Below are positions 1 through 64,000 of a stretch of DNA of 64,000 nt, in pieces. The notes below the pieces were generated by a model. It saw only the letters and a list, made by a program, of their open reading frames with translations, was not told where the DNA came from and searched no databases. Each line of letters opens with the position of its first letter. Within the stretch, counting starts at the first letter, position 1. Made by a program: the position numbers and the translations under genes. Source of the stretch: Pseudolysobacter antarcticus (GTDB taxonomy: Bacteria > Pseudomonadota > Gammaproteobacteria > Xanthomonadales > Rhodanobacteraceae); contig NZ_CP035704.1 in NCBI RefSeq assembly GCF_004168365.1, positions 186,001-250,000 of the forward strand, in the 5' to 3' direction.

Positions 1-1124
1 GCGGTGCTGTAGGGCCCCGCCGTTGCCGGCGTGAGGCTGAAGATCGTGGTGCCGTCCATCTTCACCTTGAAGGTCGCGGCGGGATCGGGAGGCGAGGAGA
101 TGCTCGACTCCCACCACACATAGAAGTTCAAAGTTTTCGGGCCCGATGCGATATTGCCGGTCTGTTCCACCGATCCTGCTTCCGCGTTTCCGTTGGCGCC
201 GCCGAACCAGACCCAGTACGCGCCGGTGCGAGCGCCGGGGCAGGCGGCGCCGCCGCACACGGGCGTGCCGTAGCCGGTGGAGGTCTGGGTCCAGTAGTCG
301 GGCACAACGCCCGCTTCGAAGCTGCCATCCTGGACCAAGGAGGCCTGGACCAAGGAGGCGACCGAGAAGAGCTGGAAGACCACCGCCTGATTCTGCGTCG
401 CTGGGCCGAAGCCGAAGAGTTCGGTGCTGAGAAAGTTGAAATTGGTGCGGCTGCTGTCGTGGAAGTAGCCGTACTTATGGTCCAGGGGGTTCGAGCCAAC
501 AGCCAGCGCAGTGCCGCCATCGCGCACAATCGCGGTGAGGGCGTCGTCGTCCCGAAAGCCCAAGCCCGTGCCCCGGTCGCTCTGGAAATTCACCACAATG
601 CCGTGGGACGTGAGGCCACTCAGCGGAATCGGCGGGTCGAGCGGCAAGTTGAACGGCATAAACGTATTGGGCTGGAAAGTAAGCGGGCCAGTCTGGGCCT
701 CGATGAGGTAACCCACCGCGCTGGAGAACACCGGCGTATTCCCTGTGGCGGCGCTCGACCAGTTGTCCAACAGCTGCACTCGTGCGCGAATGCCAGCGTA
801 ATTGGTCGGGTTGTTCGGCAAGAACGCGCAATACACGCTGATGCTCGAGATGATCGGATTGGCGCCACCGGCGCTGCCCAGATCGATCGGCATGCCAACG
901 TAGGTCATGTTTGAATTTGAGATGATTTCGCGAAAGTTTTGGGTGCCGGTGTACGAATCGAACACCGGCACCTGCACATCGCGCACGCTCTGCAGGGATT
1001 TCCCATTGACGAGTTGAGCGACCAGCGGTGGGCCCGGTGTCAGCACGCGTTGCGGCGCTCCGCGCTCCGTGGCGCCCGCGAGCGGCGCTATCAGCACCAA
1101 CAAAAACGGCAGCAGAAACTTCAT
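1..1124 (-). CDS. Large exported protein, C-terminus off the window
   Basis: An open frame runs without a stop from ATG at 1124 to the window edge (374 codons). It starts MKFLLPFLLVLIAPLAGA, a clear signal peptide, behind a GGGGAAAG ribosome site. The middle is a beta-rich segment with no catalytic motif I recognise. Around residue 270 a second module starts (DGSFEAG, YWTQTSTGYG, TGAYWVWFGG, WWESS), resembling jelly-roll carbohydrate-binding-like modules common in secreted bacterial proteins; that is family resemblance only. A 15-bp unit is tandemly duplicated in frame at 331-360, giving ASLVQASLVQ just before this module. Function unknown; likely cell-surface or extracellular. Its leader CACTTGGGGAAA also precedes a delta-60 gene at 36144. 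Confidence 0.8.
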   Translation of the reverse strand, partial: MKFLLPFLLVLIAPLAGATERGAPQRVLTPGPPLVAQLVNGKSLQSVRDVQVPVFDSYTGTQNFREIISNSNMTYVGMPIDLGSAGGANPIISSISVYCAFLPNNPTNYAGIRARVQLLDNWSSAATGNTPVFSSAVGYLIEAQTGPLTFQPNTFMPFNLPLDPPIPLSGLTSHGIVVNFQSDRGTGLGFRDDDALTAIVRDGGTALAVGSNPLDHKYGYFHDSSRTNFNFLSTELFGFGPATQNQAVVFQLFSVASLVQASLVQDGSFEAGVVPDYWTQTSTGYGTPVCGGAACPGARTGAYWVWFGGANGNAEAGSVEQTGNIASGPKTLNFYVWWESSISSPPDPAATFKVKMDGTTIFSLTPATAGPYST

Positions 1125-1215
1125 GCATCTTTCCCCAAGTGAGTGTCTGCCGGACGTCCGGCCGCGTGGCGTGATCCGCGGCCCCTGCCTGGGTCCGGAC
1201 AGCGCAGCATCATGC

Positions 1216-1586
1216 ATGCTCGCGATGCTGTCAATCGCGCATCGGGCTGCGCGAAAGGCCGGCCGTGGGGCATCGAACGACCATGACACCGGCGTGGATG
1301 GACGGGTCGACAGGCTGTATCAGCAGCTGCGCATACTGGCGGGCAGCGAACGCCGTCGCGGCGGTTCGCCCGACACCTTGCACACCACCGCCTTCAATAC
1401 GACTTGGCGCTCAACGCCCTCGCGTGCGACTACGCGCGAATGCTTGGCCAAGTCGTCGCCGCGGTGGGCACCACCGTGAACGCAATGGAAGCGTTGTCGC
1501 TGCAGGATATGGCACAAAGGGTGGATCGACTGGTCGCTTTCGAAGCGGCATTGACGGGCTACTACATCGATATCCCGCCCGAGTAA
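1216..1586 (+). pseudogene. Possible small gene broken by a single-base deletion
   Basis: Two plus-strand frames join into one plausible protein if one base is restored near 1395. The first frame (from ATG 1216 or 1225) reads ...VDRLYQQLRILAG...DTLHTTAF. The second reads QYDLALNALACDYARMLGQ... and ends IDIPPE at the TAA at 1584-1586. The second part has strongly G/C-biased third positions, as real genes here do, and an amphipathic helical look. I do not recognise the family. It could instead be an intact 60-residue ORF from TTG at 1404, or chance. Confidence 0.35.
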
Positions 1587-1840
1587 TATTCTCCGGTGCG
1601 CACCCGTTCGGTCGAACACTAATTGGCGGTTGCAGCCCGGCGTGACCGCAGTGCGAAGCGGCTCATGATTTTGTTCCCTTGTAGTCATTGTCGACCTGCT
1701 GCGTCAACTTACCCCGTCTACGTCGATCCGCTTGAGCAAATAATCAGGGACAATATCGACAGGTATGCTTGGCATCTGATGCAATCTGGTCCAGAGCTGC
1801 CGTTACGAGCGACGACTTTCAGTGGTTTTGTGTCACGACT
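1587..1840. other. Non-coding stretch between the ORF remnant and the next gene
   Basis: About 250 bases with only short, weakly biased ORFs. I see no convincing hairpin terminator, RNA gene or repeat. Confidence 0.4.
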
Positions 1841-4270
1841 TCAATCAAATCCGTTGCGAAAGATCACCAGTATGGCGGTATGGGTGGCTTGCATCGTACC
1901 GTTGAGACTGACCTGAGCGGTCACCGTGGGATCAGGTGTCGTCGTCAGCACCGTCACATCTAGCGTCCATGTAAGCGTGCCACCTATGGGCAAGCTCGGG
2001 ACGGTCATCGATGCGCTACTGCTGGCAGGACAACTGGCTCCGCCGGCTGCCGAACAACTCAATGTCGCGTTGAAGGCATCCAACCCCGCAGATAATCCAA
2101 AATCGATTCCGACATTCGTTGCTGCTGCCGAGCCACTATTGCTCAATATCGCTGTGTACACGAGTGTCTCGCCGTAACTTGCGTAAGGTGCGCCAGCGCT
2201 GAGCGTCAGGCCCAGATTGGGTATGCCGCTGACGGTTGCCGTGCTAGTCACGGTAGCGGTGGCTGTGCCCGGCGCATTCTGTGTCAACGTTACGCTGACG
2301 GAAAAAGTACCGGGCGCCGTGTACGGGTGAGCGCCGCTGACAGCAAACGTTCCACTGCTACCACCTATTATGCCGGCCGTACTGCTCGATCCGTCACCCC
2401 AATTGATGCTTGCAGTGAAATCAGCCGACGTGCTCGCGGTGTAGGTATCCGTGAAATTTGCGATCGAACCGCTGAACGCGCTCCCGACAACTGCCGAGAA
2501 GGCTACCGATGTTCCTGACAGGGTATCCGACCGGGCAACTGAAAACGCCCCACCCACATACGACATAGTGTGAGATGTGTCGGTAGAGAGACCGCTGCAA
2601 CTGGGGCCGTCGATCGTGTACGAACCACCCGCGGCGAGCGTCGGGGCGATGCTGGTGCCGCCGTTCACCGTCGTGCATGTGGCCGTCCCGGTAACGCCCG
2701 GCGTGGCCGGGTAGCTGAACGTCGGCGAGCCACCGTAGTTCTGACTCCCTGTCACGGTCACGGCGATGGTCGCAGGCGTCACGGTGAACGCTCCACCCAC
2801 ATACGAAATGCTGTGAGCCGCGTCAGTGGAAAGACCGCTGCAACCGGTGACCGCGAGCGCATAGCCCGTCGCAGCTGCGAGTGTTGAGCTGACCGCGGTC
2901 GGCGTTGTGATGCCGTTCCCGGTCACCGTCAGTCCGGTGCAACTGACCGTGCCGGTCACCGAGCCGCCACTGGCGGTATCGGTCAATGTGGGGCTCGATG
3001 AGCCATACGTCTGCGAACCGTTGACCGTGACTGTGATCGGTATGGTCGCGCCATCGACCTCGAACGCACCTGCGTCGCAGAACGTCGCGCTCACAGCCAG
3101 GCGGGGATGGCCGCGCTGGTCCGTTGACGGGCACTTCGCAGCAGCGACCGCGTGGTAGGCCGAGCTGCCGGACGTGATGGCCATCGTCTGCGTCGGCCCG
3201 CCGTTGGGGGCTAGGCTGCCGAGCCCGATCGCCGCCGCGGTGGAGGACACGTTCCCGGTCTCCCCGCTGAAGCATGTGCCATCGTCGGCGACGTTGTAGC
3301 CCTGGTCAGTTAGCATCGTGGACGAGTACACACACGAGTGGACCGTGCCGCTAACCTTATTCGCGTTGAAGAGGTTGCCGCTCAACGTCAACGTGTTGAA
3401 GCTGTTGTAGACCGCTGCTCCAGCTACGCCAGCAGTGTTGCCAGAGAAGGTGCTATTTCTGATGACCTGCTCGCCACCATAATTGGTGATCGCCCCTCCC
3501 CACTGACCCGCGACATTTCCGGAGAACGTGGTGTTGGTAACGTTCAACCACCCGGTGTTGTAGATGGCTCCGCCATACGTGTACTGATTCGATCCGTTCG
3601 CGGTGTTCCCAGAAAACGTGCTGTTCGTGATCGTGATGGTGGCAGCGCTGTTGAAGATCGCGCCGCCGTCCTCGTAGACATTGTCCGCGTGGTTTGAGGC
3701 AAAGGTGCTGTTGTCGATGGTTACCGTGCCGCCATTGGCATAGATGGCACCGCCACCGGAGTTGCCGCTGACTGCCGAGTTGTTCGAGAACCTGCTGTTG
3801 GTGACGTGGAGCGTGCTGCCGTAGGTCTGGTCGTAGATGGCGCCGCCTGAGTACGCTGAGTTCCCCGAAAAGGTGACGTTGTCCACCGTGAGCGTGCTCG
3901 GCGTCGTTCCGCCAAACGCTCCCGAGATGATCGCGCCGCTAGCGGCACCAGTGATCGTCGCGCCGTTCCCCTCGATCGTCAGGGTGATGCCCTGCGCCAG
4001 CGTCAGCGGCCCTGGGGTGGTGCCGTTGAAAGTGTAGGTACAGCCCCCGACGAGATCGATCTCAGCTGTTTGGCCAGTGGTTACTGCTGCAACCGCCGCC
4101 GCAAGCCCCGCCATGTCGCCCGTCGTCCCCGTGCATCCCGCGGTCACCGGTGTGACCGCCCACGCTATGCCGCCGCCCCACACCTGTGCCGCAAGCAACG
4201 CCACGACGGAGAGCGAAGTCAGATAAGACAGACGGAAGCGACGCGCGCGAACCACCTTCGACACATGCAT
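1841..4270 (-). CDS. Secreted beta-helix / Ig-like repeat protein with NGF-type C-terminus
   Basis: This is an 809-residue exported protein. The ATG at 4270 is preferred over the TTG at 4282 because GGGG lies just upstream. Residues 1-38 are a signal peptide. Residues about 60-290 are a right-handed beta-helix with repeated FSGN and GGAIYN turns. Then comes a choice-of-anchor-Q-like end (DQRGHPRL...CDAGAFEVDG), two related repeats of about 95 residues (VTGSQNYG, SYVGGAF), a PKD-like segment (INWGDGSS), and a DUF11-like domain (LVYTAILSNSGSAAATNVG). It ends IFRNGFD, the C-terminal motif shared with six other exported proteins here. It probably acts at or beyond the cell surface. No enzyme motif is visible. 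Confidence 0.88.
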   Translation of the reverse strand: MHVSKVVRARRFRLSYLTSLSVVALLAAQVWGGGIAWAVTPVTAGCTGTTGDMAGLAAAVAAVTTGQTAEIDLVGGCTYTFNGTTPGPLTLAQGITLTIEGNGATITGAASGAIISGAFGGTTPSTLTVDNVTFSGNSAYSGGAIYDQTYGSTLHVTNSRFSNNSAVSGNSGGGAIYANGGTVTIDNSTFASNHADNVYEDGGAIFNSAATITITNSTFSGNTANGSNQYTYGGAIYNTGWLNVTNTTFSGNVAGQWGGAITNYGGEQVIRNSTFSGNTAGVAGAAVYNSFNTLTLSGNLFNANKVSGTVHSCVYSSTMLTDQGYNVADDGTCFSGETGNVSSTAAAIGLGSLAPNGGPTQTMAITSGSSAYHAVAAAKCPSTDQRGHPRLAVSATFCDAGAFEVDGATIPITVTVNGSQTYGSSSPTLTDTASGGSVTGTVSCTGLTVTGNGITTPTAVSSTLAAATGYALAVTGCSGLSTDAAHSISYVGGAFTVTPATIAVTVTGSQNYGGSPTFSYPATPGVTGTATCTTVNGGTSIAPTLAAGGSYTIDGPSCSGLSTDTSHTMSYVGGAFSVARSDTLSGTSVAFSAVVGSAFSGSIANFTDTYTASTSADFTASINWGDGSSSTAGIIGGSSGTFAVSGAHPYTAPGTFSVSVTLTQNAPGTATATVTSTATVSGIPNLGLTLSAGAPYASYGETLVYTAILSNSGSAAATNVGIDFGLSAGLDAFNATLSCSAAGGASCPASSSASMTVPSLPIGGTLTWTLDVTVLTTTPDPTVTAQVSLNGTMQATHTAILVIFRNGFD

Positions 4271-4659
4271 TGGCTGCCCCAAGAACGATTAGTTGCGGTT
4301 TAAATGACTTTCGCGACCTCACCTGCCCCGAAGTACCGCTCTGCGAGCAACGGGAATGGCACGTGGTATTTTTCGGGAATGATTGTCCTCTCCCACCTAA
4401 GTTCCGTCCAGTCTTGGCGAAGAATTCTCAGCGAGATTCTGCCCGGCCCGTTTAGCCGAAGTCGCGGTAACCTGGGGAAACTCAGGCATTCTTTTTCGGC
4501 CAGGAACATAGCGCAGGATTCGGATCCTTTATGTCCTAGTGGCCAATGCCTCCTCAAACTCGGCGCTTGAATTGTTACCACCATATTCAGTCCAGCCCGT
4601 TATCACCATAATCAGACAAATTGGACTTTTTATGAGGCGGTGGCTAACTAATCGTGTGG

Positions 4660-4680
4660 GTGAAAGGATAGTTTGGCCAC
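4660..4680 (+). repeat. Short repeat, copy 1 (GTGAAAGGATAGTTTGGCC)
   Basis: GTGAAAGGATAGTTTGGCCAC, followed 25 bases later by a second copy in the same orientation. A third, inverted copy lies at 6362-6380. The copies bracket the cassette-like island. Confidence 0.7.
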
Positions 4681-4684
4681 GATC

Positions 4685-4704
4685 GGAAAGCATAGTTTGG
4701 CCAC
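4685..4704 (+). repeat. Short repeat, copy 2 (GGAAAGCATAGTTTGGCC)
   Basis: It shares 17 consecutive bases (GAAAGCATAGTTTGGCC) with the inverted copy at 6362-6380. Confidence 0.7.
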
Positions 4705-4906
4705 GCCTAAGCGTACCCTCAGGTAATCGCCTCTTGGGAGCAGTCGCGACTCCAGTATCGCCAAGAATTGCCGACAACAACTTGCTGTTTCGAGCCTCGT
4801 GGGCGTAGTAGCGTCGCGAAGTGCGGGCGCGCAAAGCATCGGCTCATGCCGGACGAGCGCGTACATTTCATCCTACGTGGGTAATTGCAATTCAATCACT
4901 TACAAT

Positions 4907-4970
4907 GCTTACCGTTCCGGTTCAGCGGCGTGCCCCGCCGCGAACCGTCCGCTCCAACCCGTTTTTAGGC
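4907..4970 (-). other. Putative attC site downstream of the RibD/DHFR-like gene
   Basis: The minus strand begins GCCTAAA four bases after the stop codon. It holds a strong hairpin at 4919-4946 (GGTTC-GCGGCG arms) with one unpaired base, an extrahelical base being typical of attC. The far end GGTAAGC is only a partial match to GTTRRRY, so this may be a degenerate site, or a plain terminator. Confidence 0.45.
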
Positions 4971-4975
4971 CGTCA

Positions 4976-5608
4976 TCATTGACGCACATAGCGCAAGTGT
5001 GTGGCGGTTGGACTATCAAGAACCCTGTCAATGCGAAACTGTGGCCCGGGCTCGCGCAGGTTCTCGAAGAGACGCCGCCCGCTGCCGAACAACACCGGTG
5101 CCAAGGCGATTTCCAACTCGTCGATGACACCCAGGTTCAGGTACTGCTGGATCACATCCGCTCCACCCGCGATACGAATATCACGACTGCCTGCGGATTC
5201 CCGAGCCAGCTCCAGGGCGTGCTCCAGCCCGTCATTGATGAAATGAAAGGTGGTGCCACCGGGGCGCGACCAGGGTTCGCGTTTCATATTGGTCAGCACA
5301 TATACCGGTGTGTGAAACGGAGCCTCCTCTGGCCAGGCGCTCTCGCCTTGGTCGAACATTCGCTTGCCCATGATGTTGGCACCGATGCGCTCGCTTGTGC
5401 TGCGAACGAGGTCATTGACCGGGCCGGTATCTCCCCCGGGTCCGAGCTTGAGGAGGTTCTCGCGAAAGTGCTGTTGGTTGAATATCCAGGCCATCATCGC
5501 ACCCCACTTGGCGCCCCAATTCTTGTACGCAGGATTCTGCATGGTCATTCCTTCCGGCGCCATGTAGCCATCAAGGCTAAGCCCAATGTTGACGAATACT
5601 TTGCTCAT
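4976..5608 (-). CDS. RibD C-terminal / dihydrofolate-reductase-fold family protein
   Basis: 210 residues, a full-length stand-alone RibD_C domain. The N-terminus MSKVFVNIGLSLDGYMAPEG is the family's first beta strand and loop. The C-terminal half has RIAGGADVIQQYLNLGVIDE and APVLFGSGRRLF, the usual NADPH-binding Gly-rich region and dimer strand. Such proteins are presumed NADPH-dependent reductases of pterin- or pyrimidine-like substrates; the substrate cannot be read from sequence. The ribosome site is GAGAGGAG. It starts about 30 bases after one attC-like box and stops just before another, so it looks like a captured cassette gene. Stand-alone members are common in bacteria and need not confer antifolate resistance. 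Confidence 0.9.
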   Translation of the reverse strand: MSKVFVNIGLSLDGYMAPEGMTMQNPAYKNWGAKWGAMMAWIFNQQHFRENLLKLGPGGDTGPVNDLVRSTSERIGANIMGKRMFDQGESAWPEEAPFHTPVYVLTNMKREPWSRPGGTTFHFINDGLEHALELARESAGSRDIRIAGGADVIQQYLNLGVIDELEIALAPVLFGSGRRLFENLREPGPQFRIDRVLDSPTATHLRYVRQ

Positions 5609-5636
5609 GATTCTCCTCTCGCATGTTCGGATGTCG

Positions 5637-5705
5637 GCCTAAAATTTTGAGATAATCGGCATGAACCGGCTTGCCGGACATGCCTGGTTGATTGAAGGGT
5701 TAGGC
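5637..5705 (-). other. Putative attC site of the macrodomain cassette
   Basis: Minus strand: GCCTAAC at 5705-5699 overlaps the TAA stop of the macrodomain gene. CTTCAATCAA follows, then a nested hairpin (GGCATG, CCGGC arms at 5658-5684) with an unequal bulge. The far end TTTTAGGC at 5644-5637 differs from GTTAGGC at the usually conserved G. Length 69 bases is typical for attC. Confidence 0.6.
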
Positions 5706-6218
5706 CGCTGGTTCATTGACCGCAGCCTTATAGACCGCGAGATCGCTAGTGGAGAAGCAGCAGAAGACAACTTCTTGAATCGATGGGCACACACTAAGAG
5801 CCGCGCGAACAGTACTTACTGCGACCATGGCAGCCAGCTCAATTGGATAGCCGTATATGCCGGTGCTGATGCTCGGAAAGGCAATGGATGTAGCTTGATT
5901 TTTTGCTGCAAGTTCTACTGCACGACGGTAGCAAGAAGCTAGAAGCTCGGGCTCATCGTTCGTGCCACCCCGCCAGACCGGACCTACTGTATGAATGATG
6001 TACTTAGCGAGAAGCCGATAGCCTTTGGTTAGCTTTGCTTCGCCGGTCTTGCACCCTCCCAGGAGGCGGCACTCGTGCACCAACTCTGGGCCGGCGGCTC
6101 GGTGAATTGCCCCATCAACGCCGCCGCCGCCCAAAAGCGAGGAGTTCGCTGCGTTGACTATGGCGGTGACTGACAACTTCGTGATGTCAGCTTGGATGAC
6201 ACTAAAAGTTGCAGGCAT
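5700..6218 (-). CDS. Macrodomain protein, ADP-ribose deacylase/hydrolase type
   Basis: 172 residues, one complete macrodomain of the YmdB/O-acetyl-ADP-ribose deacetylase type. Visible motifs: [20 protein letters not shown] with the key Asn and Asp, [16 protein letters not shown] (the substrate loop), [11 protein letters not shown], and [12 protein letters not shown] (phosphate loop). Family members remove acetyl or ADP-ribosyl groups from ADP-ribose or proteins in the cytoplasm. Its stop codon is embedded in an attC-like GCCTAAC box, and its ATG lies 10 bases after a perfect GTTAGGC, marking it as a cassette gene. Macrodomains are known cargo in phage- and integron-associated islands, where they may counter NAD- or ADP-ribose-based immunity; that role is inference. 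Confidence 0.92.
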
Positions 6219-6228
6219 TTCTTAAGCG

Positions 6229-6283
6229 GCCTAACTTTTGAGCTATGCGGGCGCTGCCGCGAAAGTTGAAGTTTACCGCATGG
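6229..6283 (-). other. Putative attC or attI boundary upstream of the macrodomain cassette
   Basis: Minus strand: CTCAAAAGTTAGGCCGC carries a perfect GTTAGGC core (6235-6229), preceded by a GCGG...CCGC hairpin. The distal box near 6283 (GGTAAAC) is poor, so this may be a truncated attC or the array boundary. A very similar string (CTCAAAATTTTAGGCCG) occurs at the next site. Confidence 0.5.
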
Positions 6284-6361
6284 AGTCGCAGCGATCCGCT
6301 TGACCGAATAGTAAAGTTACAAGGCTTTATGATCACCGATGCTAGAGACATGGGCCAAAAC

Positions 6362-6380
6362 GGCCAAACTATGCTTTCAC
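6362..6380 (-). repeat. Short repeat, inverted copy 3
   Basis: GGCCAAACTATGCTTTCAC on the plus strand is the reverse complement of the motif at 4660-4704. It lies about 30 bases from the tRNA 3' end. Confidence 0.7.
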
Positions 6381-6410
6381 GCACAAATCGAAACAACTCT
6401 TTGATTGTGA

Positions 6411-6487
<77 letters not shown>

Positions 6488-6535
6488 GCGGGGCGTGCGA
6501 TGGTCGCGATGCTGGCGCAGGTTGTTGCATCACAC

Positions 6536-6550
6536 CCGGCGTTGCGCCGG
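6536..6550. other. Small inverted repeat between tRNA and rpoD
   Basis: CCGGC-GTTGC-GCCGG; a 5-bp stem of uncertain role, upstream of the tRNA gene and downstream of rpoD. Confidence 0.3.
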
Positions 6551-6583
6551 ATGGATCGTGTAGCGATGAATCGGCTGGATCGT

Positions 6584-6615
6584 GCGGAGCGATGATCCTT
6601 CAATCATCGCTCCGC
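6584..6615 (-). terminator. Hairpin just downstream of rpoD
   Basis: A perfect 13-bp stem (GCGGAGCGATGAT) with a 6-base loop starts 11 bases after the rpoD stop. No T tract follows, so it may stabilise the mRNA 3' end or act as a weak terminator. Confidence 0.6.
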
Positions 6616-6625
6616 AAACCCTAGT

Positions 6626-8485
6626 TTATTCGAGATCGAGGAAACTGCGTAGCTGTTCCGAACGGCTCGGGTGACGCAGTTTGCGCAGCGCCTTGGCTTC
6701 GATCTGGCGGATGCGTTCGCGCGTGACATCGAACTGCTTGCCGACTTCTTCCAGCGTGTGATCGGTGTTCATGTCGATGCCGAAACGCATGCGCAGCACT
6801 TTCGCTTCGCGCGGCGTGAGGCCACCGAGCACGTCGCGCACGGTTTCCTGCAGGCCGGTGCCGGTGGCGGCTTCGACCGGCGATTCGATACTCGTGTCTT
6901 CGATGAAATCGCCGAGATGCGAATCTTCGTCGTCGCCGATCGGGGTTTCCATCGAGATCGGTTCTTTCGCGATCTTGAGCACCTTGCGGATCTTGTCCTC
7001 GGGCATTTCCATCTTCACCGCGAGTTCTTCGGGCGTGGGTTCGCGACCCATTTCCTGCAGCATCTGGCGGCTGATGCGATTGAGCTTGTTGATGGTCTCG
7101 ATCATGTGCACGGGAATACGAATGGTGCGCGCCTGATCCGCGATCGAGCGCGTGATCGCCTGACGAATCCACCACGTTGCATAGGTCGAGAATTTGTAAC
7201 CGCGACGATATTCAAATTTGTCGACGGCCTTCATGAGGCCGATGTTGCCTTCCTGGATCAGGTCAAGGAACTGCAAGCCGCGATTTGTATACTTTTTCGC
7301 AATCGAGATCACCAGGCGCAGGTTGGCTTCGACCATTTCCTTCTTCGCGCGGCGTGCTTTCGCTTCGCCGATCGACATTGCGCGATTGATTTCCTTGATA
7401 TCGGTGAGCGACAAAAACAGCGTCTGCTCGAGCGCGATGAGCTGTTCTTGTTCCTTGATGATTTCTTCGCGATGCGTGCGAATGCCGGACGACCATTTCT
7501 GCTTCTTGCGGATCAGTTCATCGGCAAAGGTGAGGTTGGTTTCGTTCGACGGAAACGCCTTGAGGAAATCCTTGCGCGGCATTTTTGCCTGCTTGATGCA
7601 GACGTCCATCATGATGCGCTCGTGCGAGCGGATGTTCTGCACCACGTCGCGCAACTTGCGCACAAAGCTGTCGATCATGATCGACGGCAGCTTGAGTTTA
7701 AGGAAAGCCTCGGCCATCTGGTCGCGGATCTTCTGCGCTTTCTTGTCGTCGAGGCCGGCCTTGGACGTGGCCTTCTGGAACTTGGTGTAGAAGCCGCGCA
7801 GTTCTTCCATGCGGTTGGCCACTTCGATCGGATCCGGGCCGGTATCGCCGGGCGCGGCTTCTTCGCCGTCGGCGGATTCTTCCTCGTCATCCTTCGCCAC
7901 GGCTTCGCTGCTGTCGTCTTCGAGCAGCGCTTCGATCACTTCCGGCGGCGGTGGCGGCTCGATATCGAGGAAACCGGTCAGCACTTCGGACAAACGTTTT
8001 TTGCCTTCCTTGTGCTGGTCGAATTCTTCGAGCAGCAAATGGATCGACCACGGGAAACTCGCTAGCGAGGATTGCACCTGATTCAGGCCTTCCTCGATGC
8101 GCTTGGCAATCGCGATTTCGCCTTCGCGTGTAAGCAGCTCGACCGTACCCATTTCGCGCATGTACATGCGCACCGGATCGGTGGTGCGGCCGACTTCGGA
8201 ATCCACCGCCGACAACACGGCGACGGCTTCTTCGGTCGCGGTTTCGTCATCGGTGGCGACCGGCGTTTCGGGCAGCAAGGTTTCGGTATCTGGTGCTACT
8301 TCATGCACCTCGATACCCATCTCGTTGATCATGCCGATGATGTCTTCGAGCTGCTCCGGATCGACGATGTCGTCGGGCAGGTGATCGTTGACTTCGGCGT
8401 AGGTCAGGTAACCCTGTTCCTTGCCTTTGATGATCAGCGATTTGATTTCGGATTGTTGCTGCGCGGGTGTTGTCTCGATCGCCAT
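6626..8485 (-). CDS. rpoD: RNA polymerase primary sigma factor (sigma-70)
   Basis: 619 residues, the usual length for a gammaproteobacterial RpoD. Region 1.1 spans about 1-80. Region 1.2 follows [11 protein letters not shown], with an acidic non-conserved region around 180-220. Region 2 contains [32 protein letters not shown] and [17 protein letters not shown] (core binding, -10 recognition and melting). Region 3 has [13 protein letters not shown]. Region 4 ends in the helix-turn-helix [20 protein letters not shown] and the tail SFLDLE. It directs RNA polymerase to housekeeping promoters. The ATG at 8485 is preceded by GGAATCCC. The plus-strand ORF of 464 codons opposite it is a shadow. Confidence 0.99.
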
Positions 8486-8646
8486 GGGATTCCGTAAGTA
8501 ATATGCTGCTAACTAGAACCTTGCAGTATAGGCGGGGTGTCAAGGGTGACTTAACTGACTGAATTTACTGGCATCTGCGAAAAGCGGCCCTGTTGGCTGC
8601 GGCGCACGTTCGATGCTTGTGGGATGCACGTTATATGCAGACGGTT

Positions 8647-9087
8647 TCATCGCGCTTCAAGCCAGAACGTGACCGGGCCATCGTTTATCAGTTGCACCTG
8701 CATGTCCGCGCCGAACCTTCCGCACGCCACGTCGGCATGTCGGCTGCGCGCGAGTTCGACTAGGCGCGCGAACCAGCGCGCGCCTTCGTCAGGTGTTGCC
8801 GCGGCAGTAAAACCCGCACGCATGCCGCTGCGTGTATCCGCCGCCAAGGTGAATTGCGAAACCAGCAGCAGGCCGCCGTTGATATCGGCGAGCGAGCGAT
8901 TCATGCGGCCGCTGTCATCGCCGAAAATGCGATAACCGAGCAGGCGTTGCAGGGTGCGCTCGACTTGCGCCTCGCCATCGCCCGGTTGCACCGCCACCAG
9001 CGCGAGCACACCGCGGCCGATCGCGCCGATGGTTTCGCCCGCGACGTCGACATGCGCTTCGCTCACGCGCTGGATCAGTGCAATCAT
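8647..9087 (-). CDS. dtd: D-aminoacyl-tRNA deacylase
   Basis: 146 residues, the exact family size. The start at [11 protein letters not shown] (9087) is preferred over an in-frame ATG at 9195, which would add an untypical 36-residue tail. Motifs: [12 protein letters not shown] with the catalytic Thr loop, and the C-terminal [10 protein letters not shown] carrying the cross-subunit Gly-cisPro. DTD hydrolyses D-amino acids (and Gly from tRNA-Ala) off mischarged tRNA, protecting translation. It is divergent from the acyltransferase gene and 160 bases upstream of rpoD on the same strand. Confidence 0.96.
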
Positions 9088-9233
9088 CGTTTCGGTTTCC
9101 GCGTGGGTCTTCGATTGCTGCGGCGCCAGCAGCGAGAATAGTTCAGCGTCCTTCTTACAAACGTAAAACGACGCCAAAGACGGACAATGCTTCACAGCCG
9201 TTACAATAGTTGACCTTTTTTCGTGTGATCGCC

Positions 9234-10121
9234 ATGCGCTGGCATATCGCCTTGCTGTACTTCCTGATTCGCAGTTGCGGGCGTTTGCCGTTGCGTATGC
9301 TGCATCGTCTCGGTGCCGGCCTCGGCTGGATTTTCTGGGTCGCGCACGGCAAGGAGCGGCGCATTGCCGGCCGCAATCTCGAACTGGCTTTTCCCGAGCT
9401 CGACCAGGCGCAACATGCCGCGCTGTTGCAACGCACGCTGGCCGAAACCGGCAAGTCGTTTCTCGAAGTCACCAAGGTCTGGTCGGGCGATGCACACGCC
9501 GCGCTCGGGTTGATCCGCGAGGTGCGCGGCGTGGAATTTTACGATGCCGCGCTCGCTGCAAAACGCGGTTTGATTATCGCCGCACCCCATCTCGGCTGCT
9601 GGGAGTTGCTGAACTTTTACCTGTGCAGTCGCGCGCCGATTGCTGTGGCCTATCGACCGCCGCGGCAGGCCGACCTAGAGCCGTTATTGCTCAAGGCGCG
9701 CGGCTCGCTGCAAGCCGAACAAGTGCGCGCGGAAGGCGCGGGCGTGCGCACCTTGTACAAGCGCCTGAGTGCGGGCGGCGTGGTCGGAATCTTGCCGGAT
9801 CAGGAACCGAAACAGGGCGACGGCGAGTTCGCGCCGTTCTTCGGTGTGCGCGCATTGACGATGGTATTGGTGTCGCGTCTGGCACAACGCACCGGCGCCA
9901 CGGTGCTGTTCAGTTTTGCCGAACGATTGCCGCGAGGTGCGGGTTATCGGCTGCATTTTGTGCCGGCGCCGACGGCGATTGCCGACGAGGATTTGAATAC
10001 CGCCGCCGCGGCACTGAATCAAGGTGTGGAAGCGTGCGTGCGTATCGCGCCCGAGCAATATCAGTGGCACTACAAACGTTTTTCCGCGCGCCCGCCGGAC
10101 GATCCGCAACGCTTGTATTGA
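9234..10121 (+). CDS. LpxL/HtrB-type lipid A acyltransferase family protein
   Basis: 295 residues from ATG 9234 ([20 protein letters not shown]); the upstream TTG at 9210 has no support. The N-terminal hydrophobic helix anchors the enzyme in the inner membrane. The catalytic H-x4-E is visible as [11 protein letters not shown], followed by [13 protein letters not shown] and [20 protein letters not shown], all characteristic of Kdo-dependent lipid A secondary acyltransferases. It transfers an acyl chain from acyl-ACP to a lipid A precursor on the cytoplasmic face. Which position (LpxL or LpxM) cannot be settled here. A monocistronic layout is likely. Confidence 0.92.
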
Positions 10122-10155
10122 TGCTGCGCCTCGAAGGCCTTCGAGATCGCGCTGC

Positions 10156-10998
10156 CTAGCCATTGCTCGCTGCTGACACGCCTTGCATCACCGCAACTGG
10201 CGCGCCTTCCAGCGCATGGCATTCCCGCAAAAACGCCAGCACACGGATATTGAATTCCTCGCGTGCATCGAACGGTGTGCCGTGGCGCGAACCCGCGAAT
10301 ACGCTGATGCGACCGTTCGGCAGGCGTGCCGCGTAATCGTGTTTTTCCGCGAGCGGCGTGTAATCGTGTTCCGCCGCGACGATCAGCGCGGGGCAAGCGA
10401 TGCGGGGCAAATGCTGCGCCGCGCTCCAGCCAATCAACGCCTTGATCGTCGCCAGATACGCACGGCGCGAATTGGCGCCGACCACGCTGACCACGCGCTC
10501 GCGCATTGGAATCTGGTGTTCATGTGGAAACATGCGCTTCGCCACGAGTGCCGCCGTGCGCCGCACGCCGAGCGTGCGCACGAGACCGATCTGCAGCTTT
10601 GCCTCCAGCCATTTTTTCCAGTGATCGATGCGATAGCTCGGCAGACTGTTCACCAGCACGAGCGCATGCACGCGGCGCGATTGATCTGCCGCCATCTGCA
10701 ATGCCACTGCACCGCCGAGCGAAAATCCGACGATGGTGATTTCGGCGATATGCAGTTTGTCGAGCAAGGTCCACAAATCATCGGCGAATTGCTGGATCGA
10801 ATACGCGCCACGCGGTTTGTCGCTGCGTCCAGAGCCACGCAGATCGGGCAGGATCAAATGAAAATGCGCGGCGAAATCCGGTTGCTGAAATGCCCAGTCG
10901 TCACCGCTCGATCCGAGGCCGTGGATCAACAGCAGCGGCGCGCCGGCACCACAGGTTTCGTAATGCAGCTGGATGCCGTTGATGGCGATAAGAGGCAT
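10156..10998 (-). CDS. Alpha/beta hydrolase
   Basis: 280 residues from the ATG at 10998 (MPLIAINGIQLHYE); a longer frame starts at 11046 but its first 16 residues look non-native. Oxyanion segment LLLIHGLGSSGDDW, nucleophile elbow GFSLGGAVA (Ser), acid EHDYTP and late His in SRHGTPFDA complete a catalytic triad. The fold resembles 3-oxoadipate-enol-lactonase-like esterases, but no pathway genes are near, so the substrate is unknown. Cytoplasmic. Convergent with the lipid A acyltransferase (34 bases between stops). Confidence 0.9.
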   Translation of the reverse strand: MPLIAINGIQLHYETCGAGAPLLLIHGLGSSGDDWAFQQPDFAAHFHLILPDLRGSGRSDKPRGAYSIQQFADDLWTLLDKLHIAEITIVGFSLGGAVALQMAADQSRRVHALVLVNSLPSYRIDHWKKWLEAKLQIGLVRTLGVRRTAALVAKRMFPHEHQIPMRERVVSVVGANSRRAYLATIKALIGWSAAQHLPRIACPALIVAAEHDYTPLAEKHDYAARLPNGRISVFAGSRHGTPFDAREEFNIRVLAFLRECHALEGAPVAVMQGVSAASNG

Positions 10999-11154
10999 GT
11001 ATTCGAGCCAAACAAGATGTGGCGAAGTATATTGCCTGCGCCGCATTACTGCGCGCTAAACGACGTGGCGCGCGCTGCATCTGCGAGGCCGACGTAGACG
11101 TAGAATTCATCGGGTCAACCTGTAGAGTTGCGAGCGAATCCTTGGAGTGAGCGT

Positions 11155-11940
11155 ATGCGTATCGTGTTTGTCGCCGCTATCTTATGCGCGACACAAAATG
11201 TTCTGGCGCAGGCCGAAACGTCGGCCGCGCCGCACAGCTACGCCGGCAATGCCTATGCGCTGGACGATCACCGCTTGCTGTTTCGCGAAGTGCATTATTT
11301 GAATGCAAGCGCGAGGGATCAGCGCGTCGTGGTCTATCAATGTCCCGATGGCAGCGTGTTCGCGCGCAAGCACGTGCGTGCCGGTGGCGATGCGCAGACG
11401 CCGGATTTCGAGCTCGACGATGCGCGTCTGGGCTATCGCGAAGGCGTGCGCCAAGGCGGCAAGGGGCGCGAGGTGTTCATGCGTCGCAGTAGCGATCAAC
11501 CGGAAAATATGCAGCCGCTGCCACGCGAAAAAGACAGCGTGATCGATGCCGGATTTGACACGTTCGTGCAGCGTCACTGGCAAGAATTGCAGCATGGCGA
11601 TTCGGTCAGCATTCCGTTTCTGGTGCCGAGCCGCATGCGCTTTTACGAGTTCAAGGTGAAGCGCATTTCGGAGCCTTCGGTCGGTCACGGCGAAATGCTG
11701 ATCCGCCTCGCCATGGATAGTTGGTACAGCTTCGCGCTGCCGCATATCGATGTCAGCTACGACATCGCCACGCGCCAGTTGCTGCGCTTCGAAGGGCTGT
11801 TGAACATTCGCGGGGCGGACGGAAAAAATCTCACCGGGCGCGTCGAGTTTCCGCTCAGTGATCGCCATGCGACGGTCGATGCGAGCGAACTGGCGAAGGC
11901 TGAGTCGGCACCGTTGGTCAAGACTTGCGGCGCGCAGTAA
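11155..11940 (+). CDS. Exported protein of unknown function
   Basis: 261 residues. The start at MRIVFVAAILCATQNVLAQA (ATG 11155, behind TTGGAG) gives a typical cleavable signal peptide; the ATG-like extension to 11128 does not. The mature part is soluble and rich in charged residues, with motifs such as YQCPDGSVFARKH, VDASELAKAES and one C-terminal Cys. No membrane segment is visible after residue 22. I do not recognise a family. It is probably periplasmic and is transcribed divergently from the hydrolase gene. Confidence 0.85.
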   Translation: MRIVFVAAILCATQNVLAQAETSAAPHSYAGNAYALDDHRLLFREVHYLNASARDQRVVVYQCPDGSVFARKHVRAGGDAQTPDFELDDARLGYREGVRQGGKGREVFMRRSSDQPENMQPLPREKDSVIDAGFDTFVQRHWQELQHGDSVSIPFLVPSRMRFYEFKVKRISEPSVGHGEMLIRLAMDSWYSFALPHIDVSYDIATRQLLRFEGLLNIRGADGKNLTGRVEFPLSDRHATVDASELAKAESAPLVKTCGAQ

Positions 11941-12164
11941 GCGGACACAACGACCGTCCGCGGACAGTCCATCGCCGCGCTGGCAGAAGTTATTTTCATG
12001 CGGTCATGCAACCCAAGCGCCTGATTCTGCATCTATGTTCTCGTAATCGATGAAAGCCCGCGTTGTTGGCAAGTAGATTGCAACGCACCGATTACAAAGA
12101 ACGCAAAGATCATCAAATCGGAGGATTGCCACCCATACGGCGATCCGGCGCCAAGGAAAAAGTC

Positions 12165-12380
12165 ATGAACATGAAAATGCAATTGGTACGCGGAACGCTG
12201 GCGCTGGTGATGTTTGCGAGCCTCGGCGCATGGGCGGTAACACATCGTGTGGTAACGCCAAAACCGGCCTCGGTGTGGCTGCAGAAAACTGTCAAGGTCG
12301 GCCATGAAAGCGTGGTCAAGGTAATCCCAATGCGTATCGCGCGCACCGAGATCGCGCTGGTCGATACGAACGCGGAATAA
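12165..12380 (+). CDS. Small exported protein of unknown function
   Basis: 71 residues starting MNMKMQLVRGTLALVMFASL at 12165, with signal-peptide-like hydrophobicity and a cleavage-like GAWA. The mature part (about 50 residues) is basic and lacks Cys. The start is chosen because the upstream in-frame part (from 12063) lacks coding character. No homology can be assigned by eye. It may be co-transcribed with the exported protein 225 bases upstream, but the gap makes this uncertain. Confidence 0.6.
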   Translation: MNMKMQLVRGTLALVMFASLGAWAVTHRVVTPKPASVWLQKTVKVGHESVVKVIPMRIARTEIALVDTNAE

Positions 12381-12550
12381 TCGCGTGGTTCTATTGCGAG
12401 GCGAGCAAATCTATCTCGTTTTCGCCGCAGAAAAATAACGCCGCGCACAATTCTTGTGCTGCGATAAGTGTACAAATAAACTTTGTCGCGTTTCTCGGCA
12501 CGACGGCACTACGATCAAATGCGCGCCGTCATGCCGACATCGAGCCGCGC

Positions 12551-13399
12551 TCAGTTATTGCCGCCGAGGTCATGCACGCCACCGACCGAAACGCCATTAA
12601 ACGCATATGTGCAGCCGCCGCTGAGGTTGTCGCGATACTTTAGGTTAGTCGCGGTCAGGTTGTAGCCGACCGTCATGCCTTGCACCTGGTTGGTGCTGAG
12701 CAAGGCGTTGGTGCCGATGATCGAATATCCGTAGGTAGCATCGCTGCTGATGTGATCGTTCGCCGAATAATTGTTGGCGACGTTGGAATTGCTGCCGCTG
12801 ACCGAAATGCCAAACGCCGGATCGCCGGGCTGCGAAAACGTATTGAAAACGCGATTGCCGATGACCTGGTTGCCGGTACCGCTCACGCCGATACCGATCG
12901 CGGCATTGCCGCCGAACGATGCCGGTATGTTGGTATCGGTAACCATGTTGTCGCGTACCACGCAGCCGTCGCACAGAGCGGATATGCCGATGGTGTGACT
13001 GCGCTGCACTTTCAAATTGCTGATCAATCCGGATTTCGCGTTAGTGCCGCCGGCCGAACCGACATATACCGCCTGCGCAAAACCGACGATGGTGCCGTCC
13101 GTGATCGTGAAATATTTCTGCCCGACCACACTCACGCCGAATGTCGACATGTTGCCCGCGGCGTTGCTGCGCAGGGCATGGCCGTTCAAATCCAGCGTGA
13201 CCGAGTCGGCGTTGACAAACACCGCAACGCCGTTCGATCCGGCCATGGTCAGATCCTGCGTGAGGCAATACACGCCCGCGCTGGACAGCGTAATCGGCAG
13301 CGCGCTGATGGGTGTGCAGTGATTCGATTCGGCAGCGGCAGGGCGCAACGACAACAGCAGGCCCGCGCCCAACAGCAATAAAGTGGCATGGATTTTCAT
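12551..13399 (-). CDS. Secreted right-handed beta-helix protein
   Basis: 282 residues from ATG 13399 behind GAGGAG. Residues 1-23 are a signal peptide (LLLLGAGLLLSLRPAAA). The body is a pectate-lyase-like parallel beta-helix: VTLDLNGHAL, GTIVGFAQAVYVG, GCVVRDNMVTDTNIP, GNQVIGNRVFN and SNSNVANNYSAND repeats, with Cys pairs. No lyase catalytic Asp cluster is obvious. Unlike the other secreted proteins here it ends VHDLGGNN, without the NGF motif. A much longer upstream frame (to 13597) is rejected for lack of a signal and a ribosome site. Confidence 0.88.
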   Translation of the reverse strand: MKIHATLLLLGAGLLLSLRPAAAESNHCTPISALPITLSSAGVYCLTQDLTMAGSNGVAVFVNADSVTLDLNGHALRSNAAGNMSTFGVSVVGQKYFTITDGTIVGFAQAVYVGSAGGTNAKSGLISNLKVQRSHTIGISALCDGCVVRDNMVTDTNIPASFGGNAAIGIGVSGTGNQVIGNRVFNTFSQPGDPAFGISVSGSNSNVANNYSANDHISSDATYGYSIIGTNALLSTNQVQGMTVGYNLTATNLKYRDNLSGGCTYAFNGVSVGGVHDLGGNN

Positions 13400-13547
13400 G
13401 AAAACTCCTCGGTGGTTCGATTGATAAATCGCATCGCGATGGTGGCGAAAGAATTTCCGCTCACTTTCAAATACGCAAACTGCGGGGAAAACCGGGCGTG
13501 GCGTGGCGGCGCTTGTCGCCAGCGTCGCGCTGACGAATAATCGCGGC

Positions 13548-14012
13548 ATGCTGCATGTCGTGTTGTACCAACCGGAAATTCCGCCGAACACCGGCAACGT
13601 GATTCGGCTTTGCGCGAATACCGGCGCGCGGCTGCATCTGATTCGACCGTTGGGTTTTGATCTCGATCACGCCAAGCTGCGTCGCGCCGGGCTCGATTAC
13701 CACGAGTTCACCACGCTCGATGCGCACGATGATTTCGCCGCGTTTCTCACCGCCGTAAAACCGGATCGGGTATTCGCGCTGTCCACACGCTCTGCGACTT
13801 TATATACAAATACACAATTTCGCGAAAATGATGCGGTGGTATTCGGGCCGGAAACGCGCGGATTGCCGCAAGCCTTGCTCGACAGCTTGCCGCCGGAGCA
13901 GCGCTTGCGTTTGCCGATGCGGCCAGAGAATCGCAGTTTGAATTTATCGAACGCCGTGGCCGTGGTGGTGTTCGAAGCGTGGCGCCAGAGCGGATTCGCC
14001 GGCGGCAGCTAG
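13548..14012 (+). CDS. trmL: tRNA (cytidine/uridine-34-2'-O)-methyltransferase
   Basis: 154 residues from MLHVVLYQPEIPPNTGNVIR (13548), the standard TrmL start and size. The SPOUT trefoil-knot motifs are clear: NTGNVIRLCANTGARLHLI, VVFGPETRGLP and LPMRPENRSLNLSNAVAVVV. The enzyme methylates the ribose of the wobble base in tRNA-Leu isoacceptors using SAM. The stop lies 19 bases from that of gpsA, which converges on it. Confidence 0.96.
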   Translation: MLHVVLYQPEIPPNTGNVIRLCANTGARLHLIRPLGFDLDHAKLRRAGLDYHEFTTLDAHDDFAAFLTAVKPDRVFALSTRSATLYTNTQFRENDAVVFGPETRGLPQALLDSLPPEQRLRLPMRPENRSLNLSNAVAVVVFEAWRQSGFAGGS

Positions 14013-14030
14013 GTTTCGTTACGCGAGTAG

Positions 14031-15056
14031 TCAGTGCGCGAGCGGCGCGGTGTATTCCGGTTTCTGCTGGCGCGCGAGCAAGGTTCGCAAACCTTCGGCA
14101 GGCGTGATTTCCTCGTGCAATACACGTTGCACGCCTGCGCTGATCGGCAGTTCAATCTGGTGTCGATGCGCGAGCCGCATCACTTCATCGACGGTCTGTA
14201 CGCTCTCGACCACCTGGCCGATTTCGGCAATCGCATCGTTGAGCGAAGTGCCGCAACCGAGTGCGAGGCCGAGGCGGCGATTGCGCGACAAATCGCCGGT
14301 GCAGGTGAGCACCAGATCGCCGAGCCCAGCGAGGCCCATCAAGGTTTCCGCGCGCGCGCCGAGCGCCACGCCGAGGCGCAGCATCTCATTCAGGCCGCGC
14401 GTGATCAGGCCGGCGCGTGCGTTCAGTCCGAGCTGCATGCCATCGGCCACGCCGGTGGCAACGGCGAGCACGTTTTTCATCGCGCCACCGAGTTCGGCGC
14501 CGATCACGTCCGAGCCGGTGTAGGCGCGAAACGTCGACGCATGCAGTAGCGCGGCAACCTGTTGCGCAAACGCATGATCAGTGGAATGCACGGTGACCGC
14601 AGTTGGTAATCCCTGCGCCACTTCGCGCGCGAACGATGGCCCAGTGACGATGGCCGCGGCACGCTGTGGAAATTTTTCCGCGACCAGTTCGTGCAGGAAA
14701 CGTCCGGTGCCGGGCTCGAAACCCTTGGTCGCCCAGGCGATGCCGACATCGGGCGCGAGATCGCTAGCGATCTGATCGAGCAAATCGTGAAACGCGTGAC
14801 TCGGCGTAACAATCAATACCAGTTCGGCGGCGCGCACCGTGGCTTGCAGATCGCTGGAGATTTGCAGCGTCGATGGCAATTCCTGCTCGGGCAGATAACG
14901 CCGGTTGCGACGGGTCAACGCCATCTCGGCCATGGCTGCGGAATCACGACCCCACAAGGTCGTGGGGCCGCCATTGCGTGCGAGCAGGGCGGCGAGCGCC
15001 GTGCCCCACGAACCCGCGCCGAGCACGGCTATCGCAACACGCTGACTTGTGGTCAT
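14031..15056 (-). CDS. gpsA: Glycerol-3-phosphate dehydrogenase [NAD(P)+]
   Basis: 341 residues. The N-terminal Rossmann motif [17 protein letters not shown], then [40 protein letters not shown] (catalytic Lys) and [18 protein letters not shown] mark GpsA. It reduces dihydroxyacetone phosphate to sn-glycerol-3-phosphate for phospholipid synthesis in the cytoplasm. It lies 35 bases downstream of secB on the same strand, an arrangement common in Xanthomonadales and proteobacteria generally, so the two are probably co-transcribed. Confidence 0.98.
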
Positions 15057-15091
15057 CGCCGATGCTCGCGCCGACGTGGGTTCGGAATGAC

Positions 15092-15586
15092 TCAGGCGTT
15101 ACCGATCACGCCGGTGCTTTCGCCGGCCTGCTGGCGACGCTGCTGTTCGGCGTACAACGCTTCAAAGTTGATCGGCTGCAGCAGGAAGGGCGGGAAACCA
15201 CCGTTCTGCACCAGATCCGACACCGCCTGACGTGCATACGGGAACAACACATTCGGGCAATACGTGGCGAGCACGGTATCGCGGCTGGCATCGTCGAAAC
15301 CGACCAGACCAAAGATGCCGGCCTGTTGGACTTCGGCGAGATACGCGGTTTTTTCACCGACGCTGCAGGTGACGGTAACGCTGAGGATCACTTCGAACGT
15401 GTTCTCGGCGATCGTGCCCACTTTTTGCGAAAGATTCAGCTGAACCTGCGGCTGGCCGGCTTCCTGAAAGATCTGCGGCGCGCCGGGCACTTCGAACGAA
15501 GCGTCTTTTATATAGACTTTCTGCAGGCTCAATTGGGCGTTGCCCTGCGGTTCTGCTGCGCCGTTGGTGGCGATGGTATCGACCAT
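15092..15586 (-). CDS. secB: Protein-export chaperone SecB
   Basis: 164 residues. Motifs [44 protein letters not shown] and [20 protein letters not shown] are diagnostic. SecB is a homotetramer that keeps preproteins unfolded and delivers them to SecA; relevant here because the window encodes many large exported proteins. The start is behind CCGGAG. About 35 bases upstream, GGATAATCC (minus strand, 15621-15629) resembles a -10 element; a similar string precedes the rhodanese gene. Confidence 0.98.
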
Positions 15587-15813
15587 GTATTACTCCGGAA
15601 TCTAGGGTGAAAAGGGCGCGGATTATCCCACGTCGCATGGCTTGGCGCACTGTTGCCGGCGGCGAGGGTGGTTTTATTGCGAATTGTTTGTTGCTTGCGG
15701 GTTATTGGCTGGTCGTCAAATATTGGCGGTCAGCCTTTTGTTTCAGCAACGTTGCGCCGCATGCAGGGTTTTCAACTGACGCATGAAAAATCTCCGTGCA
15801 GGTTCCGTCGAGA

Positions 15814-16248
15814 TTATTTGACCACCGGCAGATCAGCCTGGCGCCACGCGGCGAGTCCGCCATCGAGCCAGTACACATTCTTGAAGCCGGCTTTCACGAG
15901 TCGCGCCGCCGCGGTAGCCGAGGTCTGGCCGGTCTTGCAACACATCGCGATCGGCAGCTCCTTGACCTTGACCAGATCTTTGCTTTCCGGATCGAACTGC
16001 GACTGCGGCACGTGTTTTGCGCCGACGATATGGCCCTGATCGAAATCCTGCTTGCTCGACATGTCGATCAGCAGCGCGTCGTTGCGATTGATGAGCTGGG
16101 TGAGGCCGCCGGGCGTCAGTGATTTGTAGCCGCGAAACAGGCCGGAAACTTCGTTGCTGATCAGGATGAACAACAAGGCGACAAGCAGCATCACCAGCAA
16201 ATAATGGTTGCCGATGAATTCGGGAAGATGGTGCAGGATTTCAGTCAT
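15814..16248 (-). CDS. Membrane-anchored rhodanese-like protein
   Basis: 144 residues. One transmembrane helix at about 15-33 (YLLVMLLVALLFILISN) is followed by a single rhodanese domain: ALLIDMSSKQDFDQGHIVGA and the active loop CCKTGQTSATAAARL with the catalytic Cys. The family resembles E. coli YibN, found near secB/grxC. It may transfer sulfane sulfur or act in thiol chemistry at the membrane; the exact role is unknown. It lies upstream of secB on the same strand, 228 bases away, with a GGATAATCC string about 45 bases upstream of its start. Confidence 0.92.
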   Translation of the reverse strand: MTEILHHLPEFIGNHYLLVMLLVALLFILISNEVSGLFRGYKSLTPGGLTQLINRNDALLIDMSSKQDFDQGHIVGAKHVPQSQFDPESKDLVKVKELPIAMCCKTGQTSATAAARLVKAGFKNVYWLDGGLAAWRQADLPVVK

Positions 16249-16508
16249 CGATCAGGCCATGAACGCGGCGCAGCGGCCGCAAGAGAGCGCGGATTATCCG
16301 CGAGCTGGCCGCCGGGCGCAAAGATTGCTATCGCGAATAGATCTTGAGGGCGTGCTGTGCTGCATTGATCCAGCTGTCGAAAAAGTCGGCGCACTGGCTC
16401 ACGCAACCTTTCGCGACGCTTCGGGTACCTACACCACTTGCGCCAATCCAGCGGACTCGCTGGCGCGTGCGCCGGTTGCGAAAACTCACGGGAGGGAGAG
16501 ATCGAACA

Positions 16509-17570
16509 ATGAGGTTTCGCCACACACAACGCGTGTCGATCATGCTCGCGGGCATCGTGCTCTGGTGCGCCGGTTGCGCGTTTGCGTTCGCGCAAAAAAC
16601 GGCGGATGCGCCCGCGTTGCGGCTGCCGGCCACGAATCTTTCCGCCGACGAAACCCACGCCCGCGCCAGTCAGTTGTTGCCGGCGCCCGGGTTCGCCAAT
16701 GCTACGGTCGCGGTCAATCCGATGGCGGCGCAGGCCAAGCCGGTTGGCGAAAAAGTCTGCATCGCCTGCCATCAACTCGAGAGCGAGCATTTCACCCACA
16801 CCCTGCATGCGCTCGGATTGCACGCGGCAGCTAAGGTCGATCCGAATATTCCCGTGTGCGAAACCTGCCACGGTCCGGGTTCTGCGCATGCGGCACAACC
16901 GAACAGCAAGGGTTTGATCATCGGTTTCACGCACGACTCCGGCACACCGATCGCGTTGCAAACACAGACCTGCCTGACTTGTCACCAAGGCGGCCCGCGT
17001 GATCACTGGGCCGGTTCGATCCATCAGCGCAACGAGTTGTCGTGCAGCGATTGCCATAACCCGATGGCGAAATTTTCGTCCGAAGGCTTGATGGCAAAAG
17101 CCTCGATCAACGATACCTGTTCGCAGTGCCACAAAGATGTGCGTTTGCAGTTCAACCGGCGCTCGCACATGCCGCTGCCGGAAGGCCAGATGAGCTGCGA
17201 CGATTGCCACAATCCGCACGGTTCGCTGACCACGCCGCTGCTCAAGACCAACACCGTCAACGAGACGTGTTACCAATGCCACGCCGAGAAGCGCGGGCCG
17301 TTTTTGTTCGAGCACGCGCCGGTGCGCGAGAGCTGCTTAAATTGCCACACGCCGCATGGCTCGAATCAGGCCTCGCTGCTGCTCGAGCCGATCCCGTTCC
17401 TGTGCCAGCAATGCCACACCAACCAGGGGCATCCGAGCGAGTTGCAGACACCGCAGTCGCTGGCCAACGGCAAGCATCCCGATGAACGCCTGATGGGTCG
17501 CGGCTGCATCACTTGCCACGCGCAGGTACACGGCTCGAATGCGCCGTCAGGCCCGTTCTTCCACGAGTAG
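16509..17570 (+). CDS. Decaheme c-type cytochrome, DmsE/MtrA/PioA family
   Basis: 353 residues from ATG 16509 behind GGGAGGGAGAG; residues 1-29 are a signal peptide. Ten CxxCH haem sites are present in order: CIACH, CETCH, CLTCH, CSDCH, CSQCH, CDDCH, CYQCH, CLNCH, CQQCH, CITCH, with scattered distal His. This is the periplasmic decaheme that plugs into an MtrB/PioB barrel to carry electrons across the outer membrane. An extra segment of about 50 residues before the first haem recalls PioA-type proteins. The next gene, 14 bases on, encodes the barrel. The direction of electron flow (iron oxidation inward or respiration outward) is not decided by sequence. Confidence 0.95.
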   Translation: MRFRHTQRVSIMLAGIVLWCAGCAFAFAQKTADAPALRLPATNLSADETHARASQLLPAPGFANATVAVNPMAAQAKPVGEKVCIACHQLESEHFTHTLHALGLHAAAKVDPNIPVCETCHGPGSAHAAQPNSKGLIIGFTHDSGTPIALQTQTCLTCHQGGPRDHWAGSIHQRNELSCSDCHNPMAKFSSEGLMAKASINDTCSQCHKDVRLQFNRRSHMPLPEGQMSCDDCHNPHGSLTTPLLKTNTVNETCYQCHAEKRGPFLFEHAPVRESCLNCHTPHGSNQASLLLEPIPFLCQQCHTNQGHPSELQTPQSLANGKHPDERLMGRGCITCHAQVHGSNAPSGPFFHE

Positions 17571-17584
17571 CGGGAACGCCGACC

Positions 17585-20140
17585 ATGCTCAAACGCCAGC
17601 ACCGGATCACGCCATCTTTTTGCGCATTGCTGGGGTTATTGCTGCTGCCCGTAATGACGCTGGCCGATACCGGCGTCGGTGTGGATACATGGCGCGGCAA
17701 CAAGCTCGATCCGAACGCGGGCGCGGCGCTGCAAGCGACTGACGAACGCGGCACGAGCTGGTTGCAGCCGGGGCAACATCGCTCACCAAGCGGCAACTTG
17801 TACATGTGTCCGGCGCAACCGCCGAGCGCCGAAATCGCCGCTGACTGGGCGTATTACGGCGTGCTGCAGATCGGTTATCTCGGCACGGGCGGCGATGACA
17901 AGAACGCGTTGTGGAATCGTTATGTGAAGTGGAACAGCGGGCTCGTGCTCGGCCTGTTCGACCTGAATTTCGAGCGCGCCGCCGATGGCACTTACGCGGG
18001 AATTCGCGGCAGTCGCATCAGCGATGACGATCAGTATTACCAGGCGGTGTACGGCCGCGCCGGCAGCTACAAGATCCAGGCGTTTATCCGCGATATGCCG
18101 AACGTGCTCAGCAACGATGCGCGGCCGATCTGGAACGGCGTCGGCAGCAATAATCTGACCTTGCCGAGCACACTGGTCGCGGGCGGTAGCACACCTGCGC
18201 AAGTCGCGGCGGTATCGGCGGCCACGCCCGAACGCACGCTTGAAGTCACGCGGCAAAAACAGGGCATCGGTTACAGCGGATTTCTCACGCCGCAGTGGAC
18301 TTCATACATCAACATCACCAACGAGGAACGTCGCGGCGAACGCGCATTCGGCGGGCCGATGTATTTCAACTACCAGTTGCCGAACGACGGCGGCGCGCTC
18401 GAAACGGTCAAGCCGATCAACGACAGCACAGTCAACATCAACGCCGGATTCCGCTTCAGCGGAAAAACCTGGCGCATGGATTTCGGCTACGTCGGATCGT
18501 TCTACCGCGATGCCTACACGGGCTTCAGTTACCAGACGCCGTTCGCGTTGTATCCGGTGGTTGCGGGTGCGACTTCGGCGCCGCTCACGCAAGGCCAGTT
18601 CGCCACCGAGCCGGACAACAATTATCACAACCTGCAAGCCACGTTCACGCGCAAACTGCCGATGAACGGCGAGCTGTCGCTGACCGGATCGGCTGGACGC
18701 ATGACGCAGAACGATGCGCTGATCGCGCCGATCAATTGCCAGGGCGTGTTCGGCATCGATACCAATCACAGCGGTGTGGCGGGGCCGAACAATCCGCTGC
18801 TGTATTCGTGCGCGCAGTGGAACACCAGCGCCGCCTTGTCGCGACAAAATGCCGACATGCGCATTGATACCAGCATGCTCGATGCACGTTTCGTGCTGCA
18901 GCCGAGCAGCGATGTCAGCATGCGTGGCGGCATGAAATTCAATCGCGAGGATTATCGTAATACCTACGTCGCCTACAACCCGCTCACAGGCCAATATGGC
19001 TATCCGATCGAGAACGGTTCGCAGGGCAGCATCGTGCCGGGTCTGACCGGAATTTATGATCCGTTGCTCAATCCTTCGGCGATCACGCGCATCATGAGTT
19101 TGCCGCTGGATGAGCAAACCATCGAGAGCAATGTCGGCGCCGACTGGAAAGTTTCCGCGCACGATACGCTGGGCGCGACGTTCAATTATCGCGACTACGC
19201 ACCCAGCCATCGCGAGCGCAGCGAAGTGCGCAACAACAGCATCAAGCTGACGTGGGTCGATCGTGCGATCGACTGGCTTACCTTGCGCGCGAACTACACA
19301 TTCCTGCGTCAGTCTGGCGACAGCTACAACTACAATCCGTACGATTTTCTCTACTCCAACAGCCTGCCCGGATTCGTCGCGCCGGCTGGTGGCGTGCCGG
19401 CCTATACGGCGGAGGCGATGCGCGCTTATGACTTGTCCGATCGCGACGAGAACAAGGTCAATCTCATGGCGACGATCATGCCGCGCGAGGATATGACGAT
19501 CAGCCTTTCGCTGCGCGGCGACTGGAACAATTACGACGCGCAGATCGGTCGGAAAAAATACGACACCACGGGTTTGGCATTGCAGTGGGAATGGCAACCG
19601 TCGCCGACCACCACGGCCAGCGCGTATTACGGTCAGGATCGCTCGCGCATCGACCTCGCGAACGTAGACAATTCCAGCGCGAGTCCCGATCCGACCTTGG
19701 GTGGCGCGGCCTATCCGAATGCCGGGCGCTGGTGGGTCACCGATCGGCAAAAAAACAGCAACCTCGGCATCACGATGAATCATCAGCTCGGTCGCGTGCG
19801 CTTCGATGCGAACTGGAATTATCTGAACTCGCGCGGCTTGACCAATTATCGTTTTACCACGCCCGCCGCGCTCGCGTATTTCAGCGACGGATTGGTGCCG
19901 GGCGACGCATTTCCGGCGATGTCGTATCGCGTAAATTCGATCACGATCGGTGCGACTATTCCGCTGATGGATCGCGCGTCGTTGCGTATCTATGACTACT
20001 ACGAACGCGGTGCGATCGGCGACTGGCATTACCTCGGTTTTGATCAGGGCCTGGTCTATGATCATCGCGTTTACAGCGATGGCGGACCGCAAAGTTACAG
20101 CGCCAATCTGATCGGCTTGCTGTTGAATATCCGGTTATGA
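17585..20140 (+). CDS. MtrB/PioB-family outer-membrane beta-barrel
   Basis: 851 residues from ATG 17585, with a signal peptide ending near MTLAD. The mature N-terminus (WRGNKLDPNAGAALQATDERG) is followed by many alternating amphipathic strands rich in Tyr/Trp and Asn/Arg turns (FNYRDYAPSHRERSEVRNN, LSLRGDWNNYDAQIGRKKYD), ending YSANLIGLLLNIRL. This is a large barrel of the decaheme-associated family, longer than Shewanella MtrB (about 700) and nearer PioB. The N-terminal CxxC of Shewanella MtrB is absent. It forms the insulating sheath for the decaheme encoded just upstream. The 596-codon antisense ORF is a shadow. Confidence 0.94.
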   Translation: MLKRQHRITPSFCALLGLLLLPVMTLADTGVGVDTWRGNKLDPNAGAALQATDERGTSWLQPGQHRSPSGNLYMCPAQPPSAEIAADWAYYGVLQIGYLGTGGDDKNALWNRYVKWNSGLVLGLFDLNFERAADGTYAGIRGSRISDDDQYYQAVYGRAGSYKIQAFIRDMPNVLSNDARPIWNGVGSNNLTLPSTLVAGGSTPAQVAAVSAATPERTLEVTRQKQGIGYSGFLTPQWTSYINITNEERRGERAFGGPMYFNYQLPNDGGALETVKPINDSTVNINAGFRFSGKTWRMDFGYVGSFYRDAYTGFSYQTPFALYPVVAGATSAPLTQGQFATEPDNNYHNLQATFTRKLPMNGELSLTGSAGRMTQNDALIAPINCQGVFGIDTNHSGVAGPNNPLLYSCAQWNTSAALSRQNADMRIDTSMLDARFVLQPSSDVSMRGGMKFNREDYRNTYVAYNPLTGQYGYPIENGSQGSIVPGLTGIYDPLLNPSAITRIMSLPLDEQTIESNVGADWKVSAHDTLGATFNYRDYAPSHRERSEVRNNSIKLTWVDRAIDWLTLRANYTFLRQSGDSYNYNPYDFLYSNSLPGFVAPAGGVPAYTAEAMRAYDLSDRDENKVNLMATIMPREDMTISLSLRGDWNNYDAQIGRKKYDTTGLALQWEWQPSPTTTASAYYGQDRSRIDLANVDNSSASPDPTLGGAAYPNAGRWWVTDRQKNSNLGITMNHQLGRVRFDANWNYLNSRGLTNYRFTTPAALAYFSDGLVPGDAFPAMSYRVNSITIGATIPLMDRASLRIYDYYERGAIGDWHYLGFDQGLVYDHRVYSDGGPQSYSANLIGLLLNIRL

Positions 20141-20838
20141 AAACGACGATGAATTTTCGCTTCGCATGGCTCGCGCCGCTGCTCGCCGTATTGTCGTTGC
20201 CGACGTTCGCCGCGAGCGCGGCGACGGATTTTGTCGACCTGCGTCATGCCACCGCGATTCACGGCGACGCTGCTGCGGGTGAGGCCAAGGTTGCGGTCTG
20301 CAGCGCGTGCCATGGCGCGCAAGGCAATGCGGTCGTGCCGCAGTTTCCAGTGCTAGCCGGACAGCGCGCCGAATACATTTATCAAGCGCTGCGTGGCTTC
20401 CAGCGCCGCGCCGATCCAGCCTCGCCGATGACGCCGCAAGTGAAGGATCTGAGTGACAGCGACCTGCGCAATATCGCGGCGTATTTTTCCGCGGCTGCGC
20501 GCCACGCGGCCGTGCCGGCGACGGTCGATGCCCAGCTCGCGAACGACGGCGAGCGGCTGTTTCTCGTTGGCGATCCGACGCGTGGCATTCCGCCGTGCCA
20601 GGGTTGTCATGGTCTGCACGCGGACGGTCATGCGTTGAGCGATCGCGCCGCATTCTATCGATTGTTTCCGGTGCTGCGTGGCCAACACGCCGACTACATC
20701 GCCGCGCGTCTGGCAAGTTATCGCGACGACAAGACCCACGACACGTCGAACGCGCGGATCATGCGTGGTGTGGTCCAGAACATCGACGACGCCAGCGCCA
20801 AGGCGATCGCCGCATGGCTGTCGCAGCTCAGCGAATAA
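20137..20838 (+). CDS. Diheme cytochrome c (cytochrome c4-like)
   Basis: 233 residues; its ATG overlaps the barrel's stop (ATGA), so the three genes form one operon. A signal peptide (LLAVLSLPTFAASA) is followed by two class-I cytochrome domains, with haems at CSACHGAQGN (about residue 55) and CQGCHGLHADG (about 152), and Met-ligand-type segments after each (ASPMTPQVKDLS, NARIMRGVVQNID). Cytochrome c4 proteins shuttle electrons in the periplasm to terminal oxidases or membrane complexes. Here it is the natural partner between the decaheme conduit and the inner-membrane chain. This takes the place that PioC or MtoD holds in iron-oxidation loci. Confidence 0.95.
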   Translation: MKTTMNFRFAWLAPLLAVLSLPTFAASAATDFVDLRHATAIHGDAAAGEAKVAVCSACHGAQGNAVVPQFPVLAGQRAEYIYQALRGFQRRADPASPMTPQVKDLSDSDLRNIAAYFSAAARHAAVPATVDAQLANDGERLFLVGDPTRGIPPCQGCHGLHADGHALSDRAAFYRLFPVLRGQHADYIAARLASYRDDKTHDTSNARIMRGVVQNIDDASAKAIAAWLSQLSE

Positions 20839-20882
20839 TCATCGCGATGCGCCAGTCTGCGCAAACATTGCGCCAGGCGAAC

Positions 20883-22535
20883 TCAGCGGGCTTTGACTAG
20901 CCGCAACGCCAGCACATCCGGCGGCGGCGCAAACGTATCCGGCCGCGCCACTTGCCAGAATTTCTTGAACACCGCGTGCTCCGGCACTCCGTTGATCAGC
21001 TCGCCCGGTTCGAGAAAATTGTACAGCGCGGCGAGTGAGCGGATCTCGGTCGGCGATACGCGCCGGATCACATGCTCGGGGCCGATCTCACTCGGATGAT
21101 TCAGGCCCGATGCCGCGATCAATTCCTTCAGCGCCTTGAGCGTGTTCTCGTGAAAATTCATCACGCGATCGGCCTTGTCCGGCACCACGAGTGCGCGCTG
21201 GCGCGAAGCATCCTGCGTCGCGACGCCGGTCGGACAACGATCGGTATGGCAGTTCTGCGATTGAATGCAGCCGAGCGCGAACATGAATCCGCGCGCCGCA
21301 TTGCACCAGTCGGCGCCGAGTGCCAGCGTGCGTGCGATATCGAATGCGCTGGTGATTTTGCCGCTCGCGCCGATGCGGATCTGATCGCGCAGGCCGATGC
21401 CGACCAAGGTGTTGTGGATCAGCAGCAAGGCTTCGCGCAGCGGCGCGCCGACATGATCGGTGAACTCCATCGGTGCCGCGCCGGTGCCGCCTTCGCCGCC
21501 ATCGACGACGATGAAATCCGGCAACAGGCCCGTACTCAGCATCGCCTTGGCGATGCCGAACCATTCCCACGGATGGCCGATCGCAAGCTTGAATCCGGTC
21601 GGTTTGCCGCCGGATAAAACCCGCAGTCTAGCTACGAAACGCAGTAATTCTTCGGGCGTGTGGAACGCGCTGTGCGCGGCGGGCGAGACACAATCGACGC
21701 CGATTTTCACGCCGCGCGCGGCGGCGATTTCCGGCGACACTTTCGCCGCCGGCAGCACGCCGCCGTGGCCGGGCTTGGCGCCCTGGCTGAGCTTGACCTC
21801 AATCATTTTTACTTGCGCCGAGGCGGCGTTGGCGGTGAAACGCTCTTCGCTGAAACTGCCGTCGTCGTTGCGGCAACCGAAATAGCCCGAACCGATTTCC
21901 CAGCACAGATCGCCGCCGTTTTCGCGGTGGTATTGCGAGATCGATCCTTCACCGGTGTCGTGATAAAACCCGCCGCGTCGCGCACCTTCGTTGAGCGCGC
22001 GGATCGCGTTCGCCGACAATGCGCCGAAACTCATCGCCGAAATATTGAACACACTCGCCGCATACGGCTGCGTACAATCCTTGCCGCCGATCGGTACGCG
22101 AAAATTGTGATCGGCGATTTTCGCCGGCGCGAGCGAATGGTTGATCCATTCGTATTGCGGCTGGTACACGTCGAGTTCGGTGCCGAACGGGCGCAGATCC
22201 AGCGCATTTTTTGCGCGCTGATAAACGATCGAACGTTGCGCGCGCGAGTACGGCACTTCGTCGGTATCCGACTCGACCAGATACTGCCGAATCTCCGGCC
22301 GGATCGCCTCGAAAAAATAACGGAAATGCGCCAGCAGCGGATAGTTGCGGCGCAAGGTGGTGTGATGCTGGCCGATATCCCAGATGCCGACAATCACCAG
22401 CGCCGCGCTGATCGCCGCAACGATCCACCAGCCGATGCCAAACAACAACAGGCTCAGCGACAACAGCAGAACCAGCACGCAAAAGGCAAACGCAAAATAA
22501 CGCGAGGGCAGCGGATTTTTCATGGCATGGCTCAT
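20883..22535 (-). CDS. Membrane-anchored FMN-binding glutamate synthase family protein
   Basis: 550 residues from MSHAMKNPLPSRYF (22535; ATG 22523 is an alternative). Two hydrophobic helices at about 15-60 anchor it. The rest is a GltB-type central/FMN domain: NISAMSFGALSANAIRALN, GEGSISQYHRENGGDLCWEI, AKPGHGGVLPAAKV, FIVVDGGEGGTGAAP, and an Fe-S-type cluster CIQSQNCHTDRCPTGVATQD. It lacks the amidotransferase domain, so it cannot be a classical glutamate synthase. Related orphan proteins are widespread but poorly characterised; a redox role is likely. Convergent with the cytochrome operon (44 bases between stops). Frames extending into the next gene are not real. Confidence 0.92.
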   Translation of the reverse strand: MSHAMKNPLPSRYFAFAFCVLVLLLSLSLLLFGIGWWIVAAISAALVIVGIWDIGQHHTTLRRNYPLLAHFRYFFEAIRPEIRQYLVESDTDEVPYSRAQRSIVYQRAKNALDLRPFGTELDVYQPQYEWINHSLAPAKIADHNFRVPIGGKDCTQPYAASVFNISAMSFGALSANAIRALNEGARRGGFYHDTGEGSISQYHRENGGDLCWEIGSGYFGCRNDDGSFSEERFTANAASAQVKMIEVKLSQGAKPGHGGVLPAAKVSPEIAAARGVKIGVDCVSPAAHSAFHTPEELLRFVARLRVLSGGKPTGFKLAIGHPWEWFGIAKAMLSTGLLPDFIVVDGGEGGTGAAPMEFTDHVGAPLREALLLIHNTLVGIGLRDQIRIGASGKITSAFDIARTLALGADWCNAARGFMFALGCIQSQNCHTDRCPTGVATQDASRQRALVVPDKADRVMNFHENTLKALKELIAASGLNHPSEIGPEHVIRRVSPTEIRSLAALYNFLEPGELINGVPEHAVFKKFWQVARPDTFAPPPDVLALRLVKAR

Positions 22536-22594
22536 CTTGGAACGACCGGCGCGAGCATAACGCCGCGCCGCGTTCCCGGCGAGACATGATCGGC

Positions 22595-24931
22595 TTACGG
22601 CCCGAAACCATCGTAGAAAATTTCGTCGCCATGCAGTTTCCACCACACCAGCAAATCGGTCAGTGCCTGCGGTGGCTGGGCCGGCGCGGGCTGGCCGGCC
22701 TGATTGGTCTGGTTGATGCCATGGCAACTGTTGCAGGCGCGGATTTCGCCGGGCTGGAATTCGATCCAGTAACGCTCGCGCACCACTGTAGCGTTCGGCG
22801 GTAACGTCGACGATCCGCATGTGGTCGACGGCGCCAACGATTGCCATGCCATAGGTCTTTGCGCAGGCACAAACAGCGCAACCGATCCATCGGTCGCAAT
22901 GAACTGGCTGCCCGGCACGGTCATGTCGCCGGGCATGTTGAACTGCAGCGCGTGCGTATCGTTCAGCGGCCTCGCAATAGGGCGGCGACCGGGCAACGCA
23001 TTCGCGATTGTGCCAGTGGAGGGGTACAAGCCGCGCACCTGATCGGCCTCGAAAAACTGCATACGATCGATGCAATACAGCGGCGGTCCGGTGTAACCAA
23101 GCAGGTTGCTGATCGTCTGCGCGCCGCTCGGCACGCTGAGATTGTACGGTTGCTGCTGGTCGGCGCGATCACGCGAGGTGGCGTTGCGTATCACCACCAG
23201 CGCGAGATTCTGGCTCTGCAGAAACTGCTGCATTTGCGCCACGCTGACACCATTGTTCGGATGACTCTGATTGAAGTTGTCGAACACGGTTTGTTCGGGC
23301 GTGCCGCTGATCGGCGCCTGCGCCGTCTGCGGTGGCGTGGCGCGCGCAACGACCTCAACCGGTTGCAGTTCCCACAGCGCTCCGCTGTAGTTCACGGTGC
23401 CGTTGGCTTGTCCGCTGATGTTCGAGGCGTAGTTGTATTTGAGGCCGGTTTTGCTGATGCCGCCGGTGATCAGTGGATTCGCCGATGGCACGTATTCGGT
23501 CGCGCTGTTCTGGCTGATCGCAGTCAAAGTATACAAGTGGAATTGATAGTTGCTCGGTGGCAACGGCAACGGACCGATATTGTTTTCTCCGTCCGGAATG
23601 TTGGCGAAGGCTGCAATCAAACTGCCGTCGCTCATCGGCAACGGATCGCGAAAATGGCCGATGTTGTATGGATAGGATGCACCGGTAAAAAGATAGGTGC
23701 TGGTTTGCGCATCGGTAATGTAAGTGACCGTCACCGCGTTCGGATTCAGCGATGGCGGTGAAGTGAGCGCCACGATCTGACCAGCGCGATGCATCTGAAA
23801 CTCGGAACCGTCCACACCGAAATAACGCCCGGTTGTGGTCGGATCTTCGCGGATCTGGAAAAGATTGTTGATCGATTTCTGATTGATACGGCCCGATGCG
23901 GCGGCGCTGAAATCGATCAGGTTGGTATCGTTGGTGTAATTGCGGCTGAAACTTTGCTTGAGCTCATGGCGGCCGATGTGATTGAGAGTTTCCTCGTTGC
24001 TGCCATCCTGATTCACCGCCCAAGGAAAAAACTGGTTGATCTCGAAGCCGTTCAACACGCTGCCGACGACGTGCTTGATCGGCTCCGGAAACAACTCGGT
24101 CGCGTTCGTCGTAGTCGCATTCGCGGCCTCGGAGGCGTAGTCGAATGGCATGAGTGGCGTCGGTGTACTTGGATCGTCATTGACGTCCTGGTTCATGTGA
24201 TCCCAGCGCGAAAATACCAGCCGGCCAAAACTGTCGACGAACGGATTGAACGATCCCGACGGCGTATTTTCGATCAGGCCGAGCGCACCGCTGGTGGCAT
24301 CGAGACGCCACAATCCGCTGTTCGCCGGTTGTGCGCGATATTCGTCGTAGATCGGATACAGCGCCATCGCGCCGTTGCGTGGTCGATCGCTGACAAACAC
24401 GATGCTACCGTCGCTCAGATAATTCGGCTGGATATTGTTGAATGGCAGCGCGGGTTGATTCGCCACCTTCTGCACGATCGGTGTTTGTCCGGCGATCACC
24501 TGTTGCAGATTGATGATTTCGTAAAGCTGCCAGTTGTAATTTTCGGCACCGCCGACACTTGCGGGCGCACCGACGACCATGCTGAAAATCGCCTTGCTCG
24601 CATCAAACGATATGGCCGGATCGCGCACCGCAATCGCCTGATTGCCGATCATCAACGTGCCACTAACGAAGTTGCCGTATCCCGCTTCCTGAGTAAGGTA
24701 ACGCAGTATGCCGGCGGTCGACATCAACACCAGATCGCCGCCGCGCGGTGCGGCGAGCGTGGTCGGCAGATGATTCGCGAATGGCGACGAGATATTCATG
24801 TTCACATCGTCGTGCCCCGTCGGCACTTGAGTCACGAACAGAATCGGGTGCGGCACGACGGATGGTGACGCGGTCGCGGCGGCGCTGCTGCAAAAAAATA
24901 CTGCGGCGAATAGTCGTTGCATGTTTGACAT
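22595..24931 (-). CDS. Exported monoheme protein, hydrazine-synthase-alpha-like, NGF-type C-terminus
   Basis: 778 residues from ATG 24931 behind GGAGTG; signal peptide LFAAVFFCSSAAATASP. The N-terminal half reads as a TolB/propeller-like fold (PILFVTQVPTG, IQPNYLSDGSIVFVSDRPRN, FGRLVFSRWDHMNQ), as in proteins annotated with hydrazine-synthase alpha domains; this assignment is by resemblance. Near residue 735 it has one c-type haem site, RACNSCHGINQ, after ERYWIEFQPGEI. It ends HGDEIFYDGFGP, a variant of the shared C-terminal motif. Hydrazine synthesis itself is unlikely, since no partner subunits are present. It is 59 bases upstream of the FMN protein, same strand, so possibly one unit. Confidence 0.85.
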   Translation of the reverse strand: MSNMQRLFAAVFFCSSAAATASPSVVPHPILFVTQVPTGHDDVNMNISSPFANHLPTTLAAPRGGDLVLMSTAGILRYLTQEAGYGNFVSGTLMIGNQAIAVRDPAISFDASKAIFSMVVGAPASVGGAENYNWQLYEIINLQQVIAGQTPIVQKVANQPALPFNNIQPNYLSDGSIVFVSDRPRNGAMALYPIYDEYRAQPANSGLWRLDATSGALGLIENTPSGSFNPFVDSFGRLVFSRWDHMNQDVNDDPSTPTPLMPFDYASEAANATTTNATELFPEPIKHVVGSVLNGFEINQFFPWAVNQDGSNEETLNHIGRHELKQSFSRNYTNDTNLIDFSAAASGRINQKSINNLFQIREDPTTTGRYFGVDGSEFQMHRAGQIVALTSPPSLNPNAVTVTYITDAQTSTYLFTGASYPYNIGHFRDPLPMSDGSLIAAFANIPDGENNIGPLPLPPSNYQFHLYTLTAISQNSATEYVPSANPLITGGISKTGLKYNYASNISGQANGTVNYSGALWELQPVEVVARATPPQTAQAPISGTPEQTVFDNFNQSHPNNGVSVAQMQQFLQSQNLALVVIRNATSRDRADQQQPYNLSVPSGAQTISNLLGYTGPPLYCIDRMQFFEADQVRGLYPSTGTIANALPGRRPIARPLNDTHALQFNMPGDMTVPGSQFIATDGSVALFVPAQRPMAWQSLAPSTTCGSSTLPPNATVVRERYWIEFQPGEIRACNSCHGINQTNQAGQPAPAQPPQALTDLLVWWKLHGDEIFYDGFGP

Positions 24932-25119
24932 GAAATCACTCCCCTGGCAAAGGCGCTCGCGCAGCGATATTTCAATCGGTGCCATGGCGCTGTCTCCCAT
25001 TCAACGCTCTGTCGGAACGATAACGAACGTCGATTCGTGCGGACGCAGGACAGACGGCATGGCGCTGCCGACAACTGGAGGTATGCGACAGCGCAAGGCC
25101 CCGCGGGTAAACTCAGCGC

Positions 25120-26244
25120 ATGTCGGATCAGCCACCACTCAAACCGCGACCGCGTGCTGCGGTAAAATCACCGGAAGCCGCGAAGCCGCGTATCGCTTCG
25201 ACAAAAGCGCCGCCGCGTGCCAGTGTCAAAACGGCAACACCGAAACCGCGCGGCAATCCAGTGCCGACGACGAATGAAAATGCCGTGCTCGCGCGCTTGG
25301 CCGCATTCGCGTCGATGTTGTTGGCGTGGCTTGGCTCGGTCTGGCGCGCTTTGGCGCAGCGCTGGAATGCGCTCGACTGGGCACATCTGCGCGAGCGGCT
25401 CACGCAGTACGCGAAACTCGCGCGGCTGCACAAGCCGATTGGCGCGGCGCTGTTGTTGTGGCCGACGTGGTGGGCGTTGTGGCTTGCTGCAGGCGATTTT
25501 CCGCCGTGGTCAGCGCTGATCATTTTTACACTCGGCGTATTCCTGATGCGTTCGGCGGGTTGTGTGATCAACGATTACGCCGATCGCAATCTCGATCCCG
25601 AAGTGAAGCGCACGATGGATCGACCGATCGCGTCGGGCAAGGTCACCCCGCGCGAGGCGTTGTATGTTTTCGCGGTGCTGATCACGCTCGCATTTGTGCT
25701 GGTGCTGTTCACCAATACGCTGACGATCGAACTGTCGCTGGTCGGTGCGGCGCTGGCGGCGAGTTATCCGTTCATGAAACGGTTTACCAACTTGCCGCAG
25801 GTGTATCTCGGCGCGGCGTTTGGTTGGTCGGTGCCGATGGCGTTCGGGGCGGTGGGCGGCAGCTTGCCGCCGGTGTGCTGGTTGCTGTTTCTGGCGAACG
25901 TGGTGTGGTCGACGATCTACGATACGCAGTACGCGATGGTTGATCGCGACGACGATATTCGCGTCGGCGCAAAATCCACGGCGATTTTATTCGGCGATGC
26001 CGATCGCGCCATTCTCGGTATCCTCATGGTGACGTTTCTCGGCAGCATGCTCATGGTCGGTGCGCGCGGACACCTGCATTGGCCGTACTACGCGGCGATG
26101 GGGGTTGCCGTGGGTCTGTTCGTGTATCAGCAGTGGCTCACGCGCACGCGTGAGCGCGATGTTTGCTTCGCTGCATTCCGCAACAACAACTGGGTCGGGT
26201 TGGTCTTGTTCGTCGGCATCGCGATGAGTTTTGCGATCAGATAA
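25120..26244 (+). CDS. ubiA: 4-hydroxybenzoate octaprenyltransferase
   Basis: 374 residues. The catalytic core starts near residue 95 (YAKLARLHKPIGAALLLWPTWW) and has the two Asp-rich prenyl-diphosphate motifs, NDYADRNLD and DTQYAMVDRDDD, with about eight membrane helices. UbiA joins the polyprenyl tail to 4-hydroxybenzoate in ubiquinone synthesis. Unusually, about 90 residues precede the core: a Lys/Pro/Ala/Arg-rich disordered tail (PLKPRPRAAVKSP, KTATPKPRGNP) and a hydrophobic stretch (AAFASMLLAWLGSVW). A later start is possible, but the only good in-frame ATGs are inside this extension, and codon bias is uniform from 25120. Confidence 0.93.
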   Translation: MSDQPPLKPRPRAAVKSPEAAKPRIASTKAPPRASVKTATPKPRGNPVPTTNENAVLARLAAFASMLLAWLGSVWRALAQRWNALDWAHLRERLTQYAKLARLHKPIGAALLLWPTWWALWLAAGDFPPWSALIIFTLGVFLMRSAGCVINDYADRNLDPEVKRTMDRPIASGKVTPREALYVFAVLITLAFVLVLFTNTLTIELSLVGAALAASYPFMKRFTNLPQVYLGAAFGWSVPMAFGAVGGSLPPVCWLLFLANVVWSTIYDTQYAMVDRDDDIRVGAKSTAILFGDADRAILGILMVTFLGSMLMVGARGHLHWPYYAAMGVAVGLFVYQQWLTRTRERDVCFAAFRNNNWVGLVLFVGIAMSFAIR

Positions 26245-26256
26245 AAGCCGTCCGTG

Positions 26257-26362
26257 GCGCTTGCCGGTAGTGCTCCTGCATTTTCAACTCACCGGGATGT
26301 GAGGAGTGCCGGTAGGCGTCGGGAACGCCTGCGGTCGGCATTCACGCCGTCCTTGGCGATCA
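26257..26362 (+). repeat. About 105-bp dispersed repeat, copy 1
   Basis: It begins GCGCTTGCCGGTAGTGCTCC and matches a second copy at 30495-30600 at roughly 80% by eye, same orientation. Shared blocks include GCTCCTGCATTT, GATGTGA, CGCCTGCGG and TCCTTGG. The two copies flank the Kelch gene. Confidence 0.7.
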
Positions 26363-26729
26363 ATCAAATGCAGGGTCGCCCGATGTGTCACTCCAGCCCT
26401 CGTGAGGGTTGCCAATCCAACCTCAAACAGTCCCGGAACGGTAGTGATCGGGCTGCTGCGCCTACTCGACATCTTCATAGCGTGGCCGGCTGACGATTAC
26501 ATTGCCCCGAATGACAGCTATCCGGAACGGAGTTGCGATCATCGAATGGCTGGAGTCGGCCGATTGCTGGCGGTCACGTTCTTGGCGCTTCAGGGCAGAT
26601 GCGTTGGCGAGCCGAGGGCAGTTCAGCAGGCGACGCGGGTCACTGTTGCGCGCGCTGATTGAAGCGCGGCGATACTCGCAAGCCGGAGTAGACCTGCTAC
26701 ATTGATTGATCGGATTCAGGGGGAATGTC
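26363..26729. other. Intergenic stretch before the Kelch gene
   Basis: No ORF with coding character. It holds low-order remnants only and should contain the Kelch promoter, but I see no confident -35/-10 pair. Confidence 0.4.
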
Positions 26730-29700
26730 GTGCATCGTTGCGTAAGATTGCTTGTAGACGGGCTTTCGAAAAACGCGGTTTTGATCCCGGTTTTTGCTCT
26801 TTTCTTGCAGCTCGTTTTCGCCGCCCCCGTGTGGGCCGTGACCAACACCTGGTCGTCGGGCGGCGCACTTGCGACGGCGCGCGCAGACCACACCGCAACC
26901 CTGCTGCCCTCGGGCAAGTTGTTGGTGGTGGGCGGAGCTAACATTGGCTCCGCCGCTACCGCCAGCGCCGAGCTCTACGATCCGGCAATGAACACCTGGG
27001 CGACCGCAAGCGCGCTTGCCACCGCACGCTATCACCACACCGCGACGCTGCTGCCCTCGGGCAAGGTGCTGGTGGTGGGGGCAACAACGGCAGCAACATT
27101 TTTGCCAGTGCCGAGCTGTATGACCCGCAGACGAATACGTGGTCTGCCGCAGGTCAGCTCGCGACCGCGCGCTACTTTCACACCGCCACGCTATTGCCCT
27201 CGGGCAAGGTGCTGGTGGCAGGAGGCAATAGCGACCCTTTCACTGCGCTCGCCAGTGTTGAGTTGTACGACCCGGCAACAGACACGTGGGCGCCGGCTGG
27301 CGCGCTCGCGGTCGCGCGCGAATTACACACCGCGACTCTGCTGTCCTCGGGCAAGGTGCTGGTCGTGGCGGGATTAGACAGCGGCGTTTTCGCCAGCGCG
27401 GAGCTGTACGACCCGGCGACGGACACCTGGACGAGCGCAGGCGCGCTGTCGACCGGTCGCTACCTTCACACCGCCATTCTGCTGCCCTCGGGCAAAGTGT
27501 TGGTGGCCGGGGGCACCAGCAACGGCAGCGGCGCTCTCGTAAGCGCCGAACTGTACGACCCTGCCACGAACACTTGGGCGGTCGTAGGCGCGCTCGCTGC
27601 CGCGCGCAGAAAGCACACCGAAACCCTGCTGCCTTCGGGCAAGGTGCTGGTGGCGGGTGGCGACGACGGCAGCAACATTCTCGCCAGCGCCGAGCTCTAC
27701 GACCCGGCGACAGACATGTGGTTGCCCGCGGGCCCGCTTGCTGCCGCGCGCAGACAACACACCGCGACCTTGCTGCCCTCGGGCAAAGTGCTGGCGGTGG
27801 CAGGTTCCAACGGCAGCAGTCTGGGCAGCGCCGAACTGTACGACCCGGCGATCAAGACGTGGGCCAACGCCGGCGCGCTCGTGATCGGGCGCAGCCTGCA
27901 CACCGCGACTGTGCTGTCTTCGGGCAAGGTATTGGTGGCAGGGGGAGAGAGCTTGAACAGCAATTATCCCACCGCCGCCGAACTCTACGATCCAGCGTTC
28001 AACACATGGGCGGCGGCCGGCGCGCTCGCGTCCGGGCGCCGCTTTCACACCGCGACCCTGCTGCAATCGGGCAAGGTGCTGGTGGTGGGAGGCTTCAACG
28101 GCAGCAGCTATCTGGCCAGCGTCGAGTTGTACGACCCGGCGACGAACACCTGGGCGGCCGCCGGTGCGCTCTCAACCTTGCGCGGTTACCACACCGCGAC
28201 CCTGCTGTCCTCGGGCAAGGTGCTGGTGGCAGGTGGCTACAATGGCAGCTATCTGGCCAGCGCCGAGCTGTACAACCCGGCGACGAATACGTGGGCGTCC
28301 GCCAGCGTGATGACGACCGCGCGCTACGTGCACAGCGCAACACTGCTGCCCTCTGGCAAAGTGCTGGTGGCGGCGGGCGCAAACAACAGCAATCTCAGCA
28401 GCGCCGAACTCTACAACCCGGCGACAAACACTTGGGCCGCCGCCGGTGCGCTCTCAACCTCGCGCAGTTACCACACCGCGACCTTGCTGCCCTCGGGCAA
28501 GGTGCTGGCGGCAGGAGGTACTGTCAGCAACATCAGCGGCGCTTTCGCCAGCGCCGAGCTATACGAACCGGCGACGAACACGTGGTCCCCGGCTGGCTGG
28601 CTGGCCACCGCGCGTGATCGCCACACGGCAACCCTGCTACCCTCAGGCAAGGTGCTGGTGGCGGGCGGCGTCGACAGCAACAGCGCTATCGCCAGCGCTG
28701 AGCTGTACGACCCCGGCACGAACACATGGGGTACCGTCCGTACGCTCGCGAACGCGCGCGATTTTCACACCGCGACCCTGCTGCCCTCGGGCCAGGTGCT
28801 GGTGGCGGCGGGCGACAACGGTGGTTTTCTCACGACTGCCGAGCTGTACGACCCGGCGATAAATACAGGGTCGCCGGCCGGCGCGTTCTCGACCACGCGC
28901 TACACCGCCACCGCCACGCTGCTGCCTTCGGGCAAGGTGCTGGCGACGGCAGGCTACAACGGCACCTATCTCACGAGCGCCGATTTGTACGATCCGGCGA
29001 CAAACAGCTGGGCGGCGGCTGGCGCGCTTGCGGCCGGGCGCTACTCGCACGCAGCGACCCTGTTGTCCTCGGGCAAAGTACTGGTGAGCGGAGGCCGCGA
29101 CACCACCAGCAGCTATGCCCTCAACGGCGAACTGTACGATCCGGCGACGAATACGTGGGCAGCTGCCGGCACGATGGCGATCCCACGCCAATCCCACACG
29201 GCAACGCTGCTTCCCGCAGGCAAGGTGTTGGTCGCGGGAGGCAACAACGGCACCTATCTCGTCAGCGCCGAGTTGTACGACCCGGCAACATCCTCCTGGA
29301 CGGCCGGTGGCGTGCTTGCGGTCGCGCGCATATTCCACAGCGCGACCTTGCTGCCATCTGGCAAGGTGTTGGTGGCTGGGGGTTACAACGGCAGCTCTCT
29401 CGCCAGCGCCGAGCTGTACAACCCGGCGACGAACACGTGGGCGACCACAGTCAACCTCGCTACCGCACGCTACGGCCACAGCGCGACCCTGCTGCCCTCG
29501 GGCAAGGTGCTGGTGGCGGGTGGCTACAATGGCAACTGGCTCGCCAGTGCCGAACTCTACGACCCGGCGACAAACACTTGGGCGCCAGCGGGTTCGCTCG
29601 CGACCGCACATCAGCTTCACACCGCGACCCTGTTGCCATCTGGCAAGGTGCTGGTTTCGGGGGGCTTCAGCGGTAGCATTTATCTCGCCAGTGCCGAGCT

Positions 29701-30277
29701 GTACGATCCGGCGACTAACACGTGGGCGGCGGCTGGCACGCTTGCGACCCCGCGCGACGTTCACACCGCAACTCTGCTGCTCTCGGGCAAAGTGCTGGTA
29801 GCGGGGGGCAACAACGGCAGTGGTTATCTCGCCAGTGCCGAGCTGTACGATCCCGGCCTGGCCCCGCTAACCACCCTGCGACCGGGTTTGAGCGCAGTCA
29901 ACGCCTTTCTGCTGCAAACCAGCGCGCTGGCAGCGACCAGTGCCGGCAGCAGTACGAACGCCGGCGCGATCGTCAGCACTGGATTCATGCCCTTGCTTGA
30001 AGCAAGCGGCGGAGCCAGCAACAATTCCGCGAGCAATGTGCCGGTGTTTCAAGTGCAACGCATTGACAACGATCAGATGCGCTTCATTGCGAAAAGCGAA
30101 ACCGTCAACCTGACCGACACCACATTTAGCGGCAGCGCTGCCGCGCTGGCCGGATTCCCGGCCGGCCCGGTGCGCGTGCGGGTGTGGGTCAACGGTGTGC
30201 CGAGCGCGGCGCTTTACTCACGCCTGATCAATTGCGGCGTAGCGGATACGCTTTTCTGCAATGGTTTCGAACCCTAG
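26730..30277 (+). CDS. Giant secreted Kelch-repeat protein, frameshifted in a G5 tract
   Basis: About 1182 residues if one base is restored. The GTG at 26730 follows AGGGGGA and gives a signal peptide (VFALFLQLVFAAPVWA). The frame breaks at the G run 27077-27081: after GKVLVV the repeat expects GGNNGSNIFASAELYDP, found one frame away. From 27194 the frame is open to the stop. About 20 Kelch/galactose-oxidase-like units of about 54 residues follow the pattern ELYDPATNTWAAAGAL...HTATLLPSGKVLVAGG. The last 130 residues differ (VNAFLLQTSALAATS) and end DTLFCNGFEP, the shared C-terminal motif. As assembled, the product from the first start would be truncated. The cause could be sequencing error, decay or slippage. 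Confidence 0.82.
27077..27081 (+). other. Frameshift site: run of five G
   Basis: Codons upstream read GTG CTG GTG GTG GGG. One extra G here would restore the Kelch reading frame across both halves. Confidence 0.75.
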
Positions 30278-30297
30278 AGCGGTTTTGCAAACCGCTC
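30277..30297 (+). terminator. Hairpin at the Kelch stop codon
   Basis: A perfect 9-bp stem GAGCGGTTT / AAACCGCTC with a TGC loop begins at the last base of the stop. No T run follows, so it may act as a transcript end stabiliser or an atypical terminator between convergent genes. Confidence 0.5.
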
Positions 30298-30494
30298 CCT
30301 GGCGGCTCAGCCGGGCAAGTCGCGGCGGTTTGCTGCTCGGCGGCCACACTAGGCTTCCTGATTGACGTGGAACCTCAGCGGCCCAACCTTCCCCCATCAA
30401 TGATCGGGGGAGAAGGGGCCAGCCGCAGGCTTCGGGTGACTGAGTTACTTGCCAAGATTGTCAGCCCAGTCTGCGTCGCTGCTTCCGCCTTGAC
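30298..30494. other. Convergent intergenic space with a second hairpin
   Basis: Contains TCCCCC...GGGGGA arms near 30389-30410. No gene is evident. Confidence 0.4.
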
Positions 30495-30600
30495 GCGCTT
30501 GCCGGTAGTGCTCCTGCATTTGCGACTCACAGAGATGTGATGAGCACCGACCGGCGTCGTCGGCGCCTGCGGCCCACATTCGCGCCATCCTTGGGGCTTA
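30495..30600 (+). repeat. About 105-bp dispersed repeat, copy 2
   Basis: Partner of the copy at 26257-26362. Its last 30 bases (CATTCGCGCCATCCTTGG) also resemble sequences just after the other two delta-60 genes (33450-33480 and 36333-36362), so the tail of the repeat is linked to the 3' ends of these genes. Confidence 0.7.
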
Positions 30601-33264
30601 CTCAAAGCCGTTGGCAAAAATGCCGTCGTTGCCGCTCAGGTAAACCTGCACCGTACTTTCGATCAGGCCGCCTGATCCGTTGTCTTGGCCTGAGCTGACC
30701 TGTCCGCGCGTACGCAGGTAGAAGGTCTGGTTGAGCTGCGGCGTGAAACCGGAATAGCGCCAACCATTGCTGATGCGCTGCATGGTGCCGACGGCTCCAT
30801 ATGTGCTGCCAGCTAGCGAAAACAGTAGTTGTGGTGGCAACGACATTTCCGGCCCGGCCCCGGCGCGGGTCCAGACAATCGCGCTACCACCGGCGGTGTA
30901 GCCCACAATTCTTATCGACTGCAACGCGGCTTGCGGCATGCTGAAACGCGCGATGTAGTTGCGAGGAAGCGCGCCCATGAAGGTGAACTCACCGCCCGCT
31001 ACCACCTTGCCATCGGACTGTAACGCTATCGCCTTGACGTAACCCATCCCGTTTATACCGTTCGCGTTTGGATCGAAGCCTGTATCCAGGCTGTCATCGG
31101 CGTTCAGACGCGCGATGTAGTGACGTGCGACGGCGCCACCGCCGTTCGGCGACAACGAGAAAAAATCCCCGCCCAGCACTATCTTCCCATCGGGCTGCAG
31201 TGCCAGCGCGTAGACGGTTTCGTTTGCGTTCGGATCGAAGGCCGTGTCCAGACTACCATCGGCGTTCAGACGCGCGATGCGGTTGCGCGTAACCGCGATG
31301 CCCCCGTTCGGCGCAAGGGAGGTGAACTGACCGCCCACCACCAGCTTGCCATCGGGCTGCACCGCCAACGCAATGACTCTGTCGTTCGCGTTCGGATCGA
31401 ATGCCGTGTCCAGACCACCATCGGCGTTCAGACGCGCGATGCGGTTGCGCGTAACCGCGACGCCCCCGTTCGGCGATAACGAGGTAAAATCCCCGCCAAG
31501 CACTATCTTCCCACCGGGCTGCAGTGCTACCGACTTGACGTAGGAGCTTGCGTTCGGATCGAACGTCGAATCCATACTGCCATCGGCATTCAGGCGCGCG
31601 ATGCTGTTGCGTGTAACGGCGCCGGCACCGTTCGGCGACAGCGAGGTGAAAAGGCCGCCCAGCACCAGCTTGCCGTCGGGCTGCAGCGCCAGCGCGTAGA
31701 CGTCGTCGTTTGCATTCGGATTGAATGCCGTGTCCAGGCTGCCATCGGCATTCAGGCGCGCGATGTATTTACGTACGATAGCGCCAGTGCCGTTCGGCGA
31801 CAGCGAGGTGAAGTTCCCGCCCAGCAATATCTTGCCATCGGGTTGTATTGCCAGCGCGTAGACGGTGTCGTTCGCGTTAGGATTGAATGCCGTATCCAGA
31901 CTGCCATCGACATTCAAGCGCGCGATGTGGTTGCGTGTGACCGCGCTGCCGCCGTTAGGCGAAAGGGTGGTGAAATCGCCGCCCAGCAGAAGCTTGCCAT
32001 CGGGTTGCATTGCCAGCGCGTAGACGGGTCCATTTGCGTTCGGATTCGATGTCGTGTCCACACTTCCATCCGCATTCAGGCGCGCGATGCGGTTGCGTGT
32101 GATCGTGCCGCCGCCATTCGGCGACAGGGATGTGAAATTACCGCCCAGCAGCAACCTGCCATCGGACTGCGGTGCCAGCGCGAGCACGGCGTTGTTGGCG
32201 TTGGGATCGAATGTTGTATCGACGCTGCCATTGGTGTTCAGGCGAGCAACGTAATTGCGCGTGATAGCAGCCCCGCCGTTCGGCGAAAAGGAGGTGAAAA
32301 AGCCGCCCAGCAAAAGCTTGCCATCGGGTTGCAGCGCCAGCGCGGAGACGAAGCTGTTCGCGCTCGGGTTGAATGCCGTGTCCAGACTGCCATCGGCATT
32401 CACGCGCGCGATGCGACTGCGCGATGTGGTGGCGCCGCCGTTCGGCGACAAAGAGGTGAAAAAGCCGCCCAGTACGAGCTTGCCATCGGGCTGCAGCGCC
32501 AGCGCTGTTACTGTGTTGCTCGCATTCGGATCGAATGCCGTGTCGACGTTGCCATCGGTATTCAGGCGTGCGATGTGGTTGCGCGCAATGGCGCCGCCTC
32601 CGTTCGGCGAAAGTGAGGTGAAATTACCACCCAGCAACAGCTTCCCGTCCGGCTGCAGCGCCAGCGCATCGACGGCGGCATTCGCGTTCGGATTGAAGGC
32701 CGTGTCAATGGTGCCATCGATATTCAGGCGCGCGATGTTGTTACGTGTCATAGCGCCGCTGCCGTTCGGCGACAGCGAGGTGAACTGGCCGCCCACCACC
32801 AGCTTGCCATCCGGCTGCTGCGCCAGCGCATAGACGTAGCTATTCGCATTGGGATCGAACGCCGCGTCGACACTGCCATCGGCATTCAGGCGGGCAATGC
32901 GGTGGCGTATATATGCGCCGACCTGGTTAAATGTGCCGCCGATTACGATGCGCCCGTCCGCTTGCACAGCGATGACATCGACGGTGCTATCGACATCAGT
33001 GGCAGCAAAGCTCGCATCCAGGCTTCCATCGACGTTCAATCGCGCGAGGTGGTTGCGGGTCTGCCCATCGATCATGGTGAAATCGCCGCCGACGAGGGTC
33101 TTGCCGTCGGGCTGCACCACCAGCGCACTGACGGGGTTGTTCGCATTCGGATCGAAGCCATCGTTGGCGTTCTGCGCGCAGCTGACCGCCGGCATCGTTA
33201 GCAATGCCAGTAGCAACAGACACGGACCAGCCAAGAATCCTAAAACGCGTTCGTATCTCACCAT
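30598..33264 (-). CDS. Secreted delta-60-type repeat protein, paralogue 1
   Basis: 888 residues from ATG 33264 ([20 protein letters not shown]) behind TTGGGGAAA; the frame to 33342 is an artefact. Signal peptide, then 14 tandem units of about 55 residues of the form [49 protein letters not shown], which matches delta-60 (propeller-like) repeats. The last 115 residues form a conserved domain ([30 protein letters not shown]) and the end is [14 protein letters not shown]. No enzyme motif. Closest to paralogue 2: both have the odd unit DTTSNPNAN at the same place (unit 8). Likely surface or extracellular; role unknown. Confidence 0.92.
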   Translation of the reverse strand: [888 protein letters not shown]

Positions 33265-33384
33265 GATGATTTCCCCAAATGACAAATAACGTCTAGCCGA
33301 TAGCCGGTGTTTGCGTCGCGTCACACCAGTAAGTCTATACACGTAAAGTCGTATGGAAATAGGACATCGAAGGCGTCAGCAATT

Positions 33385-33407
33385 TTCGCCAAGTGCACAT
33401 TGGCGAA
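33385..33407. promoter_or_regulatory. 23-bp palindrome upstream of paralogue 1
   Basis: TTCGCCAA-N7-TTGGCGAA, perfect 8-bp arms, 121 bases upstream of the start. The same palindrome lies upstream of paralogue 2 and, degenerate, of paralogue 3. Candidate operator or mRNA leader hairpin. Confidence 0.5.
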
Positions 33408-33477
33408 TACGCAGTGGCTGGAAAGCATCAGACCATTGCGTGCTTGAGCGTGATCGGCATTCACGCATCCTCGGCGC

Positions 33478-36144
33478 TCAGTCGAAGCCGTTGGCAAAAA
33501 TGCCGTCGTTGCCGCTTAGATAAACCTGCAGCGTGCTTTCGATCAGGTCGCCTGAATTGGAACTCGAACTGGCCTGTCCGCGGGTACGCAGATAGAAGTT
33601 CTGGTTGAGCGGTGGCGTGAAGCCGGAATAGCGCCAACCGTTGCTGATGCGTTGCATCGTGCCGACGGACGCATAGGTACTGCCGGTCAGTGAAAACAGC
33701 AGTTGTGGTGGCAGAGCTAGTTCCGCTCCGGCGCCTGCGCGAGACCATGTAATTGTGCTGCCGCCAGTGGTATAGCCCACAATACTTATCGACTGCAACG
33801 CAGCTTGCGGCGTGCTGAGCCGCGCGATGTTGTGGCGTGTGACGGCGCCGCCGCCGTTCGGCGACAGAGAGATCATATCTCCACCCACCAACAGTTTGCC
33901 GTCGGGTTGCATCATCAGCACGTCGATGTAGGCGCTCGTATTCGGGTCGAAGGCCATGTCCAGACTGCCATCGGCATTCACACGGGCGATGGAGTTACGC
34001 GTGACAGCGCTGCCCCCGTTGGGCGAAAGTGAGGCGAAATAGCCACCCAGCATCAGCTTGCCGTCGGGTTGCAGCGCCAGCGCGACGACGTAGCCATTAT
34101 TCGTATCGGGATCGAAGGCCATGTCCAGACTGCCTTCGGTATTAAGGCGCGCGATACGGTTGCGCGTGATCGCGCCGCCGCCGTTCGGTGACAGCGTGGT
34201 GAAACTACCAGCTAGCACCAGCTTGCCATCGGGCTGCAGCGCCAGCGCGTTGACGGTGTCGTTCGCGTTCGGATTGAAGGTCGTGTCCAGACTGCCATCG
34301 GCATTCAGACGCGCGATATGGTTGCGTGTGTTGGCGCCACTGCCGTTCGGTGAAAGGGAAGTGAAACCACCACCCACCAGCAGCTTGCCATCGGGCTGCA
34401 GTGCCAGCGTGGCGACGTAGTCGTTCGCGTTCGGATTGAAGGTCGTGTCCAGACTGCCATCGGCATTCAGGCGCGCGATGTGGTTGCGTATGATCGCACC
34501 GCTGCCGTTCGGCGATAGGGAGTGGAACGCGCCGCCGATCATCATCTTGCCATCGGGCTGCAGCGTCAGCCCGAAGACCGACTCGTCCGCGTTCGGATCG
34601 TATGCCATGTCCAAACTGCCATCGGCATTCAGACGCGCGATGCGGTTGCGCGTGATCGCGCCGCCGCCGTTCGGCGAAAGTGAGGTGAAGTCACCGGCCA
34701 CCACCAGCTTGCCATCGGGCTGCACCGCCAGCGCGTAGACGGTGCTGTTCGCGTTCGCATTGGGATTGAATGCCATGTCCACACTGCCATCGGCATTCAG
34801 CCGCGCGATGTGGTTGCGTGTGACCGCGCTGCCGCCGTTCGGCGAAAGGGTGGTGAAATCGCCGCCCAGCAGAAGCTTGCCATCGGGTTGCATTGCCAGC
34901 GCGTCGACAGATGCATTTGCGTTCGGATTCGATGTCGTGTCCACACTGCCATCGGCATTCAGGCGGGCGATACGGTTGCGTGTGATCGGGACGCTGCCGT
35001 TCGGCGAAAGGGTGCCGAAAAAGCCGCCCAGCACCAGCTTGCCGTCGGACTGCAGCGCCAGCGCGAACACAGTGTTGTTCGCGCTCGGATCGAATGTCGT
35101 GTCGACGCTGCCAGTGGCAGTCAGCCGCGCGACGCGATTGCGTACTATCGCACCGCCGTTCGGTGATAGAGAAGTGAATTGGCCGCCCAGGATCAGGTTG
35201 CCATCCGGTTGCAGCGCTAGTGCGAGCACGGCGCTGTTCGCGTTCGGATTGAATGCGGCATCCAGAGTGCCATCGGCATTGAGGCGGGCGATGCGGTTGC
35301 GTGTAACGGCGCCGCTGCCGTTCGGCGACAGCGAGGTGAACGTGCCGCCCAGTACAAGCTTGCCATCAGGCTGCAGCGCTAATGCAGAAACGGGCCCATT
35401 AGGGTTCGGATTGAATGCCGTGTCGACGTTGCCATCAGAATTGAGGCGTGCGATGCGGTTGCTTGCGATGGCGCCGCCGCCGTTTGGCGAAAGTGCAGTG
35501 AAATCACCGCCCAACACCAGCTTGCCATCGGGTTGCAGCGCTATCGAGCGGACGATGCTGTTCGCGTTAGGATTGAATGCGGCGTCGACGCTGCCATCGG
35601 CATTCAGGCGCGCGATGCTGTTGCGCATAACGGCGCTGCCGCCGTTCGGTGATAGCGAGATGAACTGGCCGCCTACGACCAATTTGCCATCCGGCTGTAC
35701 CGCCAGCGCATTAACGTCGTAGTTCGCATTCGGATCGAATGCCGTGTCGACGCTGCCATTGGCATTCAGGCGCGCGATACGGTGGCGAACGTAGGTACCA
35801 ACTTGGGCAAATATTCCCCCGATCACGATGCGCCCGTCCGCCTGCACGACGATGGCATTAACGGTGTTATCCACATCCGTGGCGGCAAAGCTCGCATCCA
35901 GGCTCCCATCCACGTTCAATCGCGCGAGGTGGTTGCGGGTCTGGCCGGCGATCGTGGTGAAGGTGCCGACGACGAGGGTTTTGCCATCAGACTGCTCTGC
36001 CAGCGCGTATACAGTGCTGTTCGCATTCGGGTCGAAACCATCGTTGGCGTTCTGTGCCCAGCTGATTGCAGGCATCGCCAGCAATGCCAGTAGCAACAAA
36101 TACGGTGCCGCCAGGAACCCGAAAACGCGTGCGTATCTCAACAT
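33478..36144 (-). CDS. Secreted delta-60-type repeat protein, paralogue 2
   Basis: 888 residues, equal in length to paralogue 1, starting [20 protein letters not shown] behind CACTTGGGGAAA. Fourteen delta-60-type units, the same C-terminal domain ([19 protein letters not shown]), and the end [14 protein letters not shown]. Three units carry insertions or variations ([25 protein letters not shown]). It is one of three head-to-tail copies whose upstream DNA is also copied, so the duplication unit is gene plus promoter, about 2.9 kb. Each copy keeps its own signal peptide and ribosome site, so all are probably expressed singly. Confidence 0.92.
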   Translation of the reverse strand: [888 protein letters not shown]

Positions 36145-36267
36145 GATGATTTCCCCAAGTGACCAATTACGGTTAGTCGATAGCCGGTATTTGCGTCAGC
36201 ACGCCGCACCGATACGTCAATACACGTAAAGTCGTCTGGAAATAGGACATCGAAGGCGTAAGTAATT

Positions 36268-36290
36268 TTCGCCAAGTGCACATTGGCGAA
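36268..36290. promoter_or_regulatory. 23-bp palindrome upstream of paralogue 2
   Basis: Identical arms and spacer to the copy at 33385-33407, 124 bases upstream of the start. The flanking bases (GGCGTAAGTAATTT before, ATACGCAGTGGCTGG after) are also conserved. Confidence 0.5.
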
Positions 36291-36360
36291 TACGCAGTGG
36301 CTGGAAAGCATCAGACCGTTGCATGCTTGAGCGTGATCGGTAGTCACGCATCCTCGGCGC

Positions 36361-39012
36361 TCAGTCGAAGCCGTTGGCAAAAATGCCGTCGTTGCCGCTC
36401 AGGTAAACCTGCACCGTACTTTCGATCAGGCCGCCTGACCCGTTGTATTCACCTGAGCTGACTTGCCCGCGTGTACGCAGATAGAAGTTCTGATTCAGCG
36501 GCGGAACGAAGCCGGAATAGCGCCAACCGTTGTTGATGCGCTGCATGGTGCCCACGGCTCCATACGTGCTGCCGGCTAGCGAAAACAGTAGTTGTGGCGG
36601 CAGCGCCAGTTCTGGTCCGGCGCCCGCGCGGTTCCACGTAATCGCGCTGGCGCCGTTGCTGTAGCCCACGATATTTACGGACTGTAACGATGCTTCTGGC
36701 GTGCTCAGTCGTGCGAGGTTATTGCGCGTCAATGCGCCCATGACAGTGAAATTACCTCCCATTACCAGTTTGCCGTCGGCTTGTAGCGCGAGCGCGTAAA
36801 CGTCGCCGTTCGCGTTCGGATCGAATGCCGTATCCACGCTGCCGTCGGCATTCAGGCGCGCGATGTGATTGCGCAAGACACTGCCGCCGCCGTTCGGTGA
36901 CAATGAAGTAAAGTTTCCGCCCAGCAATAGCTTGCCATCGGGCTGCAACGCCAACGCGAAGACAGAGCTGTCTACGTTCGGATTGAATGCTGTATCCAGA
37001 CTTCCATCGTCATTCAGTCGTGCAATGCAATTGCGTGTGACGGCGCTGCCGCCGTTCGGCGACAGTGAGGTAAAGTTGCCGCCAAGCAGCAGTTTTCCAT
37101 CTAGCTGTAGTGCCAGTGCGGATACTGGGGCGTTCGGGTTCGGATTGAATATCGCGTCGACGCTGCCATCGGTATTCAGGCGCGCGATGCGGCTACGCGC
37201 GATGGGGCCGCCGCCGTTCGGCGACAGTGAGGTGAAATAGCCGCCCAGCACCAGCTTGCCATCGGGCTGCAGCGCCAGCGCTATGACGACATCATTCGCG
37301 TTCGGATTAAATGTCATGTCGACAGTGCCGTCGGCATTCAGGCGCGCAATATGGTTGCGCGATATGGCGCCGCCACCGTTCGGCGACAGGGAATTGAAAT
37401 TTCCACCCATCAACACCTTGCCATCAGGCTGCAACGCCAGTGCGGATACTGCGGCGTCCGGGTTCGGATTGAATGCGGTGTCGAGGCTACCATCGGCATT
37501 CAAGCGCACGAGGCGGTTGCGCATGACGGCGGGGCCGCCGTTCGGCGACAGCGAGGTGAAGTTCCCGCCTAGCAGCAGCTTGCCGTCGGGCTGCAACGCC
37601 ACCGCGATGACGACGCTGTTCGCGTTCGGGTCGAATGTCATGTCCAGACTGCCATCGGCATTCAGCCGCGCAATATGGTTGCGTATGATGGCGCCTCCGC
37701 CGTTCGGCGACAGGGCGGTGAAACCACCACCCAGCACCAGTTTGCCATCGGGTTGTACCGCCAACGCGAAGATGTAGTTGTTCGCATTCGGATTTAATAC
37801 GGTGTCCGCGCTGCCATCGGCATTCAGGCGTGCGATGCGGTTGCGTGTGATGGCGCTGCCGCCGTTCGGCGAAAGTGAGACGAAACTACCGCCCATCAGC
37901 ATCTTGCCATCGGGCTGCAGGGCCAGTGCGTATACGCCAGCGCTCGCGCTCGGGTTGAACATCGCGTCCACGCTGCCATCGGTATTCAGACGCGCGATGC
38001 GGTTTCGCGTGATCGCAACGCCGCCGTTCGGCGACAGGGTAGTGAGATCGCCGCTCAGCACCAGTTTGCCATCGGGTTGCAACGCCAGCGCGAACACGGA
38101 GTTGTTCGCCTTCGGATCGAATGCCGGGTCGACGCTGCCATTGGTATTCAAGCGGGCGATAGCGTTGCGCGCAATGGCGCTGCCGCCGTTCGGTGACAAA
38201 GCGGTGAACTGCCCGCCCAGCACCAGCTTGCCATCGAGCTGAAGCGCCAGCGCGAAGACAGCAAAGTTCGCGCTTGGATCGAATGCGTTGTCGACGCTGC
38301 CATCCGCATTCAGGCGCGCGATGTGGTTGCGTGTAAGGGCGCTGCCGCCGTTCGGCGACAGCGAGGTGAAACCTCCGCCCAGCAACATCTTGCCATCGGG
38401 CTGCAGCGCCAGCGCATAAACCGCACCGCTCGCGTTCGGATCGAAGGCCGTGTCGACGCTACCGTCAGCATCGAGGCGCGCGATGCGGTTGCGTATGAGG
38501 GCACCGCCACCGTTCGGCGATAGCGAAGTGAACTGTCCGCCTAACACCAGTTTGCCGTTGGGCTGCAGCGCCAGCGCATTGACGGTGCCGCTTGCGTTCG
38601 GATCGAAGGCTGTGTCCACGCTGCCATCGGCATTCAGTCGCGCGATGTGGTTGCGCAGGTACGCGCCGACTTGGGCAAACGCACCGCCAATCACAATGCG
38701 CCCATCCGCCTGCACGGCGATAACTTGTACGGTGCTGTCCACGTTTGTGGTGGCAAAACTGCCATCCAGACTGCCGTCCGCATTCAAGCGCGCGAGGCGG
38801 CTGCGGGTCTGCCCAGCGATGGTAGTGAAGCTGCCGCCTACGATGGTCTTGCCATCGGGTTGCACTGCCAACGCGAGCACGGTGCTGCTCGCATTCGGAT
38901 CGAAACCATCGTTGGCATTCTGTGCATAGCTAATCGCTGGGATCGCCAGCAATGCCAACAGCCACAGACAAGATCCAGCCAAGAACCCGAAAACGCGTGC
39001 GTACTTCGTCAT
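36361..39012 (-). CDS. Secreted delta-60-type repeat protein, paralogue 3
   Basis: 883 residues from ATG 39012 (MTKYARVFGFLAGSCLWLLA). Same architecture: signal peptide, 14 repeat units, C-terminal domain (LPPQLLFSLAGSTYGAVGT, RINNGWRYSGF) and end YLSGNDGIFANGFD. The repeat units are more diverged from those of paralogues 1 and 2 (DPNASGTVNAL, NPSASAGVYAL), so this is likely the oldest copy. It lies at the promoter-proximal edge of the array and has a longer, partly different upstream region. Confidence 0.92.
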   Translation of the reverse strand: MTKYARVFGFLAGSCLWLLALLAIPAISYAQNANDGFDPNASSTVLALAVQPDGKTIVGGSFTTIAGQTRSRLARLNADGSLDGSFATTNVDSTVQVIAVQADGRIVIGGAFAQVGAYLRNHIARLNADGSVDTAFDPNASGTVNALALQPNGKLVLGGQFTSLSPNGGGALIRNRIARLDADGSVDTAFDPNASGAVYALALQPDGKMLLGGGFTSLSPNGGSALTRNHIARLNADGSVDNAFDPSANFAVFALALQLDGKLVLGGQFTALSPNGGSAIARNAIARLNTNGSVDPAFDPKANNSVFALALQPDGKLVLSGDLTTLSPNGGVAITRNRIARLNTDGSVDAMFNPSASAGVYALALQPDGKMLMGGSFVSLSPNGGSAITRNRIARLNADGSADTVLNPNANNYIFALAVQPDGKLVLGGGFTALSPNGGGAIIRNHIARLNADGSLDMTFDPNANSVVIAVALQPDGKLLLGGNFTSLSPNGGPAVMRNRLVRLNADGSLDTAFNPNPDAAVSALALQPDGKVLMGGNFNSLSPNGGGAISRNHIARLNADGTVDMTFNPNANDVVIALALQPDGKLVLGGYFTSLSPNGGGPIARSRIARLNTDGSVDAIFNPNPNAPVSALALQLDGKLLLGGNFTSLSPNGGSAVTRNCIARLNDDGSLDTAFNPNVDSSVFALALQPDGKLLLGGNFTSLSPNGGGSVLRNHIARLNADGSVDTAFDPNANGDVYALALQADGKLVMGGNFTVMGALTRNNLARLSTPEASLQSVNIVGYSNGASAITWNRAGAGPELALPPQLLFSLAGSTYGAVGTMQRINNGWRYSGFVPPLNQNFYLRTRGQVSSGEYNGSGGLIESTVQVYLSGNDGIFANGFD

Positions 39013-39290
39013 GATGATTTCCCAAGTGGCAAATAACGTTATGCGACGGTCGTTATTTGCGACAGCGCATCTCGGCCAGGCACGACATCAACAGAGTGCT
39101 AGGGATCGATCAGGCTGAAGCTCCGAAAACGATAGTGCACGGGCCGGCAAGTGCTCCATCACATCTGCGTGTCACACAGATACTTGGGGATACGGAAAAT
39201 CTCGTGGCAATGCGACACGCATGGCGTAAGTAATTTGCGCCAGGCGCACATTGGCGAATACGTAGAGGTGGGCAAGGCATCAGATTCTGA
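39013..39290. other. Upstream region of paralogue 3 with two inverted repeats
   Basis: It holds a degenerate copy of the palindrome at 39233-39257 (GCGCCAGGCGCACATTGGCG) and another inverted repeat at 39163-39181 (ATCTGCGTG-T-CACACAGAT). No ORF is supported. Confidence 0.45.
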
Positions 39291-39291
39291 G

Positions 39292-39328
39292 CAAAAAAAA
39301 GGGCGCTCCGTAAAAATACGGAGCGCCC
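39292..39328 (-). terminator. Rho-independent terminator of the Spy-like gene
   Basis: On the minus strand, a 12-bp perfect stem GGGCGCTCCGTA with a TTTT loop is followed by eight T. A textbook intrinsic terminator about 60 bases after the stop at 39391. Confidence 0.92.
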
Positions 39329-39390
39329 GGTCTGGCCATTATCAGTTCAAGTCATGTAGCGGGGAATTGCAATTATTGCCCTGCTGTTTG

Positions 39391-39885
39391 TTACTGTGCT
39401 TTTGCGGCGGCGTGGGCGGCGGCACGATCCTGCATCTGCGCTACATGATCCTGCATCGTCGTCAATTTCTGCAGCATCAAGGTGCGCACCGCGGTCTGCT
39501 GCGTGGCATTCATGGTCTTGTACAAAGCCAGGCGTTGATCACGCAACGCACGCTCTTGAGTGCGACGATCGTCTTCACGTGCATCTTTCTGTTTCGCTAA
39601 TGCGGCGAGATCGACATTCGGCGAATTCAACGCGCTGATGGCGTCATTCAACACACTCGCGCCATTGCTGAACTCCTGCTTGTGCAAGGCTTTTTCCTGC
39701 GTGTTGATTGCATCCCATTGCGTAGCGAGATCGCCGGTCAGTCCGAGTGTTGCTGCGCTGGGTTGGCCATGGCCGTGCATGCCGCCATGATGTCCAATCT
39801 GCGCGCCCTGATCGGCGGCGTATACGGCACCGCTGAGAGCGACGGCGACAGCGAGTGCGCTGAAAATCTTGTTGAACGGTTTCAT
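39391..39885 (-). CDS. Spy/CpxP-like periplasmic protein
   Basis: 164 residues. Signal peptide (FSALAVAVALSGAVYAA), then a His-rich segment (IGHHGGMHGHGQ) and a long helical part (WDAINTQEKALHKQEF, KDAREDDRRTQERALRDQ, YKTMNATQQTAVRTLMLQK). Composition and the MNATQQ segment resemble the LTxxQ repeats of the Spy/CpxP family of envelope-stress chaperones or metal-responsive modulators. The His cluster could bind metal. It is divergent from an OmpR/EnvZ-type pair 185 bases away, so it may be a target of it; this is inference from position. Confidence 0.8.
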   Translation of the reverse strand: MKPFNKIFSALAVAVALSGAVYAADQGAQIGHHGGMHGHGQPSAATLGLTGDLATQWDAINTQEKALHKQEFSNGASVLNDAISALNSPNVDLAALAKQKDAREDDRRTQERALRDQRLALYKTMNATQQTAVRTLMLQKLTTMQDHVAQMQDRAAAHAAAKAQ

Positions 39886-40070
39886 CTGGTTTCTCCAAAC
39901 AATCCCGAATTGGGACGATGCTTATGATCCGCCGAACACATGCGCAGTTCATGTCGTGGTGGCGCGAGAATGCAAGCAATTGCGAGCGGAGCCGGCCTCA
40001 GCAACATTTGCTTACACTTATCTGCGCTGGCGGGTTGCCGTGGCGCCGCGAGTAACGAATAGTGCAGACC

Positions 40071-40844
40071 ATGGAACGCCCTATTGAAACTCAACGTCTA
40101 CTCATCGTCGATGACGATTCGCGTCTGCGCGATCTGCTCGAACGTTACCTCAAGCAGGAAGGTTACGCTGTGCGCGGCGTCGCCAATGGCCGTGGCATGG
40201 ATCAAATGCTGGCCGAGCAGCATTTCGATCTGGTCGTGCTCGATCTCATGTTGCCGGACGAGGATGGCCTGAGCATCTGCCGACGCCTTCGTGTCGAGCA
40301 TCCCGATCTGCCGGTGATCATGCTGACCGCACGAGGTGACGAAGTCGATCGCATCGTCGGGCTCGAACTCGGCGCCGACGACTACCTGCCGAAACCATGC
40401 AGTCCGCGCGAATTGCTTGCGCATATCAGAGCAGTGCTGCGGCGGCAGGTGCGTCCGCACGGCGGTGCGCCGCGCGAAGTTGGTGAGCTGCTGCGATTCG
40501 GCCCGTACACGCTGAATCTTTCCACGCGCACCTTGCAGCGCGATGGTGTTGCCTTGCGTATTACCACGGGTGAATTTGCGGTGCTCGCAGCGCTGGTTAC
40601 GCATCCGCGTCAACCGCTCACGCGCGATCGGCTGATCAATCTGGCGCGTGGTCGCGATCACGAATCGAACGATCGCAGCATGGACGTGACCGTGTCGCGG
40701 CTGCGTCGTCTGCTTGAAGTCGATCCGAAAAATCCTGCGCTGATCCAGACCATCTGGGGCCTCGGTTATGTGTTCGTGCCGGAAGACCCCACCGCGCCCG
40801 GAGCGCTCGCAATAACTGCCGCAGCGCGCGATCCGCTTCCATGA
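40071..40844 (+). CDS. OmpR-family response regulator
   Basis: 257 residues from ATG 40071; GTG 40062 (three residues longer) is also possible. Receiver domain with acidic pocket LLIVDDDS, phospho-acceptor Asp58 in VVLDLMLPDEDG, Thr in VIMLTARG and Lys in YLPKPCSP. The winged-helix DNA-binding domain ends SMDVTVSRLRRLLEVDPKNP and IQTIWGLGYVFVP, closer to OmpR itself than to PhoB types. Its stop overlaps the kinase start (ATGA), so the two are translationally coupled. It probably controls envelope genes, possibly the divergent Spy-like gene. Confidence 0.96.
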   Translation: MERPIETQRLLIVDDDSRLRDLLERYLKQEGYAVRGVANGRGMDQMLAEQHFDLVVLDLMLPDEDGLSICRRLRVEHPDLPVIMLTARGDEVDRIVGLELGADDYLPKPCSPRELLAHIRAVLRRQVRPHGGAPREVGELLRFGPYTLNLSTRTLQRDGVALRITTGEFAVLAALVTHPRQPLTRDRLINLARGRDHESNDRSMDVTVSRLRRLLEVDPKNPALIQTIWGLGYVFVPEDPTAPGALAITAAARDPLP

Positions 40845-42145
40845 GATTCGCGCCACGCACGATCTACGCGCAGCTCGTGCTGCTGCTCGCATTGTTGCTG
40901 ATTGCCACGGCCACACTCACGCACGTTGCGCTGCGTTATTCCGCCGCGCAGCGCTCCAGCGTTGAAGGTTTGTCGCAACAGGTGGTCGCGGCGGTGAGGG
41001 CGATCGAAAGCGGCAATAACAGCGGAAGAAATCCGCCACCCGGAATTCGTTTCGCCGCGATGCCGCGAATGGGTGCGCCGATGGACGGTCCCGACGGCGA
41101 TGCCTCGCCGGACGATTTGCAACACGGCTCGCGATTTCCGTTTCTCGCCGAACTGCGCGATCAGATTTCCGCACAGCTTGATGGTCGCGAAGTGCAGATC
41201 GATCTCGCCCATCGCGGCGTCGCGTGGATTCGCATGAGTGGTGATGATCCGCGCTGGATCGGCGTGGGATTGACGCAATTTCATCATCGTGCGGTCATCG
41301 AATTTTCCGGGCTGGTGCTGGCGATCGGCGGTGTGCTGGTGCTGCTTGCCGCCGGATATTACGCGCGTCGGCTTGGACGATTATTGGGCGAACTCGCCGC
41401 GCAGGCGCCGGCACTCGCGCGTGGCGAACTGCTCACGCCGATCGAAAGCGGGCCGATCGAAGTACGCGCGCTCGGACGTGCGCTGGCCGACAGTTCGCGC
41501 AAGGTCGCCGAGGTCGCGCGCGAGCGCAGCGTGTTGCTGGCCGGCATCTCGCACGACTTGCGCACGCCACTCGCGCGTCTGCAACTCGCACTCGAATTAT
41601 TGCCCGACACCGATCCCGCGCTGAGCGCCGGCATGCAGACTGACATCGTCGAGATCGAGGCGATCATCAGCCAGTTCATCGCCTACGCGCGTGACGAGCG
41701 CGACGAGCCCGAACAGACGATCGACCTCGTCGCGCTGGCGGAATTGCTGCTGCGCACGCCGGGGCGTATCGCCGCCGATTGGAGCATCGTCGCGCCGACA
41801 CGAATGAACGTTCGCGGTCGTCCGCTCGCGCTGAAACGCGCGCTGAGCAACCTGCTGCAGAACGCCGAACGCTACGGCGCTGCGCCGTACGAAATCCTGC
41901 TGCATGAAGTGGCAGCACATGCCGAAGTGATCGTGAGCGATCGTGGCGCGGGTTTGCCGCCGGAGCAGTTACAGCGCGTGCTCGAACCGTTCCAGCGCGG
42001 CGGTGCAAGCCAGGATCAACCGGGCGCGGGTCTGGGGCTGGCAATTGCCGCGCGCGTCGCATCGATGCACGGTGGCGCGCTCGTGTTGCGCAATCGCGAC
42101 GGCGGCGGATTGCGTGCCGAACTGTGTCTCGGTGCAGTGAGTTAG
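40841..42145 (+). CDS. EnvZ-type sensor histidine kinase
   Basis: 434 residues. Membrane helices at about 10-32 and 153-173 enclose a periplasmic domain of about 120 residues with a Pro/Gly/Met-rich loop (NPPPGIRFAAMPRMGAPMDG) near 64-83. A HAMP linker follows, then the H-box LLAGISHDLRTPLARLQ (His238), N-box SNLLQNAERYG, G1 VSDRGAGLPP, F-box LEPFQRGG and G2 GAGLGLAIA. It autophosphorylates and signals to the co-translated regulator. The signal sensed is unknown; the Met/Pro loop might contact metal or misfolded envelope proteins, which is speculation. Its stop overlaps the convergent WYL gene by four bases. Confidence 0.96.
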   Translation: MRFAPRTIYAQLVLLLALLLIATATLTHVALRYSAAQRSSVEGLSQQVVAAVRAIESGNNSGRNPPPGIRFAAMPRMGAPMDGPDGDASPDDLQHGSRFPFLAELRDQISAQLDGREVQIDLAHRGVAWIRMSGDDPRWIGVGLTQFHHRAVIEFSGLVLAIGGVLVLLAAGYYARRLGRLLGELAAQAPALARGELLTPIESGPIEVRALGRALADSSRKVAEVARERSVLLAGISHDLRTPLARLQLALELLPDTDPALSAGMQTDIVEIEAIISQFIAYARDERDEPEQTIDLVALAELLLRTPGRIAADWSIVAPTRMNVRGRPLALKRALSNLLQNAERYGAAPYEILLHEVAAHAEVIVSDRGAGLPPEQLQRVLEPFQRGGASQDQPGAGLGLAIAARVASMHGGALVLRNRDGGGLRAELCLGAVS

Positions 42146-43092
42146 CGCGCGGAAAGCGCGAGCAAGCGCTTGGCGTGAGCATGAACTGCCGCGCGTAATT
42201 CTGGTGGACTGCGTACGTCGAAGTTGCACGGCAAAGACGCGAGCTGACGCGCGAACCAGTCGATGCTGTCGGTGCGTGCACGCAGCAAAACGCCGTCGTC
42301 GCAGACATCGAACAAACCAATACTCGTATTCATTTCGGCGACGGCGGTTTGCAGATCGGTATGCAGCAAAACCTCGACTACGAACGCGCGCGGCACGGTG
42401 GCGATGCTGAAGTTGAGATGCGCCGCGGCGTCGAAATTCTTCGGGCGTTCAAACGCGATATCCAATGCGCGGACATCCTGCATACGATCAAGCCGGAACG
42501 AGCGCAGCGCGCGCCGCAAATGGCACCAGCCGATGACGTACCAACGCCCCGCGCGCCAGGCCAGGCCATACGCATCGAAATCGCGTGCGCTGGCGATGTT
42601 CTGCGGCGTGAGATAACGCATGTGTACCCGATGGCGCGCGTGTGCGGCGCCGCTCAAGATCGCGAGCGTATTGCCATCGCCGATTGGCACGCCTAGGGCG
42701 AGATCGAGCGACACCGTTGCGGACAAGGCGCGCGGCTGCGCCTTCACGCGAGACGGCATTACCCGTTCGAGTTTCGCCTGCGCACTTTCTATCGCCGCAA
42801 TACCGTTGGCGAGTCCCATGCTGCGCGCCGCGAGCAGGCCGACCGACAATGCCAGCGCCTCGTCGTTGTTGAACATCATCGGCGGCAGTTTGAAGCCCGC
42901 GATCAGCATGTACGCGCCGTAACGACCGCGTTCGGCGGTGATTGGAATGCCGATATCTTCGAGCCTCGAAATGTAGCGGCGCAAGGTGCGGCCATCGACT
43001 CCGATGCGTAAAGCCAGCTCGCTGCCGCTCAAACGTCCGTGCGTCTGCAGCAGTTCGAGAACGGTGAGCGCGCGCGTAGTCGGGTGATACAT
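42142..43092 (-). CDS. WYL-domain transcriptional regulator (YafY type)
   Basis: 316 residues. An N-terminal HTH_11 winged helix (TVLELLQTHGRLSGSELALRI, TLRRYISRLEDIGIPI) is followed by a WYL domain (VHMRYLTPQNIASARDFDAYGLAWRAGRWYVIGWCHLRRALRSFRLDRM, shown in part) and a WCX-like C-terminal extension. WYL regulators bind nucleic acid or nucleotide ligands and often act as repressors. It is divergent from the LysE-type exporter 143 bases away, with a palindrome between them, so local control of the exporter and itself is likely. Confidence 0.94.
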   Translation of the reverse strand: MYHPTTRALTVLELLQTHGRLSGSELALRIGVDGRTLRRYISRLEDIGIPITAERGRYGAYMLIAGFKLPPMMFNNDEALALSVGLLAARSMGLANGIAAIESAQAKLERVMPSRVKAQPRALSATVSLDLALGVPIGDGNTLAILSGAAHARHRVHMRYLTPQNIASARDFDAYGLAWRAGRWYVIGWCHLRRALRSFRLDRMQDVRALDIAFERPKNFDAAAHLNFSIATVPRAFVVEVLLHTDLQTAVAEMNTSIGLFDVCDDGVLLRARTDSIDWFARQLASLPCNFDVRSPPELRAAVHAHAKRLLALSAR

Positions 43093-43113
43093 GACGACAG
43101 TCTACGAATAAAC

Positions 43114-43130
43114 AGGGCGAATAACGCCCT
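43114..43130. promoter_or_regulatory. Candidate operator between the WYL regulator and LysE gene
   Basis: AGGGCG-AATAA-CGCCCT, perfect 6-bp arms, 22 bases upstream of the WYL start, in an otherwise AT-rich divergent promoter region. Confidence 0.5.
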
Positions 43131-43235
43131 ATTTAAATTATATCCTGTATCCAGCTCATCACTCGCGAGGACACAGACATGCATAACACGCACTTTCATG
43201 ACGCCCTAAACACAACAATAATCGGTTAAGCGCTG

Positions 43236-43868
43236 ATGTATTCAACGCATTTATGGTTGTTTTTTCTCGTGGTGCTGGCAGTGGTTGTATTGCCGGGTTT
43301 GGACATGGCCTACGTGCTTGGCAGCGCGTTGGTCGGCGGGCGCAAACCCGGGCTCACCGCGGTGGCCGGCATCGTTGCCGGCGGGGTTTGTCATGTGCTG
43401 ATGAGCGCGCTTGGCATCGGTATCGTATTGAAGTTGATCCCCGGTGCATTCAATGCGCTGCTGCTGGTTGGCGCGCTCTACATTGCGTGGATCGGCATCG
43501 CGGTATTGCGCAGTCATGCCGCGTTCGGTTTTTCCGCAAACGCCGATGCGCCCTCGGCATGGATCACCTTTCGCCGCGCCGCATTGACCTGCCTGATGAA
43601 TCCGAAGGCGTACCTGTTCATGCTCGCGATATTTCCGCAATTCGTGCGTGCGGAATACGGGCCGATCTGGCATCAGGCGATCGTGCTCGGGGCGATCATC
43701 GCCTTCACCCAGATCGCGGTCTACGGCTCGCTCGCGCTGGTCGCGAGCGGCGCGCGTGGCTGGCTCGCGCAGCGGCCCAATCTCGGCGTGGCGATCAATC
43801 GCGGCGTGGGTATCGTCTTGATCGCAGCGGCGGTCATCACCGGAATAAATGGCTGGCGCAATCTTTGA
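43236..43868 (+). CDS. LysE/RhtB-family exporter
   Basis: 210 residues with about six membrane helices. The family signature near the N-terminus is visible (VVVLPGLDMAYVLGSALVGGRKPGL), with the conserved MNPKAYLFMLAIFPQF in the middle. Such proteins export amino acids or homoserine-like compounds by proton antiport. The substrate is unknown. Position next to a divergent WYL regulator suggests inducible expression. Confidence 0.95.
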   Translation: MYSTHLWLFFLVVLAVVVLPGLDMAYVLGSALVGGRKPGLTAVAGIVAGGVCHVLMSALGIGIVLKLIPGAFNALLLVGALYIAWIGIAVLRSHAAFGFSANADAPSAWITFRRAALTCLMNPKAYLFMLAIFPQFVRAEYGPIWHQAIVLGAIIAFTQIAVYGSLALVASGARGWLAQRPNLGVAINRGVGIVLIAAAVITGINGWRNL

Positions 43869-43994
43869 GCATAGGCTCGTTTCGATGGATGCGGCCATGG
43901 AATCCGCACGCTTGCCGCGGCATGCAGCGATGTCCGCATCAAACAGTGTTTCGCGTTTACACTGGGCGTCAGAGGTTAATACGAGGATTCACCC

Positions 43995-45089
43995 GTGGTG
44001 ACGAATTTGCGACCGATTTCATCGCACTGTCGTGACGACCTGCGTACAGGTTTTTTGCGTGGTTTGGCGACACTCGCCTTGGTCACAAGCGCGAGCGTCA
44101 GTGCGGGCACGTATTGCGTACACAATGCTGGTGAGCTGCAAGCGGCGCTGGTCGATGTCGGCAACCTCGGCATCGCCAACGGCCACGCGAATACGCTGCT
44201 ACTCACTAGCGGCACCTTCGTCGCTACGCCGACGTTTTTCGTCAATCAAACCTCGGGTTTCGAGATCGATATGAGTGGCGGCTACGATGCGACGTGCAGC
44301 ACGCATGATCGCACGCCGGGTGCTACCAAGCTTGACGGCGGCGGTGTGACCCAGGTGTTGAACGTGCAGACCAACGGCATATTCTCGCTGACCCACATTA
44401 CCATTCAGAACGGCTTGCACAATGGCTCAGCCGGCGGCGGCGCACAGATTTATCTCGCGCCACCGCAGCCGTCCAGTAATCCTGACGCGGTGGTTACGCT
44501 CGACGACAATATCGTGCGCAACAATTCCACGACCTATGCCAGCGGCGGACTCACCGTGTACGGCAAAGGCACGTTGCATTTCGACAACAATTTGTTCGTC
44601 GGCAACACCGCGCCCAATGCTGCGGCATGGGCGATATCGATGGATCAGGGCTCGGTGGTCTATGTCAGCAACAACACCATGACCGGCAACACCAATACCA
44701 GCACCGGCGCACCGACCAGCTCGATCAACTCGGGCGGGACGATCGCTGCTTACCTGGTCAACAATATCAGTTACGCCAACACCGGCGCCTACGATTTTTA
44801 TATTGGCGTGAACACGGCGCAGTTGTTCAACAACGATTACGCCGCGCTGAGCGGACTAGTCGTAGCCAGCAGTAGCGGTAATGTCATCGGCATTGATCCG
44901 CAGTTCGTGGGCGCGGGCGATTACCACCTGCAGGCCACTTCGCCATTGCTCGATATCGGCCTGTTGTCAGTGCCGGGCGGATTGCCCGCGTTGGATATCG
45001 AAGGCCACTCGCGCACGTTTGCCAACAAGATCGATCTCGGTGCTTATCAGCACGGCGACGGGATTTTTGCGAACGGTTTCGAGTTGTAG
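43995..45089 (+). CDS. Secreted beta-helix protein, choice-of-anchor-Q-like, NGF-type C-terminus
   Basis: 364 residues; GTG at 43995 (or 43998) follows GAGGA. A signal segment lies at about 20-37 (LATLALVTSASVSAG). The central part is a parallel beta-helix (TLDDNIVRNNS, LHFDNNLFVGNTA, VVYVSNNTMTGNT). The C-terminal region GAGDYHLQATSPLLDIG ... LDIEGHSR ... IDLGAYQHGD matches choice-of-anchor-Q architecture. It ends HGDGIFANGFEL, like the delta-60 paralogues though unrelated in fold. No enzymatic motif is seen. Probably surface-exposed or secreted. Confidence 0.9.
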   Translation: MVTNLRPISSHCRDDLRTGFLRGLATLALVTSASVSAGTYCVHNAGELQAALVDVGNLGIANGHANTLLLTSGTFVATPTFFVNQTSGFEIDMSGGYDATCSTHDRTPGATKLDGGGVTQVLNVQTNGIFSLTHITIQNGLHNGSAGGGAQIYLAPPQPSSNPDAVVTLDDNIVRNNSTTYASGGLTVYGKGTLHFDNNLFVGNTAPNAAAWAISMDQGSVVYVSNNTMTGNTNTSTGAPTSSINSGGTIAAYLVNNISYANTGAYDFYIGVNTAQLFNNDYAALSGLVVASSSGNVIGIDPQFVGAGDYHLQATSPLLDIGLLSVPGGLPALDIEGHSRTFANKIDLGAYQHGDGIFANGFEL

Positions 45090-45344
45090 TCGCACACGAT
45101 TTCGGCGGATCGGTAGCGCGAAAAACGATCGACAAAATCCGCTATTCTCGGATGCGTGCAAGGCGCGGAAATATTTGGTTTTGCACACAAGGCTCGCGCT
45201 GGATCACATAAGACATTCGCTCGCGCTAGTGCGCTTCAATAGCTGAATTTTCAATCCATGTCTTTAAGGATTCATACTTATACAATCTCGCGCCGTACGT
45301 CAGGTTTTTCGAACGACGCGAGCCGGTAGCCCTTCTATCCATTG

Positions 45345-46508
45345 ATGTACATGCCAACTTTCAACCGTTCTCTCGCAGCATCACTGTGTGTTTTCCTCCT
45401 GTCACGGCTGATTATTTTTGGCATTTGGTCCAGCGTCGCTTGCATTAACGTTGTAACCCCTTCAATCGACGAGGCATTTGCCGATGTAAACATCGTCATT
45501 GATGCCGATCGTGTCGGCCCCGAATTGCGCAAGATCGCGCTCTACAACGACGCTAGTTGGTACTACGGAATTGCTTTGAATGGCTATGAAGCTCGGCCCT
45601 TTGACAAAGGCCGGCAGGCGAATTGGGCTTTTTTTCCGGCCTTTCCGCTGCTCTGGCGCGGTGTCATGGCTACAGGAATGGATGCCGCAGTCTCCGGTTT
45701 GCTTATCTCCAACATTCTTTTTCTGTTGGGATTGTTTTTACTGCACAGACTAACGCTCGATATCGGGCATGACTTGTTTGTAGCCGATAGAGCATTGATG
45801 TTTTTAGCATTCTGTCCGACTAGTTACTTCTTTTCACTACCATGGACCGAATCATTATTCCTCGTCCTAAGTGTCGGTACTTTCCTGGTGATGATAAAAA
45901 AACACTGGGAACTCATGTTCGTTCTCGGGGCCTGCGCTTGCGCATGCCGTTTGGTTGGCTTATTTCTGGTACCAAGCCTATTGCTTTACCTCTGGCCGCA
46001 GCGTGGGGTTATCTCCCGCAAAGCCTGGATTGCGATTGCCGCAATGCCGTTGGGTTTCGTTGCATTCACAATCGTATTATGGAATGACAGCGGAAATTTT
46101 TTTGCCTTCTCTGACATACAGCAAGAATGGGGCCGCCATCTCACTATTCCTTACAAATCGTTCGGCGTCGTTTTAATCAAGCCTTGGTTTCTGGCCTCTG
46201 ATTGGAATCTTCGGCCACTTAATTTTGTGGCATTCTTAGGAGGCTGCTGCGCGTGTTACTGGCTTGCCAGACGTCCCCAAAATTGGGGGCTTGCGCTGTT
46301 TTTAGGGTTAGGTCTCTTGGCGCCCGCATTGACCGGTTCTTTGACGTCGCTTGCTCGTTACAGTTTTGCTCTTTTCCCCTTCGCAATTGCGGCTGGAAAT
46401 GCGTTCAAAAACCCAAAACTAGAACTAAGCTATATCATCCTGTCTGTTACCTTTCTCGTACTTCTGACATTAGCTTTTCAAAAACAGCTTGCATTTGCTG
46501 GCGCCTGA
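45345..46508 (+). CDS. PIG-V-like membrane mannosyltransferase
   Basis: 387 residues; ATG 45345 or 45351. About nine membrane helices. The first large loop carries YNDASWYYGIALNGYE and the next segment NWAFFPAFPLLWRG, the pattern of PIG-V/GPI mannosyltransferase-2-like proteins with a catalytic Asp in the first loop. These use a polyprenyl-phosphate sugar as donor, so it may glycosylate lipids or exported proteins. The gene is AT-richer than its neighbours with more relaxed third positions, suggesting recent transfer. It is followed after 14 bases by a Sel1-like gene. Confidence 0.85.
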   Translation: MYMPTFNRSLAASLCVFLLSRLIIFGIWSSVACINVVTPSIDEAFADVNIVIDADRVGPELRKIALYNDASWYYGIALNGYEARPFDKGRQANWAFFPAFPLLWRGVMATGMDAAVSGLLISNILFLLGLFLLHRLTLDIGHDLFVADRALMFLAFCPTSYFFSLPWTESLFLVLSVGTFLVMIKKHWELMFVLGACACACRLVGLFLVPSLLLYLWPQRGVISRKAWIAIAAMPLGFVAFTIVLWNDSGNFFAFSDIQQEWGRHLTIPYKSFGVVLIKPWFLASDWNLRPLNFVAFLGGCCACYWLARRPQNWGLALFLGLGLLAPALTGSLTSLARYSFALFPFAIAAGNAFKNPKLELSYIILSVTFLVLLTLAFQKQLAFAGA

Positions 46509-46522
46509 CGAAATAAAGGTGA

Positions 46523-47161
46523 ATGTTATGCGATATGGAGATCGCCTGCCTGCTCGCATGCAGCGCGGCAGTTTCGGCATCACAGCTTGCTACGACCAGT
46601 GAGGATATGCCCGGGAGGTTTCTGCCTGGCAAATACTTCCAATACAAAGCCCAGATCTATCTGAAGAAAAAGGATTATGCGATTTCGCTGGAAATGTCCA
46701 AGTTGGCCAGTTACTGGGCGGACAAGACGGCGCAGTACAATGTCGGCATCCTGTACTTCACCGGCACGGGTATAGCGCAAGACAAGGTGCGCGGTGTGGC
46801 ATGGCTGCATATTGCGGCGGAGCATAAAAGTCCTGTCGCCGTGCATGCATTGGAGCTGGCTGATGCCGAACTGACACCGCAACAGCGCTTGGAGGCAGTG
46901 GCGATCTGGCATGAGCTCGATCTTACCTACGACGACGCCGTAACGTTACGCAGAGCAAAAGCCCATTTCGACGCTGAAAAACGCAACGTCACCGGTTCAC
47001 GAGTCGGCTTCGTCGGCGCTCTGCATATCACGGATGCGAGTGGCTCATATACCGGCGATCAGTATTACGCTAAACAGCAAAGAGACTTCGATACCTTTGT
47101 CGAAGATAACTTCGGTCACGGCCATGTTGATATCGGAGCGATCGAGCCGGTAACAAATTAA
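46523..47161 (+). CDS. Sel1-like repeat protein, probably exported
   Basis: 212 residues from ATG 46523 behind AAAGGTGA. The short hydrophobic start (MEIACLLACSAAVSAS) may be a signal peptide. A Sel1-type helical pair is visible: YNVGILYFTGTGIAQDKVRGVAWLHIAAEH in part, preceded by a TPR-like helix (KKKDYAISLEMSKLASYW). The C-terminal third (GFVGALHITDASGSYTGDQYY) has no match I know. It probably acts as a protein-binding scaffold. Possible operon with the mannosyltransferase. Confidence 0.8.
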   Translation: MLCDMEIACLLACSAAVSASQLATTSEDMPGRFLPGKYFQYKAQIYLKKKDYAISLEMSKLASYWADKTAQYNVGILYFTGTGIAQDKVRGVAWLHIAAEHKSPVAVHALELADAELTPQQRLEAVAIWHELDLTYDDAVTLRRAKAHFDAEKRNVTGSRVGFVGALHITDASGSYTGDQYYAKQQRDFDTFVEDNFGHGHVDIGAIEPVTN

Positions 47162-47251
47162 AACATCCGTAATCAAGTCGTCGCGGCAATAGTCCGCGCA
47201 TGAGGAGTCTTGAAATAACGAAACCGCAAATCCTGCCGCGGATGCTGAATC

Positions 47252-47653
47252 TCAATGCTGTGCAATATCCGGCAGCCCACTCATCAGCACCCAGCGTTTG
47301 CCTTTCTCGTCGTAGTGCCAAGTCTGGTGATCAATCACGCTGCGTTCCTGTTGCGTGTTGAGATTGACCAGGCCGATCTCGACGATCACTTGCACTTCGC
47401 CGACCTTGACCGCGACGGGATCGCCTTCGTGGTAGAAGCTCACCTTGTATTGGCGGAAGCGTTCCAGATCCAGCGACGTCAGCGGATGCGCCTTCAATGT
47501 TTCGGGGTCGACCAGCGATTGCGCCTGCGCCCAATCACCCCAGCGGATCGTGGCGGCATAACTCTGCAGGGTGTCATCGAGCAAACGCGCCTTGGTGTCG
47601 CTGGCGCAGCCGGGCAGCAGAATGATAAGCAGGGGAATCAGCAGTCGGCGCAT
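47252..47653 (-). CDS. Small lipoprotein
   Basis: 133 residues. Lipobox LLPGC at 13-17 makes it a probable lipoprotein; Ser at +3 and Ala at +2 suggest outer-membrane sorting. The mature part (SYAATIRWGDWAQAQSLVD, FRQYKVSFYHEGDP, TWHYDEKGKRWVLMSGLPD) resembles small NTF2-like or DUF-type lipoproteins of gammaproteobacteria, but I cannot name the family. It is 31 bases downstream of the thioesterase gene on the same strand, so probably the same transcript. Confidence 0.85.
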   Translation of the reverse strand: MRRLLIPLLIILLPGCASDTKARLLDDTLQSYAATIRWGDWAQAQSLVDPETLKAHPLTSLDLERFRQYKVSFYHEGDPVAVKVGEVQVIVEIGLVNLNTQQERSVIDHQTWHYDEKGKRWVLMSGLPDIAQH

Positions 47654-47684
47654 GACGGTATTCCTTGACGCAGGAGGTTCCGCA

Positions 47685-48209
47685 TTATGCCGGTTTTGGG
47701 TCGCGCCGCATCGCTACAAAACGTGCTTCCAGGGTGGCGGCATCACGACCGTCGTCGAGGCGAATGCGGCTGTGCGTGCGCAGGCGGGCGCGGCCGCGGT
47801 TGTGCAAAGTCTGCACGAAGATATCCCAATCCTCGCCGTCGGCCAGCATTGCCTGTGCGCTGAAATCCTGCCAAACCGGCATCAGGTAACGCGCGGTGCT
47901 GTCTTGCACGTAGACGTCATAATCCATGCCTTCTTCGCCGAGACGCAGCGCGATCAGGCCCCAGCCGGACAAGGTCAGCACGCTGCTGAGGCTGCCGCCG
48001 AATGCGCAACCCTTGTCGTTGACGTTGGGCGCGAGCGGCGCGCTCAAGGTGCAGGTGATGCCATCGAATGCCTGCAGCCGAACCTGCATCGCACGCACCA
48101 GCGGAATGCTGTGCAAAAGCTCGTGTTGCCACGCCGTGCACAACGCTACGGTCTGTGCTGCGGTGACGGACTTGGCGGCGACAGCGGGGCGATTGGCAAA
48201 TTCGATCAT
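47685..48209 (-). CDS. YiiD C-terminal-type thioesterase
   Basis: 174 residues with a hotdog-fold thioesterase of the YiiD_C kind: LHSIPLVRAMQVRLQAFDG, ITCTLSAPLAPNVNDKGCAFGGSLSS and WGLIALRL. The Asn/Asp and Gly-rich helix start form the acyl-CoA site. The substrate is unknown. The first gene of a likely two-gene unit with the lipoprotein, divergent from hemD. Confidence 0.88.
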   Translation of the reverse strand: MIEFANRPAVAAKSVTAAQTVALCTAWQHELLHSIPLVRAMQVRLQAFDGITCTLSAPLAPNVNDKGCAFGGSLSSVLTLSGWGLIALRLGEEGMDYDVYVQDSTARYLMPVWQDFSAQAMLADGEDWDIFVQTLHNRGRARLRTHSRIRLDDGRDAATLEARFVAMRRDPKPA

Positions 48210-48364
48210 GACAAGTCAGCTGATTGGAGGCGCGGAAGTGTGCCGGGCAAGGGACGACAAGACAAGCATTACGCCGTCTGCACATGGCGTGCTGTTAGCA
48301 TGGCGCGATATGCATGGTGCGTCTGAACTATTACGGATGTAAGGCCGGATTGGATGTGTTGCAA

Positions 48365-49174
48365 ATGGATTCCGACATGAGCGCGACGGCAGTCGGCGGC
48401 AACGCTGCAGCGCTCGCGGGTGCGAGCGTGATCGTGACGCGACCAGTCGGCGGTGGCGATGCGCTGAAGCGGCGCATCCTCAACCTCGGCGGTCGCGCTT
48501 TGAGCCTGCCCGGCAGCAGTTTGCGGGCGCTTGTTGATACGCCTGCGCTGCGTGCGCAATTGCGCGCGGCACGCGATGCGGATCGGGTGATTTTCAGCAG
48601 TCCGGCGGCGGTGCGTTTTGCATTTGCGTTGTGGCCGGCATTGCGCTTCGGCCGCAGCACGCAGGTATTCGGTGTCGGTGCGGCAACCGGTCGTGCCTTG
48701 TCGCGGCTTGGCATGGTGAATGCCGTGACGCCGTCGCGGCAGGATAGTGAAGGACTGCTCGCGTTGCCGCAACTCAAGCAGCTGCGCGGACTGCGCGTGG
48801 CCCTGATCGGCGCGCCGGGCGGGCGTGAATTGTTGCCGCAGAGCCTGATCCGGCGCGGCGCGCAACTGACGCGGATCGGGGTATATCAGCGCCTGCCGCC
48901 GCGGCTGAATCGTCGCCATTTCGCCGCGATAGAAACGCTATCCGCGCCGTGTTTTCTGTTGCTCAGCAGCGAGCAAACCTTGGCTAATATCTGTCATGTG
49001 TTGCCTGCCGATATTTTGGCGCGATTGCATCCTGTCGAAGTCATCGCCAGCAGTGCACGCGTCGCCGTGGCGGCGCGCGAATGCGGATTTGCGAGCGTCA
49101 CCTTGGCGCGATCCGCCGCCAGCGATGATTTGATCGCTGCGGCGATAGGCGCTTTGGCGCGACACCGGTTGTAA
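48365..49174 (+). CDS. hemD: Uroporphyrinogen-III synthase
   Basis: 269 residues from ATG 48365 (48377 also possible). Two Rossmann-like lobes: ASVIVTRPVGGGDALKRRI, VIFSSPAAVRFAFALWP, VFGVGAATGRALSRLG, LIGAPGGRELLPQSLIRRGA, VYQRLPP, and the C-terminal VEVIASSARVAVAARECGF. The family is poorly conserved, but order and context (hemX and hemY follow) settle it. It closes hydroxymethylbilane to uroporphyrinogen III. hemC, often adjacent, is not here. Confidence 0.93.
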   Translation: MDSDMSATAVGGNAAALAGASVIVTRPVGGGDALKRRILNLGGRALSLPGSSLRALVDTPALRAQLRAARDADRVIFSSPAAVRFAFALWPALRFGRSTQVFGVGAATGRALSRLGMVNAVTPSRQDSEGLLALPQLKQLRGLRVALIGAPGGRELLPQSLIRRGAQLTRIGVYQRLPPRLNRRHFAAIETLSAPCFLLLSSEQTLANICHVLPADILARLHPVEVIASSARVAVAARECGFASVTLARSAASDDLIAAAIGALARHRL

Positions 49175-49218
49175 AAAACATGTTAAATCCCGCACATTTC
49201 CGCTAGCATTCTCAACCT

Positions 49219-50328
49219 ATGGACGACAATTTGAATAGCGAAATCAGCAGCGTATCCGCGACACCGGCGCAAATTCCCACACGCGCCGTCAGACCGCGCG
49301 GCATTCTCGCGATCGTGCTGGCGTTGCTGGCGCTGATCGCGGCGGCATATTCGGCATGGGGCGTGTATCGACTGCAACATCCGCAGGATGCGAACAGTCT
49401 GCGCACACGTCTTGATCAATTGGGTACGCAACTCGACGGCACCCAGCGCAGCGTGGAATCGAATCAGCGCGAAAGCGAGAGTTTCCGTGCACGCGCCAAG
49501 GATATCGATGGCGTCAACAAATCGCTGCGCGAAGAAGTGTTGGGTCTGTCCGAGCGCACGCGCCTGCTCGAAGATGCGGTGACCAATCTCGCCGAAAAAC
49601 GTTTGTCCGGCCACGATGCGCTCGCGCTGAACGAGGCCGAGTTGCTATTGCTGCTCGGGCAACAACGTTATGCCCTGTTCCATGATGCCGCGGCGACGAT
49701 CGCGGCATATCGCCAGGCCGACATGGCGCTCGCGGAAACCGACGATCCGGCATTCGTCGGCGTACGCCAGACCGTTGCCGCCGAGATCGAGGCGCTGAAT
49801 GCGCAGCAGGACAAAGGCGTGAACGTCGCAGTCACGGCGATCGATCAGCTGCGCGGTCGCCTCGCCAAATTGCCGCTCGCGCAGGGCCGGCAAACGCCAG
49901 CGTCGGAGACACCGGCAGCGGATGAATCACGCTTGTGGCGCGTCGTGAGTCAGTTCGTGCGTGTCAGCCACGATCAGGATGTGCTGGCCAGCGTGCATGC
50001 GCGCGGCGGCGAACTCGGCGGTGAACTCATTGCGCTGGATCTCAGTGTGGCGCAATCGGCCTTGCTCGCGCGCGATGCGACGGCGTATCACGATGCGTTG
50101 CAACGCGTGCGTCTGGCGTGTGCGCAGCGTTACGCTGCGACCGATCCGGCCGTGATCGAAATCCTTGCCGAGCTCGATAAACTCATCGCCATGCCGCTGG
50201 CCGCGCCAGCGCCGGGCATTCTCGGCAGCGCGCTCAAGGAACTGCGCAATCTGCGCATCACCCATGCCTTGCAGCGCTCGCCCAAAGCCGCGCCCGCAGC
50301 GACTGCCGCGAGTGCGGGTCAATCATGA
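49219..50328 (+). CDS. hemX: HemX-family membrane protein
   Basis: 369 residues. One membrane helix near 30-48 (AIVLALLALIAAAYSAWG), then a coiled coil (LRTRLDQLGTQLDGTQRSVES, ARAKDIDGVNKSLREEVLGL) and a periplasmic helical domain (ALALNEAELLLLLGQQRYALF, RLWRVVSQFVRVS). HemX is often misnamed uroporphyrinogen C-methyltransferase; no SAM motif is present. It is the middle gene of hemDXY, overlapping hemY by four bases. Presumed to assist haem synthesis at the membrane. Confidence 0.93.
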   Translation: MDDNLNSEISSVSATPAQIPTRAVRPRGILAIVLALLALIAAAYSAWGVYRLQHPQDANSLRTRLDQLGTQLDGTQRSVESNQRESESFRARAKDIDGVNKSLREEVLGLSERTRLLEDAVTNLAEKRLSGHDALALNEAELLLLLGQQRYALFHDAAATIAAYRQADMALAETDDPAFVGVRQTVAAEIEALNAQQDKGVNVAVTAIDQLRGRLAKLPLAQGRQTPASETPAADESRLWRVVSQFVRVSHDQDVLASVHARGGELGGELIALDLSVAQSALLARDATAYHDALQRVRLACAQRYAATDPAVIEILAELDKLIAMPLAAPAPGILGSALKELRNLRITHALQRSPKAAPAATAASAGQS

Positions 50329-51581
50329 GGACGTGGTGGATACTCCTGCTGCTGCTGGCCATCGCCGTGGCGGCAGCGTTTGGCTGGCACGCGCTGGCGC
50401 TCGATCCGGGCTACGTGCTGATCCGCGTGCACGACACGCGCATCGAAACGTCGCTGGTGTTTGCGGTGATCGCATCGGTGCTCGTCGTGCTGTTGCTGAT
50501 CGTCGTATGGCAACTGTTGCGCTGGCCGTTTCGCACGTGGAACCGGCGCACGCGTCGGCTCGGTCGCGAACGTCTGGCGATCGGTTTACTGGCGCTCACC
50601 GAGGGCCGTTATCCGCTCGCGCAGCGCGAACTCGCGCGCGTCGCTGGCAATCCGCGCCTGCACGCACCGGCGTGGCTCGCGTTGTCGCGCGCCGCACATG
50701 CCAGTGGCGATGTCGCGGGTACCGAAGCCGCATTGAACGAAGCCGCTACCGATGCACCGGTGGCGGCGCTCGCGCTGCGCACGCGGTTTCAACTCGAACG
50801 CGGTGAGGCGCGCCAGGCATTGGCGTTGCTCAAGCCGGAAGCCGCCAACGACAATCTCGCGCCATCGTCGTGGCATATGCTGGTCGAAGCGGCCTTGGCA
50901 TGTGGCGATCACGCCGCGGCGCGCAACGGTCTGGTCGCGTTGTTGCGCAGTCAGACCTTGACCAGCAGCGCCGCCGAAGCACTCGAACAACGCGTGCTGG
51001 TAGATGCACTCGGCGCAGCCAGCGACGGTACCGCGCTGACCGCGTTGTGGTCGGTATTGAGTCGCACGCAACGGCGTATTCCCGAAGTGGTATGCGCGTA
51101 TGCGCAACGCGCCGCGGCGCTCGGGCAAACCCTTGCCGGCATGAGCGAAGTCGAGGCGACCTTGCGCAAGGAATGGTCCGAATTGCTCGTGCGCTGTTAT
51201 GGCGAGCTTGGTCCCGCCGAGGCCGAGACGCGCCTGCGCAATGCCGAGAGCTGGCTGCGCACCCAACCGAACAGTGCCGCGTTATTGCTGACGCTCGGAC
51301 GCCTCTGCCGCGATCAGGCCTTGTGGGGCAAGGCGCAGGAATATCTCGAACGCGGACTAGCCATCCAGGAGAGTGCCGCGCTGTGGGAAACCCTCGCGGA
51401 TTGCTGCGTCGGCGCGGGCGACAATGCCACCGCCAGCCAGTGCTACAGCAACGCCTTGCGTTATACGCGCGGCGAAACCACGCAGGCATTGGCGACGCGA
51501 CGCACACCGGGCGGTTTGCTCACGCACGCGATTGTGGTCGAGGAACGCAGCGAGCATGGCGTGCCGCGCCTGCGGCAATAA
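50325..51581 (+). CDS. hemY: HemY-type TPR membrane protein of haem synthesis
   Basis: 418 residues; the ATG overlaps the hemX stop. Two N-terminal membrane helices (ILLLLLAIAVAAAFGWHAL and LVFAVIASVLVVLLLIVVW) are followed by the HemY_N motif WRTRR-like stretch (FRTWNRRTRRLGRERLAIGLLALTEG in part) and tandem TPRs (LTLGRLCRDQALWGKAQEYLERG in part, WETLADCCVGAG). This is the proteobacterial HemY, not the Bacillus oxidase of the same name. Thought to scaffold late haem enzymes at the inner membrane. Confidence 0.94.
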   Translation: MRTWWILLLLLAIAVAAAFGWHALALDPGYVLIRVHDTRIETSLVFAVIASVLVVLLLIVVWQLLRWPFRTWNRRTRRLGRERLAIGLLALTEGRYPLAQRELARVAGNPRLHAPAWLALSRAAHASGDVAGTEAALNEAATDAPVAALALRTRFQLERGEARQALALLKPEAANDNLAPSSWHMLVEAALACGDHAAARNGLVALLRSQTLTSSAAEALEQRVLVDALGAASDGTALTALWSVLSRTQRRIPEVVCAYAQRAAALGQTLAGMSEVEATLRKEWSELLVRCYGELGPAEAETRLRNAESWLRTQPNSAALLLTLGRLCRDQALWGKAQEYLERGLAIQESAALWETLADCCVGAGDNATASQCYSNALRYTRGETTQALATRRTPGGLLTHAIVVEERSEHGVPRLRQ

Positions 51582-51623
51582 TCCAGACGCGTCGGTATCA
51601 GTGCGCTGCCAGCGTTCGTTATT

Positions 51624-52196
51624 TCAGCGATGCAAGTTTTCTATCGAATCGATACGACCATCGATCAAGGTCAGCACGCGCACGAACGTGTTCTCGCCGA
51701 AATCGTAGATCCACTCTTCGCGCCGCACATCACGATAACGCTCGTTGCCGCGACCATCGCGTCGCACAGCGGTGGAATACAGATTGCGTTGTGAGGCGGG
51801 CGTGCCGCAGCGCGCGACCAGTTCACCCGAGGTCAGGCCGCGCACGATCGCGTTCACATCGCAGTTCTCGCCGAGTTCGTTGAAGCCATAGGACAGCGGC
51901 GTTTCCTTGAACATGCGGCCGTTGCGAAACAGGATCTGGGTGATGAACTGGCGCGGGCCGAAGTTGAAATACCAGACCTCGTAACTGACTTCGTTTTGCA
52001 GTTCGATCGGGCCGCCCGCGCCTTGCACATCAAGCGCGGTGTAGCGATCGATCCAGTACGGCTGGCCGCAGCGGTCGCGCACCTGGAAATCCTGATCGCC
52101 ATCGAGCACCAGACGCGAGCCGCAACGCAATGCGTGCGCTGAGGAAACGAAACCACCGAACAGCATCAGCAGCAACAACACACGCCAGAGTTTCAT
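51624..52196 (-). CDS. DUF2845-family exported protein
   Basis: 190 residues from ATG 52196. The signal peptide (LLLLMLFGGFVSSAHA) is followed by LRCGSRLV...GDQDFQVRDRCGQP, YEVWYFNFGPRQFITQILFRNG, VARCGTPASQ and EEWIYDFGENTFVRVLTLIDG, two related Cys-containing halves typical of DUF2845. Function unknown; periplasmic. It sits 23 bases downstream of the reductase gene on the same strand. Confidence 0.9.
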   Translation of the reverse strand: MKLWRVLLLLMLFGGFVSSAHALRCGSRLVLDGDQDFQVRDRCGQPYWIDRYTALDVQGAGGPIELQNEVSYEVWYFNFGPRQFITQILFRNGRMFKETPLSYGFNELGENCDVNAIVRGLTSGELVARCGTPASQRNLYSTAVRRDGRGNERYRDVRREEWIYDFGENTFVRVLTLIDGRIDSIENLHR

Positions 52197-52219
52197 CGAT
52201 GATCCCATTAACCGTGCCG

Positions 52220-53272
52220 TTACAAGCCGTGGATGCCGGCGCGGCTCTGCAAGATCTGCGCGAGCACGTCCGGCGCGTAATCGAATGAATCGTAGTAGAG
52301 CCGTTGTTCGGACAATCCGGCCTGAACAAAGTTGCGCCGGCCGGCATCGATCAGCGCGGGCGGGCCGCTCATGTAAACATCAAAACCGGAGAGATCGGGA
52401 TGGTCTTCGAGCACGGCGTCGTGCACCAGGCCTTGACGCAAATCGCCGCCCGCCTCGGGATCGGAAAGCACCGGCGTAAAACTCAGATTATCCAGCTCGC
52501 GCGCCCAGCGTTGCGGCAACTCGCGCAGATACAAATCGCCGCTGTTGCGCGCACCCCAATACAGGTGCATCTCGCGGCGCGAGCCGAGATGCAGGAAATG
52601 CTCGACCAGCGCCTTGATTGGCGCGAAGCCGGTGCCGCCGGCCATGAGGATCATCGGTCGTTCGCTGTCTTCGCGCGGCACAAACGTACCGAGCGGACCT
52701 TCGACATTCAGAGTCGCGCCGATCTGCAATTGCTCGAAAACATACTGCGTGAAACCGCCGCCGGCGACATGGCGGATATGCAGCTCGACATGTTCGTTGT
52801 CATGCGGCGCATTCGCGATCGAAAACGCGCGGCGCTTGCGGTCGTCGAGAATTACGTCGAGATATTGCCCGGCCAGATAACGCAGCTTTTCGCCATCCGC
52901 CGCGCGCAAATCCAGCCGCATCACATCCGGCGCGAGGCGATCCTTGCGCACCACGTCGAGGGCCAGCTGGCGCTTTGGAATATCCGCCACCGAGGCGACT
53001 TCGCGTGCGGCGATGGTCAGGTCTGATCCCGGCACGGCCTGGCACAACAACACTTCATGGCGTGCGAGTTCCGACGCGTTTAACGCACTCGGCGGATTGC
53101 GCGGGTAATGGCATTGGCCGCTGATCAAGGTCGCTTTGCAACTGCCGCAGACGCCCGCTAGGCACGAATACGGTAACGCGAGACCGGCGCGGCGCGCGGC
53201 TTCGAGCACGGTTTCGTTGGCCTCGACGACAAACTGTTTGCCGCTGGCTTGCAAGGTGACGGTGTAGGGCAC
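52220..53272 (-). CDS. 2Fe-2S ferredoxin-type NAD(P)H:flavin reductase (CDP-6-deoxy-glucoseen-reductase-like)
   Basis: 350 residues from GTG 53272 behind AAGG. An N-terminal plant-type ferredoxin (SCLAGVCGSCKATLISGQC, four Cys) is followed by an FAD domain (RAFSIANAPHDNEHVELHIR) and an NAD domain (ILMAGGTGFAPIKALVEHFL, VYMSGPPALIDA). Closest annotated relatives are CDP-6-deoxy-delta-3,4-glucoseen reductases and oxygenase reductases. No dideoxysugar genes are nearby, so a general reductase role (ubiquinone or oxygenase partner) is as likely. Confidence 0.92.
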   Translation of the reverse strand: MPYTVTLQASGKQFVVEANETVLEAARRAGLALPYSCLAGVCGSCKATLISGQCHYPRNPPSALNASELARHEVLLCQAVPGSDLTIAAREVASVADIPKRQLALDVVRKDRLAPDVMRLDLRAADGEKLRYLAGQYLDVILDDRKRRAFSIANAPHDNEHVELHIRHVAGGGFTQYVFEQLQIGATLNVEGPLGTFVPREDSERPMILMAGGTGFAPIKALVEHFLHLGSRREMHLYWGARNSGDLYLRELPQRWARELDNLSFTPVLSDPEAGGDLRQGLVHDAVLEDHPDLSGFDVYMSGPPALIDAGRRNFVQAGLSEQRLYYDSFDYAPDVLAQILQSRAGIHGL

Positions 53273-53491
53273 GACGAAGCCTTTGAACGATAATGCAACG
53301 CAGATGGCGGCGCGCTCTTGCAACTCAAGCGCCGTAATTTGCGGCGAGCGTGGAGTTGCGACAAGCGTGAGCCAAACGGCAAGTGTAGAGGCCGGCGCGT
53401 CATCCGGCTATTCGGCCCGGCTGGCTATCGGTAGCGCCGGGCGCCAGCGCGCGACTTGCTATAGTCGCAACTACTTCATCGGGAGAGAAAA

Positions 53492-53926
53492 ATGGCACTG
53501 TGGAAACGTAATGCAACCGTCGAACAATTGAACGCGGCCGGGCACAACACCTTGCTGCAGGCGCTCGGCATCCAGGTCACCGAGATCGGCGAGGATTTCG
53601 TGCGCGGCACGATGCCGGTCGATGCGCGCACGCATCAGCCGTATGGCTTGCTGCACGGCGGCGCGTCGGTCGCGCTCGCGGAAACCCTCGGCAGCACGGC
53701 GGCGGCGTTGTGCGTCGAAAATCCGCAGATGGCCGTGGTCGGCCTGGGTATCAACGCCAATCATATTCGCGCCGTGACCAGTGGCAGCGTCACCGGCACC
53801 GCGCGCGCGCTGCATGTCGGGCGCACCACCCAGGTGTGGGAAATCCGCATCGAGGACGATCAGCAGCGGCTGGTCTGCATTTCGCGCCTGACCATGGCCG
53901 TGGTGCCGCGCCCGCCGTCGGCCTGA
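53492..53926 (+). CDS. Hotdog-fold acyl-CoA thioesterase (PaaI/YdiI type)
   Basis: 144 residues behind GGGAGAG. The PaaI-type signature YGLLHGGASVALAETLGSTA has the catalytic-site Gln/His-Gly-Gly region and Glu. IRAVTSGSVTGTARALHVGRTTQVWEI in part is the tetramer strand region. It hydrolyses aryl- or fatty-acyl-CoA esters; YdiI/MenI relatives act on 1,4-dihydroxy-2-naphthoyl-CoA, but no menaquinone genes are here. 11 bases upstream of srkA, likely co-transcribed. Confidence 0.93.
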   Translation: MALWKRNATVEQLNAAGHNTLLQALGIQVTEIGEDFVRGTMPVDARTHQPYGLLHGGASVALAETLGSTAAALCVENPQMAVVGLGINANHIRAVTSGSVTGTARALHVGRTTQVWEIRIEDDQQRLVCISRLTMAVVPRPPSA

Positions 53927-53937
53927 TCGCGCTGCGC

Positions 53938-54894
53938 ATGACGATGAATGCGACCCCGTATGCCGGACTGAATCCGGATACCGTGCTTGCGGCGGTTGAG
54001 TCGGTCGGATTGTTGACCGATGGTCGCTTGCAGGCGCTCAACAGTTACGAAAATCGCGTGTATCAACTCGGGATCGAAGACGGTCAGCCGCTGATCGCGA
54101 AATTCTACCGGCCCGGGCGCTGGTCGGATGCGGCGATTCTCGAAGAGCACGAGTTTTCGCGCGAGCTGGCCGATGCCGAGTTGCCAGTCGTGGCGCCGTT
54201 GCAATTCCACAATTCCACATTGCTGCATTTTGCACATTTCCCGTTTGCATTGTTTCCGCGCCAGGGCGGTCGTGCGCCGGAACTGGAATCGGCACAGCAT
54301 CTGAGCTGGATGGGTCGCCTGCTGGCACGACTGCACGGCATCGGTGCGCGTGGCAGTTTCCGCGAACGTGGCCGCATTGATCTGGCAACTTATGTGCATC
54401 TGCCGGCGCAGGCGGTGCGTGCTTCCGGCCTGCTGCCCGATTACCTGCAGGATCGTTATGAGCAGCGCATCACCACGCTGGAGTCGTTACTCGCCGCACA
54501 TTTTTCGGCGGCGGGCGATATCGCCACGCTGCGGCTGCACGGCGATTGCCACCTTGGCAATGTATTGTGGACGGATTCCGGTCCGCATTTCGTCGATCTT
54601 GACGATGCGCGTATGGGGCCGGCGGTGCAGGATTTATGGATGCTGGCGCCCGAGCGTCGCGCGCTGGATCTGTTGCTCGAAGGTTATGCCGAGTTCCGCG
54701 ATTTCGACTATCGCGAGCTCGCGCTGATCGAGCCGTTGCGTATCATGCGGCAGATTCATTTTGCCGGCTGGATCGCCGCGCGCTGGTCCGATCCGGCGTT
54801 CCCGCTGGCATTTCCGTGGGCCGGCGAAACGCGCTGGTGGGAGCAGCATCTCGATGATCTGCACGATGCCGAGCGTCTGCTATCTGACTCCTGA
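53938..54894 (+). CDS. srkA: Stress response kinase A (YihE family)
   Basis: 318 residues from ATG 53938 (or 53944); the long frame to 53710 runs inside the previous gene and is rejected. APH-type kinase fold: N-lobe LNSYENRVYQLGIEDG and LIAKFYRPGRWS (Lys), catalytic loop LRLHGDCHLGNVLW (Asp, Asn) and metal-binding FVDLDDARMGPAVQDLW. In E. coli this kinase counters MazE/F-type and envelope-stress death. Typical size and motifs. Confidence 0.96.
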   Translation: MTMNATPYAGLNPDTVLAAVESVGLLTDGRLQALNSYENRVYQLGIEDGQPLIAKFYRPGRWSDAAILEEHEFSRELADAELPVVAPLQFHNSTLLHFAHFPFALFPRQGGRAPELESAQHLSWMGRLLARLHGIGARGSFRERGRIDLATYVHLPAQAVRASGLLPDYLQDRYEQRITTLESLLAAHFSAAGDIATLRLHGDCHLGNVLWTDSGPHFVDLDDARMGPAVQDLWMLAPERRALDLLLEGYAEFRDFDYRELALIEPLRIMRQIHFAGWIAARWSDPAFPLAFPWAGETRWWEQHLDDLHDAERLLSDS

Positions 54895-54986
54895 GTAAAC
54901 CAGAATCAGGCAATCGCTATTTCAGCGCATGTGTTGCGTCGCAGCACTGGTATGCAAGGGCATGCTTGGATAGAGTAGGGCCAAGC

Positions 54987-55799
54987 ATGAGCACGCCAGC
55001 CGAATCCTCGAAAACCCTGTCAGCGTCCGATCACGATCCGCAACGTTTTTGGCGTTACGCCGTGCGTCTGCCGATGCTTGTATTGCATGTGCTGATCGCG
55101 CCATTCGTCGCGTTGTTTTTCGTCAATGGCCTGACCACGCGCTGGCAGTTTCGCGGTCAATCGGTGGCGCAGGCGGTGACTGGCTGGTGGTCGCGGCGCC
55201 TGCTGCGCATCTTCGGTTTTCGCGTTCGTGTATTCGGCGCGCCGCTCGGTCTGCCGGTTTTGTTCGTCGCCAATCACACCTCGTGGCTGGATATCGAAGT
55301 CGTGCATACGCAGTTGCTCGCGAGTTTTATTGCCAAATCCGAAATCGCGAACTGGCCGCTGGTCGGCTGGTTGTCGAGCCGCGCCGGTACGATTTTTCAT
55401 CGCCGCGGCAGTACTCATTCGCTGAGTGAAGTGATCCAGGTCGCGGTCGAGCGCCTGCAGCAAGGTCGCTCGGTGGCGGTGTTTCCCGAAGGCGGCACCG
55501 GTTCGGCAGCACGCCTGCGTACATTTCACGCGCGGGTTTTCCAGATCGCGGTGGATGCCGGCGTGCCGGTGCAGCCGCTCGCCTTGCGCTACGGTAGCAA
55601 CGGCGAGTGGGATGCGAGCGTGCCGTTCTCCGAAGAGGAAAGTTTCCTCGCGAATTTTTTCCGCGTGCTCGGTGGCCCGGCGCGCGACGCCGAGCTACAT
55701 TTTCTCGTGCCGATCGATGATGCTTCGCAAGGTCGCCGCCATATGGCCGAGGCGGCGCGCGCGCAGATCCAGCAGGCGCTGGGTTATGTCGATGAGTGA
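54987..55799 (+). CDS. plsC: 1-acyl-sn-glycerol-3-phosphate acyltransferase family protein
   Basis: 270 residues from ATG 54987. One N-terminal membrane helix (LPMLVLHVLIAPFVALFFVNG). PlsC motifs: ANHTSWLDIEVV (His-x4-Asp), AGTIFHRRGS, VFPEGGTGSAARLRTFHARV and VPVQPLALRYG. It makes phosphatidate or a related lipid at the inner membrane. Whether it is the main PlsC or a side paralogue is unclear. The next hydrolase starts six bases after it. Confidence 0.92.
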   Translation: MSTPAESSKTLSASDHDPQRFWRYAVRLPMLVLHVLIAPFVALFFVNGLTTRWQFRGQSVAQAVTGWWSRRLLRIFGFRVRVFGAPLGLPVLFVANHTSWLDIEVVHTQLLASFIAKSEIANWPLVGWLSSRAGTIFHRRGSTHSLSEVIQVAVERLQQGRSVAVFPEGGTGSAARLRTFHARVFQIAVDAGVPVQPLALRYGSNGEWDASVPFSEEESFLANFFRVLGGPARDAELHFLVPIDDASQGRRHMAEAARAQIQQALGYVDE

Positions 55800-55805
55800 A
55801 CGCCG

Positions 55806-56816
55806 ATGAACCAGCCCGATCTGCAAATCGCCGCGGATTTTCGCCCGGCGCGGTTGTTGCGCAATGCACATCTGCAATCGCTATTAGCGTCGAGCGGCCT
55901 GCGCAGCTGGCTGTTCAAGCGCAAGCGCGCGGCGCTGCGGCGCGGCGTCACCGAACATATCCTGGATTGCGGCGATGGTGTGCGCCTGCAGGGTTTCCAC
56001 ACGCCGCAACAGGCGCGGCCGCAAGCCCGCGCGCTGGTGATCCTGCTGCACGGCTGGGAAGGCAGTTCCGATTCGACTTATCTGCTACACGCCGGTAGTC
56101 GCCTGCTGGACGAAGGCTACGACGTGTTTCGCCTGAATCTGCGCGATCACGGCGCCACGCATCATCTGAATGTCGGGCTGTTCCATTCGTGTCTGCTCGA
56201 TGAAGTGGTCGGCGCGTGCAAGGCCATCGTCCAACTTTTTCCGCACATGCCGCTCGCGATCGCGGGATTTTCGCTCGGTGGAAATTTCGCGTTGCGCGTG
56301 GCCCTGCGCGCACCTGCGGCCGGTGTCGAGTTGCGTCACGCGATTGGCGTGTGTCCGGTGATCAGTCCGCGCGCCGGGCTGGCCGCGATCTCCAACGCGC
56401 CGTTTTTCTACGAACAATATTTCATGCACAAGTGGCGGCGCTCACTGCTGCGCAAACAGGCATTGTTTCCGCAGCGCGAATTGTTCGCTGCCAGTGATCT
56501 GCGCGGCAATCTGCACGATCTCACGCGCAGCATGGTCGAGCGCCACACGGATTTTGGCACGCTGGAAAATTATCTCGACGGTTATGCCATTTCCGGCGAT
56601 CGCCTCGCCGCACTGAGCGTGCCGGCCTCGATCCTCACTTCGGCCGATGATCCAGTGATTCCGATCGCGGACTTTCGCGCGCTGCAATTGTCGCCTAGCA
56701 CCGAGCTGGATATCGCGCCACACGGCGGTCACTGCGGTTTCATCCAGGATTTCTCGCTGCGCAGCTACAGCGAGGATTACATCGTCAGTCGCCTTCAACG
56801 CACGTTCGGCGCCTGA
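55806..56816 (+). CDS. YheT-family alpha/beta hydrolase
   Basis: 336 residues. Motifs: LQGFHTPQQARPQARALVIL, LLHGWEGSSDSTYLL (oxyanion), AGFSLGGNFALRVAL (nucleophile Ser), TSADDPVIP (Asp) and APHGGHCGFI (His). The family (YheT/ABHD1-3) hydrolyses lipid-like esters. It directly follows the acyltransferase gene, suggesting a lipid-related function. Confidence 0.93.
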   Translation: MNQPDLQIAADFRPARLLRNAHLQSLLASSGLRSWLFKRKRAALRRGVTEHILDCGDGVRLQGFHTPQQARPQARALVILLHGWEGSSDSTYLLHAGSRLLDEGYDVFRLNLRDHGATHHLNVGLFHSCLLDEVVGACKAIVQLFPHMPLAIAGFSLGGNFALRVALRAPAAGVELRHAIGVCPVISPRAGLAAISNAPFFYEQYFMHKWRRSLLRKQALFPQRELFAASDLRGNLHDLTRSMVERHTDFGTLENYLDGYAISGDRLAALSVPASILTSADDPVIPIADFRALQLSPSTELDIAPHGGHCGFIQDFSLRSYSEDYIVSRLQRTFGA

Positions 56817-56948
56817 AACCTGCCGCGGCGCGCGCAAGGCGCGCCTTCGATTCGGGCCAGCACGCAATCTGCGGCATAATATGCGGCTACAGGCCGTATA
56901 CGCAGGCCTTCCATCAAACGCCGCTGGCGCTGACGAATCATCAAAATC

Positions 56949-59045
56949 ATGCTTGAAGAAATCCTGACTCTGCAACGCAACGGCCAGCTCGATCTGGCGG
57001 AACAACGTGGTCGCGAATTGCTCGCGACCGAACCCGACAATGCCGAGCTGATGCGCGTGCTCAGTGCGCTGACGTTTGCTCGCGGCGATCTCGATGCGGC
57101 GCTCGCGTTGGCCAGCGATGCCGTCGCGCACGATCCGGAAAATGCGTTGCATCATGCGCATCTCGGTGGTCTCGAGTTCAGCGCAAAACGTTTCGAGAAT
57201 GCCGAGAGGCATTTGCGCGAAGCGCTGCGACTCAGCCCAAATACCGGCAGTGCGTATCTGTTCCTCGGTCAGATTGCGCTTGAGCGTGGCGACAATGCGC
57301 AGGCGCGCGAGCATTTCAAATCCGCCGAGCGCGTGGATGCAGAAAATCCGCAAACCCTAGCGAGCCTCGGCAATCTCGCGCTTGAACGTGACGACTACGA
57401 ACTCGGTCTGCGCTATTACACCCGCGCGGCCGCCATCGCTCCGAACGAAGCCGCGATCCAGGCCGGGCTCGGTCGATCGTTCTATTTGAAAGGCATGTTC
57501 GCGTTCGCGATTCAGGCATTTGAAAATGCGTTGCGCCTGAAACCGGATCTGCACGCGGCACAACATTGGCTGGGCCAAGCGCATCTCAAGCAAGCGCAAC
57601 CTGCCGCCGCGGAATCGCACTTCAAAGCCTTGTTGTCGCAGCCGACATATCACGCCATGGCGTTGGTCGGGCTCGGCGATGTCGCGCGCGCCAGCAATCA
57701 GTTCGAACTCGCCGTGCAGCATTACCGCGCGGCATTGGCGCAGGATCCGCAACAGCCGCGCATCGCGATTGCGCTGGGATTGTGCCTGTTGCATCTCGGC
57801 CAGCCCGATGCGGCATTAAAAACCTACGAAGACTTGTTGACGTTGCAGCCGGATCAACACGATGTGCTTGCGGCGCGCGCCGAGTTGTACGGCATCCTCG
57901 GTCGCAATGCGCAGGCGCTGCAAGCGTGGCAGGATATTCTGCAGCAGCATCCCGACGATGCGATCGCGCTGGCGCGATTGCCGTTGTTGCTGGATCTGCA
58001 AAATCAGTTCGATGCGGCTGCGGTCATGGCCAAGCGCGCGCAGGCGAAAAATCCGGGTGATATCGATGCGCGTTTTGTGCTCGCGCGCGCCGCGCTGCGG
58101 GCATTGCAGCCGGATGCAGCGCTGCTGCAACTCGGCGGCATTGATGCGACACAATTGCCCGAAGGCGCGCAACTTCTGCTCGCGCGACATCGTGGTTTTG
58201 CCTTCGACCAGGCCGACCGTTTTGCCGAGGCGATCGCGGCATGGCTGACAGCGCAGCGTGGATTGGCGAGCAACGGCATCCCACGCATCGGCCCACTGGC
58301 GACGGATTTTCTGGCGCATCTGGCGAGCCTCGGCGGCGCCGAGCAAACTACGACGCAGGCGCCAGTGTTGTTGCTCGGTGCGCCGGGTTCCGGTGTGCAG
58401 GAAGTCGCGAACGTATTGATGGCTGAATTCGGCCGCGTGATTTTGCGCGATCGTTTCCAGCCCGGCGCGCGTGTCGACTTGTTCAGCGAAGGCGATTTTG
58501 CGCATTACGCCAGCCTCGATGATACGGACGCCGCGGCACTGTCGCGTCGTTATTTCGCGTTGCGCAATGCGCTGGATCTGCCAGAAGGCGAGATCATCGA
58601 CTGGATCCCGCGCTGGGACGCACATTTCCTGCTCGCGATCTCACGCGCGTTGCCGGGCACGCGCATCATCGTGGTCGAGCGTGATCCGCGCGCCACGCTG
58701 ATGAACTGGCTCGCTTGCGGATGGGCGGCAGGTTTTGCGCTGCCGGATATCGACGCGGCGGCGGATTGGCTGAACGTGGTGAACCAGCATTTTTCTGCCT
58801 GCGAAAATGCGCCAGGCGTGCAGGTATTGCGTATCGATGCCGACCGACTACAGCTCGAGCCGGCGGCCATCATTGCGCAAGTCGCAAGTTTCCTCGGCAG
58901 TCAAAAATTGCAGCAAAAAACATCGGCGAACGCGAGTAATCGTGACGAGCTGTTCAACGCCTTGCCGCCGCAACGCTGGCAGGCGTATGAAAAAACGCTG
59001 GCGGCGAGTTTTGCGCGTTTCGATGCCAAGCCCCAGTCCAATTAA
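56949..59045 (+). CDS. TPR protein with sulfotransferase-like domain
   Basis: 698 residues. About ten TPR units fill residues 1-400 (AELMRVLSALTFARGDLDAA, LASLGNLALERDDYELGLRYY, AELYGILGRNAQALQAWQ). The last 230 residues resemble a sulfotransferase: P-loop-like LLLGAPGSGVQEVANVL replaces the canonical 5'-PAPS loop, and IIVVERDPRATLMNWLA matches the 3'-phosphate-binding RDPR motif. The catalytic residues are hard to confirm, so the transferase activity is inferred. An AT-rich CATAAT string lies near 56877. It starts a likely three-gene unit with PEBP and TPR-hydroxylase. Confidence 0.9.
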   Translation: MLEEILTLQRNGQLDLAEQRGRELLATEPDNAELMRVLSALTFARGDLDAALALASDAVAHDPENALHHAHLGGLEFSAKRFENAERHLREALRLSPNTGSAYLFLGQIALERGDNAQAREHFKSAERVDAENPQTLASLGNLALERDDYELGLRYYTRAAAIAPNEAAIQAGLGRSFYLKGMFAFAIQAFENALRLKPDLHAAQHWLGQAHLKQAQPAAAESHFKALLSQPTYHAMALVGLGDVARASNQFELAVQHYRAALAQDPQQPRIAIALGLCLLHLGQPDAALKTYEDLLTLQPDQHDVLAARAELYGILGRNAQALQAWQDILQQHPDDAIALARLPLLLDLQNQFDAAAVMAKRAQAKNPGDIDARFVLARAALRALQPDAALLQLGGIDATQLPEGAQLLLARHRGFAFDQADRFAEAIAAWLTAQRGLASNGIPRIGPLATDFLAHLASLGGAEQTTTQAPVLLLGAPGSGVQEVANVLMAEFGRVILRDRFQPGARVDLFSEGDFAHYASLDDTDAAALSRRYFALRNALDLPEGEIIDWIPRWDAHFLLAISRALPGTRIIVVERDPRATLMNWLACGWAAGFALPDIDAAADWLNVVNQHFSACENAPGVQVLRIDADRLQLEPAAIIAQVASFLGSQKLQQKTSANASNRDELFNALPPQRWQAYEKTLAASFARFDAKPQSN

Positions 59046-59063
59046 TCAATCGCGGAGAACGGC

Positions 59064-59702
59064 ATGCAAATCAAGAGCGAAAGTTTTCAGGACGGCGCGC
59101 GCATTCCCGCCGAGTTCGCGTTTGGCAAACCCGGGCCGGATTCACCGTGCATATTTTCGACGAATCGCAATCCGCATCTGGCATGGAGCGATGCGCCAGC
59201 GGCAACGCGCTCGTTCGTATTGATGTGTATCGACAGCGATGTGCCGAGCAAACCCGACGACGTCAACCAGGCCGGACGCACGGTGCCGGCGAGTTTGCCG
59301 CGTGCGGAATTTGTGCATTGGCTGATGCTGGATATTTCGCCGGAAGTGCGTGAGCTTGGCGCCGGCAGTTGCGCCGAAGGCGTGATTCCGCGCGGCCAGC
59401 GCGAGCCGTTTGGCCCGGAAGATAGTGTGCAAGGCCTGAACGATTTCACCGGCTGGTTTGCGGGCGATGCGGACATGGCGGGCGATTATTTCGGTTACGA
59501 CGGGCCATGTCCGCCGTGGAACGACGAGCTCATGCATCATTATCATTTCCAAGTGTTTGCGCTCGATGTGGCAACGCTTGGCCTCAGCGGTCGCTTCACG
59601 CTAGCCGATGTGCGCAACGCAATGCAGGGCCACGTGTTGGCGGAAGCCGGCCTGACCGGGCTGTACACGTTGTATCCGCCGCTGCTGAATTCCGCAGATT
59701 GA
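59064..59702 (+). CDS. YbhB/YbcL-family PEBP-like protein
   Basis: 212 residues. The phosphatidylethanolamine-binding-protein fold is recognised from HLAWSDAPAATRSFVLMCID, the conserved D-P-like substitute SDVPSKPD, EFVHWLMLDISP, FGYDGPCPPWNDELMHHYHF and the C-terminal LAEAGLTGLYTLY. No signal peptide. Binding ligand unknown; homologues are said to affect lipid or kinase signalling. It lies 18 bases after the sulfotransferase gene. Confidence 0.95.
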   Translation: MQIKSESFQDGARIPAEFAFGKPGPDSPCIFSTNRNPHLAWSDAPAATRSFVLMCIDSDVPSKPDDVNQAGRTVPASLPRAEFVHWLMLDISPEVRELGAGSCAEGVIPRGQREPFGPEDSVQGLNDFTGWFAGDADMAGDYFGYDGPCPPWNDELMHHYHFQVFALDVATLGLSGRFTLADVRNAMQGHVLAEAGLTGLYTLYPPLLNSAD

Positions 59703-59709
59703 GAGCGCA

Positions 59710-61026
59710 ATGAATTCTGCAGCCAGCGGTGATATCGGCGCGCTACTCGAACACGCGCGGCAACTCGCGCAACAAGGGCAGGGTGATCAGGCTGAACAAA
59801 TCTGCGCGCAGATTCTGCAGACGCAGCCGAGTCAGGTCGAGGCGTTGAATTTCATCGCCATGCGCGCGTTGGGACGCGGTCAATTTGCACAAGCGACGAA
59901 CATGTTGCAGCTAGCGGATCTTGCGCAACCGAATGCGCAGGCAACGCTGAAAAATCTCGCTGTCGTACATGCAGCAGCGGGTGATCGCGAGGCTGCCGAA
60001 AAAACTCTGCAGCAGGCGATCGAAGCTGCGCCCGAACACTACGATCTGCAACTGCATCTGGGCGGTTTGCAGGAACAGCGCGGCGATGGACGCGCGGCCT
60101 TGCGCACCTACTTGCGTGCCATCACTGCGGCGCAAAATCAGGGCTATTGGCTCAGTGCAGCGTCGACGCCGCCAGCCTTGCATGCAGCGGTAACACACGC
60201 GATGGATTTTGTGCATCGCGGTCGCCAGCAAATTTTATCGGCGGTGCTGCAACCGTTGCGCGCGCAGCACGGCGCCGCGGCGATGCTGCGTATCGAACGC
60301 TGTCTGGCGATGTATCTGGGCGATGTGCCGAGCACGATTGCCGATGCGTATCAGAAGCCGAAATTTCTGTATTTCCCCGATCTGCCGACGCGCGCGTATT
60401 TCGCCAGTGATCTTTTCCCGTGGCAAGTCGAGCTCGAAAAACATACCGATATAATTCGCGCAGAAATGCAGGCCTTGCTGACCGAGCCGGACGCACTGGA
60501 ACCGTTTCTCGGGGTGCCGACACCAGCCGAGGGCGATCAATATCTGCGCGGTGGTAGCCAAGGCGCGCCAGCGTGGGACGCATTTTTCTTTTATCGTCAC
60601 GGCGAGCGCCAGGATGCGAACTGCGCGCGTTGTCCGCAGACCGCGGCGATCATTGATGCGTTGCCGATCGTGCGCATTCGTGAGCACGCACCGGAGATCT
60701 GTTTTTCGGTGCTCACGCCCGGCACCCATATCCTGCCGCATCACGGCGTCACCAACACACGCCTGGTCACGCATCTGCCGTTGATCGTGCCCGAGGATTG
60801 CGCGATCCGTGTGGGTGGCGAGGAACATTCGTGGCAGGAAGGTCGCTGTGTCACGTTCGACGACACCTTCGAACACGAGGCGTGGAATCGCAGTCAGAGC
60901 ACGCGCGTCGTGTTGATTCTGGATAGCTGGAATCCGTATCTGACGGAAGTCGAACGTATCGCGGTCACCGATCTGGTTGGTGCGATCGGTGATTTCAATC
61001 GCGAGTTTTCGTTGCGCGGCGGTTGA
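59710..61026 (+). CDS. TPR protein with aspartyl/asparaginyl beta-hydroxylase domain
   Basis: 438 residues. TPRs occupy 1-135 (LAQQGQGDQAEQICAQILQTQ, AAGDREAAEKTLQQAIEAAP). The 2-oxoglutarate/iron domain from about 230 has HHGVTNTRLVTHLPLIVP, VGGEEHSWQEGRCVTFDDTF and DDTFEHEAWNRS, with the two metal His and the Arg for 2-oxoglutarate visible. It hydroxylates Asp or Asn residues in proteins or a small-molecule side chain. Next to the TPR-sulfotransferase and PEBP genes, it may belong to one modification pathway; this is inference. Confidence 0.94.
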   Translation: MNSAASGDIGALLEHARQLAQQGQGDQAEQICAQILQTQPSQVEALNFIAMRALGRGQFAQATNMLQLADLAQPNAQATLKNLAVVHAAAGDREAAEKTLQQAIEAAPEHYDLQLHLGGLQEQRGDGRAALRTYLRAITAAQNQGYWLSAASTPPALHAAVTHAMDFVHRGRQQILSAVLQPLRAQHGAAAMLRIERCLAMYLGDVPSTIADAYQKPKFLYFPDLPTRAYFASDLFPWQVELEKHTDIIRAEMQALLTEPDALEPFLGVPTPAEGDQYLRGGSQGAPAWDAFFFYRHGERQDANCARCPQTAAIIDALPIVRIREHAPEICFSVLTPGTHILPHHGVTNTRLVTHLPLIVPEDCAIRVGGEEHSWQEGRCVTFDDTFEHEAWNRSQSTRVVLILDSWNPYLTEVERIAVTDLVGAIGDFNREFSLRGG

Positions 61027-61044
61027 ACGAATACGGCGTCGTTA

Positions 61045-61845
61045 TCAGGCGACGCCGGTCGCCAACGCAATAAGCAAAACCGCGCCAAGCACGATGCGAT
61101 AGATCGCAAACGCCGTGAAACGATGGCTGCGGATGTAACCGAGCAGCCACTTTACCGCGATGAACGCAGTGATCGTCGACACCACAAACGCGATACCGAC
61201 GCTGCTCCAGTTTTCACTCGCCAGCGCGCCGGCCTTGTAGCATTTCAACAGCTCGTAGGCGCTGGCGGCGTACATCGTCGGAATGCCGACCAGAAACGCA
61301 AATTCCGTTGCCGCGGCGCGATTGCTGGTGCCCGCCAGCATGGCGACGAAAATCGTCGCGGCCGAGCGCGACGTGCCCGGAAATATGCCCGCGACGATCT
61401 GCGCGAGGCCGACCAGAATCGCCACGCGCCAAGTAATTGTCTGACGATCCGGCTGATCCGCCGCGAGCCGCTCGGCGATCAGCATCCACACGCCGCCGAT
61501 CAATAACGCCCACGCCACCGGCGCCAGCGCTTCGGGCAATTTGAACTTGAGCACACTGACGACGATGAAGCCGAGTGCCGAGGTAATCAGGAAGGCGACG
61601 AACAGCTTCAGCAGGTAATCGCGCTGCGCCGGTTCGCGCCAGCCGGTCAGCAACTGCCAGATACGCGGCCAGTAAATCGCTGTGACGGCGAGGATCGCGC
61701 CGGCCTGAATCACGACGTTGAACAGTTCGGAACGTGGCGCCAGCCAGTGTTCCGCAATCAGCAAGTGCCCGGTGCTGGAAATCGGCAGAAATTCGGTGAT
61801 GCCTTCGATCACGCCGAGCAGGATATCGGTCAAAAAAGTATTCAC
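61045..61845 (-). CDS. uppP: Undecaprenyl-diphosphatase
   Basis: 266 residues, about eight membrane helices. Diagnostic motifs: GVIEGITEFLPISSTGHLLI (Glu-rich) and GIFPGTSRSAATIFVAMLAG. It dephosphorylates undecaprenyl pyrophosphate on the outer face, recycling the lipid carrier for peptidoglycan and O-antigen and giving bacitracin resistance. It is convergent with the TPR-hydroxylase gene (18 bases between stops). Confidence 0.97.
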   Translation of the reverse strand: MNTFLTDILLGVIEGITEFLPISSTGHLLIAEHWLAPRSELFNVVIQAGAILAVTAIYWPRIWQLLTGWREPAQRDYLLKLFVAFLITSALGFIVVSVLKFKLPEALAPVAWALLIGGVWMLIAERLAADQPDRQTITWRVAILVGLAQIVAGIFPGTSRSAATIFVAMLAGTSNRAAATEFAFLVGIPTMYAASAYELLKCYKAGALASENWSSVGIAFVVSTITAFIAVKWLLGYIRSHRFTAFAIYRIVLGAVLLIALATGVA

Positions 61846-62007
61846 GGGCGTTGGCTCTCGATGGATGGAAGGCGCGGCGCAGTTCAGCGACGGTGTAGTT
61901 CGAGTCGCGCGCCGAAAGCAGTTGCGTATGGTAGCGGGATGATCGGCTGAGGCGTAGCTGTCACGAATGCGATGGCACGACGAAAGCGCATATCACACAC
62001 GGTCTGC

Positions 62008-62022
62008 GCACGGTTTTGGTGC
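62008..62022 (+). promoter_or_regulatory. NtrC-like binding site upstream of glnA
   Basis: GCAC-GGTTTT-GGTGC matches the enteric NtrC operator GCAC-N6-GGTGC. It lies about 110 bases upstream of the sigma-54 -24 element. A TGCACCA half-site follows at 62039-62045. Confidence 0.75.
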
Positions 62023-62127
62023 GGCGCAGCACTTGATCTGCACCATCTAGGAGCAGAAAGGCGCTGCCAACCCGGTCCGCGTGAATAACTTCTCGGCAAG
62101 CCATTGTTTTTAATTCGAAAATATAAC

Positions 62128-62143
62128 TGGCATGGCGGTTGCT
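62128..62143 (+). promoter_or_regulatory. Sigma-54 promoter of glnA
   Basis: TGGCATGGCGGTTGCT fits the consensus TGGCAYR-N4-TTGCW exactly. The -12 GC lies about 50 bases upstream of the glnA ATG, with an A/T-rich leader. Confidence 0.9.
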
Positions 62144-62189
62144 ATAACGAAGTTCAACCTTTCTATTTACTTACTCAGGAGCCCCTTTT

Positions 62190-63599
62190 ATGTCCGCCGC
62201 AAATGTCCAGAAGCTGATCCAGGAACACGACGTGGAGTTCGTCGATCTGCGTTTTGCCGATATGCTCGGCAAGCAGCACCACGTGACGTTTCCGGCCCAC
62301 GCCGCGGACGACGCGCTGTTCGAAGAAGGCAAGATGTTCGACGGCTCCTCGATTGCTGGCTGGAAAGGCATCAACGAATCGGACATGGTGCTGATGCCCG
62401 ATCCCGACAGCGCCGTGCTCGACCCGTTCAGCGAAGCGCCAACCTTGATCCTGAATTGCGACGTGCTCGAACCCAGCACCATGCAAGCGTATTCGCGCTG
62501 CCCGCGTTCCATCGGCCGCCGTGCTGAGGCCTTCATCAAAGCCTCGGGTGTGGCCGACATTGGCCACTTCGGCCCCGAACCCGAATTCTTCATCTTCGAC
62601 AACGTGCGCTGGCGCAACGAAATGTCCGGTGCGTCGTTCGAGATCGAATCCGAAGAAGCCGCCTGGAGCAGCAACAAGGAATTCGAAGGCGGCAACTCCG
62701 GCCACCGTCCGGGCGTGAAGGGCGGTTATTTTCCGGTATCGCCGGTCGATTCGCTCGGCGACATGCGCGGCGAAATGTGCAAACTGCTCGAAGCCATGGG
62801 CCAGGTCGTCGAAGTACATCATCACGAAGTCGCCACCGCCGGCCAGTGCGAAATCGGCACACGCTTCAACACGCTCGTGAAGAAAGGCGACGAACTGCTC
62901 GCGCTCAAATACGTCGTGCAGAACGTCGCGCATCGCAACGGCAAAACCGCCACCTTCATGCCCAAGCCGATCGTCGGCGACAACGGCTCCGGCATGCACG
63001 TGCATCAGTCCCTGACTAAAGGCGGCACCAACCTGTTCGCTGGCGATCTGTACGGCGGCCTGAGCCAGACCGCGCTGTATTACATCGGCGGCATCTTCAA
63101 GCACGCCCGTGCGATCAATGCCTTCAGCAACTCCGGCACCAACAGCTACAAGCGTCTCGTGCCCGGTTACGAAGCGCCGGTGATGCTCGCCTACTCGGCC
63201 CGCAACCGCTCGGCCAGCTGCCGCATTCCGTTCGTGCACAGCCCGAAAGCGCGGCGCATCGAAGTGCGTTTCCCCGATCCGATCAACACCGGCTATCTCA
63301 CCTTCTCGGCGTTGCTGATGGCCGGGCTGGACGGCATCCTCAACAAGATCGATCCGGGTGCACCGATGGACAAGGATCTGTACGACTTGCCGCCGGAAGA
63401 AGAGAAGGGCATTCCGACCGTATGCCACAGTCTGGATCAGGCACTCGAAGCATTGAACAAGGATCGCGCGTTCCTGACCGCGGGCGGCGTGTTCTCGGAC
63501 GACTTCATCGATGCCTACATCGAGTTGAAGATGCAGGAAGTGACGCGCTTCCGTGCGGCCACGCATCCGATCGAATACCAGATGTATTACTCGATCTAA
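62190..63599 (+). CDS. glnA: Glutamine synthetase, type I
   Basis: 469 residues, the standard GSI-beta length. Motifs: [63 protein letters not shown], and the adenylylation loop [10 protein letters not shown] with the target Tyr. It condenses ammonium with glutamate at the cost of ATP. Control at two levels is visible: a sigma-54/NtrC promoter upstream and a GlnE-modifiable Tyr. The start codon follows CAGGAGCCCC. Confidence 0.99.
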
Positions 63600-63832
63600 A
63601 ACAAATTCAGGCGGTTCCGGCGTTGCGGGGGTGCGGCGCCGGAACGTCCGAATCAACAGATAAGGAGAAAGGAGCGAAACACGACGCACAGACGTCGTTT
63701 GCTGGGGAGGGATAGGAGCTGGACTTGGGATTACCGCACGACGCGATTGTGTCGTGCGCAGGCAGGCGTGCAACACGGCGCGTCTGCATGAATACCCACC
63801 GTGCCCTTAACCCGCAAAAAAAGGAATGAGCC

Positions 63833-64000
63833 ATGAAGCGCACTGCGTTTGCTGTTGCAATTTCGATCGCACTATTGAGCGTCGCTCGCACGGCGTTCGC
63901 GGAGGACGCAGTACCCGCCGCACCAGCGAATCCGTGGGTCGGATCGCTGACCGTGGCTAGTGATTATATTTTTCGTGGCTTGACCCAGACCAATGAAAAA
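63833..64000 (+). CDS. TorF-type putative porin, cut at the window end
   Basis: 56 codons from ATG 63833 behind AAGGAATGAG. The signal peptide AVAISIALLSVARTAFA is followed by NPWVGSLTVASDYIFRGLTQ, the characteristic start of the TorF/Gcw_chp porin family. In related genomes this gene lies between glnA and the PII/ammonium-transporter genes and rises under nitrogen limitation, so glnK and amtB are likely to follow. It lies 233 bases after glnA. Confidence 0.88.
   Translation, partial: MKRTAFAVAISIALLSVARTAFAEDAVPAAPANPWVGSLTVASDYIFRGLTQTNEK

Follow-up and report, generated by a model that had tools for sequence, protein, structure and literature searches.

The closest described systems pair a multihaem cytochrome with an outer-membrane barrel, as in MtrCAB of Shewanella (PDB 6r2q), PioABC of Rhodopseudomonas palustris TIE-1, MtoAB(D)-CymA of Sideroxydans and its kin, and DmsEFAB. 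The barrel of MtrB consists of 26 strands (PMC7198977), PioB is a protein of ~87 kDa and an N-terminal extension has been described as a defining feature of PioA (PMC6831781), an extension said to be rare among decahaem cytochromes outside Rhodopseudomonas (PMC10654088). In the Mto-type layout, genes A and B are followed by that of a four-haem CymA-like protein, and a monohaem gene lies 5' of A in three loci (L150, L151, L171). Potentials have been reported for the periplasmic carriers concerned, namely 450 mV for PioC, 50–450 mV for HiPIPs of neutrophiles and 276–416 mV for cytochrome c4 of Ferrovum, with lower values for c4 of neutrophiles (PMC10879576).

The window, the whole 64,000-nucleotide stretch of Pseudolysobacter antarcticus (Rhodanobacteraceae) DNA analysed here, carries three genes, A, B and C, whose products belong to a set of the MtrAB/PioAB superfamily, as a ten-haem periplasmic cytochrome gene stands beside an MtrB-type barrel gene. 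The locus resembles PioABC in its decahaem cytochrome, its large barrel, the lack of MtrC and CymA and a presumably high-potential periplasmic partner, but the partner coded with it is a dihaem c4 rather than the HiPIP PioC. With MtoAB it shares the decahaem, the large barrel, and the lack of both an outer-surface cytochrome and a barrel CXXC, although the CymA-like tetrahaem of Mto sets is missing at the window. We propose, with moderate confidence, that A-B-C is a conduit that lacks MtrC and CymA, is connected to periplasmic carriers of high potential and probably serves to take up electrons.

Composition of the A-B-C operon

Gene A (16509..17570, + strand) encodes a periplasmic decahaem cytochrome of the MtrA/DmsE/PioA superfamily, 353 aa long, with ten CXXCH motifs and, as judged by eye, a Sec-type signal; the sequence GGGAGGGAGAG 5' of its ATG looks, likewise by eye, like a ribosome-binding site. 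A is matched by the family model TIGR03508 at 253 bits (cut-off 192), far above chance, and by the MtrA chain 6r2q_A at E 3.8e-59, and over the haem domain it is 36.6–42.8% identical to 19 MtrC-linked rows. The ten CXXCH motifs and 11 other histidines are invariant in all 53 aligned cassette rows. The first haem cysteine is residue 84 and the N-terminal extension is missing, a further difference from PioA.

Gene B (17585..20140, + strand; 851 aa) begins 14 bases after A and encodes an outer-membrane MtrB/PioB-type barrel of ~91 kDa in its mature form, which matches Pfam PF11854 (MtrB_PioB) at E 6.5e-87 and MtrB of 6r2q by sequence at E 1.2e-17, while its score against TIGR03509, 222.5 bits, lies below the cut-off of 240. 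In the AlphaFold2 model (pLDDT 85.8, pTM 0.82), 26 long strands are predicted, and the best PDB fold found with this model by Foldseek is MtrB itself (6r2q_B; E 4.6e-39, TM 0.89 by target and 0.68 by query); B is thus predicted to share with MtrB the 26-strand barrel, with 324 residues in extracellular loops versus 35 in periplasmic turns. A cysteine pair in predicted extracellular loop 6, Cys385 to Cys409 (codons 18737..18811, + strand), marks the Lysobacterales-type cassette, being present in 29/29 cassette rows versus 0/11 sister rows of alignment A1, which holds 40 of 116 barrels. The N-terminal CXXC, in turn, is absent from B. Among barrels of at least 600 aa (16 of 18 MtrC-labelled, 8 of 9 four-haem-labelled and 25 of 27 sister loci), it was found in 16/16 MtrC-type, 7/7 DmsF-type and 0/8 Mto-type barrels examined, the Mto-type barrels also being long (median 820 aa).

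Gene C (20137..20838, + strand) overlaps B by ATGA and encodes a protein of 233 aa with two CXXCH motifs and a Sec-type signal judged by eye. Cytochrome c4 1etp matches residues 43–229 at E 1.9e-32, covering both haem domains, and in an alignment of the window protein, 1etp and 54 relatives over 180 aa the methionine ligands of the two His/Met haems are kept in 56/56 rows (Met98) and 52/56 rows (Met209). C is of the cytochrome c4 type, with two class I haem domains and His/Met ligation; it corresponds to Pseudomonas stutzeri-type c4 in both haem domains and both methionines and differs in being coded with a conduit. PdsA, the dihaem shuttle of some Mtr sets, was considered for C and rejected (NCBIfam NF049874, 38.6 bits versus a cut-off of 330).

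An earlier note, made from the sequence alone, had described a tight operon of decahaem, barrel and dihaem cytochrome c and had read it as an MtrAB-type trans-outer-membrane conduit. Coordinates, gap and overlap were all confirmed, and the conduit assignment is borne out by profile, structure-chain and fold matches of A and B. A promoter scan gave 1 site versus 1.3 expected, and 8 terminator-like sites were counted versus 4.8 expected (16150–21000), none of them just after C.

Position in the superfamily and the search for partners

Trees of A and B agree in setting the window clade and its sister group apart from the MtrA, DmsE and Mto-type sets, labels that were given by gene neighbours and not by named proteins, the DmsE rows by a nearby molybdopterin gene (on the opposite strand in L206). 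They were built from subsets of 110/152, 39/152, 46/156 and 37/116 rows, chosen to thin near-copies and to keep synteny types, with L013 left out because its contig ends in A; the four-haem-labelled L155, L158, L161 and L162 scatter in them. Eighteen of the 19 MtrC-linked rows share a group of 32 rows (support 90) from which window A is absent, L218 being placed elsewhere; the DmsE-type rows lie inside the MtrA group, and the MtrC-linked rows do not form one clade (7 changes). Approximately unbiased (AU) tests rejected the joining of A with DmsE-type rows (p 1.2e-4 and 3.3e-5) and with Mto-type rows (p 1.0e-5; 0.0115 with the sister group added). A-B-C thus stands in these analyses as a branch of its own within the MtrAB superfamily, and its architecture is well supported.

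The relation to Pio is looser. Window A belongs to a 20-row clade (100/98) together with two N-extended, PioA-like alphaproteobacterial decahaems and nine sister-group rows; the sister-group rows are as close to A as the PioA-like ones, and the rows include no named PioA. A Pio link of window A is plausible on this evidence. The layout had been described as closer to Pio/Mto loci than to Shewanella Mtr: its unlikeness to Shewanella Mtr stands, MtrC and CymA not having been found, and the Pio part can be kept as plausible, but the Mto part is contradicted by the trees and AU tests.

The absence of MtrC and CymA, first noticed in the window, was extended to the genome as far as profile searches reach. 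There is no MtrC-type gene beside A-B; in the genome, PF03264 (CymA family) gave 0 matches and PF22113 (MtrC) a single one, an octahaem protein elsewhere, and neither search listed A, so that misses are possible. Scanned by hmmscan, A does exceed the cut-offs of both profiles (47 and 30.5 bits), which means that the genome searches can miss relatives and that the absence of MtrC and CymA is not proven by them. An MtrCAB set with an unlinked MtrC was rejected as a candidate, PF22113 having given none and the only other multihaem protein matched by PF09699 being an octahaem. B is the only MtrB/PioB match in the genome.

The DmsE name carried by TIGR03508 raised the matter of a DMSO-reductase set, which the earlier note had offered as a finding that would overturn its reading. 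Such a set is ruled out by the tree, the AU tests and the DmsA search: no DmsAB adjoins A-B, and the best genome score against TIGR02166 is 164 bits versus a cut-off of 777.7. In a broader form, the conduit might serve an enzyme that is coded elsewhere and is secreted or sits on the outer surface, in the way that DmsAB is served by DmsEF. The superfamily offers this precedent, and a molybdopterin-enzyme gene adjoins sets L206, L208–L210, L212 and L214; the genome's four molybdopterin enzymes, however, are Fdh, NuoG and two far under the DmsA cut-off, and the 31 neighbour clusters with representatives inspected held no such candidate, so that we regard this explanation as very improbable.

Carrier linkage in relatives and the direction of electron flow

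A-B-C is a conserved cassette of the Lysobacterales-type clade, with C after B in 50/53 loci and the contigs of the remaining 3 ending earlier. A c4 in third place, which had been singled out as notable, is hence the norm within the clade; of the 27 sister-group loci, only 4 carry C. In 34 of 49 complete named loci, a gene for azurin, HiPIP or a plastocyanin-like protein lies on the same strand inside the cassette or within 2 kb of it (HiPIP in 11/49), and 15/49 have no such gene beside the cassette; the linkage recurs in 3/6 further loci, counted apart. Cytochrome c maturation (ccm) genes lie near the cassette in 24/49 loci, on both sides in 16/49. These counts, being drawn from related genomes, lack independence; L013, L026, L032 and L055 were set aside for contig ends, L160 and L232 duplicate L022 and L035, and carrier and ccm identities were checked on cluster representatives by Pfam and PDB. 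In 6/14 Opitutae loci an azurin-cluster gene stands immediately 3' of B. The window's own cassette has neither ccm genes nor a small carrier adjoining, and one HiPIP gene was found elsewhere in the genome, with none beside A-B.

The divergent neighbour of the conduit, outside it, is a rhodanese-type gene (15814..16248, - strand; PF00581), a synteny anchor common to Tahibacter-type relatives, whose cluster c21 was found in L012, L013, L014, L023 and L027. A group of ECF sigma, anti-sigma, protease and plastocyanin genes, which precedes A on its 5' side in Tahibacter-type relatives, is retained at another site of this genome, where A-B-C is absent (L096). Because of this retained group and the shared rhodanese neighbour, we do not favour the idea that the cassette reached this genome by recent transfer; both would fit rearrangement after vertical descent. 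A plasmid search returned one Photobacterium record.

In the mechanism that we propose, the barrel B would sheathe the ten-haem wire A, and, with no MtrC-type cap, the outermost haem of A would be exposed under the long surface loops of B. On the periplasmic side, A would exchange electrons with C, a putatively high-potential His/Met c4, and in relatives HiPIP, azurin or plastocyanin-like carriers may be further partners of A. Searches having found no quinol dehydrogenase of the CymA type, the most likely connection of the conduit would be to the part of the chain formed by cytochrome bc1 and the terminal oxidase (or denitrification). Electrons would flow inward from an extracellular reductant, e.g. 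Fe(II) or reduced humic matter; direction and substrate are the least certain parts of the proposal.

Anatomy cannot fix the direction, since MtoA, whose source organism oxidises Fe(II), works with MtrB in S. oneidensis to support the reduction of Fe(III) (PMC4245776). The same source reports that MtrAB or MtoA/MtrB can reduce extracellular Fe(III) there without MtrC, which would be in keeping with electron export, bc1 handing respiratory electrons by way of C and A to an acceptor outside the cell, e.g. Fe(III), Mn(IV) or humics. Export also agrees with the DmsE name of the model that A matches and with the CymA- and MtrB-like proteins reported for Rhodanobacter of a feammox culture (PMC11366258); moreover, C-like dihaems occur near MtrC-type sets (L138, L140, L154, L219, L222), so that a C-type partner alone is no marker of uptake. 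Against these points stand the failure of genome searches to find CymA/NapC and MtrC, the missing CXXC of B, the high-potential carriers that neighbour the cassette in relatives and the separate phylogeny, and we consider export unlikely, though the foremost of the alternatives.

Regulators upstream of the cassette bear on a further explanation. A TetR-type regulator lies just upstream in 17/49 loci (one representative is AefR-like) and an ECF sigma factor upstream in 9/49, an arrangement suited to defence against metal or redox stress, in which extracellular Fe(II), Cu(I) or the like would be oxidised and thereby kept out or made less toxic with little energy gain; a second HiPIP of R. palustris has been linked to divalent metals (PMC10304953). 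The linkage to ccm and respiratory carriers, however, fits respiration at least equally well, and the seven flanking genes that were profile-scanned include no metal-resistance gene. Stress defence seems to us improbable, and electron uptake remains the preferred reading.

Meaning for the Lysobacterales

Extracellular electron exchange is often inferred from MtrC or CymA, and this branch seems to possess neither; as TIGR03509 also misses B by 18 bits, the branch is easily overlooked. Among 398 genomes sampled from the order, 123 have a PF11854 match above the cut-off, a figure that counts MtrB of all kinds, including MtrC-type and Mto-type sets. MtoAB-like and MtrB-like proteins have already been named for Rhodanobacter (PMC11366258), and Cyc2 and a porin-MCO cluster have been reported for a member of that genus (PMC5566968); apart from the former proteins, a limited literature search found no description of an A-B-C cassette in Lysobacterales.

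Dokdonella, Tahibacter, Stenotrophomonas, Pseudoxanthomonas, Luteimonas and Lysobacter, the Lysobacterales to which the following suggestion refers, are regarded as plain heterotrophs. We suggest tentatively, and with rather more doubt than confidence, that a CymA-free third MtrAB branch, hard-wired to c4, azurin, HiPIP or plastocyanin-like carriers and often placed inside a cytochrome c maturation operon, may supply many ordinary Lysobacterales with outside electrons during aerobic or nitrate respiration, a hidden lithoheterotrophy. If uptake is true, the direction of electron flow might be predictable from the adjoining carrier and the barrel CXXC, and Fe(II), reduced humics or electrodes could become energy sources for common heterotrophs of soil and water.

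The three-gene unit and its products

The decahaem cytochrome gene A (16509-17570, plus strand, ten CXXCH) is followed after 14 bases by B, an MtrB/PioB-type barrel (17585-20140, plus strand), and, through an ATGA overlap, by C, a dihaem cytochrome c4 with two CXXCH (20137-20838, plus strand). The layout reported in the earlier note agreed with the rechecked coordinates and motifs. Because the flanking genes on both sides lie on the minus strand (rhodanese, SecB and GpsA genes upstream, a glutamate-synthase-domain gene downstream), A-B-C is regarded as a unit of three genes. TIGR03508 assigns A to the DmsE/MtrA family of decahaems (253 bits, cut-off 192), and A matches MtrA, 6r2q_A, at E 3.8e-59; the listed molecule name of that PDB chain is 'Cystathionine beta-synthase', its sequence being the MtrA decahaem. 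B matches the Pfam MtrB/PioB family (E 6.5e-87) and falls under the TIGR03509 cut-off (222.5 bits vs 240), and C aligns with cytochrome c4 1etp over residues 43-229 (E 1.9e-32).

Ten CXXCH and eleven further histidines are invariant in 53/53 cassette decahaems, enough for ten haems with putative bis-His pairing. In C, Met98 is kept in 56/56 rows and Met209 in 52/56, both aligning with c4 methionines; the rows are 54 relatives over 180 aa (eight from the sister group) together with window C and 1etp. The AlphaFold2 model of B, built on a 40-row alignment, has a mean pLDDT of 85.8 and a pTM of 0.82. It has 26 predicted strands of at least 10 residues, with 324 residues in predicted extracellular loops and 35 in periplasmic turns. 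Its top Foldseek match is MtrB (6r2q_B; E 4.6e-39, TM 0.89 by target, 0.68 by query), the second being far weaker (E 1.2e-9). Twenty-six strands are also given for MtrB in a passage of PMC7198977 and for published PioB and MtoB models in one of PMC10654088.

Two genes downstream, on the other strand, 22595-25000 encodes a large single-CXXCH protein whose match to the hydrazine synthase alpha middle domain (23.4 bits) stays below the cut-off of 26.6. Further on, a gene at 27194-30277 (plus strand), for a protein of ~1,020 aa with many kelch-type repeats, adjoins a minus-strand tandem trio (30598-33342, 33478-36144, 36361-39012) of ~865-aa proteins, each having 13 scored DUF5122 beta-propeller repeat stretches; the trio is perhaps a local duplication.

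Distribution and gene neighbourhood in relatives

A scan of genome contigs gave 80 loci, 53 of Lysobacterales type, including a few MAGs labelled Burkholderiales, Rhodospirillales or Pseudomonadales, and 27 of a neighbouring sister group. The c4-like partner in third place, singled out earlier, recurs throughout the former: C follows B in 50/53 loci (one cut by the contig end), and in the other three the contig stops earlier. In the sister group, C occurs in only 4/27 loci (L058, L060, L077, L078), each having two C-cluster dihaem cytochromes in succession. Two loci, L024 and L030, hold tandem pairs of cassettes whose second barrels have diverged (49% and 45% to window B).

Among 49 complete cassette loci, 34 have a codirectional high-potential carrier gene, either within the cassette or at most 2 kb from it, and 15 have none. 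The carriers are azurin in 18, HiPIP in 11 (six with a plastocyanin-like gene in addition) and plastocyanin-like alone in 5, named by Pfam on representatives and by matches to HiPIP (E 2.4e-20) and azurin (E 1.6e-46) structures. Moreover, ccm genes (B, C, E, F or H) are found in 24/49 and flank the cassette on both sides in 16; as the loci are akin, neither count is one of independent cases. Six further loci, two of them duplicates of loci already counted, have a carrier in 3 and ccm in 1. Adjoining the window's own cassette, neither a small carrier nor ccm was found. An azurin-cluster gene after A-B also occurs in 6/14 loci of Opitutae, a different phylum (L065, L068, L070, L074, L081, L085), directly 3' of B and without C.

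Place among known conduits

MtrAB, MtoAB and PioAB sets are well known. Decahaems were gathered from genomes sampled at the levels of order, class and phylum and in a second class, and were labelled by neighbouring genes as MtrC-type, DmsE-type (molybdopterin gene near), four-haem-type (CymA-like gene next; Mto-type) or others. In a 110-row tree of A, 35 cassette rows formed one clade (99), and cassette plus sister group (Azonexus, Aromatoleum, Sideroxydans STC_76, Opitutae, Methylococcaceae and one Lysobacterales MAG) a clade of 52 rows (99); DmsE-type rows fell amid Shewanella-like MtrA rows. The barrel tree gave the same lineage split (100), scores against window B being at least 179.8 bits within the lineage and at most 84.3 outside, except for L066, a contig-end fragment (39.3).

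Grouping of the cassette with DmsE-type rows, the placement with DMSO-reductase partners that the earlier note had held up against its own reading, was rejected by the AU test (p 1.2e-4; 3.3e-5 with sister rows added, 39 rows). Grouping with Mto-type rows was likewise rejected (p 1.0e-5; 0.0115 with sister rows, 39 rows), so that of the proposed closeness to Pio/Mto the Mto part is not supported. A link to Pio is plausible: of four alphaproteobacterial decahaems added, L250 and L251 lie within a 20-row clade shared with window A and sister rows (100/98), the other two outside. Both are 447 aa long with an extended N-terminal part and a monohaem cytochrome gene ahead of A. A passage of PMC6831781 defines PioA-like homologues by an N-terminal extension plus hydrophobic stretch, with ~48 kDa expected for those of Rhodomicrobium; the stretch is not clear in L250/L251. 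Cassette and L250/L251 alone, constrained as a clade, are a candidate grouping that was not rejected (p 0.065). Haem-domain identity to window A is 54.6% (L250), 56.7% (L251) and 52.8-58.2% (17 sister rows), against 36.6-40.0% for 7 DmsE-type, 36.6-42.8% for 19 MtrC-type and 38.3-42.4% for 9 four-haem-type rows.

The barrels also differ. An N-terminal CXXC is present in 16/16 MtrC-type and 7/7 DmsF-type barrels, whereas window B lacks it; it occurs in 0/8 four-haem-type, 0/25 sister, 0/2 alphaproteobacterial and 2/58 cassette barrels, both inside the first 24 residues. In S. oneidensis MtrB, ferric reduction depends on the first Cys of this motif (Wee et al. 2014, as cited in a passage of PMC12175506). 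Mto-type sets resemble the cassette in a barrel without CXXC and differ by the four-haem CymA-like gene. A Cys385/Cys409 pair in one predicted extracellular loop is found in 29/29 cassette and 0/11 sister rows. Length does not separate cassette from Mto-type barrels (medians 852 vs 820 aa; sister 897, MtrC-type 699, DmsF-type 667).

The nearest named relative of A is a MAG called Pseudolysobacter (Rhodanobacteraceae, Lysobacterales), with 94% identity over residues 1-267, where its contig stops. Other genomes of the order hold MtrC-type sets (L165, L169, L176), and G259, of the window's own family, an Mto-type set (L171; monohaem - decahaem - barrel - four-haem); the cassette branch is one among several conduit kinds in Lysobacterales. 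The Shewanella-like genome G982 has six decahaem-barrel sets (L206-L210), five with a molybdopterin-enzyme gene near.

Host genome and probable direction of electron flow

In the host genome (4.73 Mb, two contigs, completeness 100), B is the sole MtrB/PioB match by profile search. PF03264 (NapC/NirT/CymA) gave no match there, the E. coli control being positive, and PF22113 (MtrC domain) matched only an eight-haem protein at C2:970-972 kb; both searches also omitted A, which hmmscan places over both cut-offs (30.5 and 47 bits). No DmsA came near its cut-off among four molybdopterin enzymes (formate dehydrogenase, NuoG, two others; best 164 bits vs 777.7). The eight-haem cytochrome (L098, G000:C2:966000-977000, about 4566-6620) has an N-terminal hydrophobic stretch and is, besides A, the only find of PF09699. 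CXXCH-type patterns number 494 in the genome vs 219 in a reversed control, the first 100 of these places being those covered by position, and there are one HiPIP and three copper-protein matches. Another locus (L096, G000:C2:1844500-1854500) carries ECF sigma, zf-HC2 anti-sigma, S8 protease and plastocyanin-like genes without A-B-C; a similar group sits ahead of A in Tahibacter- and Dokdonella-type loci.

By homology, A-B is an electron conduit. The lack of MtrC, CymA-family and DmsA finds and of CXXC in B, together with c4 in the window and high-potential carriers beside the cassette in relatives, points to inward wiring. Electrons from Fe(II) or reduced humics would pass through the conduit to one-electron carriers (c4 here; azurin, HiPIP or plastocyanin-like proteins in relatives), and on to oxygen or nitrogen oxides. 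Such carriers probably suit this inflow better than outflow from a menaquinol pool. Passages of PMC10879576 give potentials of 450 mV (PioC), 50-450 mV (HiPIPs of neutrophiles) and 276-416 mV (Ferrovum c4), with lower values for c4 of neutrophiles, and the abstract of PMC13178995 gives ubiquinone-8 as the sole quinone of Dokdonella aquatica. Outward flow, metal detoxification and the feeding of an unlinked enzyme, taken jointly, fall just short of an even chance beside inward flow.

Passages of earlier reports call PioAB homologues widespread in Proteobacteria (PMC10654088), name MtoAB-like and MtrB-like proteins in Rhodanobacter (PMC11366258) and describe porin-cytochrome genes in humic-lake Verrucomicrobia (PMC6344600); a Lysobacterales set of the cassette kind is not described in the passages of PMC8805035, PMC10654088, PMC5566968, PMC4245776, PMC6344600 and PMC11475568. 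The cassette branch is filed as a variant of its own, apart from Mto, Mtr and Dms, known here by neighbour labels, and more tentatively from Pio. The branch seems to be newly defined, by its own place in both trees, a fixed c4, exchangeable high-potential carriers, a position within ccm and the features of its barrel.
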